A stretch of DNA of 64,000 nt from Chrysophaeum taylorii. Taxonomy: Eukaryota; Sar; Pelagophyceae; Pelagomonadales; Pelagomonadaceae. Location of the stretch: the NCBI GenBank assembly GCA_029834535.1, contig JAQMWT010000117.1:1-64000 (forward strand). Reading direction: 5' to 3'. The translations under genes were made by a program, and so were the position numbers. Numbering within the stretch: position 1 is the stretch's first letter; the number at the start of each line of letters is the position of its first letter. This document shows, piece after piece, positions 1 through 64,000 of this stretch. The notes under the pieces are model-generated. The model ran no database searches. It saw only the letters and a list, made by a program, of their open reading frames with translations, and had not been told where the DNA came from.

Positions 1-232
1 CCGGAACGTTCGCAGTGGACGGGTATGGCCGGGGGCGAAGACGGAAGGTTATCGACGAGTTGGTTGTCAGTCACATCGCGGTCTCCTCGTCGCATGGCGA
101 CAAGCTTGATGGTCACTCTCCGCCGACCGACCTTTCGGCGCTCCTCGTCTACAGGCCCGTGATTCCGGACTGGCACCTGTCGGTCCGGCCTGGCTCCCAT
201 GCTCGGGAGAGGTCTGAATTAGTTAGTTAGTT
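1..232 (+). mobile_element. S1, retroposon copy cut by window edge
   Basis: This is the 3' part of a ~360-bp interspersed element seen seven times here, always in + orientation. It ends in a short (TTAG)n tail after the shared segment GGGAGAGGTCTGAA. The 5' part lies outside the window. The reading frame across it (start near 15) reflects GC-rich composition and is not a gene, because the same frame recurs in every copy of the repeat. Confidence 0.8.
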
Positions 233-810
233 CATGATGAGACGGGATGGTTTCCCAGGTGACTTACCACTGCTTGCTAATGCTCTGCAGGTTATGGGCC
301 CAGGCGGGTCCCTGAGAAACCATGTGTTAAAACGTGCACGTAACCTATGGGTTTTGAACTGTTACCGCGCCAGTGCAGCCTCGCCACGTAAACACACTTG
401 TAAATACAACGCCATTACCATTGGGCTGTATATAATACCTTTTTGCACACGTGATCGTGTAACCTTGTGTGCACCTGTTCATAGCATCGTATTGTCATGT
501 CAATGTTGATGTGTGTGTAATTGGCTAACCTGTACTCTTGCACACATGTTATGGAATATTTTGGGTACGTCCACTCGTACATTCCATGGCAATGCACTTA
601 ACAAGCTCCTTGAGAGCACCAAAACTAACCAGCTGCCTGAGTGACTACGCTTAGCGACACTACTCTGGACTCACAGCTTGCACAGTCGTCAAATAGACAT
701 CTTTCCATCGAAAACGATGAGTGTACATAGACACCGATAGACAGACCCCCTTAGAATGTCTAGACAGTGTCAACTGCGTGACTGAACCCACAGGTTCCCC
801 GTCAACTGCT
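233..810 (+). other. Leader or LTR region of Copia-1, no gene
   Basis: No credible coding sequence is seen. A TATA-like stretch (TATATAATAC) lies at about 429-438, which would suit an LTR promoter upstream of the gag-like ORF at 811. I could not match this region to sequence downstream of the element, so LTR limits are undefined. Confidence 0.35.
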
Positions 811-2590
811 ATGGCAGAACACGCAGCACGAGCCGCACCCAAGGCGATCACAGGTGCGGATATATGTAGTGAGTTTCTTAACGATGGAAATCGATTTCAG
901 CTTCAGACTCGCAAGGTATCCTTGCAAATCAAGCACATTAAGCAATTATTACGGTCCAGTCATGCCGATGCTTTCCTCGAGTACGACTCGTACGAAGCAT
1001 ATACTCGGTCATGCAAGGACTACGAGATCCTCCGGAATCAAATTCTCGATCGCGTTTTCCTGGAATGGAAGACCGATAGGGCTGCTGGTCTCCGTTTAGC
1101 TGTTGACGAATTGCACCCTGAGTATCAGGAATGGCATTTCACCAACGAAGCTTTCCCCGACTTACCTGATGCAGGAGTAGCTCAGCTAGCTACTGTCTGT
1201 TACGACTATGAAGTCAAGGCATTACGTCCAGAAATCAATGCTCGTTTCTTAGAAGAGGAACGAATCTTAAATCGAGCGCACCCGAAGGCACTAGCTTTCG
1301 ACACCCGTGTTCGTGCCCCTGTTACCATGTTTTCGTTAACTGCTGCTGACTGGCACACTTATCAGAACACGTACGCTACATTCTTGCATACTTACTTCAA
1401 TCTTGAAAGTGTTGGAAAACCGGCACTTGCGGCCTGGCCCGCCATCAATGAGGTATACAACAAAAGTTATTTACCCAGAAAGGCTCGAGCTATTATGCTC
1501 ATCGCCTTTAGTCACTACGAGTCTGTTACGACTACTGATGTGTCCTATTTGAAACAGCAATTTAACTCTGTTGTTTATAATCCTAACTGGTATGTCCATG
1601 TATTTATCGAAGCTGTCCTAGCATTTAGGCAAATCTCTTACCAACTTAACCAGGAAGAGACTGACCTTCAATTCGACCTTGGCACTCTTTGCAGGAAAAT
1701 CTATGAAGAGATACATCGGCATTATGCCGATAATACCAGCAACAACCGTTACGATCGTGGTTGGGTAGATTGGTGTTATATGTATGAAACCCGATCTTCA
1801 TCTCGACCTGTGCCAGAAGCTGAACGATTGTGTCACCCTACCAACCCTAGCTACATTTTAGAATACGCATTAGACCTTTACAATGTCGTATCAAATGGGT
1901 CGAACAAAAGGCGCTTAGAACGCCCTGTTGATTGGCAACCCTATGTCGAAGGTTTATCATCTCAACCAAAGCCAAAGTTACTACTTACACATACTTTGGA
2001 CTCATCAGACAAAAGTCTGACTCAAACTGCTAACACACTCGCCTTCATCACTTCGTCCCAACCTGGTACATCTTCCACGTTTAATGCTAGACGCTTGCGT
2101 AACTCTAATGATGCTCGCCAGCCTTTCTCTCGCAGCGATTTATCGTATTATCGCTCTGGTGATTCCCTTACCCTGATCGCCGACTGTGGTTGCGATGGAG
2201 GACGGTGCCTCATGAATCCTGAGCCTTGCGAGGGCATCCGCCTCGGCGTAGGTTGGCACCTATTCGCCTCCCGGGCGGGCCGGTTGGCAGCCGGAACGTT
2301 CGCAGTGGGACGGGGTATGGCCGGGGGGCGAAGACGGAAGGTTATCGACGAGTTGGTTGTCAGTCACATCGCGGTCTCCTCGTCGCATGGCGACAAGCTT
2401 GATGGTCACTCTCCGCCGACCGACCTTTCGGCGCTCCTCGTCTACAGGCCCGTGATTCCGGACTGGCACCTGTCGGTCCGGCCTGGCCCATGCTCGGGAG
2501 AGGTCTGAAGTTAGTTAGTTCGGTGATTCTTACGTCACCAAGAAAACTGCCGGACAGTCCCATGACCGTCCAATTTACCCCGCACTTTGA
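811..2590 (+). pseudogene. Gag-like ORF of Copia-1, split by S2
   Basis: The ATG at 811 (MAEHAARAAPK) is preferred because the in-frame sequence upstream looks like leader. About 450 residues are encoded before the S2 insertion. Joining across S2 with one copy of the 8-bp duplication GGTGATTC extends the frame to a TGA at 2588. The protein is rich in aromatic and acidic residues. It has no CCHC zinc knuckle and no similarity I recognise, so the gag role is inferred from position at the 5' end of the element. It overlaps the next ORF by 29 bp, which would suit frameshifting or reinitiation. Confidence 0.5.
2166..2521 (+). mobile_element. S2, full-length retroposon in Copia-1 gag
   Basis: Starts at the family 5' end (CCTTACCCTGATCGCC) and ends in GAAGTTAGTTAGTT. 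The direct repeat GGTGATTC occurs at 2158-2165 and 2522-2529, an 8-bp target-site duplication. The full-length 5' end is shared with S3, S4 and S7. Confidence 0.85.
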
Positions 2591-3125
2591 CAGGTCCTCT
2601 CGGTCTAACATGAAATTATTAGATCGAACAAACCACACCTTAAACACCCTGCGAGAACAGTGTAGCGAACTCACGAAACATGTGACAGATAATGATACCA
2701 CGACTCAGCTACAACATAATATCAACAAGTTATTTGAGACTTTATTACAATCAGCTGACATTCTGTCAACGACATCTACTGAGGACAACAGTAGTTTACT
2801 TCGTCTAAACGAACAGCTCATGTTTGCAGAAGACATCATTTATGATGTAGACGTTCATCTATCCTCGACCGAAAAGTCGTTAAACTACGTGGAGCCACAA
2901 CACCATACTGTCGTTACTGCTCCCACCCCAACAACAACTCCTCCTACTACAAACACACAGGGTAATCCTTCCAATACTGTGTCTAACCTCTTTACCGCTT
3001 CCGCCATCTCGGCTTTACCACCAGCATTATTGTCCTCGCTATCTTCACAGGTCCAATCTGCCCTCACCACCATCACAAGCCGAAACCAAAAGGGATGCCG
3101 ATCATACTTCGCTATCGTCATTTGA
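2562..3125 (+). CDS. Second ORF of Copia-1, function unknown
   Basis: 187 residues starting at MTVQFTPHFDRSSRS. The N-terminal half has heptad-like leucine spacing (LNTLREQCSEL and following), suggesting a short coiled coil. The C-terminal half is Thr/Pro-rich, then Ala/Leu-rich. The start overlaps the gag-like stop, and the protease ORF begins 12 bp after the stop. It may be a second gag product such as a nucleocapsid-like or assembly domain, but no zinc motif is present. Function is not established. Confidence 0.45.
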   Translation: MTVQFTPHFDRSSRSNMKLLDRTNHTLNTLREQCSELTKHVTDNDTTTQLQHNINKLFETLLQSADILSTTSTEDNSSLLRLNEQLMFAEDIIYDVDVHLSSTEKSLNYVEPQHHTVVTAPTPTTTPPTTNTQGNPSNTVSNLFTASAISALPPALLSSLSSQVQSALTTITSRNQKGCRSYFAIVI

Positions 3126-3137
3126 TAAAAGCACGGC

Positions 3138-4057
3138 ATGGCTGATGAGGCTGACGAACCATCACCACCTGTTCAACCGATCATTATTCCAACGAATCTG
3201 TTATTGCTGAAGAACTTCTTCACAGCCAGCCTCTCCACTACTTGCCCACATTCGGAAAACGCCTTCCTCACCAACTACATGAAGGTAAACAGTGTCCCTC
3301 CACATTGCTCTTTTCTATATTTTGACTCTTGTGCTACCATCTCATTGATGTCCACTTGCGATTTCGCAATACCCAATCATATAATTCCATTGGATTCCAA
3401 ATACGCGCCGATTGTTATTAAGACGGCTACAGGACAACAACGGGCATCACACATTATGTTAACACGTAACATCGTTATTCCCCTACCAGATCATCCACAA
3501 GTTGGCTATGTTAAGATCGACTTCGCTTTATGTCTTCAGCCAGTGCATGACCGACATCTCGCTATCCTGAGCATGCTCGAGTGGAACCAGACAAACCTGA
3601 CCACTGTGTTCAATGATCGAGCTGAGCCAAAGCTCAGCGCTGTCACGAGCCGCATAGACAAAGATGTACGTATACCCATACACTATGTAGCAGCTCATTT
3701 ACCCGCTATCCCTTGTCTCACTTACAACATCGCGCGCGACAAGCGGCTGGAACTTCGCTCCCTTGCATTTCCCCTCAAGCGATACCATGAAAACAGGGAT
3801 CTACTGGCATACTACAACTACCTACTCCAAAGCGTTTTACCAGATCGCCCGTGGATTCGCCCTTTGGTTCTCAATCTTCGGAAACAGAACAAATTTGTTC
3901 AGCAGAACATGCAGCCATTAACCTGACTACTGTCACGCCCAGTGTTTCTCTCACAAGAGACCAATCTCCGCAAGCCCGCTGTCATGTTACTTTGTTCTGG
4001 TTTGTCAACTCCGGCGTTCCTGTCTCAAGCCACTAATGACTTAGGCTTAAATATCAA
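3138..4057 (+). pseudogene. Copia-1 protease region, with in-frame TGA
   Basis: The ATG at 3138 opens the pol frame. At about residues 55-75 the stretch YFDSCATISLM resembles a retropepsin active site (hydrophobic-hydrophobic-D-S/T-G/C/A), followed by a hydrophobic segment ending LAILSMLEWN that resembles the protease C-terminal helix. An in-frame TGA lies at 3924-3926. The same frame stays open after it up to the H1 insertion at 4058 and resumes at 5064. The gene was therefore one long pol ORF, now broken by a stop and a Helitron. Confidence 0.6.
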
Positions 4058-5063
4058 CAAGTGCAGGCCAGTAAGTTCACCTAGTCCCAATCTCTAACCC
4101 CAGTAAGTTCACCTGGTCCCAGTAAGTTTCATATAAGTTCACCTGGTCAGTAAGTTCACCTAGCTCACACCAACTCCTTTGAGCTCGTCGCTCTCGCCTC
4201 CGCCAATCTAAGCTGCTTTGATCCGCACGCGCCGCCAACCTTTGAGTTTACTCTAAAAACTTTACTCTAAAAACCCCAGTATGTTCACCTGGTCCCAGTT
4301 TCACCTGGTCACTCAGTTCACCTAGTCCCAATCTCAAACCCCAGTAAGTTCACGTGGTCCCAGTAAGTTCACCTATAGTGCGCGTGTAGACACCGGGAGG
4401 GGGCTTATCGGTATTGCGCAGCACGTGTGGGGTAGGGTGGAGTCGTCGACCCAGATGAGTATATCCTCGGGGATGCCGATCGACAGAGAGCCACGTAGAG
4501 CTGGACGTGGCAGAAGACGGGCTTGGGAAAGAGGACGCCGACCTCGCGGGGCGTCTGGCCCTGGCTCTTGTTGATCGTTTGGCGTAGGCGGGCCTTAAGG
4601 GTACAGGTTGGAGGAGCCTCGGTGACAACGACACGATCGATCATGTATCAGGTACCGTTGCAGTGGCCGTGCGACGGGTCGAGGTTTCGAAGACCTTAAG
4701 CTCGCGCTCAAAGTCAGCATCCCGTTGGTTGTCAGGGAGTTGAAAACTCTACTGTAAAGAGCGAGGCGTCGTCTTCCGACCCAGCCTAGTCAGCCGAAAA
4801 GAACTCCGACACCTCGTCTCCGGGAAAAAAAGGCCGCGGTCATGCGCGCGTTGTCAGCATCGACAACATCGTTTCGACGGGGCGTGAGAATGGCGCGCTG
4901 AAAGAGCCGCCGCGGGTCGTGGAAATAGTCTGCGAGGTCGCCGTAGACGGCTTGGAGGATCACTGTCTGGCTCTCGCGCCTACCTGATCCTTACCCTAAA
5001 TCGGGGGACAAACAAACAAACAAACAGACAGACAGACAAACATCTGTCGATTAGTAGTAAGGA
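4058..5063 (-). mobile_element. H1, Helitron fragment element in Copia-1
   Basis: On the - strand it starts TCCTTACTACTAATCGAC and ends GCCTGCACTTG, sits exactly between A and T, and has no target duplication. Deleting it joins AAT codon halves (4056-4057 with 5064) and restores the Copia-1 frame, which fixes both ends. Inside are a GTCT/TTTG microsatellite, a remnant of the C-terminal PIF1-like helicase (motif INKSQGQT) and a degenerate ~19-bp minisatellite around GGTGAACTTACTGG. Confidence 0.9.
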
Positions 5064-7893
5064 TGTAAAAGTTGTTGTTGAGTCTGATGATACGCTTGTT
5101 CGTATGTTACGCCACCGTTTTCCTACTGTACTATTATTTGAATCTCTCCCCGCCTTTATTAACCATCTTCACCTAATCTCACCAGAGGAAAGGCGCACAT
5201 TCTATTGTGATATAATTGAGATCACTCCTCCCTGCACAAACAGGAATTTACTAAAACAGCAAAAGTCGGAAGACCTACACAGCCTGCTGGACGATTCTCT
5301 TTTCGACAGCATGCTGTCTGTCATCAAATTACTCCAGCCCTTGGTACTACTGGCTGAGATGACGGCTCCGCACAAATACTGTCATCCAGACCACATCACA
5401 GTGGCCAATCTCATCCATTCTACACTCGATTACTGTGTCGATGTTGTTGACAGGTTCCCGACCTACCTCTGTGGCGACTACCAATCTAGAGAAAGGTGGA
5501 TATGCATCGCACGCAGATATTCTACTGGACCAATTAAGCTATTATCGTGGCCCATCCTCCATCCACGCCCCTTCCTAAAGATCGTGGATGATCTACAAGC
5601 TATTCCCAAGCGCCTTTGGCTACCTAACCACGTATCCAAAGACTGGATCCGGGTGTTCCCCGATCCTCCATACATCCCCGTTCCTAAAACTTTTGCACCT
5701 TACTCTCGCACAGGTTCTGCTCAGCTTACTATGGCTGACCTTGAATCCCTCAATATGTTACTGCTTCGCCTTCACTCACAACAGGCTCACGAACAACGTA
5801 CTCACTCTGTTCAATCCGAGTGTACTTATCATCAGTTGTGCTTTAAACGCTCCTCTATGGAGCCATTACCCAATGCAACACATCCTATACACGTCAAGGT
5901 TTTTACAATCCTCTATAACTTGTTTGCCAGCTTACACACTAACTCACCCACTCCTGTGTCCTATTACATAACCGTTTTTGAAACTAACCAACCGTCACAC
6001 AGGTTATTACTTACAACCTCATCAACATCACACAACTCCTACTTCTTAACTGGTGGCCACCATTCCGACGGCAACCTCACCATAGAGAACGCCACCACCA
6101 AACAGCAAACCCCCATCAACGCCTTTGGAAGCACGTATACGTTCACTGCTTCCGACATCCCCCGCGACCGGGACAGGTCCATATATTTGGAGCCGTTTAT
6201 GGGTTACTTGTGGATAGTCCAAGCCCTTCCCCAAGTTGGCTCCGCTGCCACCTATGGCACCGCCATACAAAAACTCTTGTCCAGATGCGCTCTTGTGATG
6301 CCTGGCTGCCTTACCTACAAGGCCACCGACAACTCTTTCGATTACAAGGACTCTCATTTTGCTCTGGAAGATCACCACTTATCTCATAGTCGCTATATAG
6401 GGTATCTTCGTGGAAGTGACCGCAAACTCGGCTCTAAAATCCACTCAATGCTTGCTCCATTGCCAACCGTCCGAGGGTATGCCAATATTATTTTACTCGA
6501 CCCTCGCAACGGAAAATTACGCTACCCCACTCGACCGGAGTTGATTCGTGCTAACAACCACACCAAACAACAGGAATCCTTCCTCTTGTCTCTACGCCAT
6601 GACCTTTGCTGTGACATGCTCAGCAATGCTCTGCCTGCCGGTACGTACAGCACTCTGTACAAGCACCTTTCGCTCCTCGTTGCCGATATTAAATCCCTTA
6701 TGTTGGACCCTACCTTCCAACATACTGCTGCAGTGACTAAGAAATCCTATGTATCCAATTTCATGACCATTAATCAAGCTTCCACCACGTGCAGCACAGA
6801 TACCTTGTCTTTAGCACAAGCTTTTATGATGTCTATTTCCAGCAACTGCTTGACCGAAATGTCGTTAAACTATATATCTTCGTCCTACGAAGATACTCTC
6901 GTTACTCGTGATGATGAGGATGCACCTCCAAGTGACCCTGCTGCGCACCAGGATGACGACGCACCGCCCCCCCCTGCCTTAGACACCGAACTCAAGTTCG
7001 ATGTTCGGCGCAAACGGCATATTCCCGCTCATCCCATTCCTCGTAAGTCCCTCGCACACGGATCTACCGAATATCTCAATGCCAAAGAACGTGCCAATCG
7101 CTTTCACCGGGTGCATCAGTGCCCCGACAACGTCGCTGCCAAGGCCCCCAACGTACTTGCTCGCCCTGGATTCTCTGCTTCTGACATACCATATCGCGAC
7201 TTATGCACCGACTGCATCGCACACAACAAGCGCCACCCGCACAAGCATTTCAATGCGACCAGGCCTTCTTTTGAGCAAACTCACAAAGCCGGCGAAGTCT
7301 GGGCGTGCGACGGCGGCTATGTGACCATCCCATCCGAATGGGGAGGCTTCACACATATCATCGTCTTCAAGGAACTCATTTCGAAATTTCTCTTGGTGTT
7401 CTTTACACGCACCACCAACGCCACGGAGGTCACTCAAGCTCTGGATTTTGTGTATGACTTCTGTCGTACACAACTCAACGTGCACATGCGCACCCTCTAC
7501 TCCGATGCATTCAAGCCTTACTTTAGCCAGCACATTACCTCCCCGTACCGCGTCGATAAAGGCATTCAACTCATTGCCTTCCCGCCGTACATGCACCACT
7601 TTAACTTTGAAGTTGAGTCTGCCATCGGCTTCATCGCCTCCGCCTCCTCAACTCGCCTTCGTTCTCTCCTTGATGCTCACTATCGTGGCGCCAAGATCGT
7701 GGAACCCGCTATCATGTTCCCATGGGCGGTGATACACACCGTTCAAAGCTATAACCTTCTCCCGAACGCCACGCTCGAGCGCACTCATCATTCTATTCTG
7801 AGTCCGCAACAGCTACTCTACAACCAACTCAGCACTCCCCAACACGATATGCTCAAGATTTTTGGCGCTGAATGTTACCTCCTATTGGATCCC
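5064..7893 (+). pseudogene. Copia-1 unassigned region plus integrase
   Basis: About 940 residues in one open frame. The first ~600 residues show no motif I recognise. A Pro/Asp-rich linker near 6900-6990 precedes a HHCC-like zinc segment (RVHQC ... CTDC) and the integrase core. Catalytic residues can be placed as D in VWACDGG (about 7305), D in LYSDAF (about 7500) and E in FEVESAIG (about 7615). Copia-type residues follow (KIFGAECYLL). S3 interrupts immediately afterwards. The large pre-integrase region is unusual for Ty1/copia. Confidence 0.65.
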
Positions 7894-8256
7894 TTACCCT
7901 GATCGCCGACCGCATGGTTGCGATGGAGGACGGTGCCTCATGAATCCTGAGCCTTGCGAGGGCATCCGCCCTCCCGGCGTAGGTTGGCACCTATTCGCCT
8001 CTCGGGCGGGCCGGTTGGCAGCCGGAACGTTCGCAGTGGGACGGGGTATGGCCGGGGGGCGCAGACGGAAGGTTATCGACGAGTTGGTTGTCAGTCACAT
8101 CGCGGTCTCCTCGTCGCATGGCGACAAGCTTGATGATCACTCTCCGCCGACCGACCTTTCGGCGCCCCTCGTCTACAGGCCCGTGATTCCGGACTGGCTC
8201 CTGTCGGTCCGGCCTGGCTCCCATGCTCGGGAGAGGTCTGAAGTTAGTTAGTTAGT
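7894..8256 (+). mobile_element. S3, full-length retroposon in Copia-1 integrase
   Basis: Flanked by TATTGGATCCC (7883-7893) and TATTGGAGCCC (8257-8267), an 11-bp target duplication with one mismatch. Removing the element and one duplication copy joins the integrase frame on both sides. The tail is AAGTTAGTTAGTTAGT. Confidence 0.9.
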
Positions 8257-9080
8257 TATTGGAGCCCCATGAACACCACAAGTGGGAACCGTGCCGCCGC
8301 AAATATCTGTATCTCTGTTGCGCCAACGCGCAAAACCCGCTCGTCTCCCCACGCGTCGACCATCTCGCTGACGTCGTCCTCAACCCTGAAAACGGACAAA
8401 TTCGTGTCTCGTCCAAGCTGCATTTCCTCTACATGTTGCAGCATCCTACTCCTGATCCTGAACGAGCTCCTCCGCTTCACGCTCCTCCCGCGCCTTTCTC
8501 GCTCACACCCCACACCACTATCCAAGACCATGTCATTCAGAGGGGGGCAAGGACTCCTCATCCTCAGAGGGGGCACTCCCCACCTCCTTCAACTCCTTCT
8601 TCGTCCCCTACTCCTGCCTCTTCTCCCTCTTCTGGCGCTCTCGCCGACGAATCTGGCTCTATGTCACCGCCGCCCTTGCTTCCTTCTTACAAAGACATTT
8701 TTGCACAAGATGACCTCATTCTTGTCCCATGTTCCAAACAGCCTAACACTCGCAAGGCCACTTCTATGAAAACTATCCGAGCCCGGTTACAAGCGTCTAC
8801 TATTGGTGCTTACAAAGCCGCTGGTGGCAAGCTCGCCGATTTCCGCTGGGATCTTCGCCATCACTTTCTTACGTTCAAGTCTCCCGCCCTCTCCGCCCTT
8901 CATCTCCGTGGTGGTATTCTCTGGTCTGCTATCTGCTCTGAGGGGGAACATGCTTTGTTAGCTCGTCTTCTTCTCCCGTTGCGCACTGACTTACTTGCCC
9001 GCTACCCGCACGTCGATGGTTACGTCGCCCGCGCCAAGTGCGCATCCAGCATCCCAGCTGCAGCCTTTTTTAACTGCTGA
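8257..9080 (+). pseudogene. Copia-1 integrase C-terminus and linker
   Basis: Continues the integrase frame after S3. The segment HHKWEPCRRKYLYL matches the region after the copia integrase core that normally reads KLDPRSRKCIFLGY. A long Pro/Ser-rich linker follows, then an Ala/Leu-rich segment of unknown role. The frame ends at a TGA (9078), and the neighbouring frame carries on the sensible sequence from about 9050, so a frameshift next to a T run (TTTTTT) is likely. Confidence 0.6.
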
Positions 9081-11202
9081 TGGTTCACCTGCGTGCCCTA
9101 TTCCTCAGCCCCTTTTATCTGCGTTCACTGAACACGCTGCTGCCTTCGGCACTTCTTCCTTACAATATGCACTTACGTACCTGGCGCCGACCAGCTTTAT
9201 TGATCACAACTCCTCCGAGTTTGGCGCTACTTCCGCATCTCTGGCTGACTTGGAGGAATACCTTCTGGTCTCTACAGTGTTTATCACCCAGGTCTTACGT
9301 ACCGACCCTACTATCCATATCCAACTGGAATCTGCCCCTACTACTCCTACCCCCGCTCGCGGACGCCGGCGCCCCGACGCCGCCACCGCAAACACCCCCT
9401 ACGTTGACCCAAGCCTGCAAGATTGCGCAGGCGTACGCGACCGCCACGTCGGCCGGCGAACCCGCTCCCGACCACGCCCCGCTACCGGGCCCGGGCTTGT
9501 TCGACGACGACCAGGACCCTGCCTTTTGGCACGAGGCGCCGCCCTCGACCTTCGTCTTCGACTGGACGGCGGCCGTCCTCAAGGAACACGGCGCCTTCTT
9601 CCAATCGAGGCCATCCGCGTTGTAGCCGCCCGTGACGTCTCTGATGACGCCGTGGTCGTCGGCTGCATTACCGCCCTCGTCGTCAAGCGCGATGGCTCGC
9701 AGAAGGTTCGCTTCTGCTACGACGGGGCTCAAGCCAAACGGACCGAGACTGCGCATGCGCTCGCCGTCCCGGAGGACCACGACGATGCGCCTTGTACCGT
9801 CACTGCGGTTTCACCCTCGTACGCGTCGCCATGCGCGGACAACAATGCCGTGCTCGTCTTCGTGGCCGTCTGCAACCGCTACGGCTATGTCGCCTGCGCT
9901 GGGGACGCTCGGTGCGCCTACCTCCAATCTCACCCACTCCTACCTCATGAGCGCCGCTACATGCGCCCGCCTCGCCACATTGGCGACTACATGGCAGACC
10001 TTCCTCTGGACCAACGATACGACCCGGCTCGGTCGCTGTGGCTCACGCTCAAGCCTGTCTACGGCCAGCCCCATGCGGGCCGCAAGTGGTATGAGACGTT
10101 CGTCGAGTACCTCGGCCTTCTTGGCTTCCTCGAATCGCCGTACCACCCCTGCTTCTTCTACCGCTATGAAGATACTGGGCCGCCGACGGTACTCATCAGC
10201 GTTGTCGACAACATTCCGCTCGCGGGCCAACCGGACGCCGTGGCTGAAGTACGCGCTGCGCTCAACGACCGTTTTGTCATGACGTGGGAAGACGTCGCTC
10301 ACGACATCTGCGGCATCACCCTCGACTACCGTGCCGATGGCTCTGTCTTCGCCCACCAGCGCCCGTACATCGACAAGGTCCTCGGTCACCTCGGCTACGG
10401 CTCGATCACGGTCGGGCCTGCCACACCGATGCACCTGGACTTCAACGTCGACCCCCACGTACCCGACAAGACGGCCGACAGCGGCGACGTCCGTGCCGCG
10501 CTCGCCATCAACCCACGCGAGGCCCTTGGTCTGCTCATGTTCACGCGCGCGACGTTGCCCACCTTCGCGCGCACGGTTCACGTCCTGGCCACCGCCGTAA
10601 ACGTGTGGTCCGAGCGCCACGCTCGGGCCCTCGACCGCGCCCTGCGCTGGCTCGCGGCTCACCGGGACCTTGGCATCCTGTTTTCTGCTGCCTACCGAGG
10701 CGCCTTCCACGTCTCTGCTTATGCGGACGAGAGTCTTGGCTGTGAGCTCGCTCGCGGTGCGCACGGCTCTGCCCTCTCGCGCCTCGGTGGTGCCGTTCTC
10801 CTCCAGGGGGCCTGCGTCTCCGGGGCCAGTCGGCGCGTCTCTGCGTGCCACAGCACGCCTGAGATTGCCATCTTAGCCCTGTCTCACACTGTCCGTCGCC
10901 TTATTGGCGTGCGCCACCTCATCCAGACCCTCGAGGGGGTCCGGCCGCCTCGCACCACGGTATGGTGTGATAACCAACCGGCACTGAAGATCGTCCGTCG
11001 CCGTCTTCTGTCGCCTAACTTGCGCCATCTGCGTATCGCCCTCAATGCCCTCATTTGCGCAGTTGATACGTACGACTGTGCCTACAAGTACGTCAAGACC
11101 AAGCTCAATTACGCCAACGTCTTCGTTTCCAACGAAGACGCTGACCTCTTCGACCGCGATACTGCCTTCCTCACCGGTCATGTCACCCCTGGCCTCTCCT
11201 AG
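9050..11202 (+). pseudogene. Copia-1 reverse transcriptase and RNase H
   Basis: The coding frame switches near 9350 and again near 9600. From about 9600 to the stop at 11200 one frame of ~530 residues is open. RT landmarks: GDARCAYLQ (copia MDVKTAFLNG position, first Asp) near 9900 and SVVDNIPLAG (YVDD position) near 10200. The second Asp of the catalytic pair is Asn, so activity is doubtful. RNase H landmarks: YADESLGCE, STPEIAIL and WCDNQPAL. This segment is far more GC-rich than the rest of the element. Confidence 0.7.
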
Positions 11203-11534
11203 ACTCCTGGGGAGGTCCTACCTCGCTCTGCTCTTGTTCTTTCTTTTTCGCGCCCTTCCGCTGCGCTTCGCTCCTTTCACGTGCCTCCTGCAGCCCTCTC
11301 TTCGCACCTGATCGCTTCGCTGGATGGGGAGGCACCAGCCTGTCCCAGTGACACGCCACTGACACACCAACCACGCACCACGCACGCGCCACGTCGCCTG
11401 TCCTGACACTAGGTCACATGCCACGTTCACTTCATACACACATGACACTCATGCGAAACCCTCTTGCAGAGATCGGGGGTGTAAGATGTGAAATGTGCCA
11501 GTGTCGCACACATAATAGTGTAGCTCTATGGACG
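11203..11534 (+). other. 3' non-coding part of Copia-1
   Basis: No gene is seen. A purine-rich stretch (GGATGGGGAGGCA, near 11320) could be a polypurine tract before a 3' LTR, but no partner LTR was recognised near the 5' end. Homology to Gypsy-A begins abruptly at about 11535. Confidence 0.35.
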
Positions 11535-12227
11535 AGCACTGGGCAAAGGTCCGAACAAATCAATACAAAGGACGGCGCAATCACCATCATACACCGGTTG
11601 CTGAAGCAGACCTGCTCTCTTTGGTTCAGGCGTACGAGCTTTCTTGCACACTATGCAACCAGCAATATAAGCACCCACCTCATTAGACATGTGGGGCCGC
11701 CAAAAACGTTCAAGTATCGACTGCACTGTACTTTGACGGCCCATGTGACAACCATTGAGAGGTGTGTCATGGTACAATCGGATGACGCGCGTCCGTAAAG
11801 TTCGGGGTGCGACTATCATCGGGTGCAAGTCAGGTGCGGCACGGTAGAGAACTCCTATCACCACTTGATAGCGATAATTGGCACCGTACCGACGAAGTGA
11901 ATGGCCCTGAGCCATGCGATATCGAATGTCCTCGCATGTAGCATCAGTGATCTGCCCTTTGGCTATCTCTTCCAAAGTCAAATTATCCGGAATCTTGTCG
12001 ATGTACTCTTGGTAATCATCGGCATCACGGAAAATACTAGGCTGGGTCTGCAGACGTTGCTTCTGACGTTGTTTCGTAGCATGTGACGTGACCAATTGCG
12101 TCGGATCATCGACGTCCTCTTCCTCTTCCTCCACAGGCAACTCAGTCGTAACAAACGACAGAATGACATGGCACCCAGGTAACGGTACTCCTTCATCATC
12201 GACAGGGCGAGGAGGTTCTTGGCACAC
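11535..12227 (-). pseudogene. Gypsy-A1 integrase, N-terminal part
   Basis: Encodes the HHCC zinc-binding domain (HMGRQSTVQSILERFW ... CIVCKKA) and the beginning of the core with its first Asp (CIDLFGPLP), then ends at the truncation. The DNG and NPAERVNR motifs present in Gypsy-A2 and D are missing. The upstream junction with RNase H contains a frameshift near 12230 relative to A2. Confidence 0.8.
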
Positions 12228-14164
12228 TAGATGCGCGGTTCAAGGGTTCACCAAACTCGTCCGTCTCGATGACATGATCTATAGGATTGCGAGAGAGACA
12301 GTCAGGGATACTCATTCCCGGCGACTTCCCTGGTTTGTAACCTAATTCAGGATCAAAATTGGCGAGCCGCATCGCCCATCGAGCCAACTGCCTAGACGAG
12401 TGCTTCGCCTTCCGCAAAAACGTCAAGTTGCGATAATCCGTTTCAAGGATCGTCTTGTGACCTTCGATATAAGAGCGGAAATGCTCAAGCGAAAGAATAA
12501 CTGCCAGGAGCTCTAGCCGGCGAGGCTCATAGTTCCGCATCTCTTTCGGCACAGCTCGGCTCCTATACTCAGTTACTTGTTCCTCTCGTGTCACCTTGCC
12601 GGTTTCGTCCTTGACTTCCACGAGCTGAAAAAATACGCGCCCAGACCATCCTTGGAAGCATCCGAGCGGATCTGAAAAGGAAGATCGTAGTCAGGGTGAT
12701 AAACTCCGCGAGAGTCCACCAAAGCTTCGATGGTCGCGTCCCATGCCTTTTGGCACTCAGGCGTCCACTCAAACTTAACGGCTTCAAGACACAATCGCCT
12801 AAGCGGCTCCACAATCTTCGAATAATTCTTCACATATCGGCGGCAATAGTTGCTCATACCAATGAAAGATCGAATCTGGGTCTTCGGGGACGTATTGGGC
12901 AACGTACCGGGAATCGGCATCTGCTGCAACGCTTTTATCGTCTTGGGATTCGGCTTCAAGCCTTCCGGAGTCGAAATATGTCCCAAAAACTCGATTTCTT
13001 CCTTGAGGAGGTGGAACTTCGAAGTTCGTCAACTATATCCTCGCTGTGCTAAATGGCATAACACTTCAATCAAAACTTGCAAATGTTGATGGAGTTCATC
13101 CGATCCCATAATAATATCGTCGACAAACGCGATCGAGTCCTTATACATCCATGTGGACAAATCGCTAGCCATCTGCTTACAAAAGAGAGCTCCTGCTGTT
13201 TTTACTCCTAGAGGCAAGCGCAATAAACTATGGGCACCAAGTGGACTAGCCATCGTAACGGCGTCCTGAGCAGCGGCGTCCAAACGTAAGTTATGACAAC
13301 CCCATCGAATATCAATGCACGTCCGCCAACGGCGCATGGCAAGAAAAGCCAAAGCATCATCTTGACGAATATTCGGCCAACTGTCATTGACCAGCTGATC
13401 ATTGAGCTGACGCAAGTCAACTGCAGCACGCAAAGCATTCGACGTCCCGGCCTCTGCTCCCTTCTTAGGCAGCATCAGTACAGGGAATCCCCACGGAGAG
13501 TTCACCGGTCGGATGACTCCATCGCGACACCACTCAGCGATCTGCTTTCTGAGACACTCGAGCTTTGCTGGCGTCAACCTATAAGGCGTCATCTTGATCG
13601 GTCGTGGGTTTGCGTCTTTAAAGCGTAAAGAAACCGGTGGCGAGTCCACGGGTTTCATAATCGGATCAAAGAAAGCACACGCGTATTGCACGCAATGGTT
13701 CAACATCATCTTCGGATCATCATCCAGATGCGGGTTGTCGGGAATTCCTAGATATCGAACAACCTTCTCGACTTCTTCCTTCGTCGGAGTTACAACTTTC
13801 ATCGCCTCATTGTCCTTGACGTGCTCCGGAGTCGCAGGTAACGGTACACCGCCCGCATCACGCGGCGCATCCTTCCATGGCACATCGAACTTTTCGTCGT
13901 ATTTGAACCTCACCTCAGGGTGGCTCTTATTGATCTTTTCACCTTTAACGCGCACATTCGGCTCGCTCCTTACTTTCGGCTCCTGTTCAGGTTCAGGATC
14001 CGGCGGAACGTCCACTTTTGAATGTCGGGGGGGGGCAGCAGAAAAGCATGAGCCGTCCCAGGCGCATCTGTTGGAAGCGGAAGCATAGGGACTTCTGGCG
14101 GTTCCCATTTAGTGGGATCCTGGAGATCATCTTTTGACACCCACTTATCGACACGAGTACGCAT
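12196..14164 (-). pseudogene. Gypsy-A1 reverse transcriptase and RNase H
   Basis: RT motifs read AAVDLRQLND (VDYRxLN type), CIDIRWGCHNL and IAFVDDIIMGS (FVDD active site). RNase H follows with RSDASKDGLGAY, LELLAVILSLEHF and LETDYRNL. Frameshifts relative to A2 occur near 13030 (RT to connection) and 12610-12630 (early RNase H). The Tyr of the usual GYHN motif is Cys. The N-terminal ~60 residues (VDKWVSKDDL) correspond to a linker also found after the methyltransferase of Gypsy-C. Confidence 0.85.
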
Positions 14165-14319
14165 TTAACAGCGGAATCTGTACGTGACGAAAGATGGTGT
14201 CGGAAATTCGCAAATACTGCTCAAAGGATCGATCTGTCGGGCTCAACGCGGTCGGCAGGACTTCGCCACTTTGGCGGAAACCTCTGGTCACGGAGTTGTG
14301 CAGATCGACTGCTAAAATC

Positions 14320-15140
14320 GCAAGAGTGTCTGGAGGGACGACAGACGCTAAATGTTTGAACGAATCTGTCTTATACAAGCTAGCCCAATCATGGTCCACC
14401 GGCATCGTGAGCAACTCGGCCGTCATCTCGAGAGTCAAAGGCTGAGTGTCCGAGCGATGCGGTCCCAAACGAAGAGGAACCCGCGTAACGGTGTAAGCCG
14501 TATCTGTTGCTTCTCGGGACGAGCCAAGATTATTCAGCTGGAGCAGGTGGCGTTCATGAGCATAACCTAAAGCTGCAGCAATTTTTTTTTTGCATGTTCA
14601 CACATGTCTTCGGAGCCTTTTGCAAGTGCAGTGGGTGACTGGAAACCAACAATCGCACGCGAGAGCTCATCAGAGTGGGCGTGATATCATGAAAATTGAC
14701 GACGTACACGTAAGGGTGTAAGCGCGCTATATAAGAAATAATGGACGCCTCCTGTTCGATCAGCCACATCATGAAGCCAGCCATTTTGCACAGCTTCATC
14801 GTCCAGTTAGTGGCCGTAACACCCTTGCCAACATCTCTGGATGTCAAGTTGCAGAGTGCGGAATGAACGCAGGGTGGAGACGCTATACACATCGACGATG
14901 ACCATTCCGCTTCAGGCAAATAAGCCTTGATCAATCGGAGGGTCGAGTCATATCGTCCGCAGAGCGTGTGCTGAACCACAGGTATCTTCGGAAAATTCTT
15001 CTGATGAACCTTGTTGGCAGCTGTTGAAGAGTCAAGAGCAAGGACGACTCGAAACGACGTCCCGCACAACTCGTTCGCTCGTTGCAGTCCTAAAGTACTT
15101 CCTCCGGCGCCGCTAAAGAGCATCACAACCTTGCGATACG
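14320..15140 (-). pseudogene. Cytosine-5 DNA methyltransferase domain of Gypsy-A1
   Basis: The family transfers a methyl group from S-adenosylmethionine to C5 of cytosine in DNA. Motifs in order: I, MLFSGAGGSTLGLQ (about 15120); II, LALDSSTAANKVHQKNFP; IV, IASPPCVHS with the presumed catalytic Cys (about 14870); VI position LIEQEAS, where ENV is usual; VIII, SSRVRLL; a target-recognition segment; IX, QPLTLEM; X, ASVVPPDTLAIL (about 14335). A frameshift at the T run near 14583-14592 separates motif VIII from the recognition region. It lies between protease and RT in the same polyprotein, so it is an element gene, not a host gene. The related domain in Gypsy-C supports the call. Confidence 0.85.
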
Positions 15141-16740
15141 TGATCGGCACCCAGTGGACCTTTTCAAACCTTCGGCGAATCTCGCCTTCTGTAACTTCTC
15201 GGCATTTCTTTTCCTCCTCGTCAGTTCGTCGGTCGAAATCGTCGTTACCGAGCGATTCTTGACGAGAATTCTTCTTCTTATCGGCAGAAGGAGACGCCTT
15301 CTGCACCGAGCTCAAAAGCATCGGTTCGGGAGCCGCATCGCCTTGAGTCAGATGGCTTGCGACCGAAACAGTGAATGATAGGTTAGCCTTGTTAGATTCG
15401 GCTTCACCATCCTTCGTTAAATCGTCGACCGTCTCAACATTCAGCTCGTCATCAAAACGAACAATATCGCCCAAAGCAAGGACTTCACCTTGAGTAATCA
15501 CGGTCGGCGCATCCTGGGTAGAGGATATCGCCACTCGAGCTGCGAACTTATCATGATCCTCAGGAGAAGAACACATTCCATCGACTACCCCGAGTTGCTC
15601 GTACCCAGAGGACGTAGCAACAAAAACTTGCCCGGTTTCCATGGGCTCTGAAAGAGCGACTGGCACGCAGTAGGTGCGCCCAGGCTCGACCTTCATCGTG
15701 CGCGCAGCATAGGCTATCACTTCATAGGCATCGCTGTTCGAACTTTGAGAAGGCGTAACTGGAGGGACTCCCCAAGTCGTCGAAGCTCCCGCTCGTTTCG
15801 GCGGTGGACGCTGGAGGTCTTCAATCTTGCACAAGCGAGCGTATACTCGGTGCTCAACTGTGCACAGGCTCTTTTGCATCGCATGGTGCTGTTGCCCATA
15901 AACCTGAACTACCACGGGATTGCGCTCGTCATAAGTTGTTCTGAACGTCAAAATCGGAGAATCGACTCGTCGATCCTGCACCTTTAACTTCTTGCGCCCA
16001 TAAGCGACTTGTGTGCGGAGAAACGCAATGCGATTTCGCGGGTAGTCCACTATGGCTCCCAACACCCGAATATCGCGCGCTCCCAGCAAAAATAGATGAT
16101 TAGTATCGGCGACAATAGCAACAACTGGAACGGCCACGTCGTCCGCAAGCGCAATCCACAATGCGACCCATTTGTGGATAGTCGTCTTGTTCAATCCTGA
16201 CCCGTACAGGGTGCGCTCGACTGGAAGATCGCCCCGGTCAAGGATGATGCTATCCTTTGCCAGTTTTTCGACCATCCCACGACAAATATAGGAGACATCA
16301 GCCATTCCATCCGCGCCTAAAGTCGTTGCGAACTTCGGCCCGTCTCGTCGTCTATAAATATGACCAACTATAAACGTAAGTGTACCAGGGTCCAGGCACC
16401 CGATGGTGATGAGGTCTTGCTCGGCCTTTTCCCCATCGCTCGGCGAAAGTGCAGTGTGATGACATCGCATCTCCGGTTTCGCATCGCCCGGTATCTGCAT
16501 CGTCACCGCTGCCATATCTGGCGTTCCACATCTCGCCGCTGAATCTATATTGGCGCTCGCCGCTTCGGCTGCTTCCTCATTCCCCAGCTTCGCTGACAAC
16601 AAAGTCTGACACTTCTCAATCGGAGGCACATATACTTCCTCCTTTATCTCTTCTGGCAATCGTCGTTTCTCGTCCATCAAATCGGACATTCCCGTCAACT
16701 TCTCCTCCATCGGCGCCGCTGTGATCTGCTCTGCTGCGAC
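15141..16740 (-). CDS. Gypsy-A1 retropepsin-like protease and linker
   Basis: Open in one frame with the methyltransferase. The protease-like domain spans about 16370-16010: TTLGADGMADVSYI aligns with the retropepsin active-site strand, LYGSGLNKTTI with the flap, and HLFLLGARDIRVLGAIVDY with the C-terminal ILG segment. The usual DTG/DSG is replaced by DGMAD; Gypsy-C has DGVAD, so the change is inherited. At about 15690-15430 a segment (VEPGRTYCVPVAL ... VITQGEVLALGDIV) resembles the beta-rich domain that follows protease in many gypsy elements. A charged Lys/Glu-rich linker leads to the methyltransferase. Confidence 0.65.
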
Positions 16741-16840
16741 CAAAACTGTATCGGCTAAAACACCGGCTAAAACGGTATCGGCTAAAACACCGGCTAAAAC
16801 GGTCTCAGCTAAAACGGTCTCGGCTAAAACGGTCTCGGGG
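16740..16840. repeat. 15-bp coding minisatellite in Gypsy-A1
   Basis: About seven imperfect units around CGGCTAAAACGGTCT, ending at a G run. On the - strand it encodes a pentapeptide-like repeat (TVLAE/TVLAD). Gypsy-A2 has a shorter version at about 54287-54333, so unit number changes between copies while the 15-bp period keeps frame. Confidence 0.8.
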
Positions 16841-17767
16841 GGGGGGCGTAGGAAAAGAAGACGTCGTCCCCGACGTCAACTCAGAAGGTCTAACGTCATC
16901 ATCGTGAACTGCCCTGCAAGACATGCACATTGACGAATGGGGGGACACTGGAACCTGCGGCGTGGGTTCGTCGGTCTCCGAATCTGGGTCTTCCCAGTAG
17001 TGCGGAGAATCCAAAGTAGCATCTGATATTGCTTCCACATACGATGTAGAAGGCCACCGAACGACCCGAGCGTTGGTGGTATTTTGCTCCTGTTGCAAAC
17101 GATGGCTGCTCATCACAGCGACATCGGCAACATCATCGGAGACTCGGGCGGGGCGCGCCGTCGGGTAAAAGACAACTCCCGACGATGGCGGCGCGTCGCA
17201 TAAAGATTGGAACGCGGAAGTAGCGCTCAAATGTCCCGAACTATCCTGATATCGACTTCCGTCATATTCGTCATCGTAATGTCGATGACGTCGGCGCCGG
17301 CGCGAATTGCGACTAGAGCTCCGGCGATGGCGGGGGTGGTTTGAGGAGTATTGGCCTTTCGATCAGGGCTCTGGCTTCGATGTCGGCGCGACGATCGTCT
17401 AGAAGGTGATCGTCCGTCTCGCTGTCGTGTAGAAAACGACGTACTATCCTTGATGCCTCTGACCTCGCTCACCATGGTCGCCATTGTGGTTCCAAGCTCG
17501 GTGAGGGCCGTTTCAATTTCATTAGAAGGCTCCGATCCGCGCGTGGCGTTCGCATGAGATGCATCATCACGCTTCTCCCTATCGGAACGCGATATGGGTT
17601 GCTTCTTCTGCTTTCGACTGCGCTTCCAGATCGCACAGTAATAACGGTCCGGATCGCGGTTGCAAACCACGCGATTTCCGTGTTCATCTTCATCATGGGT
17701 GGTCCATAAGAATCCGCAGTCCTTGTACGTCTTCTTGCACCACCAAGAAGGATCTCGTAAGATCAGC

Positions 17768-18133
17768 TTACCCTTACCCTGATCGCCGACTGCGGTTGTG
17801 ATGGAGGACGGTGCCTCATGAATCCTGAGCCTTGCGAGGGCATCCGCCCTCCCGGCGTAGGTTGGCACCTATTCGCCTCCCGGGCGGGCCGGTTGGCAGC
17901 CGGAACGTTCGCAGTGGGACGGGGTATGGCCGGGGGGCGAAGACGGAAGGTTATCGACGAGTTGGTTGTCAGTCACAACGCGGTCTCCTCGTCGCATGGC
18001 GACAAGCTTGATGGTCACTCTCCGCCGACCGACCTTTCGGCGCTCCTCGTCTACAGGCCCGTGATTCCGGACTGGCTCCTGTCGGTCCGGCCTGGCTCCC
18101 ATGCTCGGGAGAGGTCTGAAGTTAGTTAGTTAG
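17768..18133 (+). mobile_element. S4, full-length retroposon in Gypsy-A1 gag
   Basis: Starts with two telomere-like units (CTTACCCTTACCCTGATC) and ends GTTAGTTAGTTAG. The intact site in Gypsy-A2 (near 55270) shows that a few target bases were lost at insertion; no clean target duplication is visible. Strongly similar to S2, S3 and S7. Confidence 0.85.
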
Positions 18134-18991
18134 TATTCCCAGATGGCATATTGCTTAGCTTGTTGATCGGAGGCCATAGCTCGATCTCCCCGCCCTCGCG
18201 GCGGTTTATTCGATTTCGGATTAGGAGGGCCTTGATCCTTCTCCTACTCCATCAACGTTCGAAAATCGTTCTCGAGCCGCGTAATATGCGCCACCATCGA
18301 CTTAAAAGTCAAGTAACTATCAGGATGTCCGCTCCTCATAGTCCGCACACGGGTCCTCAACTCCTTGGATGTCAACCCACTGATAAGCTGGTCGATGATA
18401 TCGACATCATCCATCGTGCGGCTGGACACGGTACAAAAAGCCAGGGCTTCGGATTGAAACTTGGTACAATACGTCTGGACGTGCCGCTCCCCAGACTTCT
18501 TCGGAACTGAAGCCTGGGTGACCTTCCGCAGCTTGTCGAGCAGCTCCTGCTGCGTGCGCGGAGGTCGGCAAGTCGATCTAAAATAATCCAAAATCTTGTC
18601 GCAATACGTCTTGTTAAGACGACGGATACGACGAACCGAGGCTCCATGCTCTTCTTCATCGTCAGCATCCAACTTCAAGTAAAACGACGGACCGTGTGGT
18701 AACTCATCGCAGAGCTCCTCGTATTCTGTAAGTGTTCCTCAAAAATTGGTGCACCGTCGTCCCGTAGATGCACAGGTAGTAGGTAAAGTAATTTCTCGAC
18801 CGAGTAATGGTCATCTGCTAAAGTATGCATCATCGCCGCCGAATCCAAATTGAATTGCCGTTGGTCTCGGCCGTCGATGACGAGTTTAAAGTTGTCAGGC
18901 TTCAAACTGGAAGTGGGTCGGCGGGATCGGCTCAAGTTGCCCTTTTCGAAGGCGTTCGCTACCGTTTGCGATATTCCCCGCGATAATTCCC

Positions 18992-19386
18992 TAACCCTGC
19001 GATCGCTAAACCGTTGGTTGCGATGGAGGACGGCGCCTAACACGCTTGCTCCCTGCGGCGGCCCCGGCCGTCCCGGAGTGAGACGGTGCCTGCTCGCCTC
19101 CCGGGCTGGCCGGTTAGCACCCGGAAAGTCCGCACTGGGATGGGGTTCGCTCGGTTGGGCAGAACGCGACGGACAGGTCGATTGTTCGTGGACCAACACG
19201 TCCGCGGCCTGCGACGCTTTTGCACGACCTCGCACAAGACCGCGTGCAGTGGCGGTCCACCATCAACAAGTCCGTCCTCGTCCCTCGCCTCTGCCCCAAC
19301 TGCGTGATTTTCCTCTGTGATTCCGTACCGGCTCCTGCCGGTCCGGCCTGGCTCCCATGCTCGGGAGAGGTCTGAAGTTAGTTAGT
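18992..19386 (+). mobile_element. S5, diverged retroposon in Gypsy-A1 gag
   Basis: A more diverged and slightly longer copy (395 bp). Flanked by TAATTCCC at 18984-18991 and 19387-19394. The empty site is present in Gypsy-A2 near 56135 with a single TAATTCCC, confirming insertion with an 8-bp duplication. Confidence 0.9.
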
Positions 19387-20416
19387 TAATTCCCGTAAAA
19401 TTTTCGTACCTTCATTCTCAACTTCCGCCCTACCCTCAGTCTCCGTATCGACTCGGGGCGGAGGTTCATTCCCCGTTTCAGTGTTCCTTTCCGGTTCAGG
19501 CGGCCTCACGGGCGTTTCCAGTTCGGGTCGACTCGCGGGTCGTTCGCGGCTACTCTCCCGACGCGTACGTTCGGCTAACAATTCATCTCGTTCACGACGA
19601 AATCGTTCAACCTCTTCACGTAGGGTCTTCGAGGTCACAATCTCTTGCTGTAAAGCATCATTGAGCATATCAACTTATCGTCGAGCCGCTTCCTCTTTCG
19701 CTTCAGCCCTTTCACGAGCAAAAAGCTCCGCTAATCGTTCATTTTCGCGACGTCTCCGCTCGAGGTCTTCACGAAGTCGACTTCGGGCTGCAGATCCGCG
19801 CTCAATAGTAACACGCTCGCCACGGTCCTGAGTCGTTGGACTCAACGGCGAAAAAATGGCAGTATCCGGAGGCACATCAGGGGGCACGTCAGCAACGTCA
19901 ACTGCCTCGGCCTCTCTTACTTCACCTTCCTCGTGGCCTATCTCAGGGGCGGCGGGAAGAGCTGGAGGAGATTCTTCCTCACGCACGTCTGCGTTTATCT
20001 CCATACTGTATCAAATATCGATTAAGAATCTCGAAACACGTCCGGATCCGATCACTCGAAGTAATTCACGTTGATTCCAACAGCGCTATCTGTCGCTGTA
20101 AAAACAGCACTCGCGGAATTCCAATCCGCTGGCAATTCAAAAATGCCCGTGGGTAGCGATCCCACTCGCCAAACAGCTTCCACCGTTCAGCTATACTAAA
20201 ATCAATTCCCGGGAGAATGCGCTGCGATTTCCAACTCGCACGCGTGTTCGTCGTCACTCGGATCGTACGAACACAAACAACGTTCGCGTATATTCTCAAC
20301 GCAAACCGGTCCAATGGAACTCCGTGTGCTTGATCAGGGCGCACGTACAAATCCGGACCACGTAATACAACACGTACGGCAGCACTCGCTCGTCGGCGAC
20401 CGACATCATAGTCGCA

Positions 20417-20436
20417 CGATCTCGTGTACTCCACCA
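20417..20436 (-). promoter_or_regulatory. Candidate primer-binding site, Gypsy-A1
   Basis: On the - strand it starts TGGTGGAGTACACGAG four bases inside the LTR, as expected for a tRNA 3'-CCA primer. The same sequence and spacing occur in Gypsy-A2 (57161-57180). The tRNA is not identified. Confidence 0.5.
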
Positions 20437-20440
20437 CGCA

Positions 20441-20761
20441 TGGCGGCACAGAAAAACCTACCCGACCCCCGGGTGACAAAGGGGGTACTCACCGACTCGT
20501 CCTGGACCTCACTGAACGAGGAAAACACGGACGCGGGGTCGGACATGCTCGCCACACACCTTGCTCGCGCTCACCAAGCCTCTCAACAAGATGGAGAGAT
20601 GGATATGATAGCAAGAATACTACAAGAATACAGCAAGAATGCTTCTCACAAGAGAGAGGTATGATGTCACTAAGAAGATAGGGAAAGGTGTCCCGTTGAA
20701 CGGGCATCAAGCCTCGAGAGAGGGGGGGGGTAAGCCTTAGCGGCCAGGAGTTGCCGCCACA
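20441..20761 (-). repeat. 5' LTR of Gypsy-A1
   Basis: About 321 bp, closely matching both LTRs of Gypsy-A2. The + strand begins TGGCGGCAC and ends TTGCCGCCACA, so the ends are inverted. A G run near 20721 lies before the outer end. The outer edge meets Helitron H2 sequence at CGGCCTTTCCCGG. Confidence 0.85.
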
Positions 20762-21563
20762 CGGCCTTTCCCGGAGACGAGGCGTCGGAGTTCTTTTCGG
20801 CCGACTAAGTTGGGTCGGAAGACGACGCCTCGCTCTTTACAGTCGAGTTTTCAACTCCCTGACCACCAACGGCATGCTGACTTTGATCACGAGCTTAATA
20901 AAGTCTTCGCAACCTCGACCCGTCTCGCACGGCCTCTGCAACGGCACCCGATACATCATCGATCGTGTCGTGTCACCGAGGCTCCTCCAACCAGTATCCC
21001 TTAAGCCCCGCCGACGCCAAACGATCACCAAGAGGCAGGGGCAGACTTCCCGCAAGGTCGGCGTCCTCTTGCCCAAGCCCGTATTCTGCCACGTCCAGCT
21101 CTACGTGGCTCTCTGTCGAGTCGGCGACCCCGAGGATATCCTCTTCTGGGTCGAAGACTCCACCCTACCCCACACGTGCTGCGCAATACCGATAAGCCCC
21201 CTCCCGGCGTCTACACGCGCGCTGTAGGTGAACTTACTGGGACCAGGTGAACTTACTGAGGTTTGAGATTGGGACTAGGTGAATTTAGTGACCAGGCGAA
21301 CTTACTGGGACCAGGTGAACTTACTGGGGTTTTAAGAGTAAACGCAAAGGCTAGCCGCGTGTGCGGATCAAAGCAGCTTAGATGGGGGGGGTGAGAGCGA
21401 CGAGCTCGAAGGAGAGTGGGGTGAGTGGGTGTGAGCACGAGTGGGTTTACGCCGGGTTTGAGATTGGGACTAAGTCAACTAACTACCAGGTAAACTTACT
21501 GGGACCAGGTGAACTTACTAGGGCGAGAGATTGGGACTAGGTGAACTTACTGGCCTGCACTTG
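20762..21563 (+). mobile_element. H2, Helitron element, 5' part removed by Gypsy-A1
   Basis: Begins in the middle of the helicase remnant, where Gypsy-A1 ends, and runs to the family 3' end CCTGCACTTG. This copy best preserves the helicase segment HGLCNGTRYIIDRV, followed by ITKRQGQT and LPKPVFCHVQLYVALCRV, motifs near the C-terminus of Helitron/PIF1 helicases. Upstream, LRNLDPS is in another frame. It was originally joined head-to-tail with H3. Confidence 0.85.
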
Positions 21564-21659
21564 TGTGACAACTGGAATGAGGCGTTAGACTAGCGATAAG
21601 AGAATGACGTAGGGATACTGGATACGTGGTGCAGGGGTAAGTGTCATAGCTTCCTCACA
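21564..21659 (-). repeat. 3' LTR of Copia-2
   Basis: 96 bp, TGTGACAACT to TTCCTCACA on +. Two mismatches to the other LTR (positions corresponding to GGCG/AGCG and AGAATG/AGAGTG). Confidence 0.9.
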
Positions 21660-21782
21660 CAGGTGCTGGAAAAGAAAGAAAAGGAGAACGGGTAAGTGAG
21701 ACGCTCACAGAGGAGAAGCTTTGAGGAAGACGTCAATAGAGGCATTGTGGCAAGAAAGAAACAACAGAGATCAGGGCGAAGA

Positions 21783-23264
21783 TCACGAAGTGAGGTAAAG
21801 AGCACGAAGCCGGAGGAAGGAAGGAGCTTCCGTACTGCGGGTGAAAATATCGCTAAGATTGTGAAGGCGGGGAATGTGTTGGAGATCAATGATGTGGTTG
21901 CGATGATATTCGGCGGTACTGTAAAAGCGAATGTCAATATGGCGGGTGCGCCGTGTGAGACATTGGAGACGGACTTGGGTGACGGTGGTGCTATTATCGA
22001 CATACATTGGGGCCGTGTGACGAGGGAGATCAAAGTCATCAAAAAGTTTGAGAAGCCAAGAGAGCTCAGCAGTAGCAGCGTAAAGAGCGAGCAATTCAGC
22101 TTCAAAAGAAGAGCGAGCAAGTAAGTACTGCGAGCGGGAGCAGTAGGCTATTATAGAGCCAGCAAGGAGAAAACAAAAACCAGTTGTAGAGTGGCGGTCA
22201 TCAGGGTCGTCGGCCCAGCTGGAGTCGGAATAACCACAGAGACGAAGGGTAGAATCGCGACCAAGAATAAGGGCAAGATCCTGAGAACCGTTGAGATAAC
22301 GCAGAGTGTGGGATAAAGCGTGCCAGTGGGGTTTACCAGGATTGTGGGAAAAACGCGCACACTGATTGACGGACCAAGTGACATCAGGGCGAGTCATGAT
22401 GGAGATGAAGAGGACACAGCCAACAATACGGCGAAAAGTGACGCGCGCCATGAAGATGTGATCTGGAGAACCAGGAGTAGGACAATCAGCCGCAAAAAGA
22501 TGAAGACCTTTGGGAGCGGGAGTCACTTCAGGTTTACTGTTGATGAAACGATGTTCGGTAAGGATCTCACGTATAGCATGGGATTGGTCAAGAGTGAGGG
22601 TTTTCTGAGAGCGATCACGCGTAATGCGAAGACCAACGTAAGAGGTGAGATCAAGCTCATTGACGTCAGTGAAAGTGCGGAAACGGAGGAAAAAGGCTTG
22701 GTAATGGCCAATGCAATGACGAGGGTGCGCCACAAGAAGATCATCAACGACAAGAACGAGACGCAGGACAACGGTAGAATTGAGCACGAGCTTGTAATTG
22801 CAAGTGTCACCAGATCCGCGGACGAGGCCACAATCATTGAGAAGGAAGCGTTCCAAATAAAGCCACCAATTGCGACAAGCTTGTTTGCAACCATACCAAG
22901 AGCGACGGAGCTTGTAAACGATTTTGGAACCATCGGTGGGTTGGCGATGAGCATAGCCTTCGGGTGGCCAGACATAGATGTCTTCGTTAATGGGAGCTTG
23001 GATAAAAGCGGAGCTGACATCCAACTTGTGCAAATCCCAGTCATGAACAGCGACAAAGGTTAGAAAGAAACGGATCGTGACGATGTTAGCAACCGGTGAG
23101 TAGGTGTCATGATAATCAATGCCGTGAACCTGGGTGTGACCGCGGACGACGAGGCGAGCCTTGTACGATTTGAAGCGGCCAGTGTCATACTTCTTGCGGA
23201 GGATCCACTTGAGGGTACAAATGCTGCCAGAAAAGTCGAAGGAAGGCGAACAACATCCCAGCAA
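21783..23264 (-). CDS. Copia-2 reverse transcriptase and RNase H
   Basis: About 490 residues in one frame. RT landmarks: YKARLVVRGHTQVHGIDYHDTYSPV, LHKLDVSSAFIQAPINEDIYV with the first catalytic Asp, and LVLVVDDLLVA as the YVDD box with both Asp present. RNase H landmarks: GYSDSSWADDPDDRHSTTGF, SSFEAELLALYAAT and MYVDNSTTV. This is the standard copia C-terminal module and is intact here. The preceding RT start lies in another frame (near 23280-23340), so the polyprotein is interrupted. Confidence 0.9.
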   Translation of the reverse strand: MLGCCSPSFDFSGSICTLKWILRKKYDTGRFKSYKARLVVRGHTQVHGIDYHDTYSPVANIVTIRFFLTFVAVHDWDLHKLDVSSAFIQAPINEDIYVWPPEGYAHRQPTDGSKIVYKLRRSWYGCKQACRNWWLYLERFLLNDCGLVRGSGDTCNYKLVLNSTVVLRLVLVVDDLLVAHPRHCIGHYQAFFLRFRTFTDVNELDLTSYVGLRITRDRSQKTLTLDQSHAIREILTEHRFINSKPEVTPAPKGLHLFAADCPTPGSPDHIFMARVTFRRIVGCVLFISIMTRPDVTWSVNQCARFSHNPGKPHWHALSHTLRYLNGSQDLALILGRDSTLRLCGYSDSSWADDPDDRHSTTGFCFLLAGSIIAYCSRSQYLLARSSFEAELLALYAATAELSWLLKLFDDFDLPRHTAPMYVDNSTTVTQVRLQCLTRRTRHIDIRFYSTAEYHRNHIIDLQHIPRLHNLSDIFTRSTEAPSFLRLRALYLTS

Positions 23265-24419
23265 CCAAGCTGACCAAGGGAGCTATACTCTTTAGCGATG
23301 GCTTGCAACCAGCCAGGACGCTCAGGATTGGTCTGAGCTAAAGCTTCACGTAAATGGGTGGAAGTAATGGTAGTTTCGTCAGTGTATGAATACTGAGAGG
23401 TTTCTTCGGAAGCAGAGTAATAAACATGTGCATGGGGATCAACAAGGGTGTTAGCTAAACAAAGGGGAAGGAAGACATAATGAACTAACAAACGAAAGCT
23501 AACATAAGAGACATACAAAGAGTTACAGGAGGAAACAGAAGCGACAGAGGAAACAGAATCGACATTGTGACAGGATGAAACAGAATCGCCCGTATAAAAG
23601 TTTGTTGGTGGTTGTAACGCGCGTTGGTCGACTTTGCGCGGTCGGCCCCGTCTGGCTCGACGTAATGGTGCACGTTTCGTATTGTCCGGTAACGGTTGAG
23701 ATATTGTTTCAGGGGTGATCAGTCCCAATAAGGCCGGCTCCTGAGCATCAAAAACAGAAGACACGGGAGCAACAGCGGAAGATAAACGAGGGTCGTAATA
23801 AAATAGGGTCGTAATAAAATAAGTCAGGAAAACGAGAATCCACAAGAGACGGAGGAAGGGGTTGAGAGGACAGAGACTTACGCAGAGCAAAATTTTCATC
23901 AAAAACAAAATCAATCGAGGTGTGGATGACAGGACCAGTGGGGCGTTGAAGCAATATGCGATATCCAGGGCCTGCAGAGGGATACCCAATGAAGATACCG
24001 GTTATAGCTTTGGTAGGCCATTTGTCGCCAGTAAGAATTGCAGCAGGACAGCCCCAAACACGAAGAAAATCAACACGGGGGAGAGTTTCATGTAGCATTT
24101 CATATGGCGTCATATATCCAGGATTAGAGGCATTTGGCATGCGCTCAGAGATGAAGTCAGCCGTTTCCATGGCCCAACGCCAAAAATCAGGTGGACGGTG
24201 CGCATGTACCAAAAGAGTGCGAGTAATATCAGCAGTTGCGCGATGAGAGCGTTCCACAACACCAGAAAAAGCGTGCGCCTGTGAAGTTTTGGACTGAGCT
24301 GCAGGAGCACGTTTGAGAGCGATGTTGTTGCCCAGACAGAAGGTTTCGAATTGGCCCATAAGAGAGCGGTCACGATCGGTGTAGATGAGGGCAATGCGAT
24401 ATCCGAATGGGCGAACCAC
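23265..24419 (-). pseudogene. Copia-2 integrase core, linker and RT start
   Basis: From 24419 to about 23860 one frame encodes integrase residues: IYTDRDRSLMGQFETF (second Asp), FSGVVERSHRA (Glu), then LRVWGCPAAIL and the copia post-core ITGIFIGYPSAGPGYRIL. A second frame (from about 23790) carries a Pro/Arg linker and the RT entry WLQAIAKEYSSLGQLGCWDVV. Frameshifts fall near 23850 and 23270. Confidence 0.8.
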
Positions 24420-25523
24420 GGTAGACAGAAAAGTTCGAGTTGACGAGCGTTCGTAAGTGCATCGTGTCGTGGAGCAAAGTAACGTGTGCGGCGGCGCGTA
24501 TGATCATCGACAAACGTGAGGATCGCGCGATCTTGATATATGAAGGATGGGACGCCTGCAAACATGAGATCGGCGTGGATAATAAGGTAGGGCGCAACGG
24601 CACGTGGACGAGACAAAGGCTCGGAGGCAGGAAGCGAAGTGGAAGCGGAAGCATGGGCTTTACGTTGGCCAACATGCGCAGCATGCATTTTACCGAGAGC
24701 ACAACCAGGACGAAAAGAAAGAGACGCGGAGCTCGGGAAAAGCGGTGCGCCAACAGCGAGAGAAGACAATCGGCGGATATAAGAAGGACTGTAGTGACCA
24801 AGACGAGCATGCCAAAGGTCGAAGGTAAGTTGAGTGCGTTGACACACAGCGGGAAACGCACAAGGGTCATGGACACGGGGGCAAGAAGAAAATGCCACAA
24901 AAGGTGAAACGAAGTCCGCGTAGGGCGCAGCGGTCGTATTGCCGATCCAACAGACGATCAAAAGAAGACCACAGCGACGAAGCAGGGGAATAACGTGATG
25001 CGTTTGGCGGTGACGTAAAATACGTTGCGGATGAGCAGGGCCAACGGCCTGAATGGTGTAAAAATCGTAACCAACTTGCTCAAGGGCATGATCCGAAAGA
25101 ATCCGTTTGTCACCAAGGCCAGGAGAGATGAGGGTATGCGGGAACGCGACATGGATGCCATGAGGGGCGGAAAGAGTGGGTGCAGGAGAAGGAAGACCAC
25201 GATTGTCAAGAGGACCAATTGAAGGGAACGTTAAGTGAGCAGTGCCAGAACCAGAAACAGAGCCAGTGCCGATAGCAGAAGTGATGGAATGCTGTTGACT
25301 GTTGTCAAGGTCAGTGAAACCTGCTGGGGAATTGAAGAGATTGACGTTGGCACTGGTATCGTAGACAACGAGACGAAGGTTGGTGCTGTGAAGGTAGTCG
25401 CGCTCACGGGCGGTGAGCAGAGCGGTAAGGGCATAGGTGGAGGAAAGGACTTGGTGAATGGAGGGGGAGATGGAAAGAAGATGGAAATTGAAAGACGGAT
25501 AGGTGGGTGCAGAAAGAGATGGG
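24360..25523 (-). pseudogene. Copia-2 protease and integrase N-terminus
   Basis: The frame holds the protease site LVVYDTSANVNLF (near 25370), the pre-integrase segment LWHARLGHYSPSYIRRL with GCALGKMHAAH (HHCC zinc module), and HADLMFAGVPS ... LTFVDDHTRRRTRYF with the first catalytic Asp of integrase. It ends near 24360, where the next frame takes over. The order protease then integrase confirms Ty1/copia. Confidence 0.85.
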
Positions 25524-26659
25524 TCAGGAAGGGAGACAGCGGTGCGGGACAGAGGGTGTGGTGGAGGGTGGCAACGCAAGAAGCGGCGGAGAGGATTGAG
25601 ATGGAGGCAAGAGTGGAATGGGGGCGGAAAGATAATTTTGGTAGAAGGGTGGATGGGGCCGAGGTGGGTATTGGGGATTGGACCGAGGTGGGTATTGGGG
25701 AGTTGACCGACGTGGGTATTGATATTGATGCCGAGGGCGGGCGGTGGCTTGTGAGAGCAAATAGCGCTGGCGCTTATGACAATCTTCCTGGTGATGGCCA
25801 GGAATACCACAAAAGTGACAAAGATCAGTATGGCGTGGGCGCTTGCGATGGAAACCACGGGAAGATGAAGATGAAGGTCGGTTACGGAAAGATGTTCGAA
25901 AAGATGGGCGAGGGCTAGAACGTTGTTGGGAGCGCAAAGCATTGAGGCGATGAAGGTATTTATCAGAAGGATGGTTGGTACGACCGTAAAAGTTGCAACG
26001 TTCACGATGACGGGGACTTTCACGGAACGTAGCATGGACAAGCGCAGACTTGGTCTGAAGATAATCAAAAACTTTACTGTGGAGGCGATCAACGAAACCA
26101 TCATATGTGCGCAGTTTAGGATCAAGTACAATGAGATCCTTAGACAAGATCGAGTCGGGGATTTTCGTCTGAAGCAATTGCAATGCAAGTGTGTCAGGGA
26201 AATCTTGATGATGCCGAGCAACTTGAACACCAGTGATGAACTTGTTAAGAAAAGACTCAAGTTCATCGATATTGTTGCACACCAAGGAATGCAGTGAAGC
26301 AACTGCAGACTGAGCGACACGATCACCATGGCCCATGTAAACATCAGTAATGCGCTTGTAAAGCCGCGTGAAGTTCATATCGCGGTTTTCACGGATATCC
26401 GCACGATCAGTATCATGCATTGGTAGCGCCATGAAGAGTGCAGAGTACCAGCGTTGCTGCTTAAAAGACCAAATTCTTCTTCAGAGCAGCCAGAGGCGGA
26501 AATGCTAGTCCAAGTGTCATTGGTCAAGATAATGCGACCACCGGTGGAAATGATCATGTTTTCCAGGCGCCGGGTCCATTGGTGAAAAAGATGTCGCTCA
26601 CCACTGAAGGCATCGAGTTTTTGCGAAAGCTTGCTATCTTTAATTTCGATCGAGGACAT
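25524..26659 (-). pseudogene. Copia-2 gag with CCHC zinc knuckle
   Basis: ATG at 26659 (MSSIEIKDSKLSQKLDAFSG). A frameshift near 26435 moves to the frame that carries the rest of gag, including DTLALQLLQTKIPDSI and the zinc knuckle CHFCGIPGHHQEDC (CX2CX4HX4C), followed by a Pro/Arg-rich tail with QYPRRSTPQYPPRSNPQ-type repeats. The knuckle identifies it as nucleocapsid. Confidence 0.85.
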
Positions 26660-26745
26660 GATACACGATAACGAACCGAACACGTAGCAATGAACTGAAG
26701 CCGATAAGGAGTCGCCGTGAAGTCAAGCACACGTTCGATCGAAAC

Positions 26746-26763
26746 GAACGAGCACCTCTACCA
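26746..26763 (-). promoter_or_regulatory. Candidate primer-binding site, Copia-2
   Basis: Directly abuts the 5' LTR and reads TGGTAGAGGTGCTCG on the - strand, consistent with pairing to a tRNA 3' end. The tRNA is unidentified. Confidence 0.45.
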
Positions 26764-26859
26764 TGTGACAACTGGAATGAAGCGTTAGACTAGCGATAAG
26801 AGAGTGACGTAGGGATACTGGATACGTGGTGCAGGGGTAAGTGTCATAGCTTCCTCACA
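26764..26859 (-). repeat. 5' LTR of Copia-2
   Basis: 96 bp and nearly identical to the left LTR. Followed on the right by the duplicated target ACTTG and then the TC start of H3. Confidence 0.9.
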
Positions 26860-26864
26860 ACTTG

Positions 26865-26885
26865 TCCTTACTACTAATCGACAGA

Positions 26886-26957
<72 letters not shown>

Positions 26958-27545
26958 CACTGCAACGGTACCAGATACATGATCGATCGTGTCGTTGTCA
27001 CCGAGGCTCCTCCAACCTGTGTCCCTTAAGGCCCGCCTACGCCAAACGATCAACAAGAGCCAGGGCCAGACGCCCCGCGAGGTCGGCGTCCTCTTTCCCA
27101 AGCCCGTCTTCTGCCACGTCCAGCTCTATGTGGCTCTCTGTCGATCGGCATCCCCGAGGATATACTCATCTGGGTCGACGACTCCACCCTACCCCACACG
27201 TGCTGCGCAATACCGCTAAGCCCCCTCACGGCGTCTACACGCGCACTGTAGGTGAACTTACTGGGACCAGGTGAACTTACTGGGGTTGGAGATTGGGACT
27301 AGGTGAGCTGAGTGACCAGGTGAAACTGGGACCAGGTGAACATACTGGGGTTTTTATAGTAAAGGGTTTTTTAGAGTAAACTAAAAGGTTGGCGGCGCGT
27401 GCGGGTCAAAGCAGCTTGGATTGGCGGGGGTGAGAGCGACGAGCTCAAAGGAGAGTGGGGTGAGTGGGTGTGAGCACGAGTGGGTTTACGCCGAACTTAC
27501 TAGGGTTAGATATTGGGACTAGGTGAACTTACTGGCCTGCACTTG
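26865..27545 (+). mobile_element. H3, Helitron element with internal deletion
   Basis: Starts TCCTTACTACTAATCGAC and ends CCTGCACTTG before T. A long uninterrupted TCTG tract (26886-26957) leads straight into CACTGCAACGGTACCAG, so the first half of the helicase remnant is missing compared with H4-H8. The LPKPVF-type motif region and the minisatellite remain. Confidence 0.9.
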
Positions 27546-27709
27546 TTTTTTACTAACGTTTGAGTAAATGCACAACGCTGAAGAAGAACGACACGACACA
27601 AACGGGAAGGTCAATATGAGTCTGGCCACATGGCTGGCGCTCGACGATAGTGGCGTAATCGATTTGAATCAAGCTGCTCGCGATACTTGCGTCGCTCTCG
27701 CACGCTGTG

Positions 27710-28480
27710 ATGGCCTCGGGAGAGTACAACTTCACGCGCACGCTCCTGCACGGTTTGTATGAGCCCCCAGGAGACGGGCCGCCGATCCCAGGGATCGGGC
27801 GGTAGAGCGATGATCAACACGCAAGCCGCGCGGGCAAGTTCTTCGTCATCATTGACAAGTACGAGAAGAGGGTGGGGAAAGGAAAGGCGAAGGTGGTTCG
27901 GAGCTCGACGCTGTACGACGCAAAGAGGAGGCCGCTGCAGCGAGGGACGACTTTCGGGAGGAGCACGAGCCGCGGGAGAACAAGCGCAAGCCTGCGGGCG
28001 CGCCGGTTGCCACGGAGGAGACGGCGAAGAGGCCGCCGAAGTTGGTGGCCGCGTCGTCGCCGCTGCTGAAGAAGGCCAAGTTCGCGCCGGCCTTTGTGGG
28101 ACTGAAACGGGTGCTCGTCGTGCCGTCGGAGACAGCTCACTGGGCCGGCCTATCCAGAACAAGAAGCGCAAGGATGAGTTATTCGACTCAAAGCGCGCCG
28201 AGGATCTCGCCAAGTGCTTGCAGCGCGCCCAGAGAAAGCGGAAGACGAGGCACTTTTCGAGGAACATGGCGTACGTTTCATGCGGTACTCGCGGACGGCC
28301 CGCGAGTACAAGCTCGTCTACCGCGCCGAGAATGGAGGCAAAGACGAGATCGCCCATCTCGCGATCGAAACCCAGCGCCGCGCCAAGAAGCTCAAGCGGA
28401 ATGCCGGAACCCGTCGCTCCATTCCCCAGTCTGAGCTGCAGCGCGCCAACAACAGCGGCATGGACTCTATTACCGGATAA
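27710..28480 (+). pseudogene. Decayed gene of unknown function
   Basis: A plausible start is ATG 27710 (MASGEYNFTRTLLHGLYEPP). After a TAG the same frame continues (KFFVIIDKYEKRVGKGKAKVV), then sensible sequence jumps frames: a Lys/Glu-rich segment (KEEAAAARDDFREEHEPREN), then NKKRKDELFDSKRAEDLAKCL, then KAEDEALFEEHGVRFMRYS to the TAA at 28478. Charge-rich composition suggests a nuclear or nucleic-acid-binding protein. Short introns could explain some jumps, but no convincing splice signals were seen and the in-frame TAG argues for decay. A competing - strand frame looks less protein-like. Confidence 0.4.
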
Positions 28481-28795
28481 ATCCGTAGTAGATCGCTGGA
28501 CAGTGTCGCGATAGGTCCGAGAGGGTACCCCGCACACTTCAGAGCCGAGTCCGCTTGGAAATCCGGGGGTCTCGGGCCATTTTTTCCGTACCGCGGGCGA
28601 CCGAGGACAGATTCGAGCCTTAATGGACTAAAAGAGGGCTCACGTCGCTCTGCCGGGTCACCCGAGACCACTTGTACCTTCACGGACCGTGCAAGGGGGC
28701 GTTTCGGCGGATGTGGTCGGGCGACACGCGGGTTTGGGTCGGAACGATTTTTTTTTTGCGCAAACTGAAAGTGGGCTTATGGTCGAATACGCTTG
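28481..28795. other. No gene seen
   Basis: GC-rich sequence with a T run at about 28750. No ORF, repeat family or RNA gene was recognised. Confidence 0.5.
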
Positions 28796-28868
28796 GACTG
28801 GCACCTGTCGGTCCGGCCTGGCTCCCATGCTCGGGAGAGGTCTGAAGTTAGTTAGTTAGTTAGTTAGT
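28796..28868 (+). mobile_element. S6, 5'-truncated retroposon
   Basis: Contains only the last ~73 bp of family S, starting at GACTGGCACCTGTCGG and ending in an extended (TTAG)n tail. It is flanked by TACGCTTG at 28788-28795 and 28869-28876. A 5' truncation with an intact tail and target duplication is typical of target-primed reverse transcription by LINE machinery. Confidence 0.9.
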
Positions 28869-29431
28869 TACGCTTGTATGGTCAAGTAGGCTAATCCGGA
28901 GAAGCCGCCCATCCTTTTCTGCTATATCACTAACGTTCTCCTAGCCTCAAGTAAGAGGTTTTTGGGCAAGAGATTGTTGTGGCGACGAGCGAGGTGTAAC
29001 CCCTACCTAGGCCGACTACCTCGAGTATACGAGGGCGGAGGCTTGTCTAGGCGAGCCCCCCGGCTAAGCCGCGTTTCGTCTGGCCATAGTCCGCTTACCC
29101 TGACTCGGCTGATGTCCTCGTAGAGCACGAGGATGCCGGACAGTTAGCGGCTTCGAGCGGCTTCTCTCTCTACGCCTCGCAGAAATCACCACTGGATCGC
29201 CATCTCGAGTGCGAGAGGACAAATCGTTTAAGGTAAGTAGAAGGGCTAGATCGCCAGCTGTCCTCGAGGAAGGATGCGGACGTATGCTTGGATGCTCGTG
29301 AGGAAAGGGCTACGATAAGAGGAACGGTAGGGTAGTGCTGACAGCAGGAGTTGCTGCTACAGGGGAGATCTATTACACCGGCAGACCAGAGCGTAGAGCG
29401 AGGCGAGAGCAGATCTTACAGGGCCAGGATC
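28869..29431. other. No gene seen
   Basis: Mixed sequence with no ORF that looks coding. One AGGTAAGTAG splice-donor-like string occurs near 29231, without other support. Confidence 0.4.
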
Positions 29432-29671
29432 ATGATGTCTGGGGTCCCGCGTCGTGCACATCGATCTCGACCGCTCCGGACATATGTCATTTCAGGGCCG
29501 CCCGACCGCTTCTTAGTTGTGCTCGACGTAACAGAAACGGCGAAGCTACCAACATGGGCAGTGCGCGAAGGCACGGAGTGGAAAGAGATAGATACAAACG
29601 GGGCGGGAAAAAAAAAGGCCCACCACGGTGCCGACGACAGTCCGGGCCCGCCTCAGCAGCTGCGGGTATGA
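29432..29671 (+). CDS. Small ORF, unknown function
   Basis: About 79 residues (MMSGVPRRAHRSRPLRTYV ...), with the central segment DRFLVVLDVTETAKLPTWAV followed by a Lys-rich tract. It stops at a TGA (29669), but the same frame stays open for a further ~60 codons of reasonable composition to a TAA at 29851, where the convergent gene on - also ends. Either the TGA is a disabling mutation or the true gene is short. No family recognised. Confidence 0.35.
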   Translation: MMSGVPRRAHRSRPLRTYVISGPPDRFLVVLDVTETAKLPTWAVREGTEWKEIDTNGAGKKKAHHGADDSPGPPQQLRV

Positions 29672-29850
29672 ATTCGCAAGCTCTACCACAAAAAAACGGA
29701 CGACACAACCCACTTTGGTTCGGTGTTATATACGACAAACGAAAAACGGCCAGAGGTCGACCAAAACGGACGAAACTCGCAGCACGTGTCCACCGACATA
29801 GTTGCTTCAGCGCGGATGGACCAAGACGCCGTTCGTTATTCTTCGTTTGG

Positions 29851-31968
29851 TTAAGTCGGCTTGGTCCGACTGTGGCCCGGTCGCGTTTGCGGGGTGTACA
29901 AGGCGGTCGCGCATAAGCAGCCACCGCGCAATTGGCCATGCGTGAGCACGGTGCCGTGCCATCGTTCGCGAGCATGGAGCCTGATGATGACGCCAGCGCC
30001 GTTGATGCCACACATGGGCACAGCGACGGCCCGGTCGACGACAAACGCCCAGTCGTGGTCGTCCGAGAACCACGCGGTCGCACGGGCTCGCGTCGCACTG
30101 GCAAGCTCGCTCTCGATAAGGTTCGCGAGGTCTACGAGGAGTTTTTTTTCTTCCGCGGAGCGAGCGCCGTCGAGGGCGCGGAGGCATTTGAGAACCTGGT
30201 CGCTCCTCTTGATGCGGCCGCGAATATAGACAAGATCCATCGAGACGATCGTCGTCAAGAGCTCAGGGTGATCGGAATCCTGCGTGTCGACATGGTACGC
30301 GTTATGCAGGCCCCTCGAGAAGGCGTGGCACGGCGGAACAGGCGGAAAAATATTAATTTTTTTGAGGACATTGCGTTCGGCTCGCATGCCGTCGCCGAAG
30401 ATGCCGTCGTCGACGAGGTGGTCGACGAGACGCGCGGACGCCGTGTCGATCATCTCGTCAAGAAATTCCCTCAGTGCCTTATCTTTGGTCTTTTTGGCCT
30501 GCCCGTGGCGCCGGCCCGCGAACCTCATCGGGCCGTGCATGTAGTAGAGCTGGTTGTGTCCCGAATGCGATTCCCGTACGACGACCTTGCAAATCCTGGA
30601 CCACGCGAGCCAGAGGAGCGCGAGGATGTCGACGGCCTTTGCCCCTTTCGAGCCCGGTATTATGGCGCGGACGCTCGCGACCGGGGTCCCGTATGCGTCG
30701 ACGATGTCCGCCGAGGAGCCAGGCGCGAGGTGGCGGATTTCGTGGAGCTCCTCCTGAGGCATCGGCTCGGGCGTCGCCTCGCCTCCCGGTACCTCGACGC
30801 GCACCACCGGCACCACGTGGCCGCACGCCACCCGCATACGCGTCCAGTGACCTTGGTCGTCCGAGATGATTCTTCGCCATTCGCCAACCAGCTTGAGGAG
30901 CGGGCTGTCGACGGGCGGCATTCGCTGTCGTATTTTTTCGTTCTTCCAAGCCGCGTCCACGTAGTCTCGGCCGGCTTTGTAACGCGCGGGACCTTTCGGA
31001 TGGCGTCTTGACGGATCCGAAGAATGCGTGTCGCGCTCGTCCAATGTGTTGAAAGTACTGATGCACGAGCACCGCAAGCACGGCCATTTGCCGCAAAACC
31101 CGCACTTTTCCTCGGGGAGCTTGATGCCGCGTCCGCAACGACAGTAGCACGGGTGGATCGAGTTCAAATCGACCGTGTCGCCTGTTTCGTGGTCCTCCCA
31201 CTTTATGTCGTACGTCGCGTCTTCGTTGCAGAGCTCGACCACCGCCGGGTACCACTTGCCATCTCCCGATCTCGCGCACTTCCCCCATTTCACCTCGACG
31301 GGCTGGCCGACTTCGAACAACCCACCGCTGGTCGACGAGGCGGGGCCACCGCTGGTCGACGAGGCGGAGCCACCGCTGGTCTCCTCCGTCTCGTCAACCA
31401 TCGCCGCTGCTTGCGCAGGATCATCGTCGTCAATCACGTCGTCATCGTCGTCGCGACAGGGACTCGTTGTTGGTGGGTCCACTTGCAGCGGCGGCGGCGG
31501 CGGCGGCGGCGTCGGCGTCTCGGGGGGAGGTGCCTGTTTTTTGTGTCGCGCTAAACGTGGCGACTGCTGCTTGCGCTTTCTTCCATACGTGCGACTCGGC
31601 GTCACGACCTGCGGCAGCGCGCGCTGTTCTCTAGCGGCTGGGGGTTTCGTGTTGCAACGGTGCCTGTCGCGGAGGTCGCGGCTGCTGAATCCTTTGCCGC
31701 ATGTGAGGCAGGGCCACTTGCCGCACTCGTTGCAAGAGTCGCAGCAAAATGCTTCGTAGGTCGTCGCGGTGCGCGTCGTGTCGCAGCCAGGGCAGGTGAC
31801 GGTCAGGGTGCGGACAAAGTCGTGAGGAAGCCAGTTCCGGCCGTTGCCTGAGCCTACCCAGGTGACGTAGACGTGGCCACTGTCGCTGTCCTTGTCGACC
31901 GTGGCCGGGTACCACGTGTTGTGGGGTTTGTAGAAACCCAAGACCTCGGTGCCGGCGTCTAACAACAT
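29851..31968 (-). CDS. Tudor/Agenet-like, zinc and 2OG-oxygenase-like protein
   Basis: 705 residues from ATG 31968 (MLLDAGTEVLGFYKPH). Residues ~5-50 resemble a Tudor/Agenet barrel (GFYKPHNTWYPATVDKDSD ... VYVTWVGSG). A Cys cluster with C2H2-like CLTCGKGFSSRDLRDRHRC follows. After a Pro/Asp-rich linker the pair repeats: EVGQPVEVKWGKCARSGDGKWYPAVVEL, then CRCGRGIKLPEEKCGFCGKWPC. The C-terminal part has HVDTQDSD (near residue 560), ERWHGTV (near 670) and an Arg 10 residues after that His, the layout of an Fe(II)/2-oxoglutarate double-stranded beta helix (HxD...H...R). The oxygenase call is tentative. It is the only long, undamaged non-transposon gene in the window. The Helitron array starts ~95 bp upstream of its start codon. 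Confidence 0.6.
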   Translation of the reverse strand: MLLDAGTEVLGFYKPHNTWYPATVDKDSDSGHVYVTWVGSGNGRNWLPHDFVRTLTVTCPGCDTTRTATTYEAFCCDSCNECGKWPCLTCGKGFSSRDLRDRHRCNTKPPAAREQRALPQVVTPSRTYGRKRKQQSPRLARHKKQAPPPETPTPPPPPPPLQVDPPTTSPCRDDDDDVIDDDDPAQAAAMVDETEETSGGSASSTSGGPASSTSGGLFEVGQPVEVKWGKCARSGDGKWYPAVVELCNEDATYDIKWEDHETGDTVDLNSIHPCYCRCGRGIKLPEEKCGFCGKWPCLRCSCISTFNTLDERDTHSSDPSRRHPKGPARYKAGRDYVDAAWKNEKIRQRMPPVDSPLLKLVGEWRRIISDDQGHWTRMRVACGHVVPVVRVEVPGGEATPEPMPQEELHEIRHLAPGSSADIVDAYGTPVASVRAIIPGSKGAKAVDILALLWLAWSRICKVVVRESHSGHNQLYYMHGPMRFAGRRHGQAKKTKDKALREFLDEMIDTASARLVDHLVDDGIFGDGMRAERNVLKKINIFPPVPPCHAFSRGLHNAYHVDTQDSDHPELLTTIVSMDLVYIRGRIKRSDQVLKCLRALDGARSAEEKKLLVDLANLIESELASATRARATAWFSDDHDWAFVVDRAVAVPMCGINGAGVIIRLHARERWHGTVLTHGQLRGGCLCATALYTPQTRPGHSRTKPT

Positions 31969-32062
31969 AGTTCGCACAATGTAATAAATTCTGTTGATGG
32001 AATCAACAGCTACGAATCGAATAATTGGCCCGACCGTCCATCCGACCAGTCTTATCTTCTTA

Positions 32063-33143
32063 TCCTAACTACTAATCGACAGATGTTTGTTTGTCTGTCT
32101 TTAAATGTCGACTGCTCAGATGTTTGTTTGTCTGTCTGTCTGTCTGTTTGTCTGTTAGTTTGTCCCTCGATTTAGGGTAAGGATCAGGTAGGTGCGAGAG
32201 TAAGGATCAGGTAGGCGCGAGAGCCAGACAGTGATCCTCCAAGCCGTCTACGGCGACCTCGCAGACTATTTCCACGACCCGCGGCGGCTCTTTCAGCGCG
32301 CCATTCTCACGCCCCGTCGAAACGATGTTGTCGATGCTGACAACGCGCGCATGACCGCGGCCGTTTTTTCCCGGAGACGAGGCGTCGGAGTTCTTTTCGG
32401 CTGACTAGGCTGGGTCGGAAGACGACGCCTCGCTCTTTACAGTAGAGTTTTCAACTCCCTGACAACCAACGGCATGCTGACTTTGATCGCGAGCTTAATG
32501 TCTTCGCAACCTCGACCCGTCGCACGGCCACTGCAACGGTACCAGATACATGATCGATCGTGTCGTTGTCACCGAGGCTCCTCCAACCTGTATCCCTTAA
32601 GGCCCGCCGACGCCAAACGATCACCAAGAGCCAGGGCCAGACGCCCCGCGAGGTCGGCGTCCTCTTGCCCACAAGCCCGTCTTCTGTCACGTCCAGCTCT
32701 ACGTGGCTCTCTGTCGATCGGCAACCCCGAGAATATGCTCTTCTGAGTCGACGACTCCACCCTACCCCACACGTGCTGCGCAATACCGATAAGCCCCCCG
32801 GCGTCTACACGCGCACTGTAGGTGAACTTACTGGGACCAGGTGAACTTACTGGGGTTTGAGATTGGGACTAGGTGAATATAGTGACCAGGTGAGCTTACT
32901 GGGACCAGGTGAATTTACTGGGGGTTTTAGAGTAAAGGGTTTTTAGAGTAAACTCAAAGGTTGGCGGCGCGTGCGGATCAAAGCAGCTTGGATTGGCGGA
33001 GGCGAGAGCGACGAGCTCAAAGGAGTTGGTGTGAGCTAGGTGAACTTACTGACCAGGTGAACTTATATGAAACTTACTGGGACCAGACCTAAACTTACTG
33101 GGGTTAGAGATTGGGAGTAGGTGAACTTACTGGCCTGCACTTG
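32063..33143 (+). mobile_element. H4, first unit of the Helitron array
   Basis: Starts TCCTAACTACTAATCGAC after an A; a TCTTATCTTCT string just before (32050) leaves the exact start uncertain by 13 bp. It has two TCTG/TTTG tracts separated by TTTAAATGTCGACTGCT. The helicase remnant reads VILQAVYGDLADYFHDPRRL and RAILTPRRNDVVDADNARM, then breaks at a T run. Ends CCTGCACTTG, directly joined to H5. Confidence 0.9.
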
Positions 33144-33164
33144 TCTTAACTACTAATCGACAGA

Positions 33165-33197
<33 letters not shown>

Positions 33198-34244
33198 TTA
33201 AATGTCGACTGCTAAGAGGGGGGGGTGCGTGTGTCTGTCTGTTTGTTTGTTTGTCCCTCGATTTAGGGTAAGGATCAGGCAGGCGCGAGAGTAAGGATCA
33301 GGTAGGCGCGAGAGCCAGACAGTGATCCTCCAAGCCGTCTACGGCGACCTCGCAGACTATTTCCACGACCCGCGGCGGCTCTTTCAGCGCGCCATTCTCA
33401 CGCCCCGTCGAAACGATGTTGTCGATGCTGACAACGCGCGCATGACCGCGGCCTTTTTTTCCCGGAGACGAGGCGTCGGAGTTCTTTTCGGCTGACTAGG
33501 CTGGGTCGGAAGACGACGCCTCGCTCTTTACAGTAGAGTTTTCAACTCCCTGACAACCAACGGCATGCTGACTTTGATCGCGAGCTTAAAGTCTTCGCAA
33601 CCTCGACCCGTCGCACGGCCACTGCAACGGTACCAGATACATGATCGATCGTGTCGTTGTCACCGAGGCTCCTCCAACCTGTATCCCTTAAGGCCCGCCG
33701 ACGCCAAACGATCAACAAGAGCCAGGGCCAGACGCCCCGCGAGGTCGGCGTCCTCTTGCCCAAGCCCGTCTTCTGCCACGTCCAGCTCTACGTGGCTCTC
33801 TGTCGATCGGCAACCTCGAGGATATACTCATCTGGGTCGACGACTCCACCCTACTCCACACGTGCTGCGCAATACCGATAAGCCCCCCCCCGGCGTCTAC
33901 ACGCGCACTATAGGTGAACTTACTGGGACCAGGTGAACTTACTGGGGTTTGAGATTGGGACTAGGTGAACTGAGTGACCAGGTGAAACTGGGACCAGGTG
34001 AACATACTGGGGTTTTTAGAGTAAAGGGTTTTAGGGTTAAAAAAAAAGGTTGGCGGCGCGTGCGGATCAAAGCAGCTTAGATTGGCGGAGGCGAGAGCGA
34101 CGAGCTCAAAGGAGTTGGTGTGAGCTAGGTGAACTTACTGACCAGGTGAACTTATATGAAACTTACTGGGATTAGGACCAATAATTTAGGTGAACTTACT
34201 GGGGTTAGAGATTGGGACTAGGTGAACTTACTGGCCTGCACTTG
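33144..34244 (+). mobile_element. H5, second array unit
   Basis: Begins TCTTAACTACTAATCGAC immediately after the CACTTG of H4, with no spacer. Carries a G8 run and a GTGTGTCTG variant next to the microsatellite, shared with H6. The end of the helicase remnant reads INKSQGQTPREVGVLLPKP in one frame. Confidence 0.9.
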
Positions 34245-34273
34245 TCTTATCTTCTTAACTACTAATCGACAGA

Positions 34274-34310
<37 letters not shown>

Positions 34311-35328
34311 TTAAATGTCGACTGCTAAGAGGGGGGGGTGTGTGTGGCTGTCTGTCCCTCCTCGATTTAGGGTAAGGATCAGGTAGGCGCGAGAGTAAGG
34401 ATCAGGTAGGCGCGAGAGCCAGACAGTGATCCTCCAAGCCGTCTACGGCGACCTCGCAGACTATTTCCACGAGCCGCGGCGGCTCTTTCAGCGCGCCATT
34501 CTCACGCCCCGTCGAAACGATGTTGTCGATGCTGACAACGCGCGCGTGACCGCGGCCTTTTTTTCCCGGAGACGAGGCGTCGGAGTTCTTTTCGGCTGAC
34601 TAGGCTGGGTCGGAAGACGACGCCTCGCTCTTTACAGTAGAGTTTTCAACTCCCTGACAACCAACGGCATGCTGACTTTGATCGCGAGCTTAATGTCTTC
34701 GCAACCTCGACCCGTCGCAAGGCCACTGCAACGGTACCAGATACATGATCGATCGTGTCGTTGTCACCGAGGCTCCTCCAACCTGGATCGCTTAAGGCCC
34801 GCCTACGCCAAACGATCAACAAGAGCCAGACGCCCCGCGAGGTCGTCGTCCTCTTTCCCAAGCCCGTCTTCTGCCACGTCCAGCTCTACGTGGCTCTCTG
34901 TCGATCGGCATCCCCGAGGATATACTCATCTGGGTCGACGACTCCACCCTACCCCACACGTGCTGCGCAATACCGATAAGCCCCCTCCCGGCGTCTACAC
35001 GCGCACTGTAGGTGAACTTACTGGGACCACGTGAACTTACTGGGGTTTGAGATTGGGACTAGGTGAACTGAGTGACCAGGTGAAACTGGGACCAGGTGAA
35101 CATACTGGGGTTTTTAGAGTAAAGGGTTTTTAGAGTAAACTCAAAGGTTGGCGGCGCGTGCGGATCAAAGCAGCTTAGATTGGCGGAGGCGAGAGCGACG
35201 AGCTCAAAGGAGTTGGTGTGAGCTAGGTGAACTTACTGACCAGGTGAACTTATACGAAACTTACTGGGACCAGGTGAACTTACTGGGGTTAGAGATTGGG
35301 ACTAGGTGAACTTACTGGCCTGCACTTG
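34245..35328 (+). mobile_element. H6, third array unit
   Basis: Begins TCTTATCTTCTTAACTAC. Shares with H5 the G-run variant of the leader. A 6-bp loss in the helicase remnant (INKSQTPREV in place of INKSQGQTPREV) keeps frame. Confidence 0.9.
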
Positions 35329-36339
35329 TCTTATCTTAAATACTAATCGACAGATGTTTGTCTGTCTGTTTGTCTGTTTGTCCCTCGATTTAGGGTAAGG
35401 ATCAGGTAGGCCCGCGAGCCGGACATTGATCCTCCAAGCCGTCTACGGCGACCTCGCAGACTATTTCCACGACCCGCGGCGGCTCTTTCAGCGCGCCATT
35501 CTCACGCCCCGTCGAAACGATGTTGTCGATGCTGACAACGCGCGCATGACCGCGGCCTTTCCCGGAGACGAGGCGTCGGAGTTCTTTTCGGCCGACTAGG
35601 TTGGGTCGGAAGACGACGCCTCGCTCTTTACAGTCGAGTTTTCAACTCCCTGACAACCAACGGCATGCTGACTTTGATCGCGAGCTTAAAGTCTTCGCAA
35701 CCTCGACCCGTCGCACGGCCACTGCAACGGTACCAGATACATGATCGATCGTGTCGTTGTCAAGACAGACAAACATCCGACGCCAAACGATCAAGAGCCA
35801 GGGCCAGACGCCCCGCGAGGTCGGCGTCCTCTTGCCCAAGCCCGTCTTCTGCCACGTCCAGCTCTACGTGGCTCTCTGTCGATCGGCAACCCCGAGGATA
35901 TCCTCTTCTGGGTCGACGACTCCACCCTACCCCACACGTGCTGCGCAATACCGATAAGCCCCCTCCCGGCGTCTACACGCGCACTGTAGGTGAACTTACT
36001 GGGACCAGGTGAACTTACTGGGACCAGGTGAACTTACGGAGGTTAGAGATTGGGACTAGGTGAAATTAGTGACCAGGCGAACTTACTGGGACCAACTGAG
36101 CTTACTGGGGTTTTTAGAGTAAACTCAAAGGTTAGCGGCGTGTGCGGATCAAAGCAGCTTAGATTGGCGGGGGTGAGAGCGACGAGTTCAAAGGAGAGAG
36201 GTGAGTGGATGTGTGCACGAGTGGGTTTACGCCGAACTTACTGGGGTTAGAGATTGGGACTAGATGAACTTACTGAGACCAGACCTGAACTTACTAAGGT
36301 TAGAGATTGGGAGTAGGTGAACTTACTGGCCTGCACTTG
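35329..36339 (+). mobile_element. H7, fourth array unit
   Basis: Begins TCTTATCTTAAATACTAATCG. It keeps the AAFPGDEASEFFSAD stretch without the T-run disruption of H4-H6, so its upstream helicase remnant is the best preserved. A segment just before the INKSQ region is replaced by a piece matching the GACAGACAAACATC microsatellite leader in reverse orientation. Confidence 0.9.
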
Positions 36340-37418
36340 TCTTCTTTCTTTCTTAACTACTATTCGACAGATGTTTGTCTGTCTGTCTGTTTGTTTGTCT
36401 GTTTGTTTGTCCCTCGATTTAGGGTAAGGATCATGTAGGCCCGCGAGCCGGCCATTGATCCTCGAAGCCGTCTACGGCGACCTCGCAGACTATTTCCACG
36501 ACCCGCGGCGGCTCTTTTAGCCAGCGCGCCATTCTCACGCCCCGTCGAAACGATGTTGTCGATGCTGACAACGCGCGCATGAATGACCGCGGCCTTTTTT
36601 TCCCGGAGACGAGGCGTCGGAGTTCTTTTCGGCCGACTAGGTTGGGTCGGAAGACGACGCCTCGCTCTTAACAGTCGAGTTTTCAACTCCCTGACAACCA
36701 ACGGCATGCTGACTTTGATCGCGAGCTTAAAGTCTTCGCAACCTCGACCCGTCGCACGGCCACTGCAACGGTACCAGATACATGATCGATCGTGTCGTTG
36801 TCATCGAGGCTCCTCCAACCTGCTTCCCTTAAGGCCCGCCGACGCCAAACGATCACCAAGAGCCAGGGCCAGACGCCCCGCGAGGTCGGCGTCCTCTTGG
36901 CGAAGCCCGTCTTCTGCCACGTCCAGCTCTACGTGGCTCTCTGTCGATCGGCAACCTCGAGGATATCCTCTTCTTGGTCGACGACTCCACCCTACTCCAC
37001 ACGTGCTGCGCAATACCGATAAGCCCCCTCCCGGCGTCTACACGCGCACTATAGGTTAACTTACTGGGACCAGGTGAACTTACTGGAACCAGGTGAACTT
37101 ACTGGGGTTAGAGATTGGGACTAGGTGAATTTAGTGACCAGGTGAGCTTACTGAGACCAAGTGTGAACTTACTGGGGCTTTTAGAGTAAACTCAAAGTTT
37201 AGCGGCGTGTGCGGATCAAAGCAGCTTAGATTGGCGGGGGTGAGAGCGACGAGCTCGAAGGAGAGTGGGGTGAGTGGGCGCGGGTTTACGCCGAACTAAA
37301 GAGATTGGGTTTACGCCGAACTTACTGCGGTTAGAGATTTGGACTAGGTGAACTTACTGACCAGGTGAACTTACTGGGGTTAGAGATTGGGACTAGGTGA
37401 ACTTACTGCCTGCACTTG
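36340..37418 (+). mobile_element. H8, last array unit
   Basis: Begins with an expanded TCTTCTTTCTTTCTTAACTAC leader and ends CTGCACTTG before T at 37419. The minisatellite near the 3' end is rearranged relative to H4-H6. Confidence 0.9.
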
Positions 37419-38129
37419 TATAGAAAAATTAAGTACTCATGTTGGGTTGAAGCTTAAAGTATCTTGCCGATCTTAGCATATCTTGCGTGCTTGCCCCGAA
37501 GAAATGATGGCGACGCCTCCTGGGACGAGCCGCGGCGTCTCGTGCCTAAAGAGCGCCGCGACACCGAGGGACGCGCGCGGCTTGCGCGGCACCGCCCGAA
37601 CGAAGCTGGGAAGCAGCAGAAGCAGCAGAAGCACGGCGACCTCGACGCGGACCAAGACCGACATCGCGTGGGAGCGTGCGGCAAGACTAGGAAAAGGAGC
37701 GCGACCGAGCGCGAGAGCCTCGTGCTACCGCGCGGCCGCAACACGAGGAAGAGCAACGCGACCGACCGCGAGAGGCAGCAGAAGCAGCAGAAGCACCGCG
37801 ACCTCGACGCGGACCAAGACCGACATCGCGTGGGAGCGTGCGGCAAGACTAGGAAAAGGAGCGCGACCGAGCGCGAGAGCCTCGTGCTACCGCGCGGCCG
37901 CAACACGAGGAAGAGCAACGCGACCGACCGCGAGAGCGTCGTGCTACCGGGCAGCCGCAACGGTAGGAAAAGGACCGCGAGCGCGCGCGACAGCGTCGTG
38001 CTACCGCGCCGTCGCAACACTATTGAAAGCTACCGCGCGGCCCCAACACTCTTGAAATGGAACTTTCCACCGTCCGTCTACTATTGTCGGAGTATGAAAT
38101 GGAACGTTCCACATTCGTCTACATTGTAG
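37419..38129 (+). repeat. 162-bp tandem repeat in an open frame
   Basis: A 162-bp unit (54 codons) occurs at about 37639-37800 and 37801-37962. Inside it, a shorter ~60-bp unit around GAGAGCCTCGTGCTACCGCG repeats on into 38030. All three + frames and one - frame stay open because the sequence is GC-rich and stop-poor, so coding status is uncertain. The frame from about 37464 gives a Lys/Arg/Gln-rich product with units like ESLVLPRGRNTRKSNATDR. After it, at 38052-38135, an imperfect ~41-bp duplication around GAAATGGAAC occurs. Confidence 0.55.
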
Positions 38130-38225
38130 GACAAGCGCGGTCCCCCACAAACCCACCCACATCCTTCATGCTCCCCACACACACCCCCCTCTTAGCAGTC
38201 GACATTTAAAGACAAGCGCGGTCCC
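38130..38225. repeat. Direct repeats bounding a Helitron-like scrap
   Basis: GACAAGCGCGGTCCC occurs at 38130-38144 and 38211-38225. Between them lies CCCCTCTTAGCAGTCGACATTTAAA, the reverse complement of the leader found in H5 and H6. This looks like an inserted scrap with a 15-bp duplication, or a local rearrangement. Confidence 0.5.
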
Positions 38226-38233
38226 GTAGGTAG

Positions 38234-39207
38234 CTAGCTGACATAGCGGCCAGCCGTGCGGCGCAGGAAGTGGCGGATCATTGCCAGGGACCGACGAGCA
38301 CGTAATCGCTTCCAGACTCGAAATTGGCGCTGAAGAAGGGCCGCTGCGTAGTGGAGTGGCGGGCCAGGAGTCTGGCGCAAGGCCGCGACGCGGTTCTGCC
38401 GGGCTGCACGTGCTTGAGCGTGTTGAGCGCCGGTGCGTATAACGCGGGCGACATCCGGATGTGCAGCGTTTGTGCATGCGCGTGAAGGCGAGGCAGATAG
38501 CGGCGGCTGAGGGGTAGGTGACGGGCCCGAGGGTGGCGAGGAATTTGGCGCGGGTGTAGCAGACGCCGGGGAAGTACTGGTGGCAGTGGGTGCGACGGAC
38601 TGTGTGGGCGTAGCAGGTGAGCGACGGGCACGGTGGTGCTGCCGAGCGCGAACAAAGCGCTGAAGACGGATCGCGGCGGTGTGACGTGGCTGACCAGGAG
38701 CGCGGCGCAGGGCCGCAACGAGGTTCTGTCGGGCAACACGTGCCAGAGTATGCTGAGCGCGACTTCGGGCAGCACGAGCGGTGGACGGGAGAGTAGAGTG
38801 CTGAGCAGGGGTCGGAGGCAGAACCGGCTGTGGTGGCTGAGGGGGAGTTGACGAGCTCTGGGTCGTGGAGGCGGGCGGCGAGTGAGCCGGTGTGGCCGCA
38901 GCAGACGACGGAGGGCTTTCGGTAGCGAGAGCTGCCTGTGGTTGAGTCCGTGCGCGAAACTGGCGCTGGAGAAGAGTTGCGGCGTGGTGGCGAGACTGAC
39001 CAGGATCTTGGCGCCGAGCTGCGACGAGATTCAGCCGGGCTGCACGCGCCTGAGCGTGTAGATGTTGGGTGCGTGCAGAGCGGGCGACCGCTGGCAAAGT
39101 GGGCTGTGTGCAGGCTCGAGCACGATCGGTAGGCAAGGCGTGGAGACGCGGTAGGGGGGCGTGCGACGAGCCAGGAGCCTCGACAGAGGGCGAAGGCGCT
39201 GGCGTGG
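38234..39207 (-). pseudogene. IQ-like repeat gene, 3' part
   Basis: About 324 codons continuing from the exon-like piece at 49457-49967 on the other side of Gypsy-C. Three diverged repeats of ~75-110 residues each contain an Ala-rich lead (ARQNLVAALRRAPGQPRH) and an IQ-like helix (AATLLQRQFRARTQ, AAIRLQRFVRARQHHRAR, AAALLQRQFRVWKRLRAR). IQ motifs (IQxxxRGxxxR) bind calmodulin or myosin light chains; here the Gln and Arg spacing fits but the Ile is Leu. Pro/Ser/Thr-rich linkers separate the repeats. Interrupted by Gypsy-C with a 4-bp duplication, so non-functional unless an empty allele exists. Confidence 0.6.
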
Positions 39208-39565
39208 TGTGGTGGAAACTCAGCTCACCCGCCCCTCTTCGCCTAACCGTCGGTCACAACGTGACCGCTCAACTGTCCTGAACCACGGGTGGTTCCACCA
39301 CACGTCCAACCAAACGCTCACACTCCGCTCACGCCATGCTGTCGAACATTCAATTGAGGGTAATTTTAAGGAAACAGCAAGAATCGATAGATTCCAATGG
39401 GAGATCCATCAAGATATGCTAGATCGGCAAGAGCAACACAGGTCCTCGGTACAGGAGTATCCTTGGAGAAGCAGGTGTGGGTGTCAAGCATGACACCGCC
39501 AAATTCAAGGTAACAGGCAGGTAACAGGCACATAAGCGGGGGGGGGAATGGTTATTACCGCCACA
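39208..39565 (-). repeat. 3' LTR of Gypsy-C
   Basis: The + strand runs TGTGGTGGAAACTC to ATTACCGCCACA, with inverted ends TGTGG/CCACA. A G run near 39540 lies before the outer end, as in the Gypsy-A LTRs. Inside the element a GTAGGGGGCTCC purine-rich string on - (39566-39578) may be the polypurine tract. Confidence 0.9.
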
Positions 39566-39600
39566 GGAGCCCCCTACTTAAGGTGAAGTCGTCCTCGACT

Positions 39601-42600
39601 TCAAGGGTGACGAAGGTCGCGCGCACGAATGAGACGATAAGCGCGTTCAGCGATGTCCGTAGGGACTTTGTTGCTGTGGAGGCTGAAGTTAGTGACAAGG
39701 GTATCGATCTCTTCAGGGCGGAAATCGTTGACACAAGGCTCACAGCCATCCATGTTCGCTCGAAAACGAGTGAAACTGCATCCGTCACGATCTTTGTATT
39801 CTGGTCTTAATCGTCGCTCCGTTAGAGGCTTGGTAGGGTCGAAAACACGGGGGTCATCGCGTGAACCTAGATCAGTATAATAGTGTAACGCCACAGTATC
39901 ATTGTCGTGATCATAGTCTTCATAGACCTCGGCAACGTAGATACGTTTCTTCCACGCATTACCTCGTGCTTTGACCCGAAAAATGACAAATTTGCCGTGC
40001 TTAAAGCGGTCGCGGTCTGAAGGCGTGTGCAGGGGGGCTGAAGAGGTGTCGATTATCGGCACTTTCAAAGGCACAATCTGCTGCACGGATACCACAACGG
40101 GTTCGGCATTGTCGTCGTGCACGTCTTTAATTTCGTAAACGACTGGAGACTTCTTCTTGGTAACAATATATGGGCCACGCCAAATAGGCCGCAACTTGTG
40201 ACGCGTCTTAGGCACAAAACGCAAGACATAATCGCCAGGAGAGAACTGGATGTCGATCTGATGGGCGTCGTAGTTGATCTTCTGAGTCTCCTGGGCCTTT
40301 TGATGTGCCCGAGCGACGAGTTGACTGTAAAATTCAAACTTGTGCTTAAAGTCCGTCAGGATCTGTTGACGCGATTGAGGCAGACCACGCTGTTCGCCCA
40401 GGATGTTGTAATCAGGCGGTAACAGGGGTTGCTTGCCGGTACGCATCATAAACGGCGAGATCTTCGTTCCGGGGATATACATCCGGTTGTACATGAAAGC
40501 CACGCACTGGACAAAAATAGACCAGTCCGTTTGGCGCTGCTCATCCATCGCGGCCCGGAGGAAGGCCTTGATGAACCGATTGACTCGCTCAGTATGATTA
40601 CTCTGTGGGTGATAAGGAATGGTCGTGCGGTATCGAACGTTGAATTGACGAACGAACGTCCGGAACAACTTGTTCGCGAACTCACTACCATTATCCGTAA
40701 CTATACACCGCGGGAGACATCCCTCGAGGACAATCTTGTCAACAAATGCATTCAAGATCGCGTAGTCATGCTTGGTATTTATCAACGCCAGCTTGAGAAA
40801 ATGCGACGTAGCATCGTACATCGCGAGGATATACGTGTGCAAGTCGGCTCCTCTCAGTGGTCCAAAGAGATCCATTCCTAGGACATAGCAATCACCAATG
40901 CGATTCGGTTGGCAACGGAGACCATAGCGCTTCGGCACAGTGGATCGAATTTTCTGACAGATGATGCAGGCCTTGATGAAGTCGGTGACCGACGATATGA
41001 CGTTGGGCCACCAGTATCGCTCCGAAATCTGGCTCGCTGTCGAATCTCGTCCCACATGGCCTCCGAACAGCCCTCGATGGTGCATGGTGATCACACGCTC
41101 CTGCATCGACTGTGGGACCACAATCAGACGTCGAGATTCTGACTCGTCAACCTTGTACAAGACGTTGTCTTCGATCTCGTACGGCAGAGGTGGCTTATCG
41201 CGTGTATCCTTCTGCTCCGAATCGAGGCTCTGACGGATCTGCGTGCAAGTCTTGTCTTCAATCTGTTCTTTAGCTATCTCCTCGAGAGTGATCTCATCCT
41301 CAGCTTGATCAGCAAAAGGGAGCCGTTCAACGGGGTCTACCGGTTCGGCTTCGTACGCAAATTGAGGCGGCGGCGCGCTCCGACGCGTACTAACTGCTGC
41401 TAGAGCTGCAGTATACTCCCTGTCTGCCAACAGAGACATCGTCACTGATGAGAAGGTGAAGCACGCTGTGCCCGGAACATCGGTGGGGATCTCCTGGAAG
41501 ATCAGATACGCTTCATTGATCGGTTCTCCGTCTTCGTCCTGCTCGATTAACTTGTCGATTGGATTGCGCGACAGGCAATCAGGGATGCGCATGCCCGGGG
41601 AATTTCCAGGTTTGTATCCGAGCTCCCGGTCGAACGCAGCAAGCCGCATAGCCCATCGTGCTAACTGTCCAGACGTATGATTCGAATCCCGCAGAAACGT
41701 TAAGTTACGATGATCCGTCTCTAACTTTGTCTGATGACCTTCGATATAAAATCGGAAATTTTCGAGAGCAGAGAGTACTGCGAGGAGTTCCAAGCGCCGA
41801 GGATCATATTTCCTCATCGATTTGGGCACAGTTCGACTCCAGTACTCAATAACTCTCTCCTCCACCCGTTCTTTTCCATCGTCACCAACGACTGGCACTT
41901 TCTGAAACAAGTAAGCGCCTAATCCATGCGCAGATGCATCCGTCCGAATGTAGAACGGCAATGAGTAGTCCGGATGGTAAATGCCCTTAGAAGTAACAAT
42001 AGCTTCGATGATGGCATCCCAGGCCTCTCGACACTCTTTCGTCCACTCGAACTTAACATCTGGCAAAGTCAACTGTCTTAACGGCTCCGCGACTCGCGCG
42101 AAATTGCACACATAACGACGACAAAAACTCCCCATCCCAAGGAAGGAGCGGACTTGCTTTTTGGGATCAGCATCTGACAAAGTACCAGGGATTGGCATAT
42201 GCCGGATGGCCTCCGTCGATCTTGGTGACGGGAGAAGTCCATTCGGGGTAGACAAATGCCCCAAGAATTCAATGACCTCCTTCATGAAGTGGATCTTCTT
42301 AACCTTGCCGCTATACCCTTTCGACGCCAAGTGGGGAATGACTTGAACAAGGCATTGCAAATGACTCTTAGTGTCTGCATGCCCAGCCAAAATGTCGTCG
42401 ATATAAGCCACTAGGTCACGGTACAACCACTTCGACAGATCGGTGTTGAGTTGCTTGCAGAACAGGCTGCCAGCAGGCTTGACTCCCAAAGGTAAACGCA
42501 TATAGCTGAATGCTCCCAAAGGACTAGTGAAGGTCACTACATCCTGCGCGTCCGCTGACAATCGCAAATTGTGGTAACCCCATCGGATGTCCATGCTAGA

Positions 42601-43560
42601 ACGACGGAACTTGTCGGTGAGAAACATCAACGCGTCGGTCATGCTCACGCTCGGCCAACTGTCATCCTTGAGCAATTTGTTGAGGCGCCGCAGGTCGACA
42701 GCCGCTCTGTAAGCGTTGGAAGTGCCTGGCTCAGCCCCTTTCTTAGGCAGCATCAGGATAGGAAAACCCCAAGGAGAGTTCGCGGGACGGACAACTCCGT
42801 CTCGGCTCCATTCCTCGATTTGAAGTCTCAAGCACTCGATCTTCTCCTTTGACAACCGATACGGCGACAACTTAATCGGGCTCGGATTGTCCTCTTTGAA
42901 CCGGAGGGTGACCTCAGGCGAATCAACGGGTCTCATCACGTCATCAAAGAATGCCCACGAGTAGGAAAGCAAGTGTCGCATCATCCGTTTTTCATCCTCA
43001 TTTAAAGCGGGATGGTCTGTAATGCCCAGCGCAGCCATCACCTCTTCGACCTGCGCGACGGTCGGAGGGATGACTTGCATGCTCTCTTGATCAGCTAAAT
43101 GAGGAGGCACCACTGGTACAGGATAACCATGTTCGTCGTTAGGCGCGTCCGCCCACGGAACTGCGTACGTCTTGAAATACGCTGGTCGCTCCTTCAATGT
43201 GCCTTCCTCTTCAGCGGTCGTAGAGACTTGGTTGCTCTGCATCACAGCAGTGGCGACGGTGCCCCCTGAAAAAGATTGAGCCGTCCCAGGCGATACAACC
43301 AACGGTGGTGGTGGGGTGGCGGTGGGAACAGCGGTGACGTTTGAAGTTTGGCTGGAGTAGAGGTCGTCTTGATGGATCCATGACACACATCGGGTGTCAG
43401 GGTCGAGCGTGGGAATACGCGAGTCGATAGCAAAAGATGAAAACCGTAGAAGACGGTAATCGGGATTGGCCATCGTCGCGGTAGTGATATTACGTAGTTG
43501 ACCCTGATTGCGAATCACATGATCAAATGAATTATGCACTGCGAGTGCGATGCGCATCAT
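39601..43560 (-). CDS. Gypsy-C pol: RT, RNase H, integrase
   Basis: 1319 residues, intact. RT ~190-480: AAVDLRRLN, SMDIRWGYHNLRL, LVAYIDDILAG (YIDD active site near 387). RNase H ~505-640: IRTDASAHGLGAY, LELLAVLSALENF, LETDHRNL. Integrase: HHCC zinc domain ~825-870 (HHRGLFGGHVG ... CIICQK), catalytic D ~897 (MDLFGPL), D ~956 (VTDNGSEF), E ~991 (SNHTERVNR), then the GPY/F module ~1125 (LRPIWRGPYIV). Residues ~1189-1255 (GKFVIFRVKARGNAWKKRI ... HYYTDLG) form an extra conserved domain also in Gypsy-A2 and D. No chromodomain is recognised. The first residues continue the methyltransferase frame. Confidence 0.95.
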   Translation of the reverse strand: MMRIALAVHNSFDHVIRNQGQLRNITTATMANPDYRLLRFSSFAIDSRIPTLDPDTRCVSWIHQDDLYSSQTSNVTAVPTATPPPPLVVSPGTAQSFSGGTVATAVMQSNQVSTTAEEEGTLKERPAYFKTYAVPWADAPNDEHGYPVPVVPPHLADQESMQVIPPTVAQVEEVMAALGITDHPALNEDEKRMMRHLLSYSWAFFDDVMRPVDSPEVTLRFKEDNPSPIKLSPYRLSKEKIECLRLQIEEWSRDGVVRPANSPWGFPILMLPKKGAEPGTSNAYRAAVDLRRLNKLLKDDSWPSVSMTDALMFLTDKFRRSSMDIRWGYHNLRLSADAQDVVTFTSPLGAFSYMRLPLGVKPAGSLFCKQLNTDLSKWLYRDLVAYIDDILAGHADTKSHLQCLVQVIPHLASKGYSGKVKKIHFMKEVIEFLGHLSTPNGLLPSPRSTEAIRHMPIPGTLSDADPKKQVRSFLGMGSFCRRYVCNFARVAEPLRQLTLPDVKFEWTKECREAWDAIIEAIVTSKGIYHPDYSLPFYIRTDASAHGLGAYLFQKVPVVGDDGKERVEERVIEYWSRTVPKSMRKYDPRRLELLAVLSALENFRFYIEGHQTKLETDHRNLTFLRDSNHTSGQLARWAMRLAAFDRELGYKPGNSPGMRIPDCLSRNPIDKLIEQDEDGEPINEAYLIFQEIPTDVPGTACFTFSSVTMSLLADREYTAALAAVSTRRSAPPPQFAYEAEPVDPVERLPFADQAEDEITLEEIAKEQIEDKTCTQIRQSLDSEQKDTRDKPPLPYEIEDNVLYKVDESESRRLIVVPQSMQERVITMHHRGLFGGHVGRDSTASQISERYWWPNVISSVTDFIKACIICQKIRSTVPKRYGLRCQPNRIGDCYVLGMDLFGPLRGADLHTYILAMYDATSHFLKLALINTKHDYAILNAFVDKIVLEGCLPRCIVTDNGSEFANKLFRTFVRQFNVRYRTTIPYHPQSNHTERVNRFIKAFLRAAMDEQRQTDWSIFVQCVAFMYNRMYIPGTKISPFMMRTGKQPLLPPDYNILGEQRGLPQSRQQILTDFKHKFEFYSQLVARAHQKAQETQKINYDAHQIDIQFSPGDYVLRFVPKTRHKLRPIWRGPYIVTKKKSPVVYEIKDVHDDNAEPVVVSVQQIVPLKVPIIDTSSAPLHTPSDRDRFKHGKFVIFRVKARGNAWKKRIYVAEVYEDYDHDNDTVALHYYTDLGSRDDPRVFDPTKPLTERRLRPEYKDRDGCSFTRFRANMDGCEPCVNDFRPEEIDTLVTNFSLHSNKVPTDIAERAYRLIRARDLRHP

Positions 43561-44500
43561 AGTCGCAGGAGGTACGTACCATGCTCCCCAGCATCTTCAT
43601 AGCCGCTGATTGCGAAATGCTACCCCATTTCCACGTCGTGGGGACGGTCATGATCTCCTGATGCATTTCCACGGACAGTGGTCGCACATTGGAAACGTGA
43701 GGGCCCATCTGCAACTTATTGCGCGTCACTGTGAAAGTGGGGCCGATGGCTGGTCGCGTAGATGAAAAGCTGTTCACCACAATCAGAGGGTGACCACTCG
43801 GAAAGCCTAACGCTGGCCCGAAACGGTCCTGCAAATTGGGTGGCACTCGCGTCAGTAGTGGCAATGACAAGCGCACATTGCTGCCAAGTAGGCGCGTGCG
43901 CGAACACAGCAATTCCGGGGTGATACTGTAAAAGTCAACCACACGCGGAATGTAGAACTTGTGATGGATAAAGGGAATCACGGATGGCTCCTGCTCCAAC
44001 GTCCATCGTCCAATCACGTGAGGTGCATTGCGGAAATGACGCAGAACCCACGAGGTGATGGCAGCACCCTTGCGCGCGTCCCTGTAGTGCAGGTTCGCGG
44101 TCGAGCCATAAATACAAGGAGGACTGGCGTGGAAGTACGAATGTCTCCAATGATCCTTATGTAGGTATGACAAGACCACATCGTACGTGCGACGATGAGA
44201 TTTCCCCAGGTCATGAAGCACGTACGGGATCTTAGGAAAGTTGAGCTGGAAAACAGCTCGCGCTTGTGGACATGAGTCCAAAGCCAACACAAAGCGAAAA
44301 GAGGTTCCATAGATCTCATTGCATCGTTGGATCCCCAAACTCGATCCACCAGCGCCGGCGAAATAAACGACGACGCTGATATAGGTGATTGGAATCCAAA
44401 CCAAAGAAGCATGCCTAGCAATAAGCTCCTGAGTCGTGGCTTCTTCCTTCGACATTTTTTTTGTTCCTTCTTCTGGAGGAGGTTCAGGAGGGGGTCTCAC
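43532..44500 (-). CDS. Cytosine-5 DNA methyltransferase domain of Gypsy-C
   Basis: About 322 residues. Motif I, VVYFAGAGGSSLGIQRC (47-57); motif II, LALDSCPQARAVFQLNFP; motif IV, HASPPCIYGS with presumed catalytic Cys ~129; motif VI position TLEQEPSV (~169); motif VIII, LCSRTRLLG (~200); recognition region ~205-265; motif IX, VRPLSVEM (~273); motif X, LGSMV (~305), then a 4-bp duplication shifts frame and the expected PP lies in the pol frame. This would add C5-methyl groups to DNA, perhaps the element's own copies or their targets. The upstream frame is open back to about 44640. The motif VI change, shared with Gypsy-A1, is worth noting because that Glu-Asn pair helps activate the cytosine ring. 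Confidence 0.87.
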   Translation of the reverse strand: MRPPPEPPPEEGTKKMSKEEATTQELIARHASLVWIPITYISVVVYFAGAGGSSLGIQRCNEIYGTSFRFVLALDSCPQARAVFQLNFPKIPYVLHDLGKSHRRTYDVVLSYLHKDHWRHSYFHASPPCIYGSTANLHYRDARKGAAITSWVLRHFRNAPHVIGRWTLEQEPSVIPFIHHKFYIPRVVDFYSITPELLCSRTRLLGSNVRLSLPLLTRVPPNLQDRFGPALGFPSGHPLIVVNSFSSTRPAIGPTFTVTRNKLQMGPHVSNVRPLSVEMHQEIMTVPTTWKWGSISQSAAMKMLGSMVRTSCDYDAHRTRSA

Positions 44501-44609
44501 AGCTAAGACCTCCTCCTCGACTTCCGTCTCATCTTCGTCAGCTGAAGCAGTCGCAAAACAGACTCTTGTATCCTCTTCAGCGGCTTCCAGCTGTACTTTG
44601 ACGCAACCT

Positions 44610-47123
44610 TCATGAAAAGTCGCATTCTCGCGCTCCTAGTAGTAGCTGCCCATTCGTCTGCCCCACGAAAAACATCAGCAGAGTGGAAGTTCCAGGCGTC
44701 ATAGAAACGCGCAAGATAATCCATTCGCGAATAGCCGCTCCCGAACCACCTGATCCGCTAAGAGTGCGAGTAGAGGGCAGCGCCTGGCGATGAATGATCT
44801 TATTTTCACGTCTGAGCTTGTTGTAGAGCACGTGATCGATGTATGGCGAGTCAGCCACACCATCCAGCCCAGCTGCAAGGACCGAATAAGATGCACCATC
44901 CTGAGTCACAACGGCGACAGGGATATACGTCAAACATGTCAACTTCGCCCCGTCGTATGTCACTGCTTTGTTCTCGCGATGATCGGGATGACTAGCTGTA
45001 TTCATCGCTGTCTGCGGGCAGAACTCATCGAAATCAGAGCTAATGCTCGGGCATGCAGCGGAGCCAGTGGCAAGATCGTCTGATGACGGCTCCACAGCGA
45101 TGGCCATCAATTGGTCTCGACCAGTAAACCAGCTTGGGTCCTCGTCTATCGACATCTCCCCTCCGTCTTGACTGGAGATGATAGACGCGACTTTGCGCAC
45201 CTCAGCACTCCGACTCTCTTCTGCCGTCCATGCGTCCTCGGTGATCACCAAAAAGGAGGGCGGTTCCATGGGTTCATCACAAAAGGAGTGCTCCTCTGGT
45301 GTTACATCACCACGGCTCTCATCCTCGTCGTCTCCGCTGATCACATTGCCGTCAATCAGCGCCGCATTCTGCACCGTGCATCCATTGAATCGCCTAGGGC
45401 CGCCCTGAACTTCACCAAGCACATCGAGCCACTGGGAGGCGGCGCCGGCACTGCACTGGCTGGGGTTGGCCTGCTGCTGTGTCGACTGGGTGGCTTGGCG
45501 TAGCAACGACAGGGTGTTTAGTGCCTGCGCAACGTCCTCCGATCTCAGCGTGCGCGATGCACTCTGCTGCTGCACCACTGGTTGCTGAACCATCTGCTGC
45601 GGAGCGGCTGCGATTACCTGTTGGGGACCTGCACCTGTGCCCTGCGCAGCAGTGTAGACGACCTGTGGGGGTGGCGTAAATGGTGCTTGAACGCGCTGCG
45701 TCACGGCAGCTTGATTAGCCGTGACCGCTTGTCGACATTGGGCCTGTCCTTCTGCCGTCGGTGGGAAGCCTGCAGCCTTCAACGTTCGGGCAGCGCGAGC
45801 TTTCCGATCAGGATTTCCAGGCTTAGGACACACCCCATCATCGTGCCCGTAATAAATATGCTTCCCACATTTCACGCACGTCATCAACGCATAGCGTAAC
45901 TCAGAGTCGAGATTCTCCGGAAGCCGACCAGACGCGTCAGAGCTGGTGACATAACCTGCTAGCTGCTGCTGCTGATACCATTCCTTACGCGTACGGTGGG
46001 GCTTGTCTTTTGGGACTTTGGTCTTTTTTGGATCTTCATGCTTGTCGCTGGACGTCCCCACCTCTGGCATCGCGTCCAATTGCAAGGCAAGTTGGAACGT
46101 CTGGTCTAGCGTTTGGTCCGGGGCCGAGATCCGCGCAAGGTGAATGTCGTGTCGGAGCTTTTCAGACGATAACCCTCGGAGAAAGTGCATCCGAAAAGCT
46201 TCGGGTTCCACCGGGTTCTTAGAAGCAGCTCGCCATAGTCCAAATTTTTGGACCCACTTGCTGACGTACTTGGAAAGCGGAAGGTTGCCTTGCGTCATCG
46301 TGTACCACTCGTACTCCAGTTGCTCTGTAGTAGCTCGAGGAGGGCAGGGCAATAGGAGTGCCTCGATTTTGGCCAAGTACTCCTCGTCGTGCTTACGGAT
46401 TTCCGCCTTCGAAACACGTCCGCGTAAATACCCTTTCCATAGTGGCTTGTGCTCGTCTTCCCACTTGTTATAAACAGTCATGGGAGCGAGTTGATATTCG
46501 CCACCGATCATGTTCATGGCGCATGAAGGACGGTCGAGCCTTAGCTCGATGATCCGCATCAGTTGGTTCCACCACGTCCGTACTTCGTCACGCGTCTTGA
46601 CAATAGGGCCCTGGAGTGTCGGGAAGTTCAACCTGTGCATCCCCGTCGGACCTCTATCGATGCTGATGGTATCATCGAACTCATCATCGTCGCCAGAAGG
46701 ATCGAAGTCAGGTGCAGAGGGCCTCCGCCGTATTGGTTCGGGATGCTTTCGAGGCGGGGGGTCGTCTGCACGATTTGCCGCGGCGTCGTCCGCTAGTTCC
46801 GGTCTGGCGCGATCAACGTCAGGTGATGGTGATCGCTTGTCTCGGACTCGCATGGCCTCTTTGAGCTCACGCCGCAGCTTCTCGGCCTCGTGCCGCTGAA
46901 ACTCGGCCTCTCGACGATGTTGCTCGACGAGGGTAGTATCGAGAGATGGTGGATATTCTTCTCGAGCTCGTCTCGCATCTTCGATTTCTCGTCGAAGCCG
47001 TTCATTCTCGGCTCGTTCATGCTGAGCTGTCCGACGCTGAAGCTCAGCGTCTCGGTATTGGCGTTGAGACTCTTCTCGCTCGTATTCCATCGTCCCTTCG
47101 AGATAGTGGATCTTAGAGCGATA
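44610..47123 (-). CDS. Gypsy-C gag and protease, main part
   Basis: Continues gag after H9 to a TGA at 44610. N-terminal charged coiled coil (REESQRQYRDAELQRRTAQ), acidic linker, capsid-like segment (NFPTLQGPIVKTRDEVRTWW ... FRMHFLRGLSSEKLRHDI), variant zinc segment CVKCGKHIYYGHDDGVC, Gln-rich region, then a protease-like domain over the last ~100 residues: GLDGVADSPYIDHVLYNKL as active-site strand and GQLLLGAREC as C-terminal segment. The stop falls just after the protease; the methyltransferase frame is open from about 44640, so a frameshift joins them, either programmed or mutational. Confidence 0.85.
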   Translation of the reverse strand, partial: YRSKIHYLEGTMEYEREESQRQYRDAELQRRTAQHERAENERLRREIEDARRAREEYPPSLDTTLVEQHRREAEFQRHEAEKLRRELKEAMRVRDKRSPSPDVDRARPELADDAAANRADDPPPRKHPEPIRRRPSAPDFDPSGDDDEFDDTISIDRGPTGMHRLNFPTLQGPIVKTRDEVRTWWNQLMRIIELRLDRPSCAMNMIGGEYQLAPMTVYNKWEDEHKPLWKGYLRGRVSKAEIRKHDEEYLAKIEALLLPCPPRATTEQLEYEWYTMTQGNLPLSKYVSKWVQKFGLWRAASKNPVEPEAFRMHFLRGLSSEKLRHDIHLARISAPDQTLDQTFQLALQLDAMPEVGTSSDKHEDPKKTKVPKDKPHRTRKEWYQQQQLAGYVTSSDASGRLPENLDSELRYALMTCVKCGKHIYYGHDDGVCPKPGNPDRKARAARTLKAAGFPPTAEGQAQCRQAVTANQAAVTQRVQAPFTPPPQVVYTAAQGTGAGPQQVIAAAPQQMVQQPVVQQQSASRTLRSEDVAQALNTLSLLRQATQSTQQQANPSQCSAGAASQWLDVLGEVQGGPRRFNGCTVQNAALIDGNVISGDDEDESRGDVTPEEHSFCDEPMEPPSFLVITEDAWTAEESRSAEVRKVASIISSQDGGEMSIDEDPSWFTGRDQLMAIAVEPSSDDLATGSAACPSISSDFDEFCPQTAMNTASHPDHRENKAVTYDGAKLTCLTYIPVAVVTQDGASYSVLAAGLDGVADSPYIDHVLYNKLRRENKIIHRQALPSTRTLSGSGGSGAAIREWIILRVSMTPGTSTLLMFFVGQTNGQLLLGARECDFS

Positions 47124-48111
47124 CAAGTGCAGGCCAGTAAGTTCACCTACTCCCAATCTCTAACCCCAGTAAGTTCACCTGGTCCCAGTAAGTTCACCTA
47201 GTCCCAATCTCTAACCCCAGTAAGTTCGGCGTAAGCCCACTCGTGCTCACATCCACTCACCCCACTCTCCTTCGAGCCCGTCGCTCTCACCTCCGCCAAT
47301 CTAAGCTGCTTTGATCCGTACACGCCGCTAGCCTTTGCGTTCACTCTAAAAACCCCAGTAAGTTCACTTGGTCCCAGTAAGTTCACCTGGTCACTCAGCT
47401 CACCTAGTCCCAATCTCCAACCCCAGTAAGTACACGTGGTCCCAGTAAGTTCACCTACAGTGCGCGTGTAGACGCCGGGAGGGGGCTTATCGGTATTGCG
47501 CAGCACGTGTGGGGTAGGGTGGAGTCGTCGACCCAGATGAGTATATCCTTGGGGATGCCGATCGACAGAGAGCCACGTAGAGCTGGACGTGGCAGAAGAC
47601 GGGCTTGGGAAAGAGGACGCCGACCTCGCGGGGCGTCTGGACCTGGCTCTTGTTGATCGTTTGGCGTAGGCGGGCCTTAAGCGATACAGGTTGGAGGAGC
47701 CTCGGTGACAACGACACGATCGATCATGTATCTGGTACCGTTGCAGTGGCCGTGCGACGGGTCGAGGTTGCGAAGACATTAAGCTCGCGATCAAAGTCAG
47801 CATGCCGTTGGTTGTCAGGGAGTTGAAAACTCTACTGTAAAGAGCGAGGCGTCGTCTTCCGACCCAACCTAGTCGGCCGAAAAGAACTCCGACGCCTCGT
47901 CTCCGGGAAAAAAAGGCCGCGTCACGCGCGCGTTGTCAGCATCGACAACATCGTTTCGACGGGGCGTGAGAATGGCGCGCTGAAAGAGCCGCCGCGGGTC
48001 GTGGAAATAGTCTGCGAGGTCGCCGTAGACGGCTTGGAGGATCACTGTCTGGCTCTCGCGCCTACCTGATCCTTACTCTCGCGCCTACCTGATCCTTACC
48101 CTAAATCGAGG

Positions 48112-48171
<60 letters not shown>

Positions 48172-48192
48172 TCTGTCGATTAGTAGTTAAGA
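47124..48192 (-). mobile_element. H9, Helitron element in Gypsy-C gag
   Basis: On - it starts TCTTAACTACTAATCGAC, ends GCCTGCACTTG, lies between A and T, and removal joins gag codons (EKVEE with YRSKIHY), fixing both ends. It has a long GACA tract on + (48117-48165). As it interrupts the young Gypsy-C, this Helitron family moved recently. Confidence 0.95.
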
Positions 48193-48630
48193 TTCTTCAA
48201 CTTTTTCGAGGAGGGTGCGCATAAGCGCGGGATCCCCCTCTATCTTTTCTTCTCCAGCAATCGCAGAGTAAGGTGGGGCCGGCGGTGCTCGAGTCACCGG
48301 CTCCCGGTTTGCAGCTGGAGTTCCTGGGTCGGACCGTAGTCGTTCCGTACGGATCGTCTCGTCTTCTCGTACGTGCACGGGCATAGGCGTTGGCTCGCCC
48401 CCGACTACCGTTGCAGGCATAGGTTCTGGGGCTGTCATGGCCCCCACCTCTTCACTTTCTGGAGTGCGCACTTCTGGCCGGACAGCCGTATCCGCCGCAC
48501 TCTCCACTGGTATCTCCACTCGTTCGCCACCCGTCCCGACATCTAGCCGTCTTCGGAGGGATGACTCCATCACTGGGGTGATGACTCGCCGCAGGCGTTC
48601 CTGGGCGTCCCGAAACCACGGGGCCGTCAT
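48193..48630 (-). pseudogene. Gypsy-C gag N-terminus, cut by H9
   Basis: ATG at 48630 (MTAPWFRDAQERLRRVITPV). About 146 codons, acidic and Pro/Thr-rich, ending LMRTLLEKVEE where H9 begins. The frame resumes at 47123. A role in Gag multimerisation is inferred only from position. Confidence 0.75.
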
Positions 48631-49093
48631 CTAATTTTGTTTTTGTCGTCAAAGCAGCAATTTGCCGGCTACTGCTTGACTGCGCGCTTGAGCCGGTTTG
48701 CTAGAGGATATGGTCGTCCTCCCCGGCCTACCTGTTCTGGGAGATGGCTGTCTCCCCCAGGCGAACTCTTTTTTTTTTTTCGGTTGTCTTGAGGATATGG
48801 TTGTCCTCCCCGATCTGCCGTTCTGGGATCGATGGCTTACTCCCCGCTCCCCAGGCGATTGTTTTTCGAGACTCACGACAACGTCCGCTCACGTTCGTAC
48901 ACGCCGAACGCTTGTTCCGCTTCGCGTATCGGAGTGACACCCTCGATTCGCCGGAACCGCACCCACAAACACGTCGGCTCTGCACTCGCTCAAAGCCTGA
49001 ACACCGATTCGCCGCCGAGCGCGGGAGACTGACAGTCCGGGATTCGCGTAACAACAACCCCGGAAACTATCAGTTCCCGTTTCTGAGACCACC
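48631..49093 (-). other. Gypsy-C leader with 87-bp duplication
   Basis: Untranslated leader between LTR and gag. Two tandem ~87-bp units begin at 48704 and 48791 (GAGGATATGGTCGTCCTCCCCG and GAGGATATGGTTGTCCTCCCCG). Each contains a palindrome-like GGGGAGGAC...GTCCTCCCC and could fold. Possible packaging or translation signal; not shown. Confidence 0.55.
49076..49091 (-). promoter_or_regulatory. Candidate primer-binding site, Gypsy-C
   Basis: Reads TGGTCTCAGAAACGGG on -, two bases inside the LTR. Its complement (CCCGTTTCTGAGACCA) has the form of a tRNA 3' end with CCA. The tRNA is not identified. Confidence 0.55.
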
Positions 49094-49452
49094 TGTGGTG
49101 GAAACTCAGCTCACCCGCCCCTCTTCGCCTAACCGTCGGTCACAACGTGACCGCTCAACTGTCCTGAACCACGGGTGGTTCCACCACACGTCCAACCAAA
49201 CGCTCACACTCCGCTCACGCCATGCTGTCGAACATTCAATTGAGGGTAATTTTAAGGAAACAGCAAGAATCGATAGATTCCAATGGGAGATCCATCAAGA
49301 TATGCTAGATCGGCAAGAGCAACACAGGTCCTCGGTACAGGAGTATCCTTGGAGAAGCAGGTGTGGGTGTCAAGCATGACACCGCCAAATTCAAGGTAAC
49401 AGGCAGGTAACAGGCACATAAGTGGGGGGGGGGGGTGGTTATTACCGCCACA
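49094..49452 (-). repeat. 5' LTR of Gypsy-C
   Basis: About 359 bp, nearly identical to the left LTR. The main difference is the length of the G run near 49425-49437. The outer edge is followed by GTGG, the duplicated target. Confidence 0.9.
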
Positions 49453-49967
49453 GTGGGTGCGGGAGATTGCGGAGAGATGTCACGGGCAGCGGTGTGCGTG
49501 GGAACCGGTGGCGAAGGATGGTCGACCTCAAGGTCCATGTCCGTGCCGGTGGGAAGAGGGTGTGTGCCAGACGAGGGGAGGTTCTCGGCGGCAATGTGGG
49601 TGGACATGAAGGACGGTTCGAGGTCCATAGGCGCAGGCTCGAGTGGTATGGGGTCATGAACTGTGGCGGAGGACCGCTGGCGGTGTGGGGGGCGGCGACG
49701 CGATGCAGGAGAGTTTTCGGCAGAGGGACCGGGAGGGTGGGTGGCTGGCGCCGTGGTGGGTATTGGGAGGGGCGCGGTGGTATTGGCGGTCCCCGCGTTC
49801 GGTGGAGGCGCGATGTCCGTAGCAACAGATCATGGTGGCGCGCGGCGGCGGGGGCCATGGCGGCGCGGTGCCGGTGTCGCAGCGGGCGGAGGGGGATTCG
49901 CATTGGTGGGTTCCCGACGGCGAGGGGGGGAGGTAGCGGACCCTGCCTCCGATGACTCCAGGTCCAT
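49453..49967 (-). pseudogene. IQ-like repeat gene, 5' part
   Basis: The - frame that continues into 39207 after removing Gypsy-C. ATG candidates are at 49967 (MDLESSEAGSATSPP) and 49628 (MDLEPSFMSTHIAAEN); a third MDLE occurs downstream, so the N-terminus holds a diverged MDLE-containing repeat in a Pro/Thr/Ala-rich background. An in-frame TGA lies at 49830-49832. From ATG 49628, 172 nt here plus 974 nt at 38234-39207 give exactly 382 codons. The Gypsy-A2 LTR begins 29 bp upstream of the first ATG, so the promoter is lost. Confidence 0.5.
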
Positions 49968-49995
49968 AGCCGCAGGCCCAGGAGGGGTGGTGTTA

Positions 49996-50324
49996 TGGTG
50001 GCACAGAAAAAACCTTCCCGACCCCCGGGTGACAAAGGGGGTGCTCACCGACTCGTCCTAGACCTCACTGAACGAGGAAAACACGGACTCGGGGTCGGAT
50101 ATGCTCGCCACACACCTTGCTCACGCTCACCAAGCCTCTCAACAAGATGGAGATGTGGTATATGATAGCAAGGAAACCACAAGAATGCAGCAAGAATGCT
50201 CCTCACAAGAGAGAGGTATGATGTCACTAAGAAGATCGGGAAAGGTGTCCCGTTGAACGGGTATCAAGCCTCGAGAGAGGGGGGGGGTAAGCCTTAGCGG
50301 TCAGGAGTTGCCGCCACAGGACTC
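49996..50324 (-). repeat. 3' LTR of Gypsy-A2
   Basis: + strand from TGGTGGCACAG to TTGCCGCCACA, with a G run near 50280. A purine-rich CCAGGGGAGTCC on - at 50325-50337 is a polypurine-tract candidate and is nearly the same in Gypsy-D. Confidence 0.85.
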
Positions 50325-50348
50325 CCCTGGTGAGAACACGAGCTGCCC

Positions 50349-51692
50349 TCAGCGAGTCCGGCGAGAAGCACGTGCCTTGGCTGAATGAGCATCTCGAGGA
50401 CGAATCTTCTTGTAGGCACGTTCAACGACAGGTTCAGGAACGCGTCCACGACGCAAAGTGAACTTAGGAATCAACACATCGATCTCATGCGGAGCGAAGT
50501 CGGTGACACAAGGAGTGGTACTGTTGTTGACATTGGTCTTGTTGGTGAAACTGCGATCGTCCACGCCCTTGTATTCCGGCTTAAGCTTGCGAGTAGAGAG
50601 ATGTGAAGTAGGCTTGTAATAAGAAACCTTGTCATGGGGACCGAGATCAGCATAGAAATGCAGAGCGACTCGATCATTCACAAAATCATAGGGTTCATAA
50701 ACTTCAGCGACATAAATCTTCTTTCGCCAATCGGACCGTTTATTATCCGGAATCCGAAAGATAACGAACTTACCATGCTTGTAATCATCCCGAAAGGTCT
50801 CCTTGGGCTGGGCACAGCTCGATCGACCACTGGAGAAACCATCACAGGGGTAATCTGACTAACATGAACACAACGGCGTTCGGGAGGAGAATCAAGAGAC
50901 CCAATCCTGTAAGTGACCGGGGACAAGCGTTCCAAAATAACGAATGGACCGCGCCATTCCGGTCGAAGCTTGTTCTGAAGAAAAGGGATGTAGAGCAGAA
51001 CATGTGAACCTTCTTCATACTCCACATCAACATGGTCCGCATTATAGGCGAGACGTTGTTTACGAAGAGGCTTCTCACGAGCTTCGTTCACCGTAGCGGT
51101 ATTGAATTTCAACCCCTCGCGAGTCTCTGCCACAACATCGGATCGAGTTTTCGGCAGGCGGCGGACATCAAGATCCATGATCGTATAATCTGTTGGCAAT
51201 AGAGGCTGCCTGCCGGTTGAGACGAAGCATGAAAGGTGAGATCTGAGTCCCCGGAATAAATTTACGATCGTAACAGAAAGCAATGTACTCCGCGAATTCG
51301 GGCCATTCCGTGTTCTTGCGGTTTTGAAGGCACGCACGGAGGAAAGCCTTGATAAAGCGGTTGACCCTTTCCGCTGGATTAGCCTGAGCATGATACGGAA
51401 TCGTGGTACTATACCGAACATTGAAAGGATGACAAAACTCTTCCATCGACTTGTTGACGGACTCTTTCCCATTGTCGGTACGAATCCTCTGATGTAGATA
51501 ACCTTTGAGTAATACATTCGCGAAAAAAGACTCGAGGATTGACTCAGCAGTCTTTTTTTTTTGGTGTAGTACGTCAAGAATCAAGAAACGAGAAAATGGA
51601 TAAAAAAAAACGATGAGATATGTCTCGGGACCAGCATTGGGCAAAGGTCCAAACAAATCCATACAAAGGACGACACAATCACCATCATACAC
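50349..51692 (-). pseudogene. Gypsy-A2 integrase and C-terminal domain
   Basis: Catalytic D in VLCMDLFGPLP, D in RTDNGKE, E in NPAERVNR; GPY/F module LRPEWRGPFVI near 50940; then the extra domain (KFVIF ... IYVAEVYE-like ... LHFYADLGPHD) and a tail ending at 50349. Frameshifts occur near 51555 (A run), 51220 and 50780. Compared with Gypsy-D and C, the order and conserved residues match. Confidence 0.85.
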
Positions 51693-54169
51693 CGGTTGCT
51701 GAAGCAGACTGCTCTCTTTGGTTCAGGCGTACGAGCTTTCTTGCACACTATGCAACCAGCAATGTAAGCACCCACCTCATTAGACATATGAGGCCACCAA
51801 AAACGTTCAAGTATCGACTGCACTGTACTTTGACGACCCATATGACCACCATTGAGAGGTGTGTCATGGTACAATCGGATGATGCGCGTCCGTAAAGTTC
51901 GGGGTGCGACTATCATCGGGTGCAAGTCGGGTGCGGCACGGTAGAGAACTCCTGTCACCACTTGATAGCGATAATTGGCTCCGTACCGACGAAGAGAATG
52001 GCCCTGAGCCATGCGATAACGAATGTCCTCGCAAGTAGCATCAGTGATCTGCTCTTTGGCTATCTCTTCCAAAGTCAAATTATCCGGAATCTTGTCGATG
52101 TACTCTTGGTAATCATCGGCATCACGGAAAATACTAGGCTGGGTCTGAAGTCGTTGCTTCTGACGTTGTTTCGTAGCATGAGACGTGACCAATTGCATCG
52201 GATCATCGAGGTCTTCTTCCTCTTCCTCCACAGGCAACTCAGTCGTAACAAACGACAGAATGACATGGCACCCAGGTAAAGGTACTCCTTCATCATCAAC
52301 AGAACGAGGGAGTTCTTGGCACACTAGATACGCGTGGTTCAAGGGTTCACCAAACTCGTCCGTCTCGATGACATGATCTATAGGATTGCGAGAGAGACAG
52401 TCAGGGATGCTCATTCCCGGCGACTTCCCTGGCTTGTAACCCAATTCAGGATCAAAATTGGCGAGCCGCATCGCCCATCGAGCCAACTGCCCAGACGAGT
52501 GCTTCGCCTTTCGTAAAAACGTCAAGTTGCGATGATCTGTTTCAAGGATCGTCTTGTGACCTTCAATATAAGAGCGGAAATGCTCAAGAGAAAGAATAAC
52601 TGCCAGGAGCTCTAGCCGGCGAGGCTCATAGTTCCGCATCTCTTTCGGCACAGCTCGGCTCCAATACTCAATTACTCGTTCCTCTCGTGTCACCTTGCCG
52701 GTTTCGTCCTTGATTTCCACGAGCTGAAAAAGATACGCACCCAGACCATCCTTGGAAGCATCCGAGCGGATCTGAAAAGGAAGATCGTAGTCAGGATGAT
52801 AAACTCCACGAGAATCCACCAAAGCTTCGATGATCGTGTCCCATGCCTTTTGGCACTCAGGCGTCCACTCAAACTTAACGCCTTCAAGACACAATCGCCT
52901 AAGCGGCTCCACAATCTTCGAATAATTCTTCACATATCGGCGGCAATAGTTGCTCATACCAATGAAAGATCGAATCTGGGTCTTCGGGGACGTATTGGGC
53001 AACGTACCGGGAATCGGCATCTGCTGCAACGCTTCTAACGTCTTGGGATTCGGCTTCAAGCCTTCCGGAGTCGAAATATGTCCCAAAACTCGATTTCATC
53101 CTTGAGGAGGTGGAACTTCGAAGTTCGTCCACTATATCCTCGCTGTGCTAAATGGCACAACACTTCAATCAAAACTTGTAAATGTCGATGGAGTTCATCC
53201 GATCCCATCATAATATCGTCGACAAACGCGACCAAGTCCTTATACATCCATGTGGACAAATCGCTAGCCATCTGCTTACGAAAGAGAGCTCCTGCTGTTT
53301 TTACTCCTAGAGGCAAGCGCATGAAACTATGGGCTCCAAGTGGACTAACCATCGTAACAGCGTCCCGAGCAGCGGCGTCCAAACGTAAGTTATGATAACC
53401 CCATCGAATATCAATGCACGTCCGCCAACGGCGCATGGCAAGAAAAGCCAAAGCATCATCTTGACGAATATTCGGCCAACTGTCATTGACCAGCTGATCA
53501 TTGAGCTGACGCAAGTCAACGGCAGCACCGAAAAGCATTCGACGTCCCGGCCTCGGCTCCCTTCTTAGGCAGCATCAGTACAGGAAATCCCCACGGAGAG
53601 TTCGCCGGTCGGATGACTCCATCGCGACACCACTCAGTGATCTGCTTTCTGAGACACTCGAGCTTTGCTGGCGTCAACCTATAAGGCGTCATCTTGATCG
53701 GTCGTGGGTTTGCGTCTTTAAAGCGTAAAGAAACCGGTGGCGAGTCCACGGGTTTCATAATCGGATCAAAGAAAGCACACGCGTATTGCACGCAATGGTT
53801 CAACATCATCTTCGGATCATCATCCAGATGCGGGTTGTCGGGAATTCCTAGATATCGAACAACCTTCTCGACTTCTTCCTTCGTCGGAATTTCGACTTTC
53901 ATCGCATCATTGTCCTTGACGTGCTCGGGAGTCTGCGGTAACGGTACACCGTCCGCATCGCGCGGCGTATCCTTCCATGGCACATCGAACTTTTCTTCGT
54001 ATTTGAACCTCACCTCAGGGTGGCTCTTATTGATCTTTTCACCTTTGACGCGCACATTCGGCTCGCTCCTTACTTTCGGCTCCTGTTCAGGTTCAGGATC
54101 CGGCGGAACGTCCACTTTTGATTGTCGGGGGGGGGGCAGCAGAAAAAACATAAGCCGTCCCCGGCGCAT
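51581..54169 (-). pseudogene. Gypsy-A2 RT, RNase H and integrase zinc domain
   Basis: RT entry PYRLTPAKLECLRKQITEW, AAVDLRQLND, CIDIRWGYHNLRL and LVAFVDDIMMGS (FVDD). RNase H IRSDASKDGLGAYLF, LELLAVILSLEHF and LETDHRNLTFL, with the HHCC domain HMGRQSTVQSILERFWW ... CIVCKKA after it. Frameshifts near 53530 (extra base in GCAGCACCG) and 53090 separate three open pieces; each piece is otherwise undamaged. Confidence 0.9.
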
Positions 54170-56802
54170 CAGCTGGAAGCGGAAGCATAGGAACTTCTAG
54201 TAATCGTCGTTTCTCGTCCATCAAATCGGACATTCCCGTCAACTTCGCCTCCATCGGCGCCGCTGTGGTCTGCTCTGCTGCGACTAAAACGGTATCGGCT
54301 AGAACATCGGCTAAAACGGCTAAAACGGTCTCGGGGGGGGGCGTAGGAAAAGAAGACGTCGTCCTCGACGTCAACTCAAAAGGTCTAACGTCATCATCGT
54401 AAACTGCCCTGCAAGACATGCACATTGACGAATGGGGGGACACTGGAACCTGCGGCATGGGTTCGTCAGTCTCCGAATCTGAGTCTTCCCAGTAGTGCGG
54501 AGAATCCCAAGTAGCATCTGACATTGCTTTCACATACGATGTCGAAGGCCACCGAACGATCCGAGCGTTTGTGGTATGTTGCTCCTGTTGCAAACGATGG
54601 CTGCTCGTCACAGCGACATCGGCAACATCATCGGAGACTCGGGCAGGGCGCGCCGTCGGGTAAAAGACAACCCCCGACATTGGCGGCGCGTCGCATAAAG
54701 ATTGGAACGCGGAAGATGCGCTCGAATGCCCCGAACTATCCTGATATCTGCCTCCGTCATACTCGTCATCATAATGTCGATGACGTCGGCGCCGGCGCGA
54801 ATGGCGACTAGAGCTCCGGTGACGGCAATGGCTCGGGCTGTCTTGAGCAGTATGGGCTTTTCGATTAGGGCTCTGGCTTCGATGTCGGCGCGACGATCGT
54901 CTAGAGGGTGATCGTCCGTCTCGCTGTCGTGTAGAAAACGACGTAGTATCCTTGATGCTTCTGACCTCGCTCACCATGGTCGCCATTGTGGTTCCAAGAT
55001 CGGTGAGGGCCGTTTGAATTTCATTAGAAGGCTCCGATCCGTGCGTGGCGTTCGCATTAGATGCATCATCACGCTTTGCCCAATCGGACCGCGATATGGG
55101 CTGCTTCTTCTGCTTTCGACTGCGCTTCCACATCGCACAGTAGTAACGATCCGGATCGCGGTTGCAAACTACGCGATTTCCGTGTTCATCTTCATCATGG
55201 GTGGTCCAAAAGAACCCACAGTGCGGGCAGGTTCTCTTGCCCCACAAAAAAGGATCTCGTAAAATCAGCGGATCCGTATTCCCAGACGGTTTACCCGCAT
55301 CTTGATTGGCTTGTTGATCGGAGGCCATAGCTCGAACTCCCCGCCCTCGCGGCGGTTTATTCGATTTCGGATTAGGTGGGCCTTGGTCCTTCTCCTCCTC
55401 CATCAACTTTCGTAAGTCGTTCTCGAGCCGCGTAATAAGCGCTACCATCGACTTAAAAGTCACGAAACTATCAGGATGTCCGCTCCTCATAGTCCGCACA
55501 CGGGTCCTCAACTCCGTGGACGTCAATCCACTGATAAGCTGGTCGAGGATATCGACATCATCCATCGTGCGGCTGGACACGGAACAAAACTCCAAGGCCT
55601 CAGATTGGAATCTGGTACAATACGTTTGGACGTGCCGCTCCCCAGACTTCTTCGGAACTGAAGCCTGGGTGACCTTCCGCAGCTTTTCAAGCAGCTCCTG
55701 CTGCGTGCGCGGAGGTCGGCAAGTCGATCTAAAATAATCCAAAATCTTGTCGCAATACGTCTTGTTAAGACGACGGATACGACGAACCGAGACTCCATGC
55801 TCTTCATCGTCAGTATCTAATTTCAAGTAAAACGACGGACCGTGTGGTAGCTCATCGCAGAGCTCCTCGTATTTCTGCAAGTGTTCCTCAAAAATTGGTG
55901 CAACGGTGTCCCGTAGATGCACAGGTAGTAAGTAGCGTAATTTCTCGACCGAGTAATGGTCATCTGCTAAAAGTATGCATCATCGCCGCCGAATCCAAAT
56001 TGAATTGCCGTTGGTCTCGGCCGTCGATGACGAGTTTGAAGTTATCAGGCTTCAAACTGGAAGTGGGTCGATGGGATCGGCTCAAGTTGCCCTTTTCGAA
56101 GGCGTTGGCAACCGTCTGCGATATTCCCCGCGATAATTCCCGTAAAAGTTTCGTACTTTCATTCTCAGTGTCCGCCCTACCCTCATTCTCCGTATCGACT
56201 CGGGGCGGAGGTTCATTCCCCGTTTCAGTGTTCCTTACCGGTTCAGGCGGCCTCACGGGCGTTTCCGGTTTGGGTCGACTCACGGGTCGTTCGCGGCTAC
56301 TCTCCCGACGCGTACGTTCGGCTAACAATTTATCTCGTTCACGACGAAATCGTTCAACCTCTTCACGTAGGGTCTTCGAGGTCTCAATCTCTTGCTGTAA
56401 TGCATCATTGAGCATATCAACTTCTCGTCGAGCCGCTTCCTCTTTCGCTTCAGCTCTTTCACGAGCAAAAAGCTCAGCTAATCGTTCATTTTCGCGACGT
56501 CTCCGCTCGAGGTCTTCACGAAGTCGACTTCGGGCTGCAGATCCGCGCTCAATAGTAACACGCTCGCCACGATCCGGAGTCGTTGGACTCAACGGCGAAA
56601 AAATGGCAGTATCCGGAGGCACATCAGGGGGCACGTCAGCAACGTCGACTGCCTCGGCCTCTCTTAATTCACCTTCCTCGCGGCCTATCTCAGGGGCGGC
56701 GGGAAGAACCGGAGGAGGTTCTTCCTCACGCACGTCTGCGTTTATCTCCATACTGTATAAAATATCGATCAAGAATTTCGAAACACGTCCGGATCCGATC
56801 AC
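54170..56802 (-). pseudogene. Gypsy-A2 gag fused to the pre-RT linker
   Basis: ATG at 56758 or slightly upstream in the same frame (MEINADVREEE). Coiled coil, Pro-rich linker and capsid-like segment, then an extra T near 55970 shifts frame. The second piece has DILDQLISGLTS, LRTRVRTMRSGHPDSFVTF, the zinc segment CPHCGFFWTTHDEDEHGNRVVC, an Arg/Ser-rich basic block (RHRSSSRHSRRRRRHRHY), an acidic stretch and the shortened TVLAD repeat, and then reads straight into VPMLPLPADAPG of the pre-RT linker because of the deletion. Without protease it would depend on another element. Confidence 0.8.
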
Positions 56803-57160
56803 TCGAAGTAATTCACGTTGATTCCAACAACGCTATCTGTCGCTGTAAAAACAGCACGCACGGAACTCCAATCCGCTGGCAATTCAAAAATGCTCGTGGG
56901 TAGCGATCCCACTCGCTAAACAGCTTCCACCGTTCAGCTATACCAAAATCAATTCCCGGGAGAATGCGCTGCGATTTCCAACTCGCACGCGTGTTCGTCG
57001 TCACTCGGATCGTACGAACGCAAACAACGTTCGCGTATATTCTCAACGCAAACCGGTCCAATGGAACTCCGTGTGCTTGATCAGGGCTCACGTACAAATC
57101 CGGACCACGTAATACAACACCTACGGCAGCACTCGCTCGTCGGCGACCGATGTAGTCGCA

Positions 57161-57180
57161 CGATCTCGTGTACTCCACCA
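57161..57180 (-). promoter_or_regulatory. Candidate primer-binding site, Gypsy-A2
   Basis: Same sequence and 4-bp spacing to the LTR as in Gypsy-A1, which supports a real priming site. Confidence 0.5.
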
Positions 57181-57184
57181 CGTA

Positions 57185-57504
57185 TGGCGGCACAGAAAAA
57201 CCTTCCCGACCCCCGGGTGACAAAGGGGGTACTCACCGACTCGTCCTAGACCTCACTGAACGAGGAAAACACGGACTCGGGGTCGGGTATGCTCGCCACA
57301 CACCTTGCTCACGCTCACCAAGCCTCTCAACAAGATGGAGAGATGGTATATGATAGCAAGGAAACTACAAGAATACAGCAAGAATGCTTCTCACAAGAGA
57401 GAGGTATGATGTCACTAAGAAGATCGGGAAAGGTGTCCCGTTGAACGGGTATCAAGCCTCGAGAGAGGGGGGGTAAGCCTTAGCGGTCAGGAGTTGCCGC
57501 CACA
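57185..57504 (-). repeat. 5' LTR of Gypsy-A2
   Basis: 320 bp, ending GAGTTGCCGCCACA on +, next to the 3' coding end of the non-LTR reverse transcriptase gene. Shorter G run than the other LTR. Confidence 0.85.
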
Positions 57505-60080
57505 AGCGTCGAGAACGACGTCAGTGCCCAGAATGCGAGTGTCCACGAGGCCCGAACAAGCTGGAGAGGGGTAGCCAAAGTACTGGGCACACATCTCAGC
57601 CCAGCAGCGGTTGGGGATTTGAAGGGGGGAGCTGGGCCACGAGCTGATGAACGTGGTCGAGAAGCGATCCCAGGAGGACGCCGCTACTCGAAGTGCATCG
57701 GTGATGGGAAGGGTGGCCCCAAGGCGCTGGAGTGCAGTGGCCCGAGCTGTCTCGCGCTGGGAGGTTAGGGCACGCGCTGTTGGGGTATGAGCACGGGTGT
57801 CGAGATGGTGGGGTCGACGAGGACGCCCATGGAGACGAATTCGTGGGAGAGAGGACCGTCGACGAGATGAACGTTGGCGGGGTCGCCGGAACCAGCGCCG
57901 CCGTGGGAAGCCAGCGTGGTACGGAGATCAGCCCGAAGTCCGTCCCACGCAGTCTCGAGTGCTCGCCCCAGGCAGCAACCGGATGCGAGGAGGTGGTGCC
58001 AACGGGGCAACTCGTTACCTGTGCGAAAAGAAGTGGCACCCAGGACCGAGGCGAGGCGGGGGAGGTAGCCAGGGACCTCGGCGGCACCCGTAGGATCGCG
58101 AAGGTCGACGAGGTGTGGGAGGGCCTGGGCCGCCGTGCCAACAAAGGCGGCGGGGCTGAGGTCGGCGCAGGAGCGAATGCCGCCACCCCCACTTCGAGCA
58201 GGAAGACGGAGGCGTTGGAGGACGATGCCGGTGGAGTCAAAAACCTGACGCGGATCTGCGCCAAGTGCTGTGGCGACGAAGCTGAGGACGGCAGCGTCGA
58301 AGCGGCGGAGCGCGCTCAAGGCATTGGTGGGGTAGCAGTGTTGCGCGATGTAGTCCATGCGCGGGGCGATGCAGTAGCGGCCCAACGAGTACACGCAGTG
58401 GAGGGAAACGTTCTGGAGCTTGGTGCGAATACGGCTCATGTAGCTCACCTGAGCGTCAACCTCGCGTTGCAAGGTAGCTTCGACATAGGCATCTCCGGCG
58501 TGGCCGGGGGAGCCGATGGGCACACCGTAGATTACGAGGCCGTCGGCGACAACGGGGATACCAGCAAGAGTACGCGTGCCGTCAGGCGCAACTTGGACGT
58601 GGTCGTGAACATCGGGGTGATCGAGAAGACCCATGCCAAGTGCCGGACAGAACGCCACGCACTTGTCGAGGCGGAGCTCCTCGCCGCTAGCTTGGATGTC
58701 GCGGGCGTACTGCAGGAGGGCGTCGACAACCTCATGAGGGGAACCAGAGATGACGCCGTCGTCCATGCCAAATCGGGCGTAGCCGGCACATGAACGTAAA
58801 CGGGTGTCAAGGGCCTGTGCGGCGTCATGCGTTGCCAGATAGTACGCCGGTGGATAGGTGGGGTCGCCTTGCTGGCCACCTTCTTGAGAGTCGAACGGGG
58901 CGCGATCGAGGCCGGTGGGGCCGTGGAGGGCCACCCAGGATGCCGGCCGTAATTGCTTGAACATACAGTGGCCAAAGGCACGCAGCTTAGCGTTGGCGGG
59001 GTTTGCGAGTTTGTCCACGACGGTCCGGCGCTTGAGCTCGTCGAAGGCGTTGCGTTTGTCCAGCTTGATGATGACCTGGTTGGGGTACTGCTCCGCGTGG
59101 GTGCGGACGCCAAAGACGAGGCGCGAGGGGCCGCCCTTGACCCCCACGGCAACGTTGTTCGGGTAGTGCCTCGGAGATCTCGGAGTGGAGGCTTCGCACA
59201 AGGCACCGTCCAGTGGCACGGCGGCGGACGGTGCCAATGCCGATAGGTCGAACGTCAGGTGCTTGGTTAGCGTCAGCGGCGCGTCGTTGCACCAACGGAA
59301 TGAGGGTTACCGTGGTGGTGATGAAGTAATACCAGCCAGGAAGAGCTCCACGAACGAACAAGGTCTCACAAGGTTGTCGATTTTGTCCATCGCCGAGCGT
59401 GCCTTGACGTTGCTCGGGAAGGGCTGGGCGAAAACGGAGAGGAGTTCATTGCGGCACTGGTCGGGGCCCACACAGCCTTCGGCCGGAGCGTGCGGTGAGT
59501 TTCACGCACGGCGACCGAGAGTGTGGCGAGCCCTTGCGGGTGGTTGGGGAAAGTGTGAAGGTCCTCCTTGCGAGCAGGATGTTTGGACACGAGTTGGCGC
59601 ATGACGCCTGGGTGGCATGGGTCGGCGATGCCCAGGCTGGTGAGAATACGGCATGCCCGAGAGAGGTCGCGAGATTCCGCGAGTCGCAATGCACGAAGTG
59701 CGTCCGCGTCATCGTCGGGGGCCGCCCGTGAGCGTACATGGGAGCGCACGCGAGTCACGTCGTGGAGGTAGCCGTCAATGAGGAGGTCGTAACGCCCAGC
59801 GGCGAAGGCTGCAAAGCGGTCAGTGAGCACGTCGTGCCGACGGGCGCCGCCTCGTGGTGCTCGCCGAAGAAGTAGGCTGTGAAGGCTCATGTACCAAAGG
59901 AGGGCACGGTCGCGAGCGTCATCATCGGAAGTGGCGTCTTCAAACCACGAACACACCTCGGACATTGCGCACGCCCATGCCTCGCGGAATTGGGCGGGAA
60001 TGGTGCGAATGCACGAGAGCACGGCGATATAATGAGGTCTTTGATGGAGACCTCGTCGATCGCAGAGCGCAAATCGCTCA
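57505..60080 (-). pseudogene. Non-LTR-type reverse transcriptase
   Basis: The N-terminal piece (60022-59366) has an Arg/Ala-rich helical region and a repeat-like stretch LSRACRILTSLGIADPCHPG common in this class of retroelement ORF. After a frameshift near 59360 comes VRPIGIGTVRRRATGR, then after another near 59170 the RT core: VIIKLDKRNAFDEL (first Asp, about 59060), EGGQQGDPTY and ARFGMDDGVISG (catalytic DD, about 58760). A long C-terminal region follows, moving to a third frame near 57765 and reaching MCAQYFGYPSPACSG. QQGDP and xMDD with KLDxxNAF distinguish it from the LTR-type RTs here. Endonuclease and RNase H were not seen. Gypsy-A2 cuts the 3' end. Confidence 0.75.
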
Positions 60081-60543
60081 GGTCACGTGGACGGCGTGTC
60101 GGGAGGGAGGGGGCTGGCCCGGATGACGTAGGGTGGACGGGGGCGACAGACTGTGGCGCCGAATGTGACCGTAGCCCAATGGGAGAAATGCCATGAGACG
60201 CGCTCGTGGAGGCTGCAGCCGTGACAGGGTTGTTGCGGTGGCTGGTGGCAGGGGCAGGGGCGCGGCGGTTGCCGGCGGCAGCGGCGGGGGTGGAGGGGGT
60301 GCTAGTATTGGGGGTGTTGCGGGTGCCAGCGGCAGGGGTGTTGCGGTTGTCTGTTGCATTCGCAGTGCGGTTGCCAGACGCAGTGGTGCGGCGGTTGCCA
60401 GCGGGAGGGGTGGTAGGGGTGTTGCGGGTTCAGTGAGGTCTAGGGCGAGTCGGTGAGTACCCCCTTTGTCACCCGGGGGTCCATAATAGCGTTTGGTTTC
60501 CTTTATACCCTTACCCTGATTTGGTTTGGTTTCCTTTATACCC
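60081..60543. other. Pro/Ala-rich sequence and inverted LTR scrap
   Basis: 60190-60430 is GTTGCGG/GTTGCCAG-rich low-complexity DNA, possibly encoding a Pro/Ala/Thr-rich linker on -. 60433-60481 matches about 50 bp of the Gypsy-A LTR in the opposite orientation to A2. 60491-60543 holds a 29-bp duplication (TTTGGTTTCCTTTATACCC plus TTACCCTGAT) at the S7 start. Confidence 0.5.
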
Positions 60544-60906
60544 TTACCCTGATCGTCGACTGCGGTTGCGATGGAGGACGGTGCCTTATGAATCCTGAGC
60601 CTTGCGAGGGCATCCGCCCTCCCGGCGTAGGTTGGCACCTATTCGCCTCCCGGGCGGGCCGGTTGGCAGCCGGAACGTTCGCAGTGGGACGGGGTATGGC
60701 CGGGGGGCAAAGACGGAAGGTTATCAACGAGTTGGTTGTCAGTCACATCGCGGTCTCCTCGTCGTATGGCGACAAGCTTGATGGTCACTCTCCGCCGACC
60801 GACCTTTCGGCTCTCCTCGTCTACAGGCCCGTGATTCCGGACTGGCTCCTGTCGGTCCGGCCTGGCTCCCATGCTCGGGAGAAGTCTGAAGTTAGTTAGT
60901 TAGTTA
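60544..60906 (+). mobile_element. S7, full-length retroposon
   Basis: Full-length family S copy with tail GAAGTTAGTTAGTTAGTTA. GGTTTCC occurs before and after it (target duplication with mismatches). The first ten bases of the element plus the upstream flank are duplicated once at its left edge. Confidence 0.85.
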
Positions 60907-60913
60907 GGTTTCC

Positions 60914-61280
60914 ATTCTGGAACAAACAACTGACTGGACCCCGGTGTAGCGTTATGAGAAATTATGCCTACCTGGCGCACCTTCGAATCTAGGCTCGCCG
61001 CTCGCGTCCGTGCCCTTGATGGAGTCATTGGACGAGGAAGGCCGTTCTCTCGCCACACAACCACAAACAATTTCCGTGCCTGGCCCTCACAACTTGAGGA
61101 CCGTCTGTTGCCTTATGATTAAGATATTATCGGAACACAGAAATCAGGGTGACACATGTCGCGGAAAAGGAAGATGATGTCATAAAGAAAACTGACATCA
61201 TCATGACGGAGTAGGGTGCCCCTGATAAGGGGGGGGGCTAGAAGAGGGGTACGCCTTAGGAGGCGGTAGTTGCCGCCACA
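60914..61280 (-). repeat. 3' LTR region of Gypsy-D
   Basis: Ends on + in AGTTGCCGCCACA like the Gypsy-A LTRs and has the G run (61226-61235) at the same place, but most of the sequence differs. The inner boundary is not determined. No gene is present. Confidence 0.55.
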
Positions 61281-61309
61281 GGACGGACTCCCCTGGTAAA
61301 AATTCGAGC

Positions 61310-62071
61310 TGCCCCAGCGAGGTGCTAGCGCGAGGAGCGCGGCTTCGCCTTACGAGCATCTCGTGAACGAATCTTCTAGTAAAAGCGGGTGATGACCGGT
61401 TCAGGAACTCGGCCACTGCGTAAAGTGAACTTGGGGATCAACACATCAATCTCGTGCGGAGCGAAATCCGTGACACAAGGAGTTGTGTTGGAGGAAATTC
61501 TGGACGTGTCGGTGAAACTTCGACCTTCAACGTCCTCAACTCGGGCTTGAGCTTGCGGTGCGAAAGGTGAGAGGTCGGCTTGAAATAAGCGACATCATCG
61601 TTCGGACCCAAATCGGAATATAAATGTAGAGCAACACGATCATTTTGGTAATCGCAAGGCTCGTGAACTTCGGCAACATAAATCTTCTTGCGCCAATTAG
61701 AGCGCTTCCGGTCGGGAATCCGGAAAACAACAAACTTACCGTGCTGATAATCATCACGGAAGGTTTCTTCGGGTTTGCGGATGGCTTGATCAACGATCGG
61801 AGGTACCATCACAGGCGTGATCTGACTAACATGAACACGTCGTTCTTCGGGTGGAGAGTCGAGAGACTCAATCCTATAGGTGACCGGGAAAAGGCGTTCC
61901 TTGATAATAAACGGTCCTCGCCATTCCGGTCGAAGTTTGTTCTGAAGGAAAGGAATGTAGAGCAAAACGTGCGATCCTGCCTTGTATTCAACAACATCGA
62001 CATGATCGGCATTGTAGGCCCATCGTTGTTTCTTCAAAGTTTTATCACGAGCCTCGCGGACGATCTTCGTA
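61310..62071 (-). pseudogene. Gypsy-D integrase C-terminus and extra domain
   Basis: Starts at the H10 insertion point. GPY/F module LRPEWRGPFII, then VHVSQITPVMVPP, then the extra domain KFVVFRIPDRKRSNWRKKIY ... LHLYSDLGPNDD and RKLKPEL. A frameshift near 61530 and a TAG near 61378 break the tail (VTDFAPHEIDVLIPKF is in the other frame). Confidence 0.85.
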
Positions 62072-63123
62072 TCCTAACTACTAATCGACAGATGTTTGTT
62101 TGTTTGTCTGTCTGTCTGTTTGTCTGTCTGTCCCTCGATTTAGGGTAAGGATCAGGTAGGCCCTGGGAGGCAGGCATTGATCCTCTAAGCCGTCCACGGC
62201 GACCTCGCAGACTATTTCCACGACCCGCGGCGGCTCTTTCAGCGCGCCATTCTCACGCCCCGTCGAAACGATGTTGTCGATGCTGACAACGCGCGCGTGA
62301 CCGCGGCCTTTTTTTCCGGGAGACGAGGCGTCGGAGTTCTTTTCGGCCGACTAGGTTGGGTCGGAAGACGACCCCTCGCTCTTTACAGTCGAGTTTTCAA
62401 CTCCCTGACAGCCAACGGCATGCTGACTTTGATCGCGAGCTTACAACCTCGACCCGTCGCACGGCCACTGCAACGGTACCAGATACATGATCGATCGTGT
62501 CGTTGTCACCGAGGCTTCTCCAACCTGTATCCCTTAAGGCCCGCCTACGCCAAACGATCAACAAGAGCCAGGGCCAGACGCCCCGCGAGGTCCGCGTCCT
62601 CTTGCCCACAAGCCCGTCTTCTGTCACGTCCAGCTCTACGTGGCTCTGTGTCGATCGGCAACCCCGAGAATATGCTCTTCTGAGTCGACGACTCCACCCT
62701 ACCTCACACGTGCTCCGCAATACCGATAGGCCCCCTCCCGGCGTCTACACGCGCACTGTAGGTGAACTTACTGGGACCAGGTGAACTTACTGGGGTTGAA
62801 CTTGCTGGGGTTTGAGATTGGGATAGGTGAATATAGTGACCAGGTGAACTTACTGGGACCAGGTGAACTTACTGGGGGTTTTAGAGTAAACTCAAAGGTT
62901 AGCGGCGTGTGCGGATCAAAGCAGCCTAGATTGGCGGAGGCGACAGCGACGAGCTCGAAGGAGTGGTGTGAGCACGAGTGGGTTTACGCCGAACTTACTG
63001 GGGTTAGAGATTTGGACTAGGTGAACTTACTGACCAGGTGAACTTACTGGGACCAGGTGAACTTACTGGGGTTGGAGATTGGGACTAGGTGAACTTACTG
63101 GCGAACTTACTAGCCTGCACTTG
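62072..63123 (+). mobile_element. H10, Helitron element in Gypsy-D
   Basis: Starts TCCTAACTACTAATCGAC after A and ends AGCCTGCACTTG before T. The empty site reads CTTCGTA|TAATACTT and restores the Gypsy-D frame (ETRERLKYYTK). Shares the ACAAGCCCGTCTTCTGTCACG variant with H4, so these two are close relatives. Confidence 0.92.
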
Positions 63124-64000
63124 TAATACTTCAATCGTTCACGAGTTTCGGCCGGCGACTGCATCAGAGCGAGTCTTCGGCAATAATCGCGTATCAAAGT
63201 CCATAAGCGTGTAATCAGTAGGTGACATCGGCTGACGGTTCAGGCGCAGCATAAAGGGGGAAATCTGCGTGCCTGGAATAAACTTGCGGTTATAACAAAA
63301 CGCAATAGAATGAGCAAAGTCGGGCCAATCCGTGATGTTCCGGCCCTGAAGGCAAGCACGGAGGACGGCTTTGATAAATCGGTTAACACGCTCAGCCGGG
63401 TTCGACTGGGCATGATAAGGAATCGTAGTTTGGTATCGTGTATTGAAGAGATGGCAAAACTCGCGCATCAACTTGTTCACGAACTCTTTACCGTTGTCGG
63501 TACGAATCATCTGGGGCAAGTAGCCCTTGAGGAGGATGTTAATGACAAAAGACTCAAGAACGGATTCAGCAGTCTTATTTATCGTTCAAAACATCCAAAA
63601 TCAAGAAATGCGAGAACGGATCAAAAAACACTAGAAGATACGTCTCGGGACCAGCGCTGGGCAAGGGTCCAAATAAATCCATGCATAGAACAGCGCCATC
63701 ACCATCGTAGACAGGCTGTTGCAAGAGTCCAGTTCGTTTCGGCTCGGGCGTACGAGCTTTCTGGCAAACTAAACATTCAGCAATGAAGACTCCAACTTCG
63801 TTCGACATGTAAGGCCACCAAATTCGTTCTTGGGTATCCTGGACGGTACTGTGACGTCCCATGTGACTACCGTTAACCGGAGTGTCATGGTAGAGTCGAA
63901 TAATGCGCTTGCGCAACGTAGCAGGTGTTATCATCGGGTGCAAATCAGCAGAAATGCGGTAATGAATGTCTTTAACGACTTCGAATCGTTCGTTCGCTCG
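63124..64000 (-). pseudogene. Gypsy-D integrase zinc domain and core
   Basis: HHCC region (HMGRHSTVQDTQERIWWPYM ... CLVCQKA), MDLFGPLPSAG with the first Asp, RTDNGKEF with the second Asp, and SNPAERVNRFIK with the Glu. A frameshift near 63560-63580 (A run) and one near 63145 break it. The gene continues upstream beyond the window. Confidence 0.88.

Follow-up and report, generated by a model that had tools for sequence, protein, structure and literature searches.

Retrotransposons encoding C5-cytosine methyltransferases (MTases) have been described in charophytes and dinoflagellates, as an earlier note on the locus studied here had stated and as the available text of de Mendoza et al. 2018 (PMC5890265) bears out for Klebsormidium and Symbiodinium. 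The closest of these systems is KnitGypsy-Dnmt3 of Klebsormidium nitens, in which an MTase of the DNMT3 class lies in the Gypsy Pol open reading frame (ORF) (PMC5890265). SymbioDIRS-Dnmt3 and SymbioLINE-Dnmt of Symbiodinium are retrotransposon-coded C5-MTases present in hundreds of copies, according to the same text. Other mobile methylase carriers, namely DIRS elements with Dam-like N6A methylases (PMC5890265) and algal ParB-methylase DNA transposons (PMC12477816), belong, as far as the available text of these papers goes, to other methylase families and other element classes than the elements reported here. In its available text, PMC12344493 cites the 2018 paper for DNMT3s in "LTR Copia and DIRS", whereas the 2018 paper itself assigns the Klebsormidium element to Gypsy.

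Here we describe Ty3/gypsy elements of another algal host, Chrysophaeum taylorii. Like KnitGypsy-Dnmt3 (in the available text of PMC5890265), they have a C5-MTase in the Gypsy Pol ORF, exist in several copies and bear signs of purifying selection. They differ from it in having a long terminal repeat (LTR) at each end (copies B and C below) and the motifs FxGxGG, SPPC and EQE, and in their host; KnitGypsy-Dnmt3, whose MTase is of the DNMT3 class, resides in a charophyte and has repeats described as laid out like those of DIRS. Unlike the two Symbiodinium elements, which are a DIRS and a LINE in the same source, they are LTR Gypsy elements. The earlier note had found a gypsy arrangement of this kind unfamiliar. 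A Gypsy Pol with a DNMT was in fact already in print in PMC5890265, so MTase-bearing Gypsy elements as a kind are not new; for the order from protease through MTase to reverse transcriptase (RT), the main text of that paper, from which the word "protease" is absent, offers no comparison. Within the openly accessible literature that we searched, we found no report of the present MTase motif set, of a protease-MTase-RT frame with three deep lineages, or of gypsy and copia MTases side by side. Sequence, predicted fold and conservation together establish that a C5-MTase domain is a standing part of Gag-Pol in a Ty3/gypsy clade.

A C5-MTase domain in the Gag-Pol of Ty3/gypsy elements

The window, that is, the whole 64,000-nucleotide stretch of DNA analyzed, contains three gypsy copies on the minus strand, A, B and C, all of which are relics. 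Copy A is a Ty3/gypsy LTR element at about 11530-20761. One of its ORFs (773 aa, 14554..16875, minus strand) carries in a single frame a protease-like segment (DGMAD ... LLGARDIRVLG; 16030..16400, ends approximate) and MTase motifs I (FSGAGGSTLGL), IV (SPPC), VI (IEQE) and VIII (SRVRLL), these four motifs lying at 15198-14587. Past a homopolymer frameshift near 14590, a separate ORF (14145-14597) supplies motifs IX and X (VVPP) in a different frame, at 14582-14259. The MTase domain spans 14259..15198 (minus strand), slightly wider than the interval 14320..15140 where the earlier note had placed it, and the claim that it is in frame with the protease holds for motifs I-VIII but not for IX and X of this copy. 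Downstream on the same strand lie the RT (13029..14108; PF00078, E 2e-6, 28.1 bits, just below the cut-off of 29.6), RNase H in two overlapping ORFs (12196..13028; PF17917, E 1.4e-18, and PF17919, E 4.8e-10) and the zinc-binding part of integrase (11526..12239; PF17921, E 2.6e-14). With a Pfam RT downstream and a protease-like segment upstream, the location of the MTase between protease and RT was confirmed. The protease itself was assigned by position and motif, and Pfam gave no match in the three segments tried. A single LTR was located for copy A, the 5' LTR at 20440..20761 (minus strand), which is 94% like one LTR of copy C; a second one was not found. Homology between copies A and C ends near 11530, and accordingly the integrase core and the 3' LTR of copy A were not found. 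The MTase of copy A is a relic, its frame lost before motif IX and the element truncated. Seven siblings were compared with copy A at its homopolymer, two of which (L056 and L057) stem from near-duplicate contigs. L056, L057 and L058 read through it with 313 open codons, L059 and L061 are broken at the same homopolymer with another run length, and L055 has the same run length as copy A; in this comparison L055 and L060 were read with the frame shifted by one base.

In copy B, a Gag-to-protease ORF (849 aa, 44610..47159, minus strand) is followed by an MTase ORF (367 aa, 43532..44635, minus strand) and a Pol ORF (1331 aa, 39601..43596, minus strand) that contains motif X, RT, RNase H and integrase. 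A frame break precedes motif X, which shares its frame with the Pol ORF. Compared with the sibling L040, copy B has a gap of about 646 bp near 44614, between its protease and its MTase, and it also hosts a repeat insertion of about 1.07 kb. Its 3' LTR (39208..39566, minus strand; TGTGGTGG...CCGCCACA on the plus strand) pairs with the 5' LTR (49094..49453, minus strand), the two being 98.9% identical over 360 columns. Copy C (50349..56832, minus strand) is 91-96% like copy A in the matching pieces and has lost about 2.55 kb with the protease and the MTase, the junction being near 54195. Its 3' LTR (49994..50318, minus strand) is 96.6% identical to its 5' LTR (57183..57504, minus strand). The LTR pairs of both copies have TG...CA ends. 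Copies B and C each have a possible primer-binding site adjoining the 5' LTR, just below 49094 in B and just below 57183 in C; both start with TGG in the sense of the element, and the two differ in sequence.

Other repeats occur in the window. Short dispersed repeats ending in GTTAGTTAG are found at 2160-2459, 7891-8257, 17767-18146, 18994-19387 and 60539-60905, the third and fourth of them inside copy A. Another repeat, about 1.07 kb long and containing TGTC runs, occurs in several head-to-tail copies (4057-5034, 32138-37164, 47198-48155 and 62084-63100), one of them within copy B. Copia-like Pol stretches were seen at 8962-11202 (plus strand) and 21783-24503 (minus strand), and an ORF at 57765-59306 (minus strand) is LINE-like in appearance. 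An Rfam search across the window gave no match.

The gypsy-borne domain is almost certainly a C5-cytosine methyltransferase. The motifs occur in the right order in copy A and in its siblings, as first read from the window. The Pfam profile PF00145 matched all 13 gypsy MTases of our alignment A1 at E ≤ 0.01 (best 6.5e-10), with L039 reaching 38.2 bits against a cut-off of 22, and the window ORF of copy A itself matched weakly, below that cut-off (19.1 bits, E 0.00097). The dcm model TIGR00675 also matched 13 of 13, at best with E 4.8e-5 and far below its own cut-off. Structure prediction for the MTase of copy A (pTM 0.66, pLDDT 65.8) returned a Rossmann-type C5-MTase fold, and ranks 1-24 of its Foldseek list are all C5-MTases, with human DNMT2 at the top (2.2e-7) and HaeIII, DNMT1 and plant MET1 close after it. 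The model of copy B was poor (pLDDT 47.9), and its structure matches are no more than consistent with a C5-MTase. The earlier note had named three findings that would count against its reading, namely no C5-MTase profile hit, a fold that is not Rossmann-type and motifs absent from other copies; none of the three was observed.

In C5-MTases, by the customary motif names, motif I binds S-adenosylmethionine (SAM), and the Cys of motif IV, the Glu of motif VI and the Arg-x-Arg of motif VIII are the residues of the chemistry. One hundred of the 317 columns of A1 are invariant, including all 13 named motif residues (F30, G32, G34, G35, D58, P111, C112, E152, R184, R186, V291, P292 and P293). We fetched 30 B/L041-type loci and dropped two, the split match L013 and the window's own copy, L009. 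In the remaining 28 copies, each strict motif was present in 26 or 27 (I, IV and VIII in 27; VI and X in 26), and 8 of the 28 had an internal stop in the MTase region, one each. The gypsy MTases have PC-I/V instead of PCQ in motif IV and EQE instead of ENV in motif VI. A profile search of the PDB gave weak matches to 8yf3 (E 0.02) and 3g7u (E 0.49), neither of which is a DNMT3. A tree of 14 MTases, which included no DNMT3 reference, had long branches and did not fix the deep order.

Sibling elements, lineages and selection

To place the window copies, we searched the genome assembly (G000; 70.8 Mb, 697 contigs). Window copies included, it contains at least 150 matches to the A-type MTase (150 of 854 candidates scored) and at least 124 to the B-type MTase (117 of 929 scored), a few copies being counted double from split matches. 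The two lists are taken as disjoint because matches in the A list share at least 83% identity with A and those in the B list at least 57% with B. Copies A and B represent different types, with an MTase identity of about 41% as measured on the siblings L056 and L039.

Intact arrangements were found outside the window. L039 has a single ORF of 2129 aa comprising Gag-like (residues 600-1150 being Gag), protease-like, MTase and RT parts. That of L040 (2115 aa) runs from a protease-like segment through MTase, RT and RNase H to integrase, with Pfam matches to the MTase (531-613), RVT_1 (1068-1231), RNase H (1327-1439), H2C2 (1611-1669) and rve (1692-1781; 29.4 bits, below the cut-off of 32.6). On contig C5, MTase and RT matches lie inside ORFs of 3067 and 3063 aa, of which only the length was established. 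The ORFs of L039 and L040 demonstrate that in this gypsy clade the MTase sits between a protease-like segment and the RT in one open frame.

The spacing between the two domains is regular. Among the matches listed, an MTase match lies no more than 4 kb upstream of 64 of 98 B/L041-type RTs, at a median gap of 691 bp (96 rows), and 943-972 bp upstream of 32 of 52 A-type RTs. The RTs at C591:22377 and C682:174892, for example, are paired with an MTase at 691 and 943 bp, respectively. The 34 of 98 B/L041-type and 20 of 52 A-type RTs that have no MTase among the matches listed may belong to elements that have decayed or, like copy C, been truncated, or may be accompanied by an MTase beyond those matches. 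One unpaired RT that we inspected had a diverged MTase upstream, which defines the lineage L062.

The L062 MTase is 47% identical to A and 37-38% identical to the B and L041 types. It has the motifs PPC, IEQE, TRRR and IPP and keeps 12 of the 13 named residues, with I in place of V291. Since the B and L041 types share about 83% identity, we count three deep MTase lineages (A, B/L041 and L062). Across these lineages, at 37-47% identity, the catalytic Cys, the Glu and the Arg-x-Arg are fixed.

We then compared nonsynonymous and synonymous substitution rates. Between B-type and L041-type MTases, dN/dS was 0.057-0.111 (4 pairs, dS 0.9-1.8), and within the L041 type it was 0.16 (ratio of means, 91 pairs). 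The very close pair L039-L012 gave 0.86, at a dS of just 0.018. For the RT, dN/dS was 0.03 for L039, L040 and copy B versus L042, and 0.28 in three very close pairs. MTase values are above those of the RT, so the MTase evolves faster than the RT, yet it is clearly constrained. Between A and B, synonymous sites are saturated; the MTases of these types are 41% and their RTs 63% identical. On these ratios, selection has evidently preserved the MTase domain in gypsy elements.

Copia MTases and host MTase genes

Ty1/copia elements of the same genome contain a different C5-MTase, located between a protease-like segment and the integrase. Two of them, L048:3597-9452 (contig C96) and L047:704-6307 (contig C314), have ORFs of 1952 and 1868 aa, respectively. 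They resemble the gypsy elements in that the MTase follows a protease-like segment and matches PF00145 (4 of 4 copia MTases tested), but they differ in their copia RT, in the position of the MTase before the integrase and in the motifs LPCQ and ENV. We counted 137 matches to the copia MTase at about 129 places in the genome, and tblastn gave no match to it in the window. For this MTase, nine of 10 pairs gave dN/dS values of 0.10-0.22 and the tenth gave 0.45; L007 has a stop. An hhalign comparison, in which both profiles were shallow, gave no link between copia and gypsy MTases (probability 0.1%), and we take the copia MTase, judging from these sequences, as a probable separate acquisition.

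PF00145 matches listed for the genome number 57, of which 55 are within copia MTases and the other two are host genes; the same two genes top the list of a dcm profile search. One is a DNMT5-like gene with MTase and SNF2 parts in one long ORF (L043:3968-9901), matching 7r76 (E 1.3e-272). That entry is labeled Rad8, and we take it to be Cryptococcus Dnmt5. The other, with an SPPCQ motif, encodes DNMT2 (L044:4822-5901; E 3.9e-39 to human DNMT2). DNMT2 is a tRNA methyltransferase and DNMT5 is of the maintenance type. Since neither the PF00145 nor the dcm search of the genome picked up the gypsy MTases, host MTase genes may have escaped them too, intron-rich ones in particular. A search for DNMT1-RFD gave no match, and neither did its controls. 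Antenna-protein matches (84 in the genome) include some beside the host DNMT2 gene on the opposite strand, and clusters of very similar antenna-protein genes are found on C88, C390 and C539. The antenna protein of L049 matched 41 PDB sequences at 1e-20, many of them fucoxanthin chlorophyll a/c-binding and the best four being LHCI chains of 9vfj; that of L053 matched only LHCI chains of 9vfj at 1e-25. On these matches the host is probably an alga of the chlorophyll-c kind.

A protein-database search gave no match with the copia MTase profile and two with the gypsy MTase profile, of which only P0002 is free of retroelement parts. P0002 is a free-standing predicted MTase of 440 aa (ENA source) that aligns with A1 over motifs I-IV (hhalign probability 96%) and has its own motifs PPCQ, EEV and QTRER. 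It shows weak phage matches (27% identical, 2 records). As for a P0002-like host gene, a six-frame search gave 30 matches (best E 5.9e-5), and the places that we compared were gypsy MTases, so this candidate was rejected. A viral origin was likewise rejected at the level of close relatives: viral_contigs held no such relatives of the gypsy or copia MTase, nor any of P0002, and prokaryote genome_contigs held no close relatives of the gypsy MTase.

Possible functions of the gypsy MTase

On balance, the gypsy MTase probably methylates cytosine in the DNA of the element around integration; the earlier note had suggested methylation of the element's own DNA or of its insertion site. The enzyme would be made in every particle alongside RT and integrase, would bind SAM and, around the moment of integration, would methylate cytosines either of the element's double-stranded cDNA or of the DNA where the new copy inserts. 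Such a copy would thereby be methylated from birth, and host DNMT5 could carry the mark on. The element might benefit from quiet, less harmful insertions or from being shielded against host sensing of bare DNA. In a diatom, CG methylation disappears globally when DNMT5a alone is lost, and the fungal orthologue of DNMT5a is called a maintenance enzyme (available text of PMC9998398). The domains of SymbioDIRS-Dnmt3 carried out de novo CG methylation in yeast, and the Klebsormidium Gypsy DNMT yielded no methylation there, a result deemed inconclusive by its authors (available text of PMC5890265).

We also looked at CpG content. The observed/expected ratio at 7 host loci was 1.26-1.43. Among the elements, copy B and L039-L042 ranged from 0.96 to 1.09, and copies A and C came to about 1.2; two copia elements that carry an MTase gave 1.00, and the two copia-like stretches of the window, where no MTase was seen, gave 1.06 and 1.22. 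The MTase-bearing elements examined thus show no clear CpG depletion of the kind that self-methylation might leave behind, and CpG content speaks neither for nor against such methylation.

The domain could instead have lost methyl transfer and serve Pol by binding nucleic acids or by targeting, for example by steering integration to particular DNA in the manner of a DNMT3L-like relative. The changes from PCQ to PC-I/V and from ENV to EQE are common to lineages A, B/L041 and L062, and hence look like a settled state and not random decay, which would suit such an adapter. But Cys, Glu, Arg-x-Arg and motif I are fixed across lineages that are only 37-47% identical, and a pure adapter would not need the catalytic Cys, so we regard this role as unlikely. 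Somewhat less likely still is a DNMT2-like RNA m5C methyltransferase, whose substrate would be the genomic RNA, the tRNA that primes reverse transcription or the RNA-DNA hybrid formed in its course. Human DNMT2 as top Foldseek match, the resemblance of SPPC to the SPPCQ of host DNMT2 and the adjoining RT would fit this activity, for which the substitutions in motifs IV and VI also leave room, but the structures of HaeIII, DNMT1 and plant MET1 are close behind in the same list, and the 14-MTase tree did not fix the deep order.

A part in defense or counter-silencing, in which the domain would shield its host or its own element from DNA viruses or competing elements, seems decidedly improbable; a defense role has been proposed for accessory domains of retrotransposons (available text of PMC6338049), but nothing in the present data bears on it directly. 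Finally, that the motifs match by chance, or that the domain is a passenger derived from a host MTase gene picked up a single time and now in decay, has next to no chance of being right: the three window copies are broken and stops interrupt 8 of 28 MTase regions, but profile, fold, copy number (at least 124 and at least 150 matches of two types, in three deep lineages) and selection (dN/dS of 0.06-0.11 between types, which is not neutral), along with steady MTase-RT spacing and open frames elsewhere, rule it out.

Returning to methylation of element DNA around integration, two LTR superfamilies of one genome each have an MTase at the same site, following the protease, and this argues that LTR elements have repeatedly profited from methylation at integration. 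A broader scenario, which we put forward tentatively and consider doubtful as a whole, is that the only DNA-directed de novo cytosine MTases of this alga reside on its retrotransposons, gypsy and copia elements having independently placed an MTase behind the protease, and that the host contributes upkeep by DNMT5 and tRNA methylation by DNMT2. If this were true, the elements would write the methylome and the host would maintain it, and the de novo counterpart missing for DNMT5 would have a living example in this alga. Among the matches listed, no MTase gene other than DNMT5 and DNMT2 lies outside the elements, which makes this genome a test bed for de novo methylation under DNMT5 maintenance. 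Beyond the charophyte and dinoflagellate cases, C. taylorii is a further algal host for retrotransposon-borne cytosine MTases, and its gypsy MTases have motifs that differ from the usual PCQ and ENV and have been kept through deep divergence of the elements.
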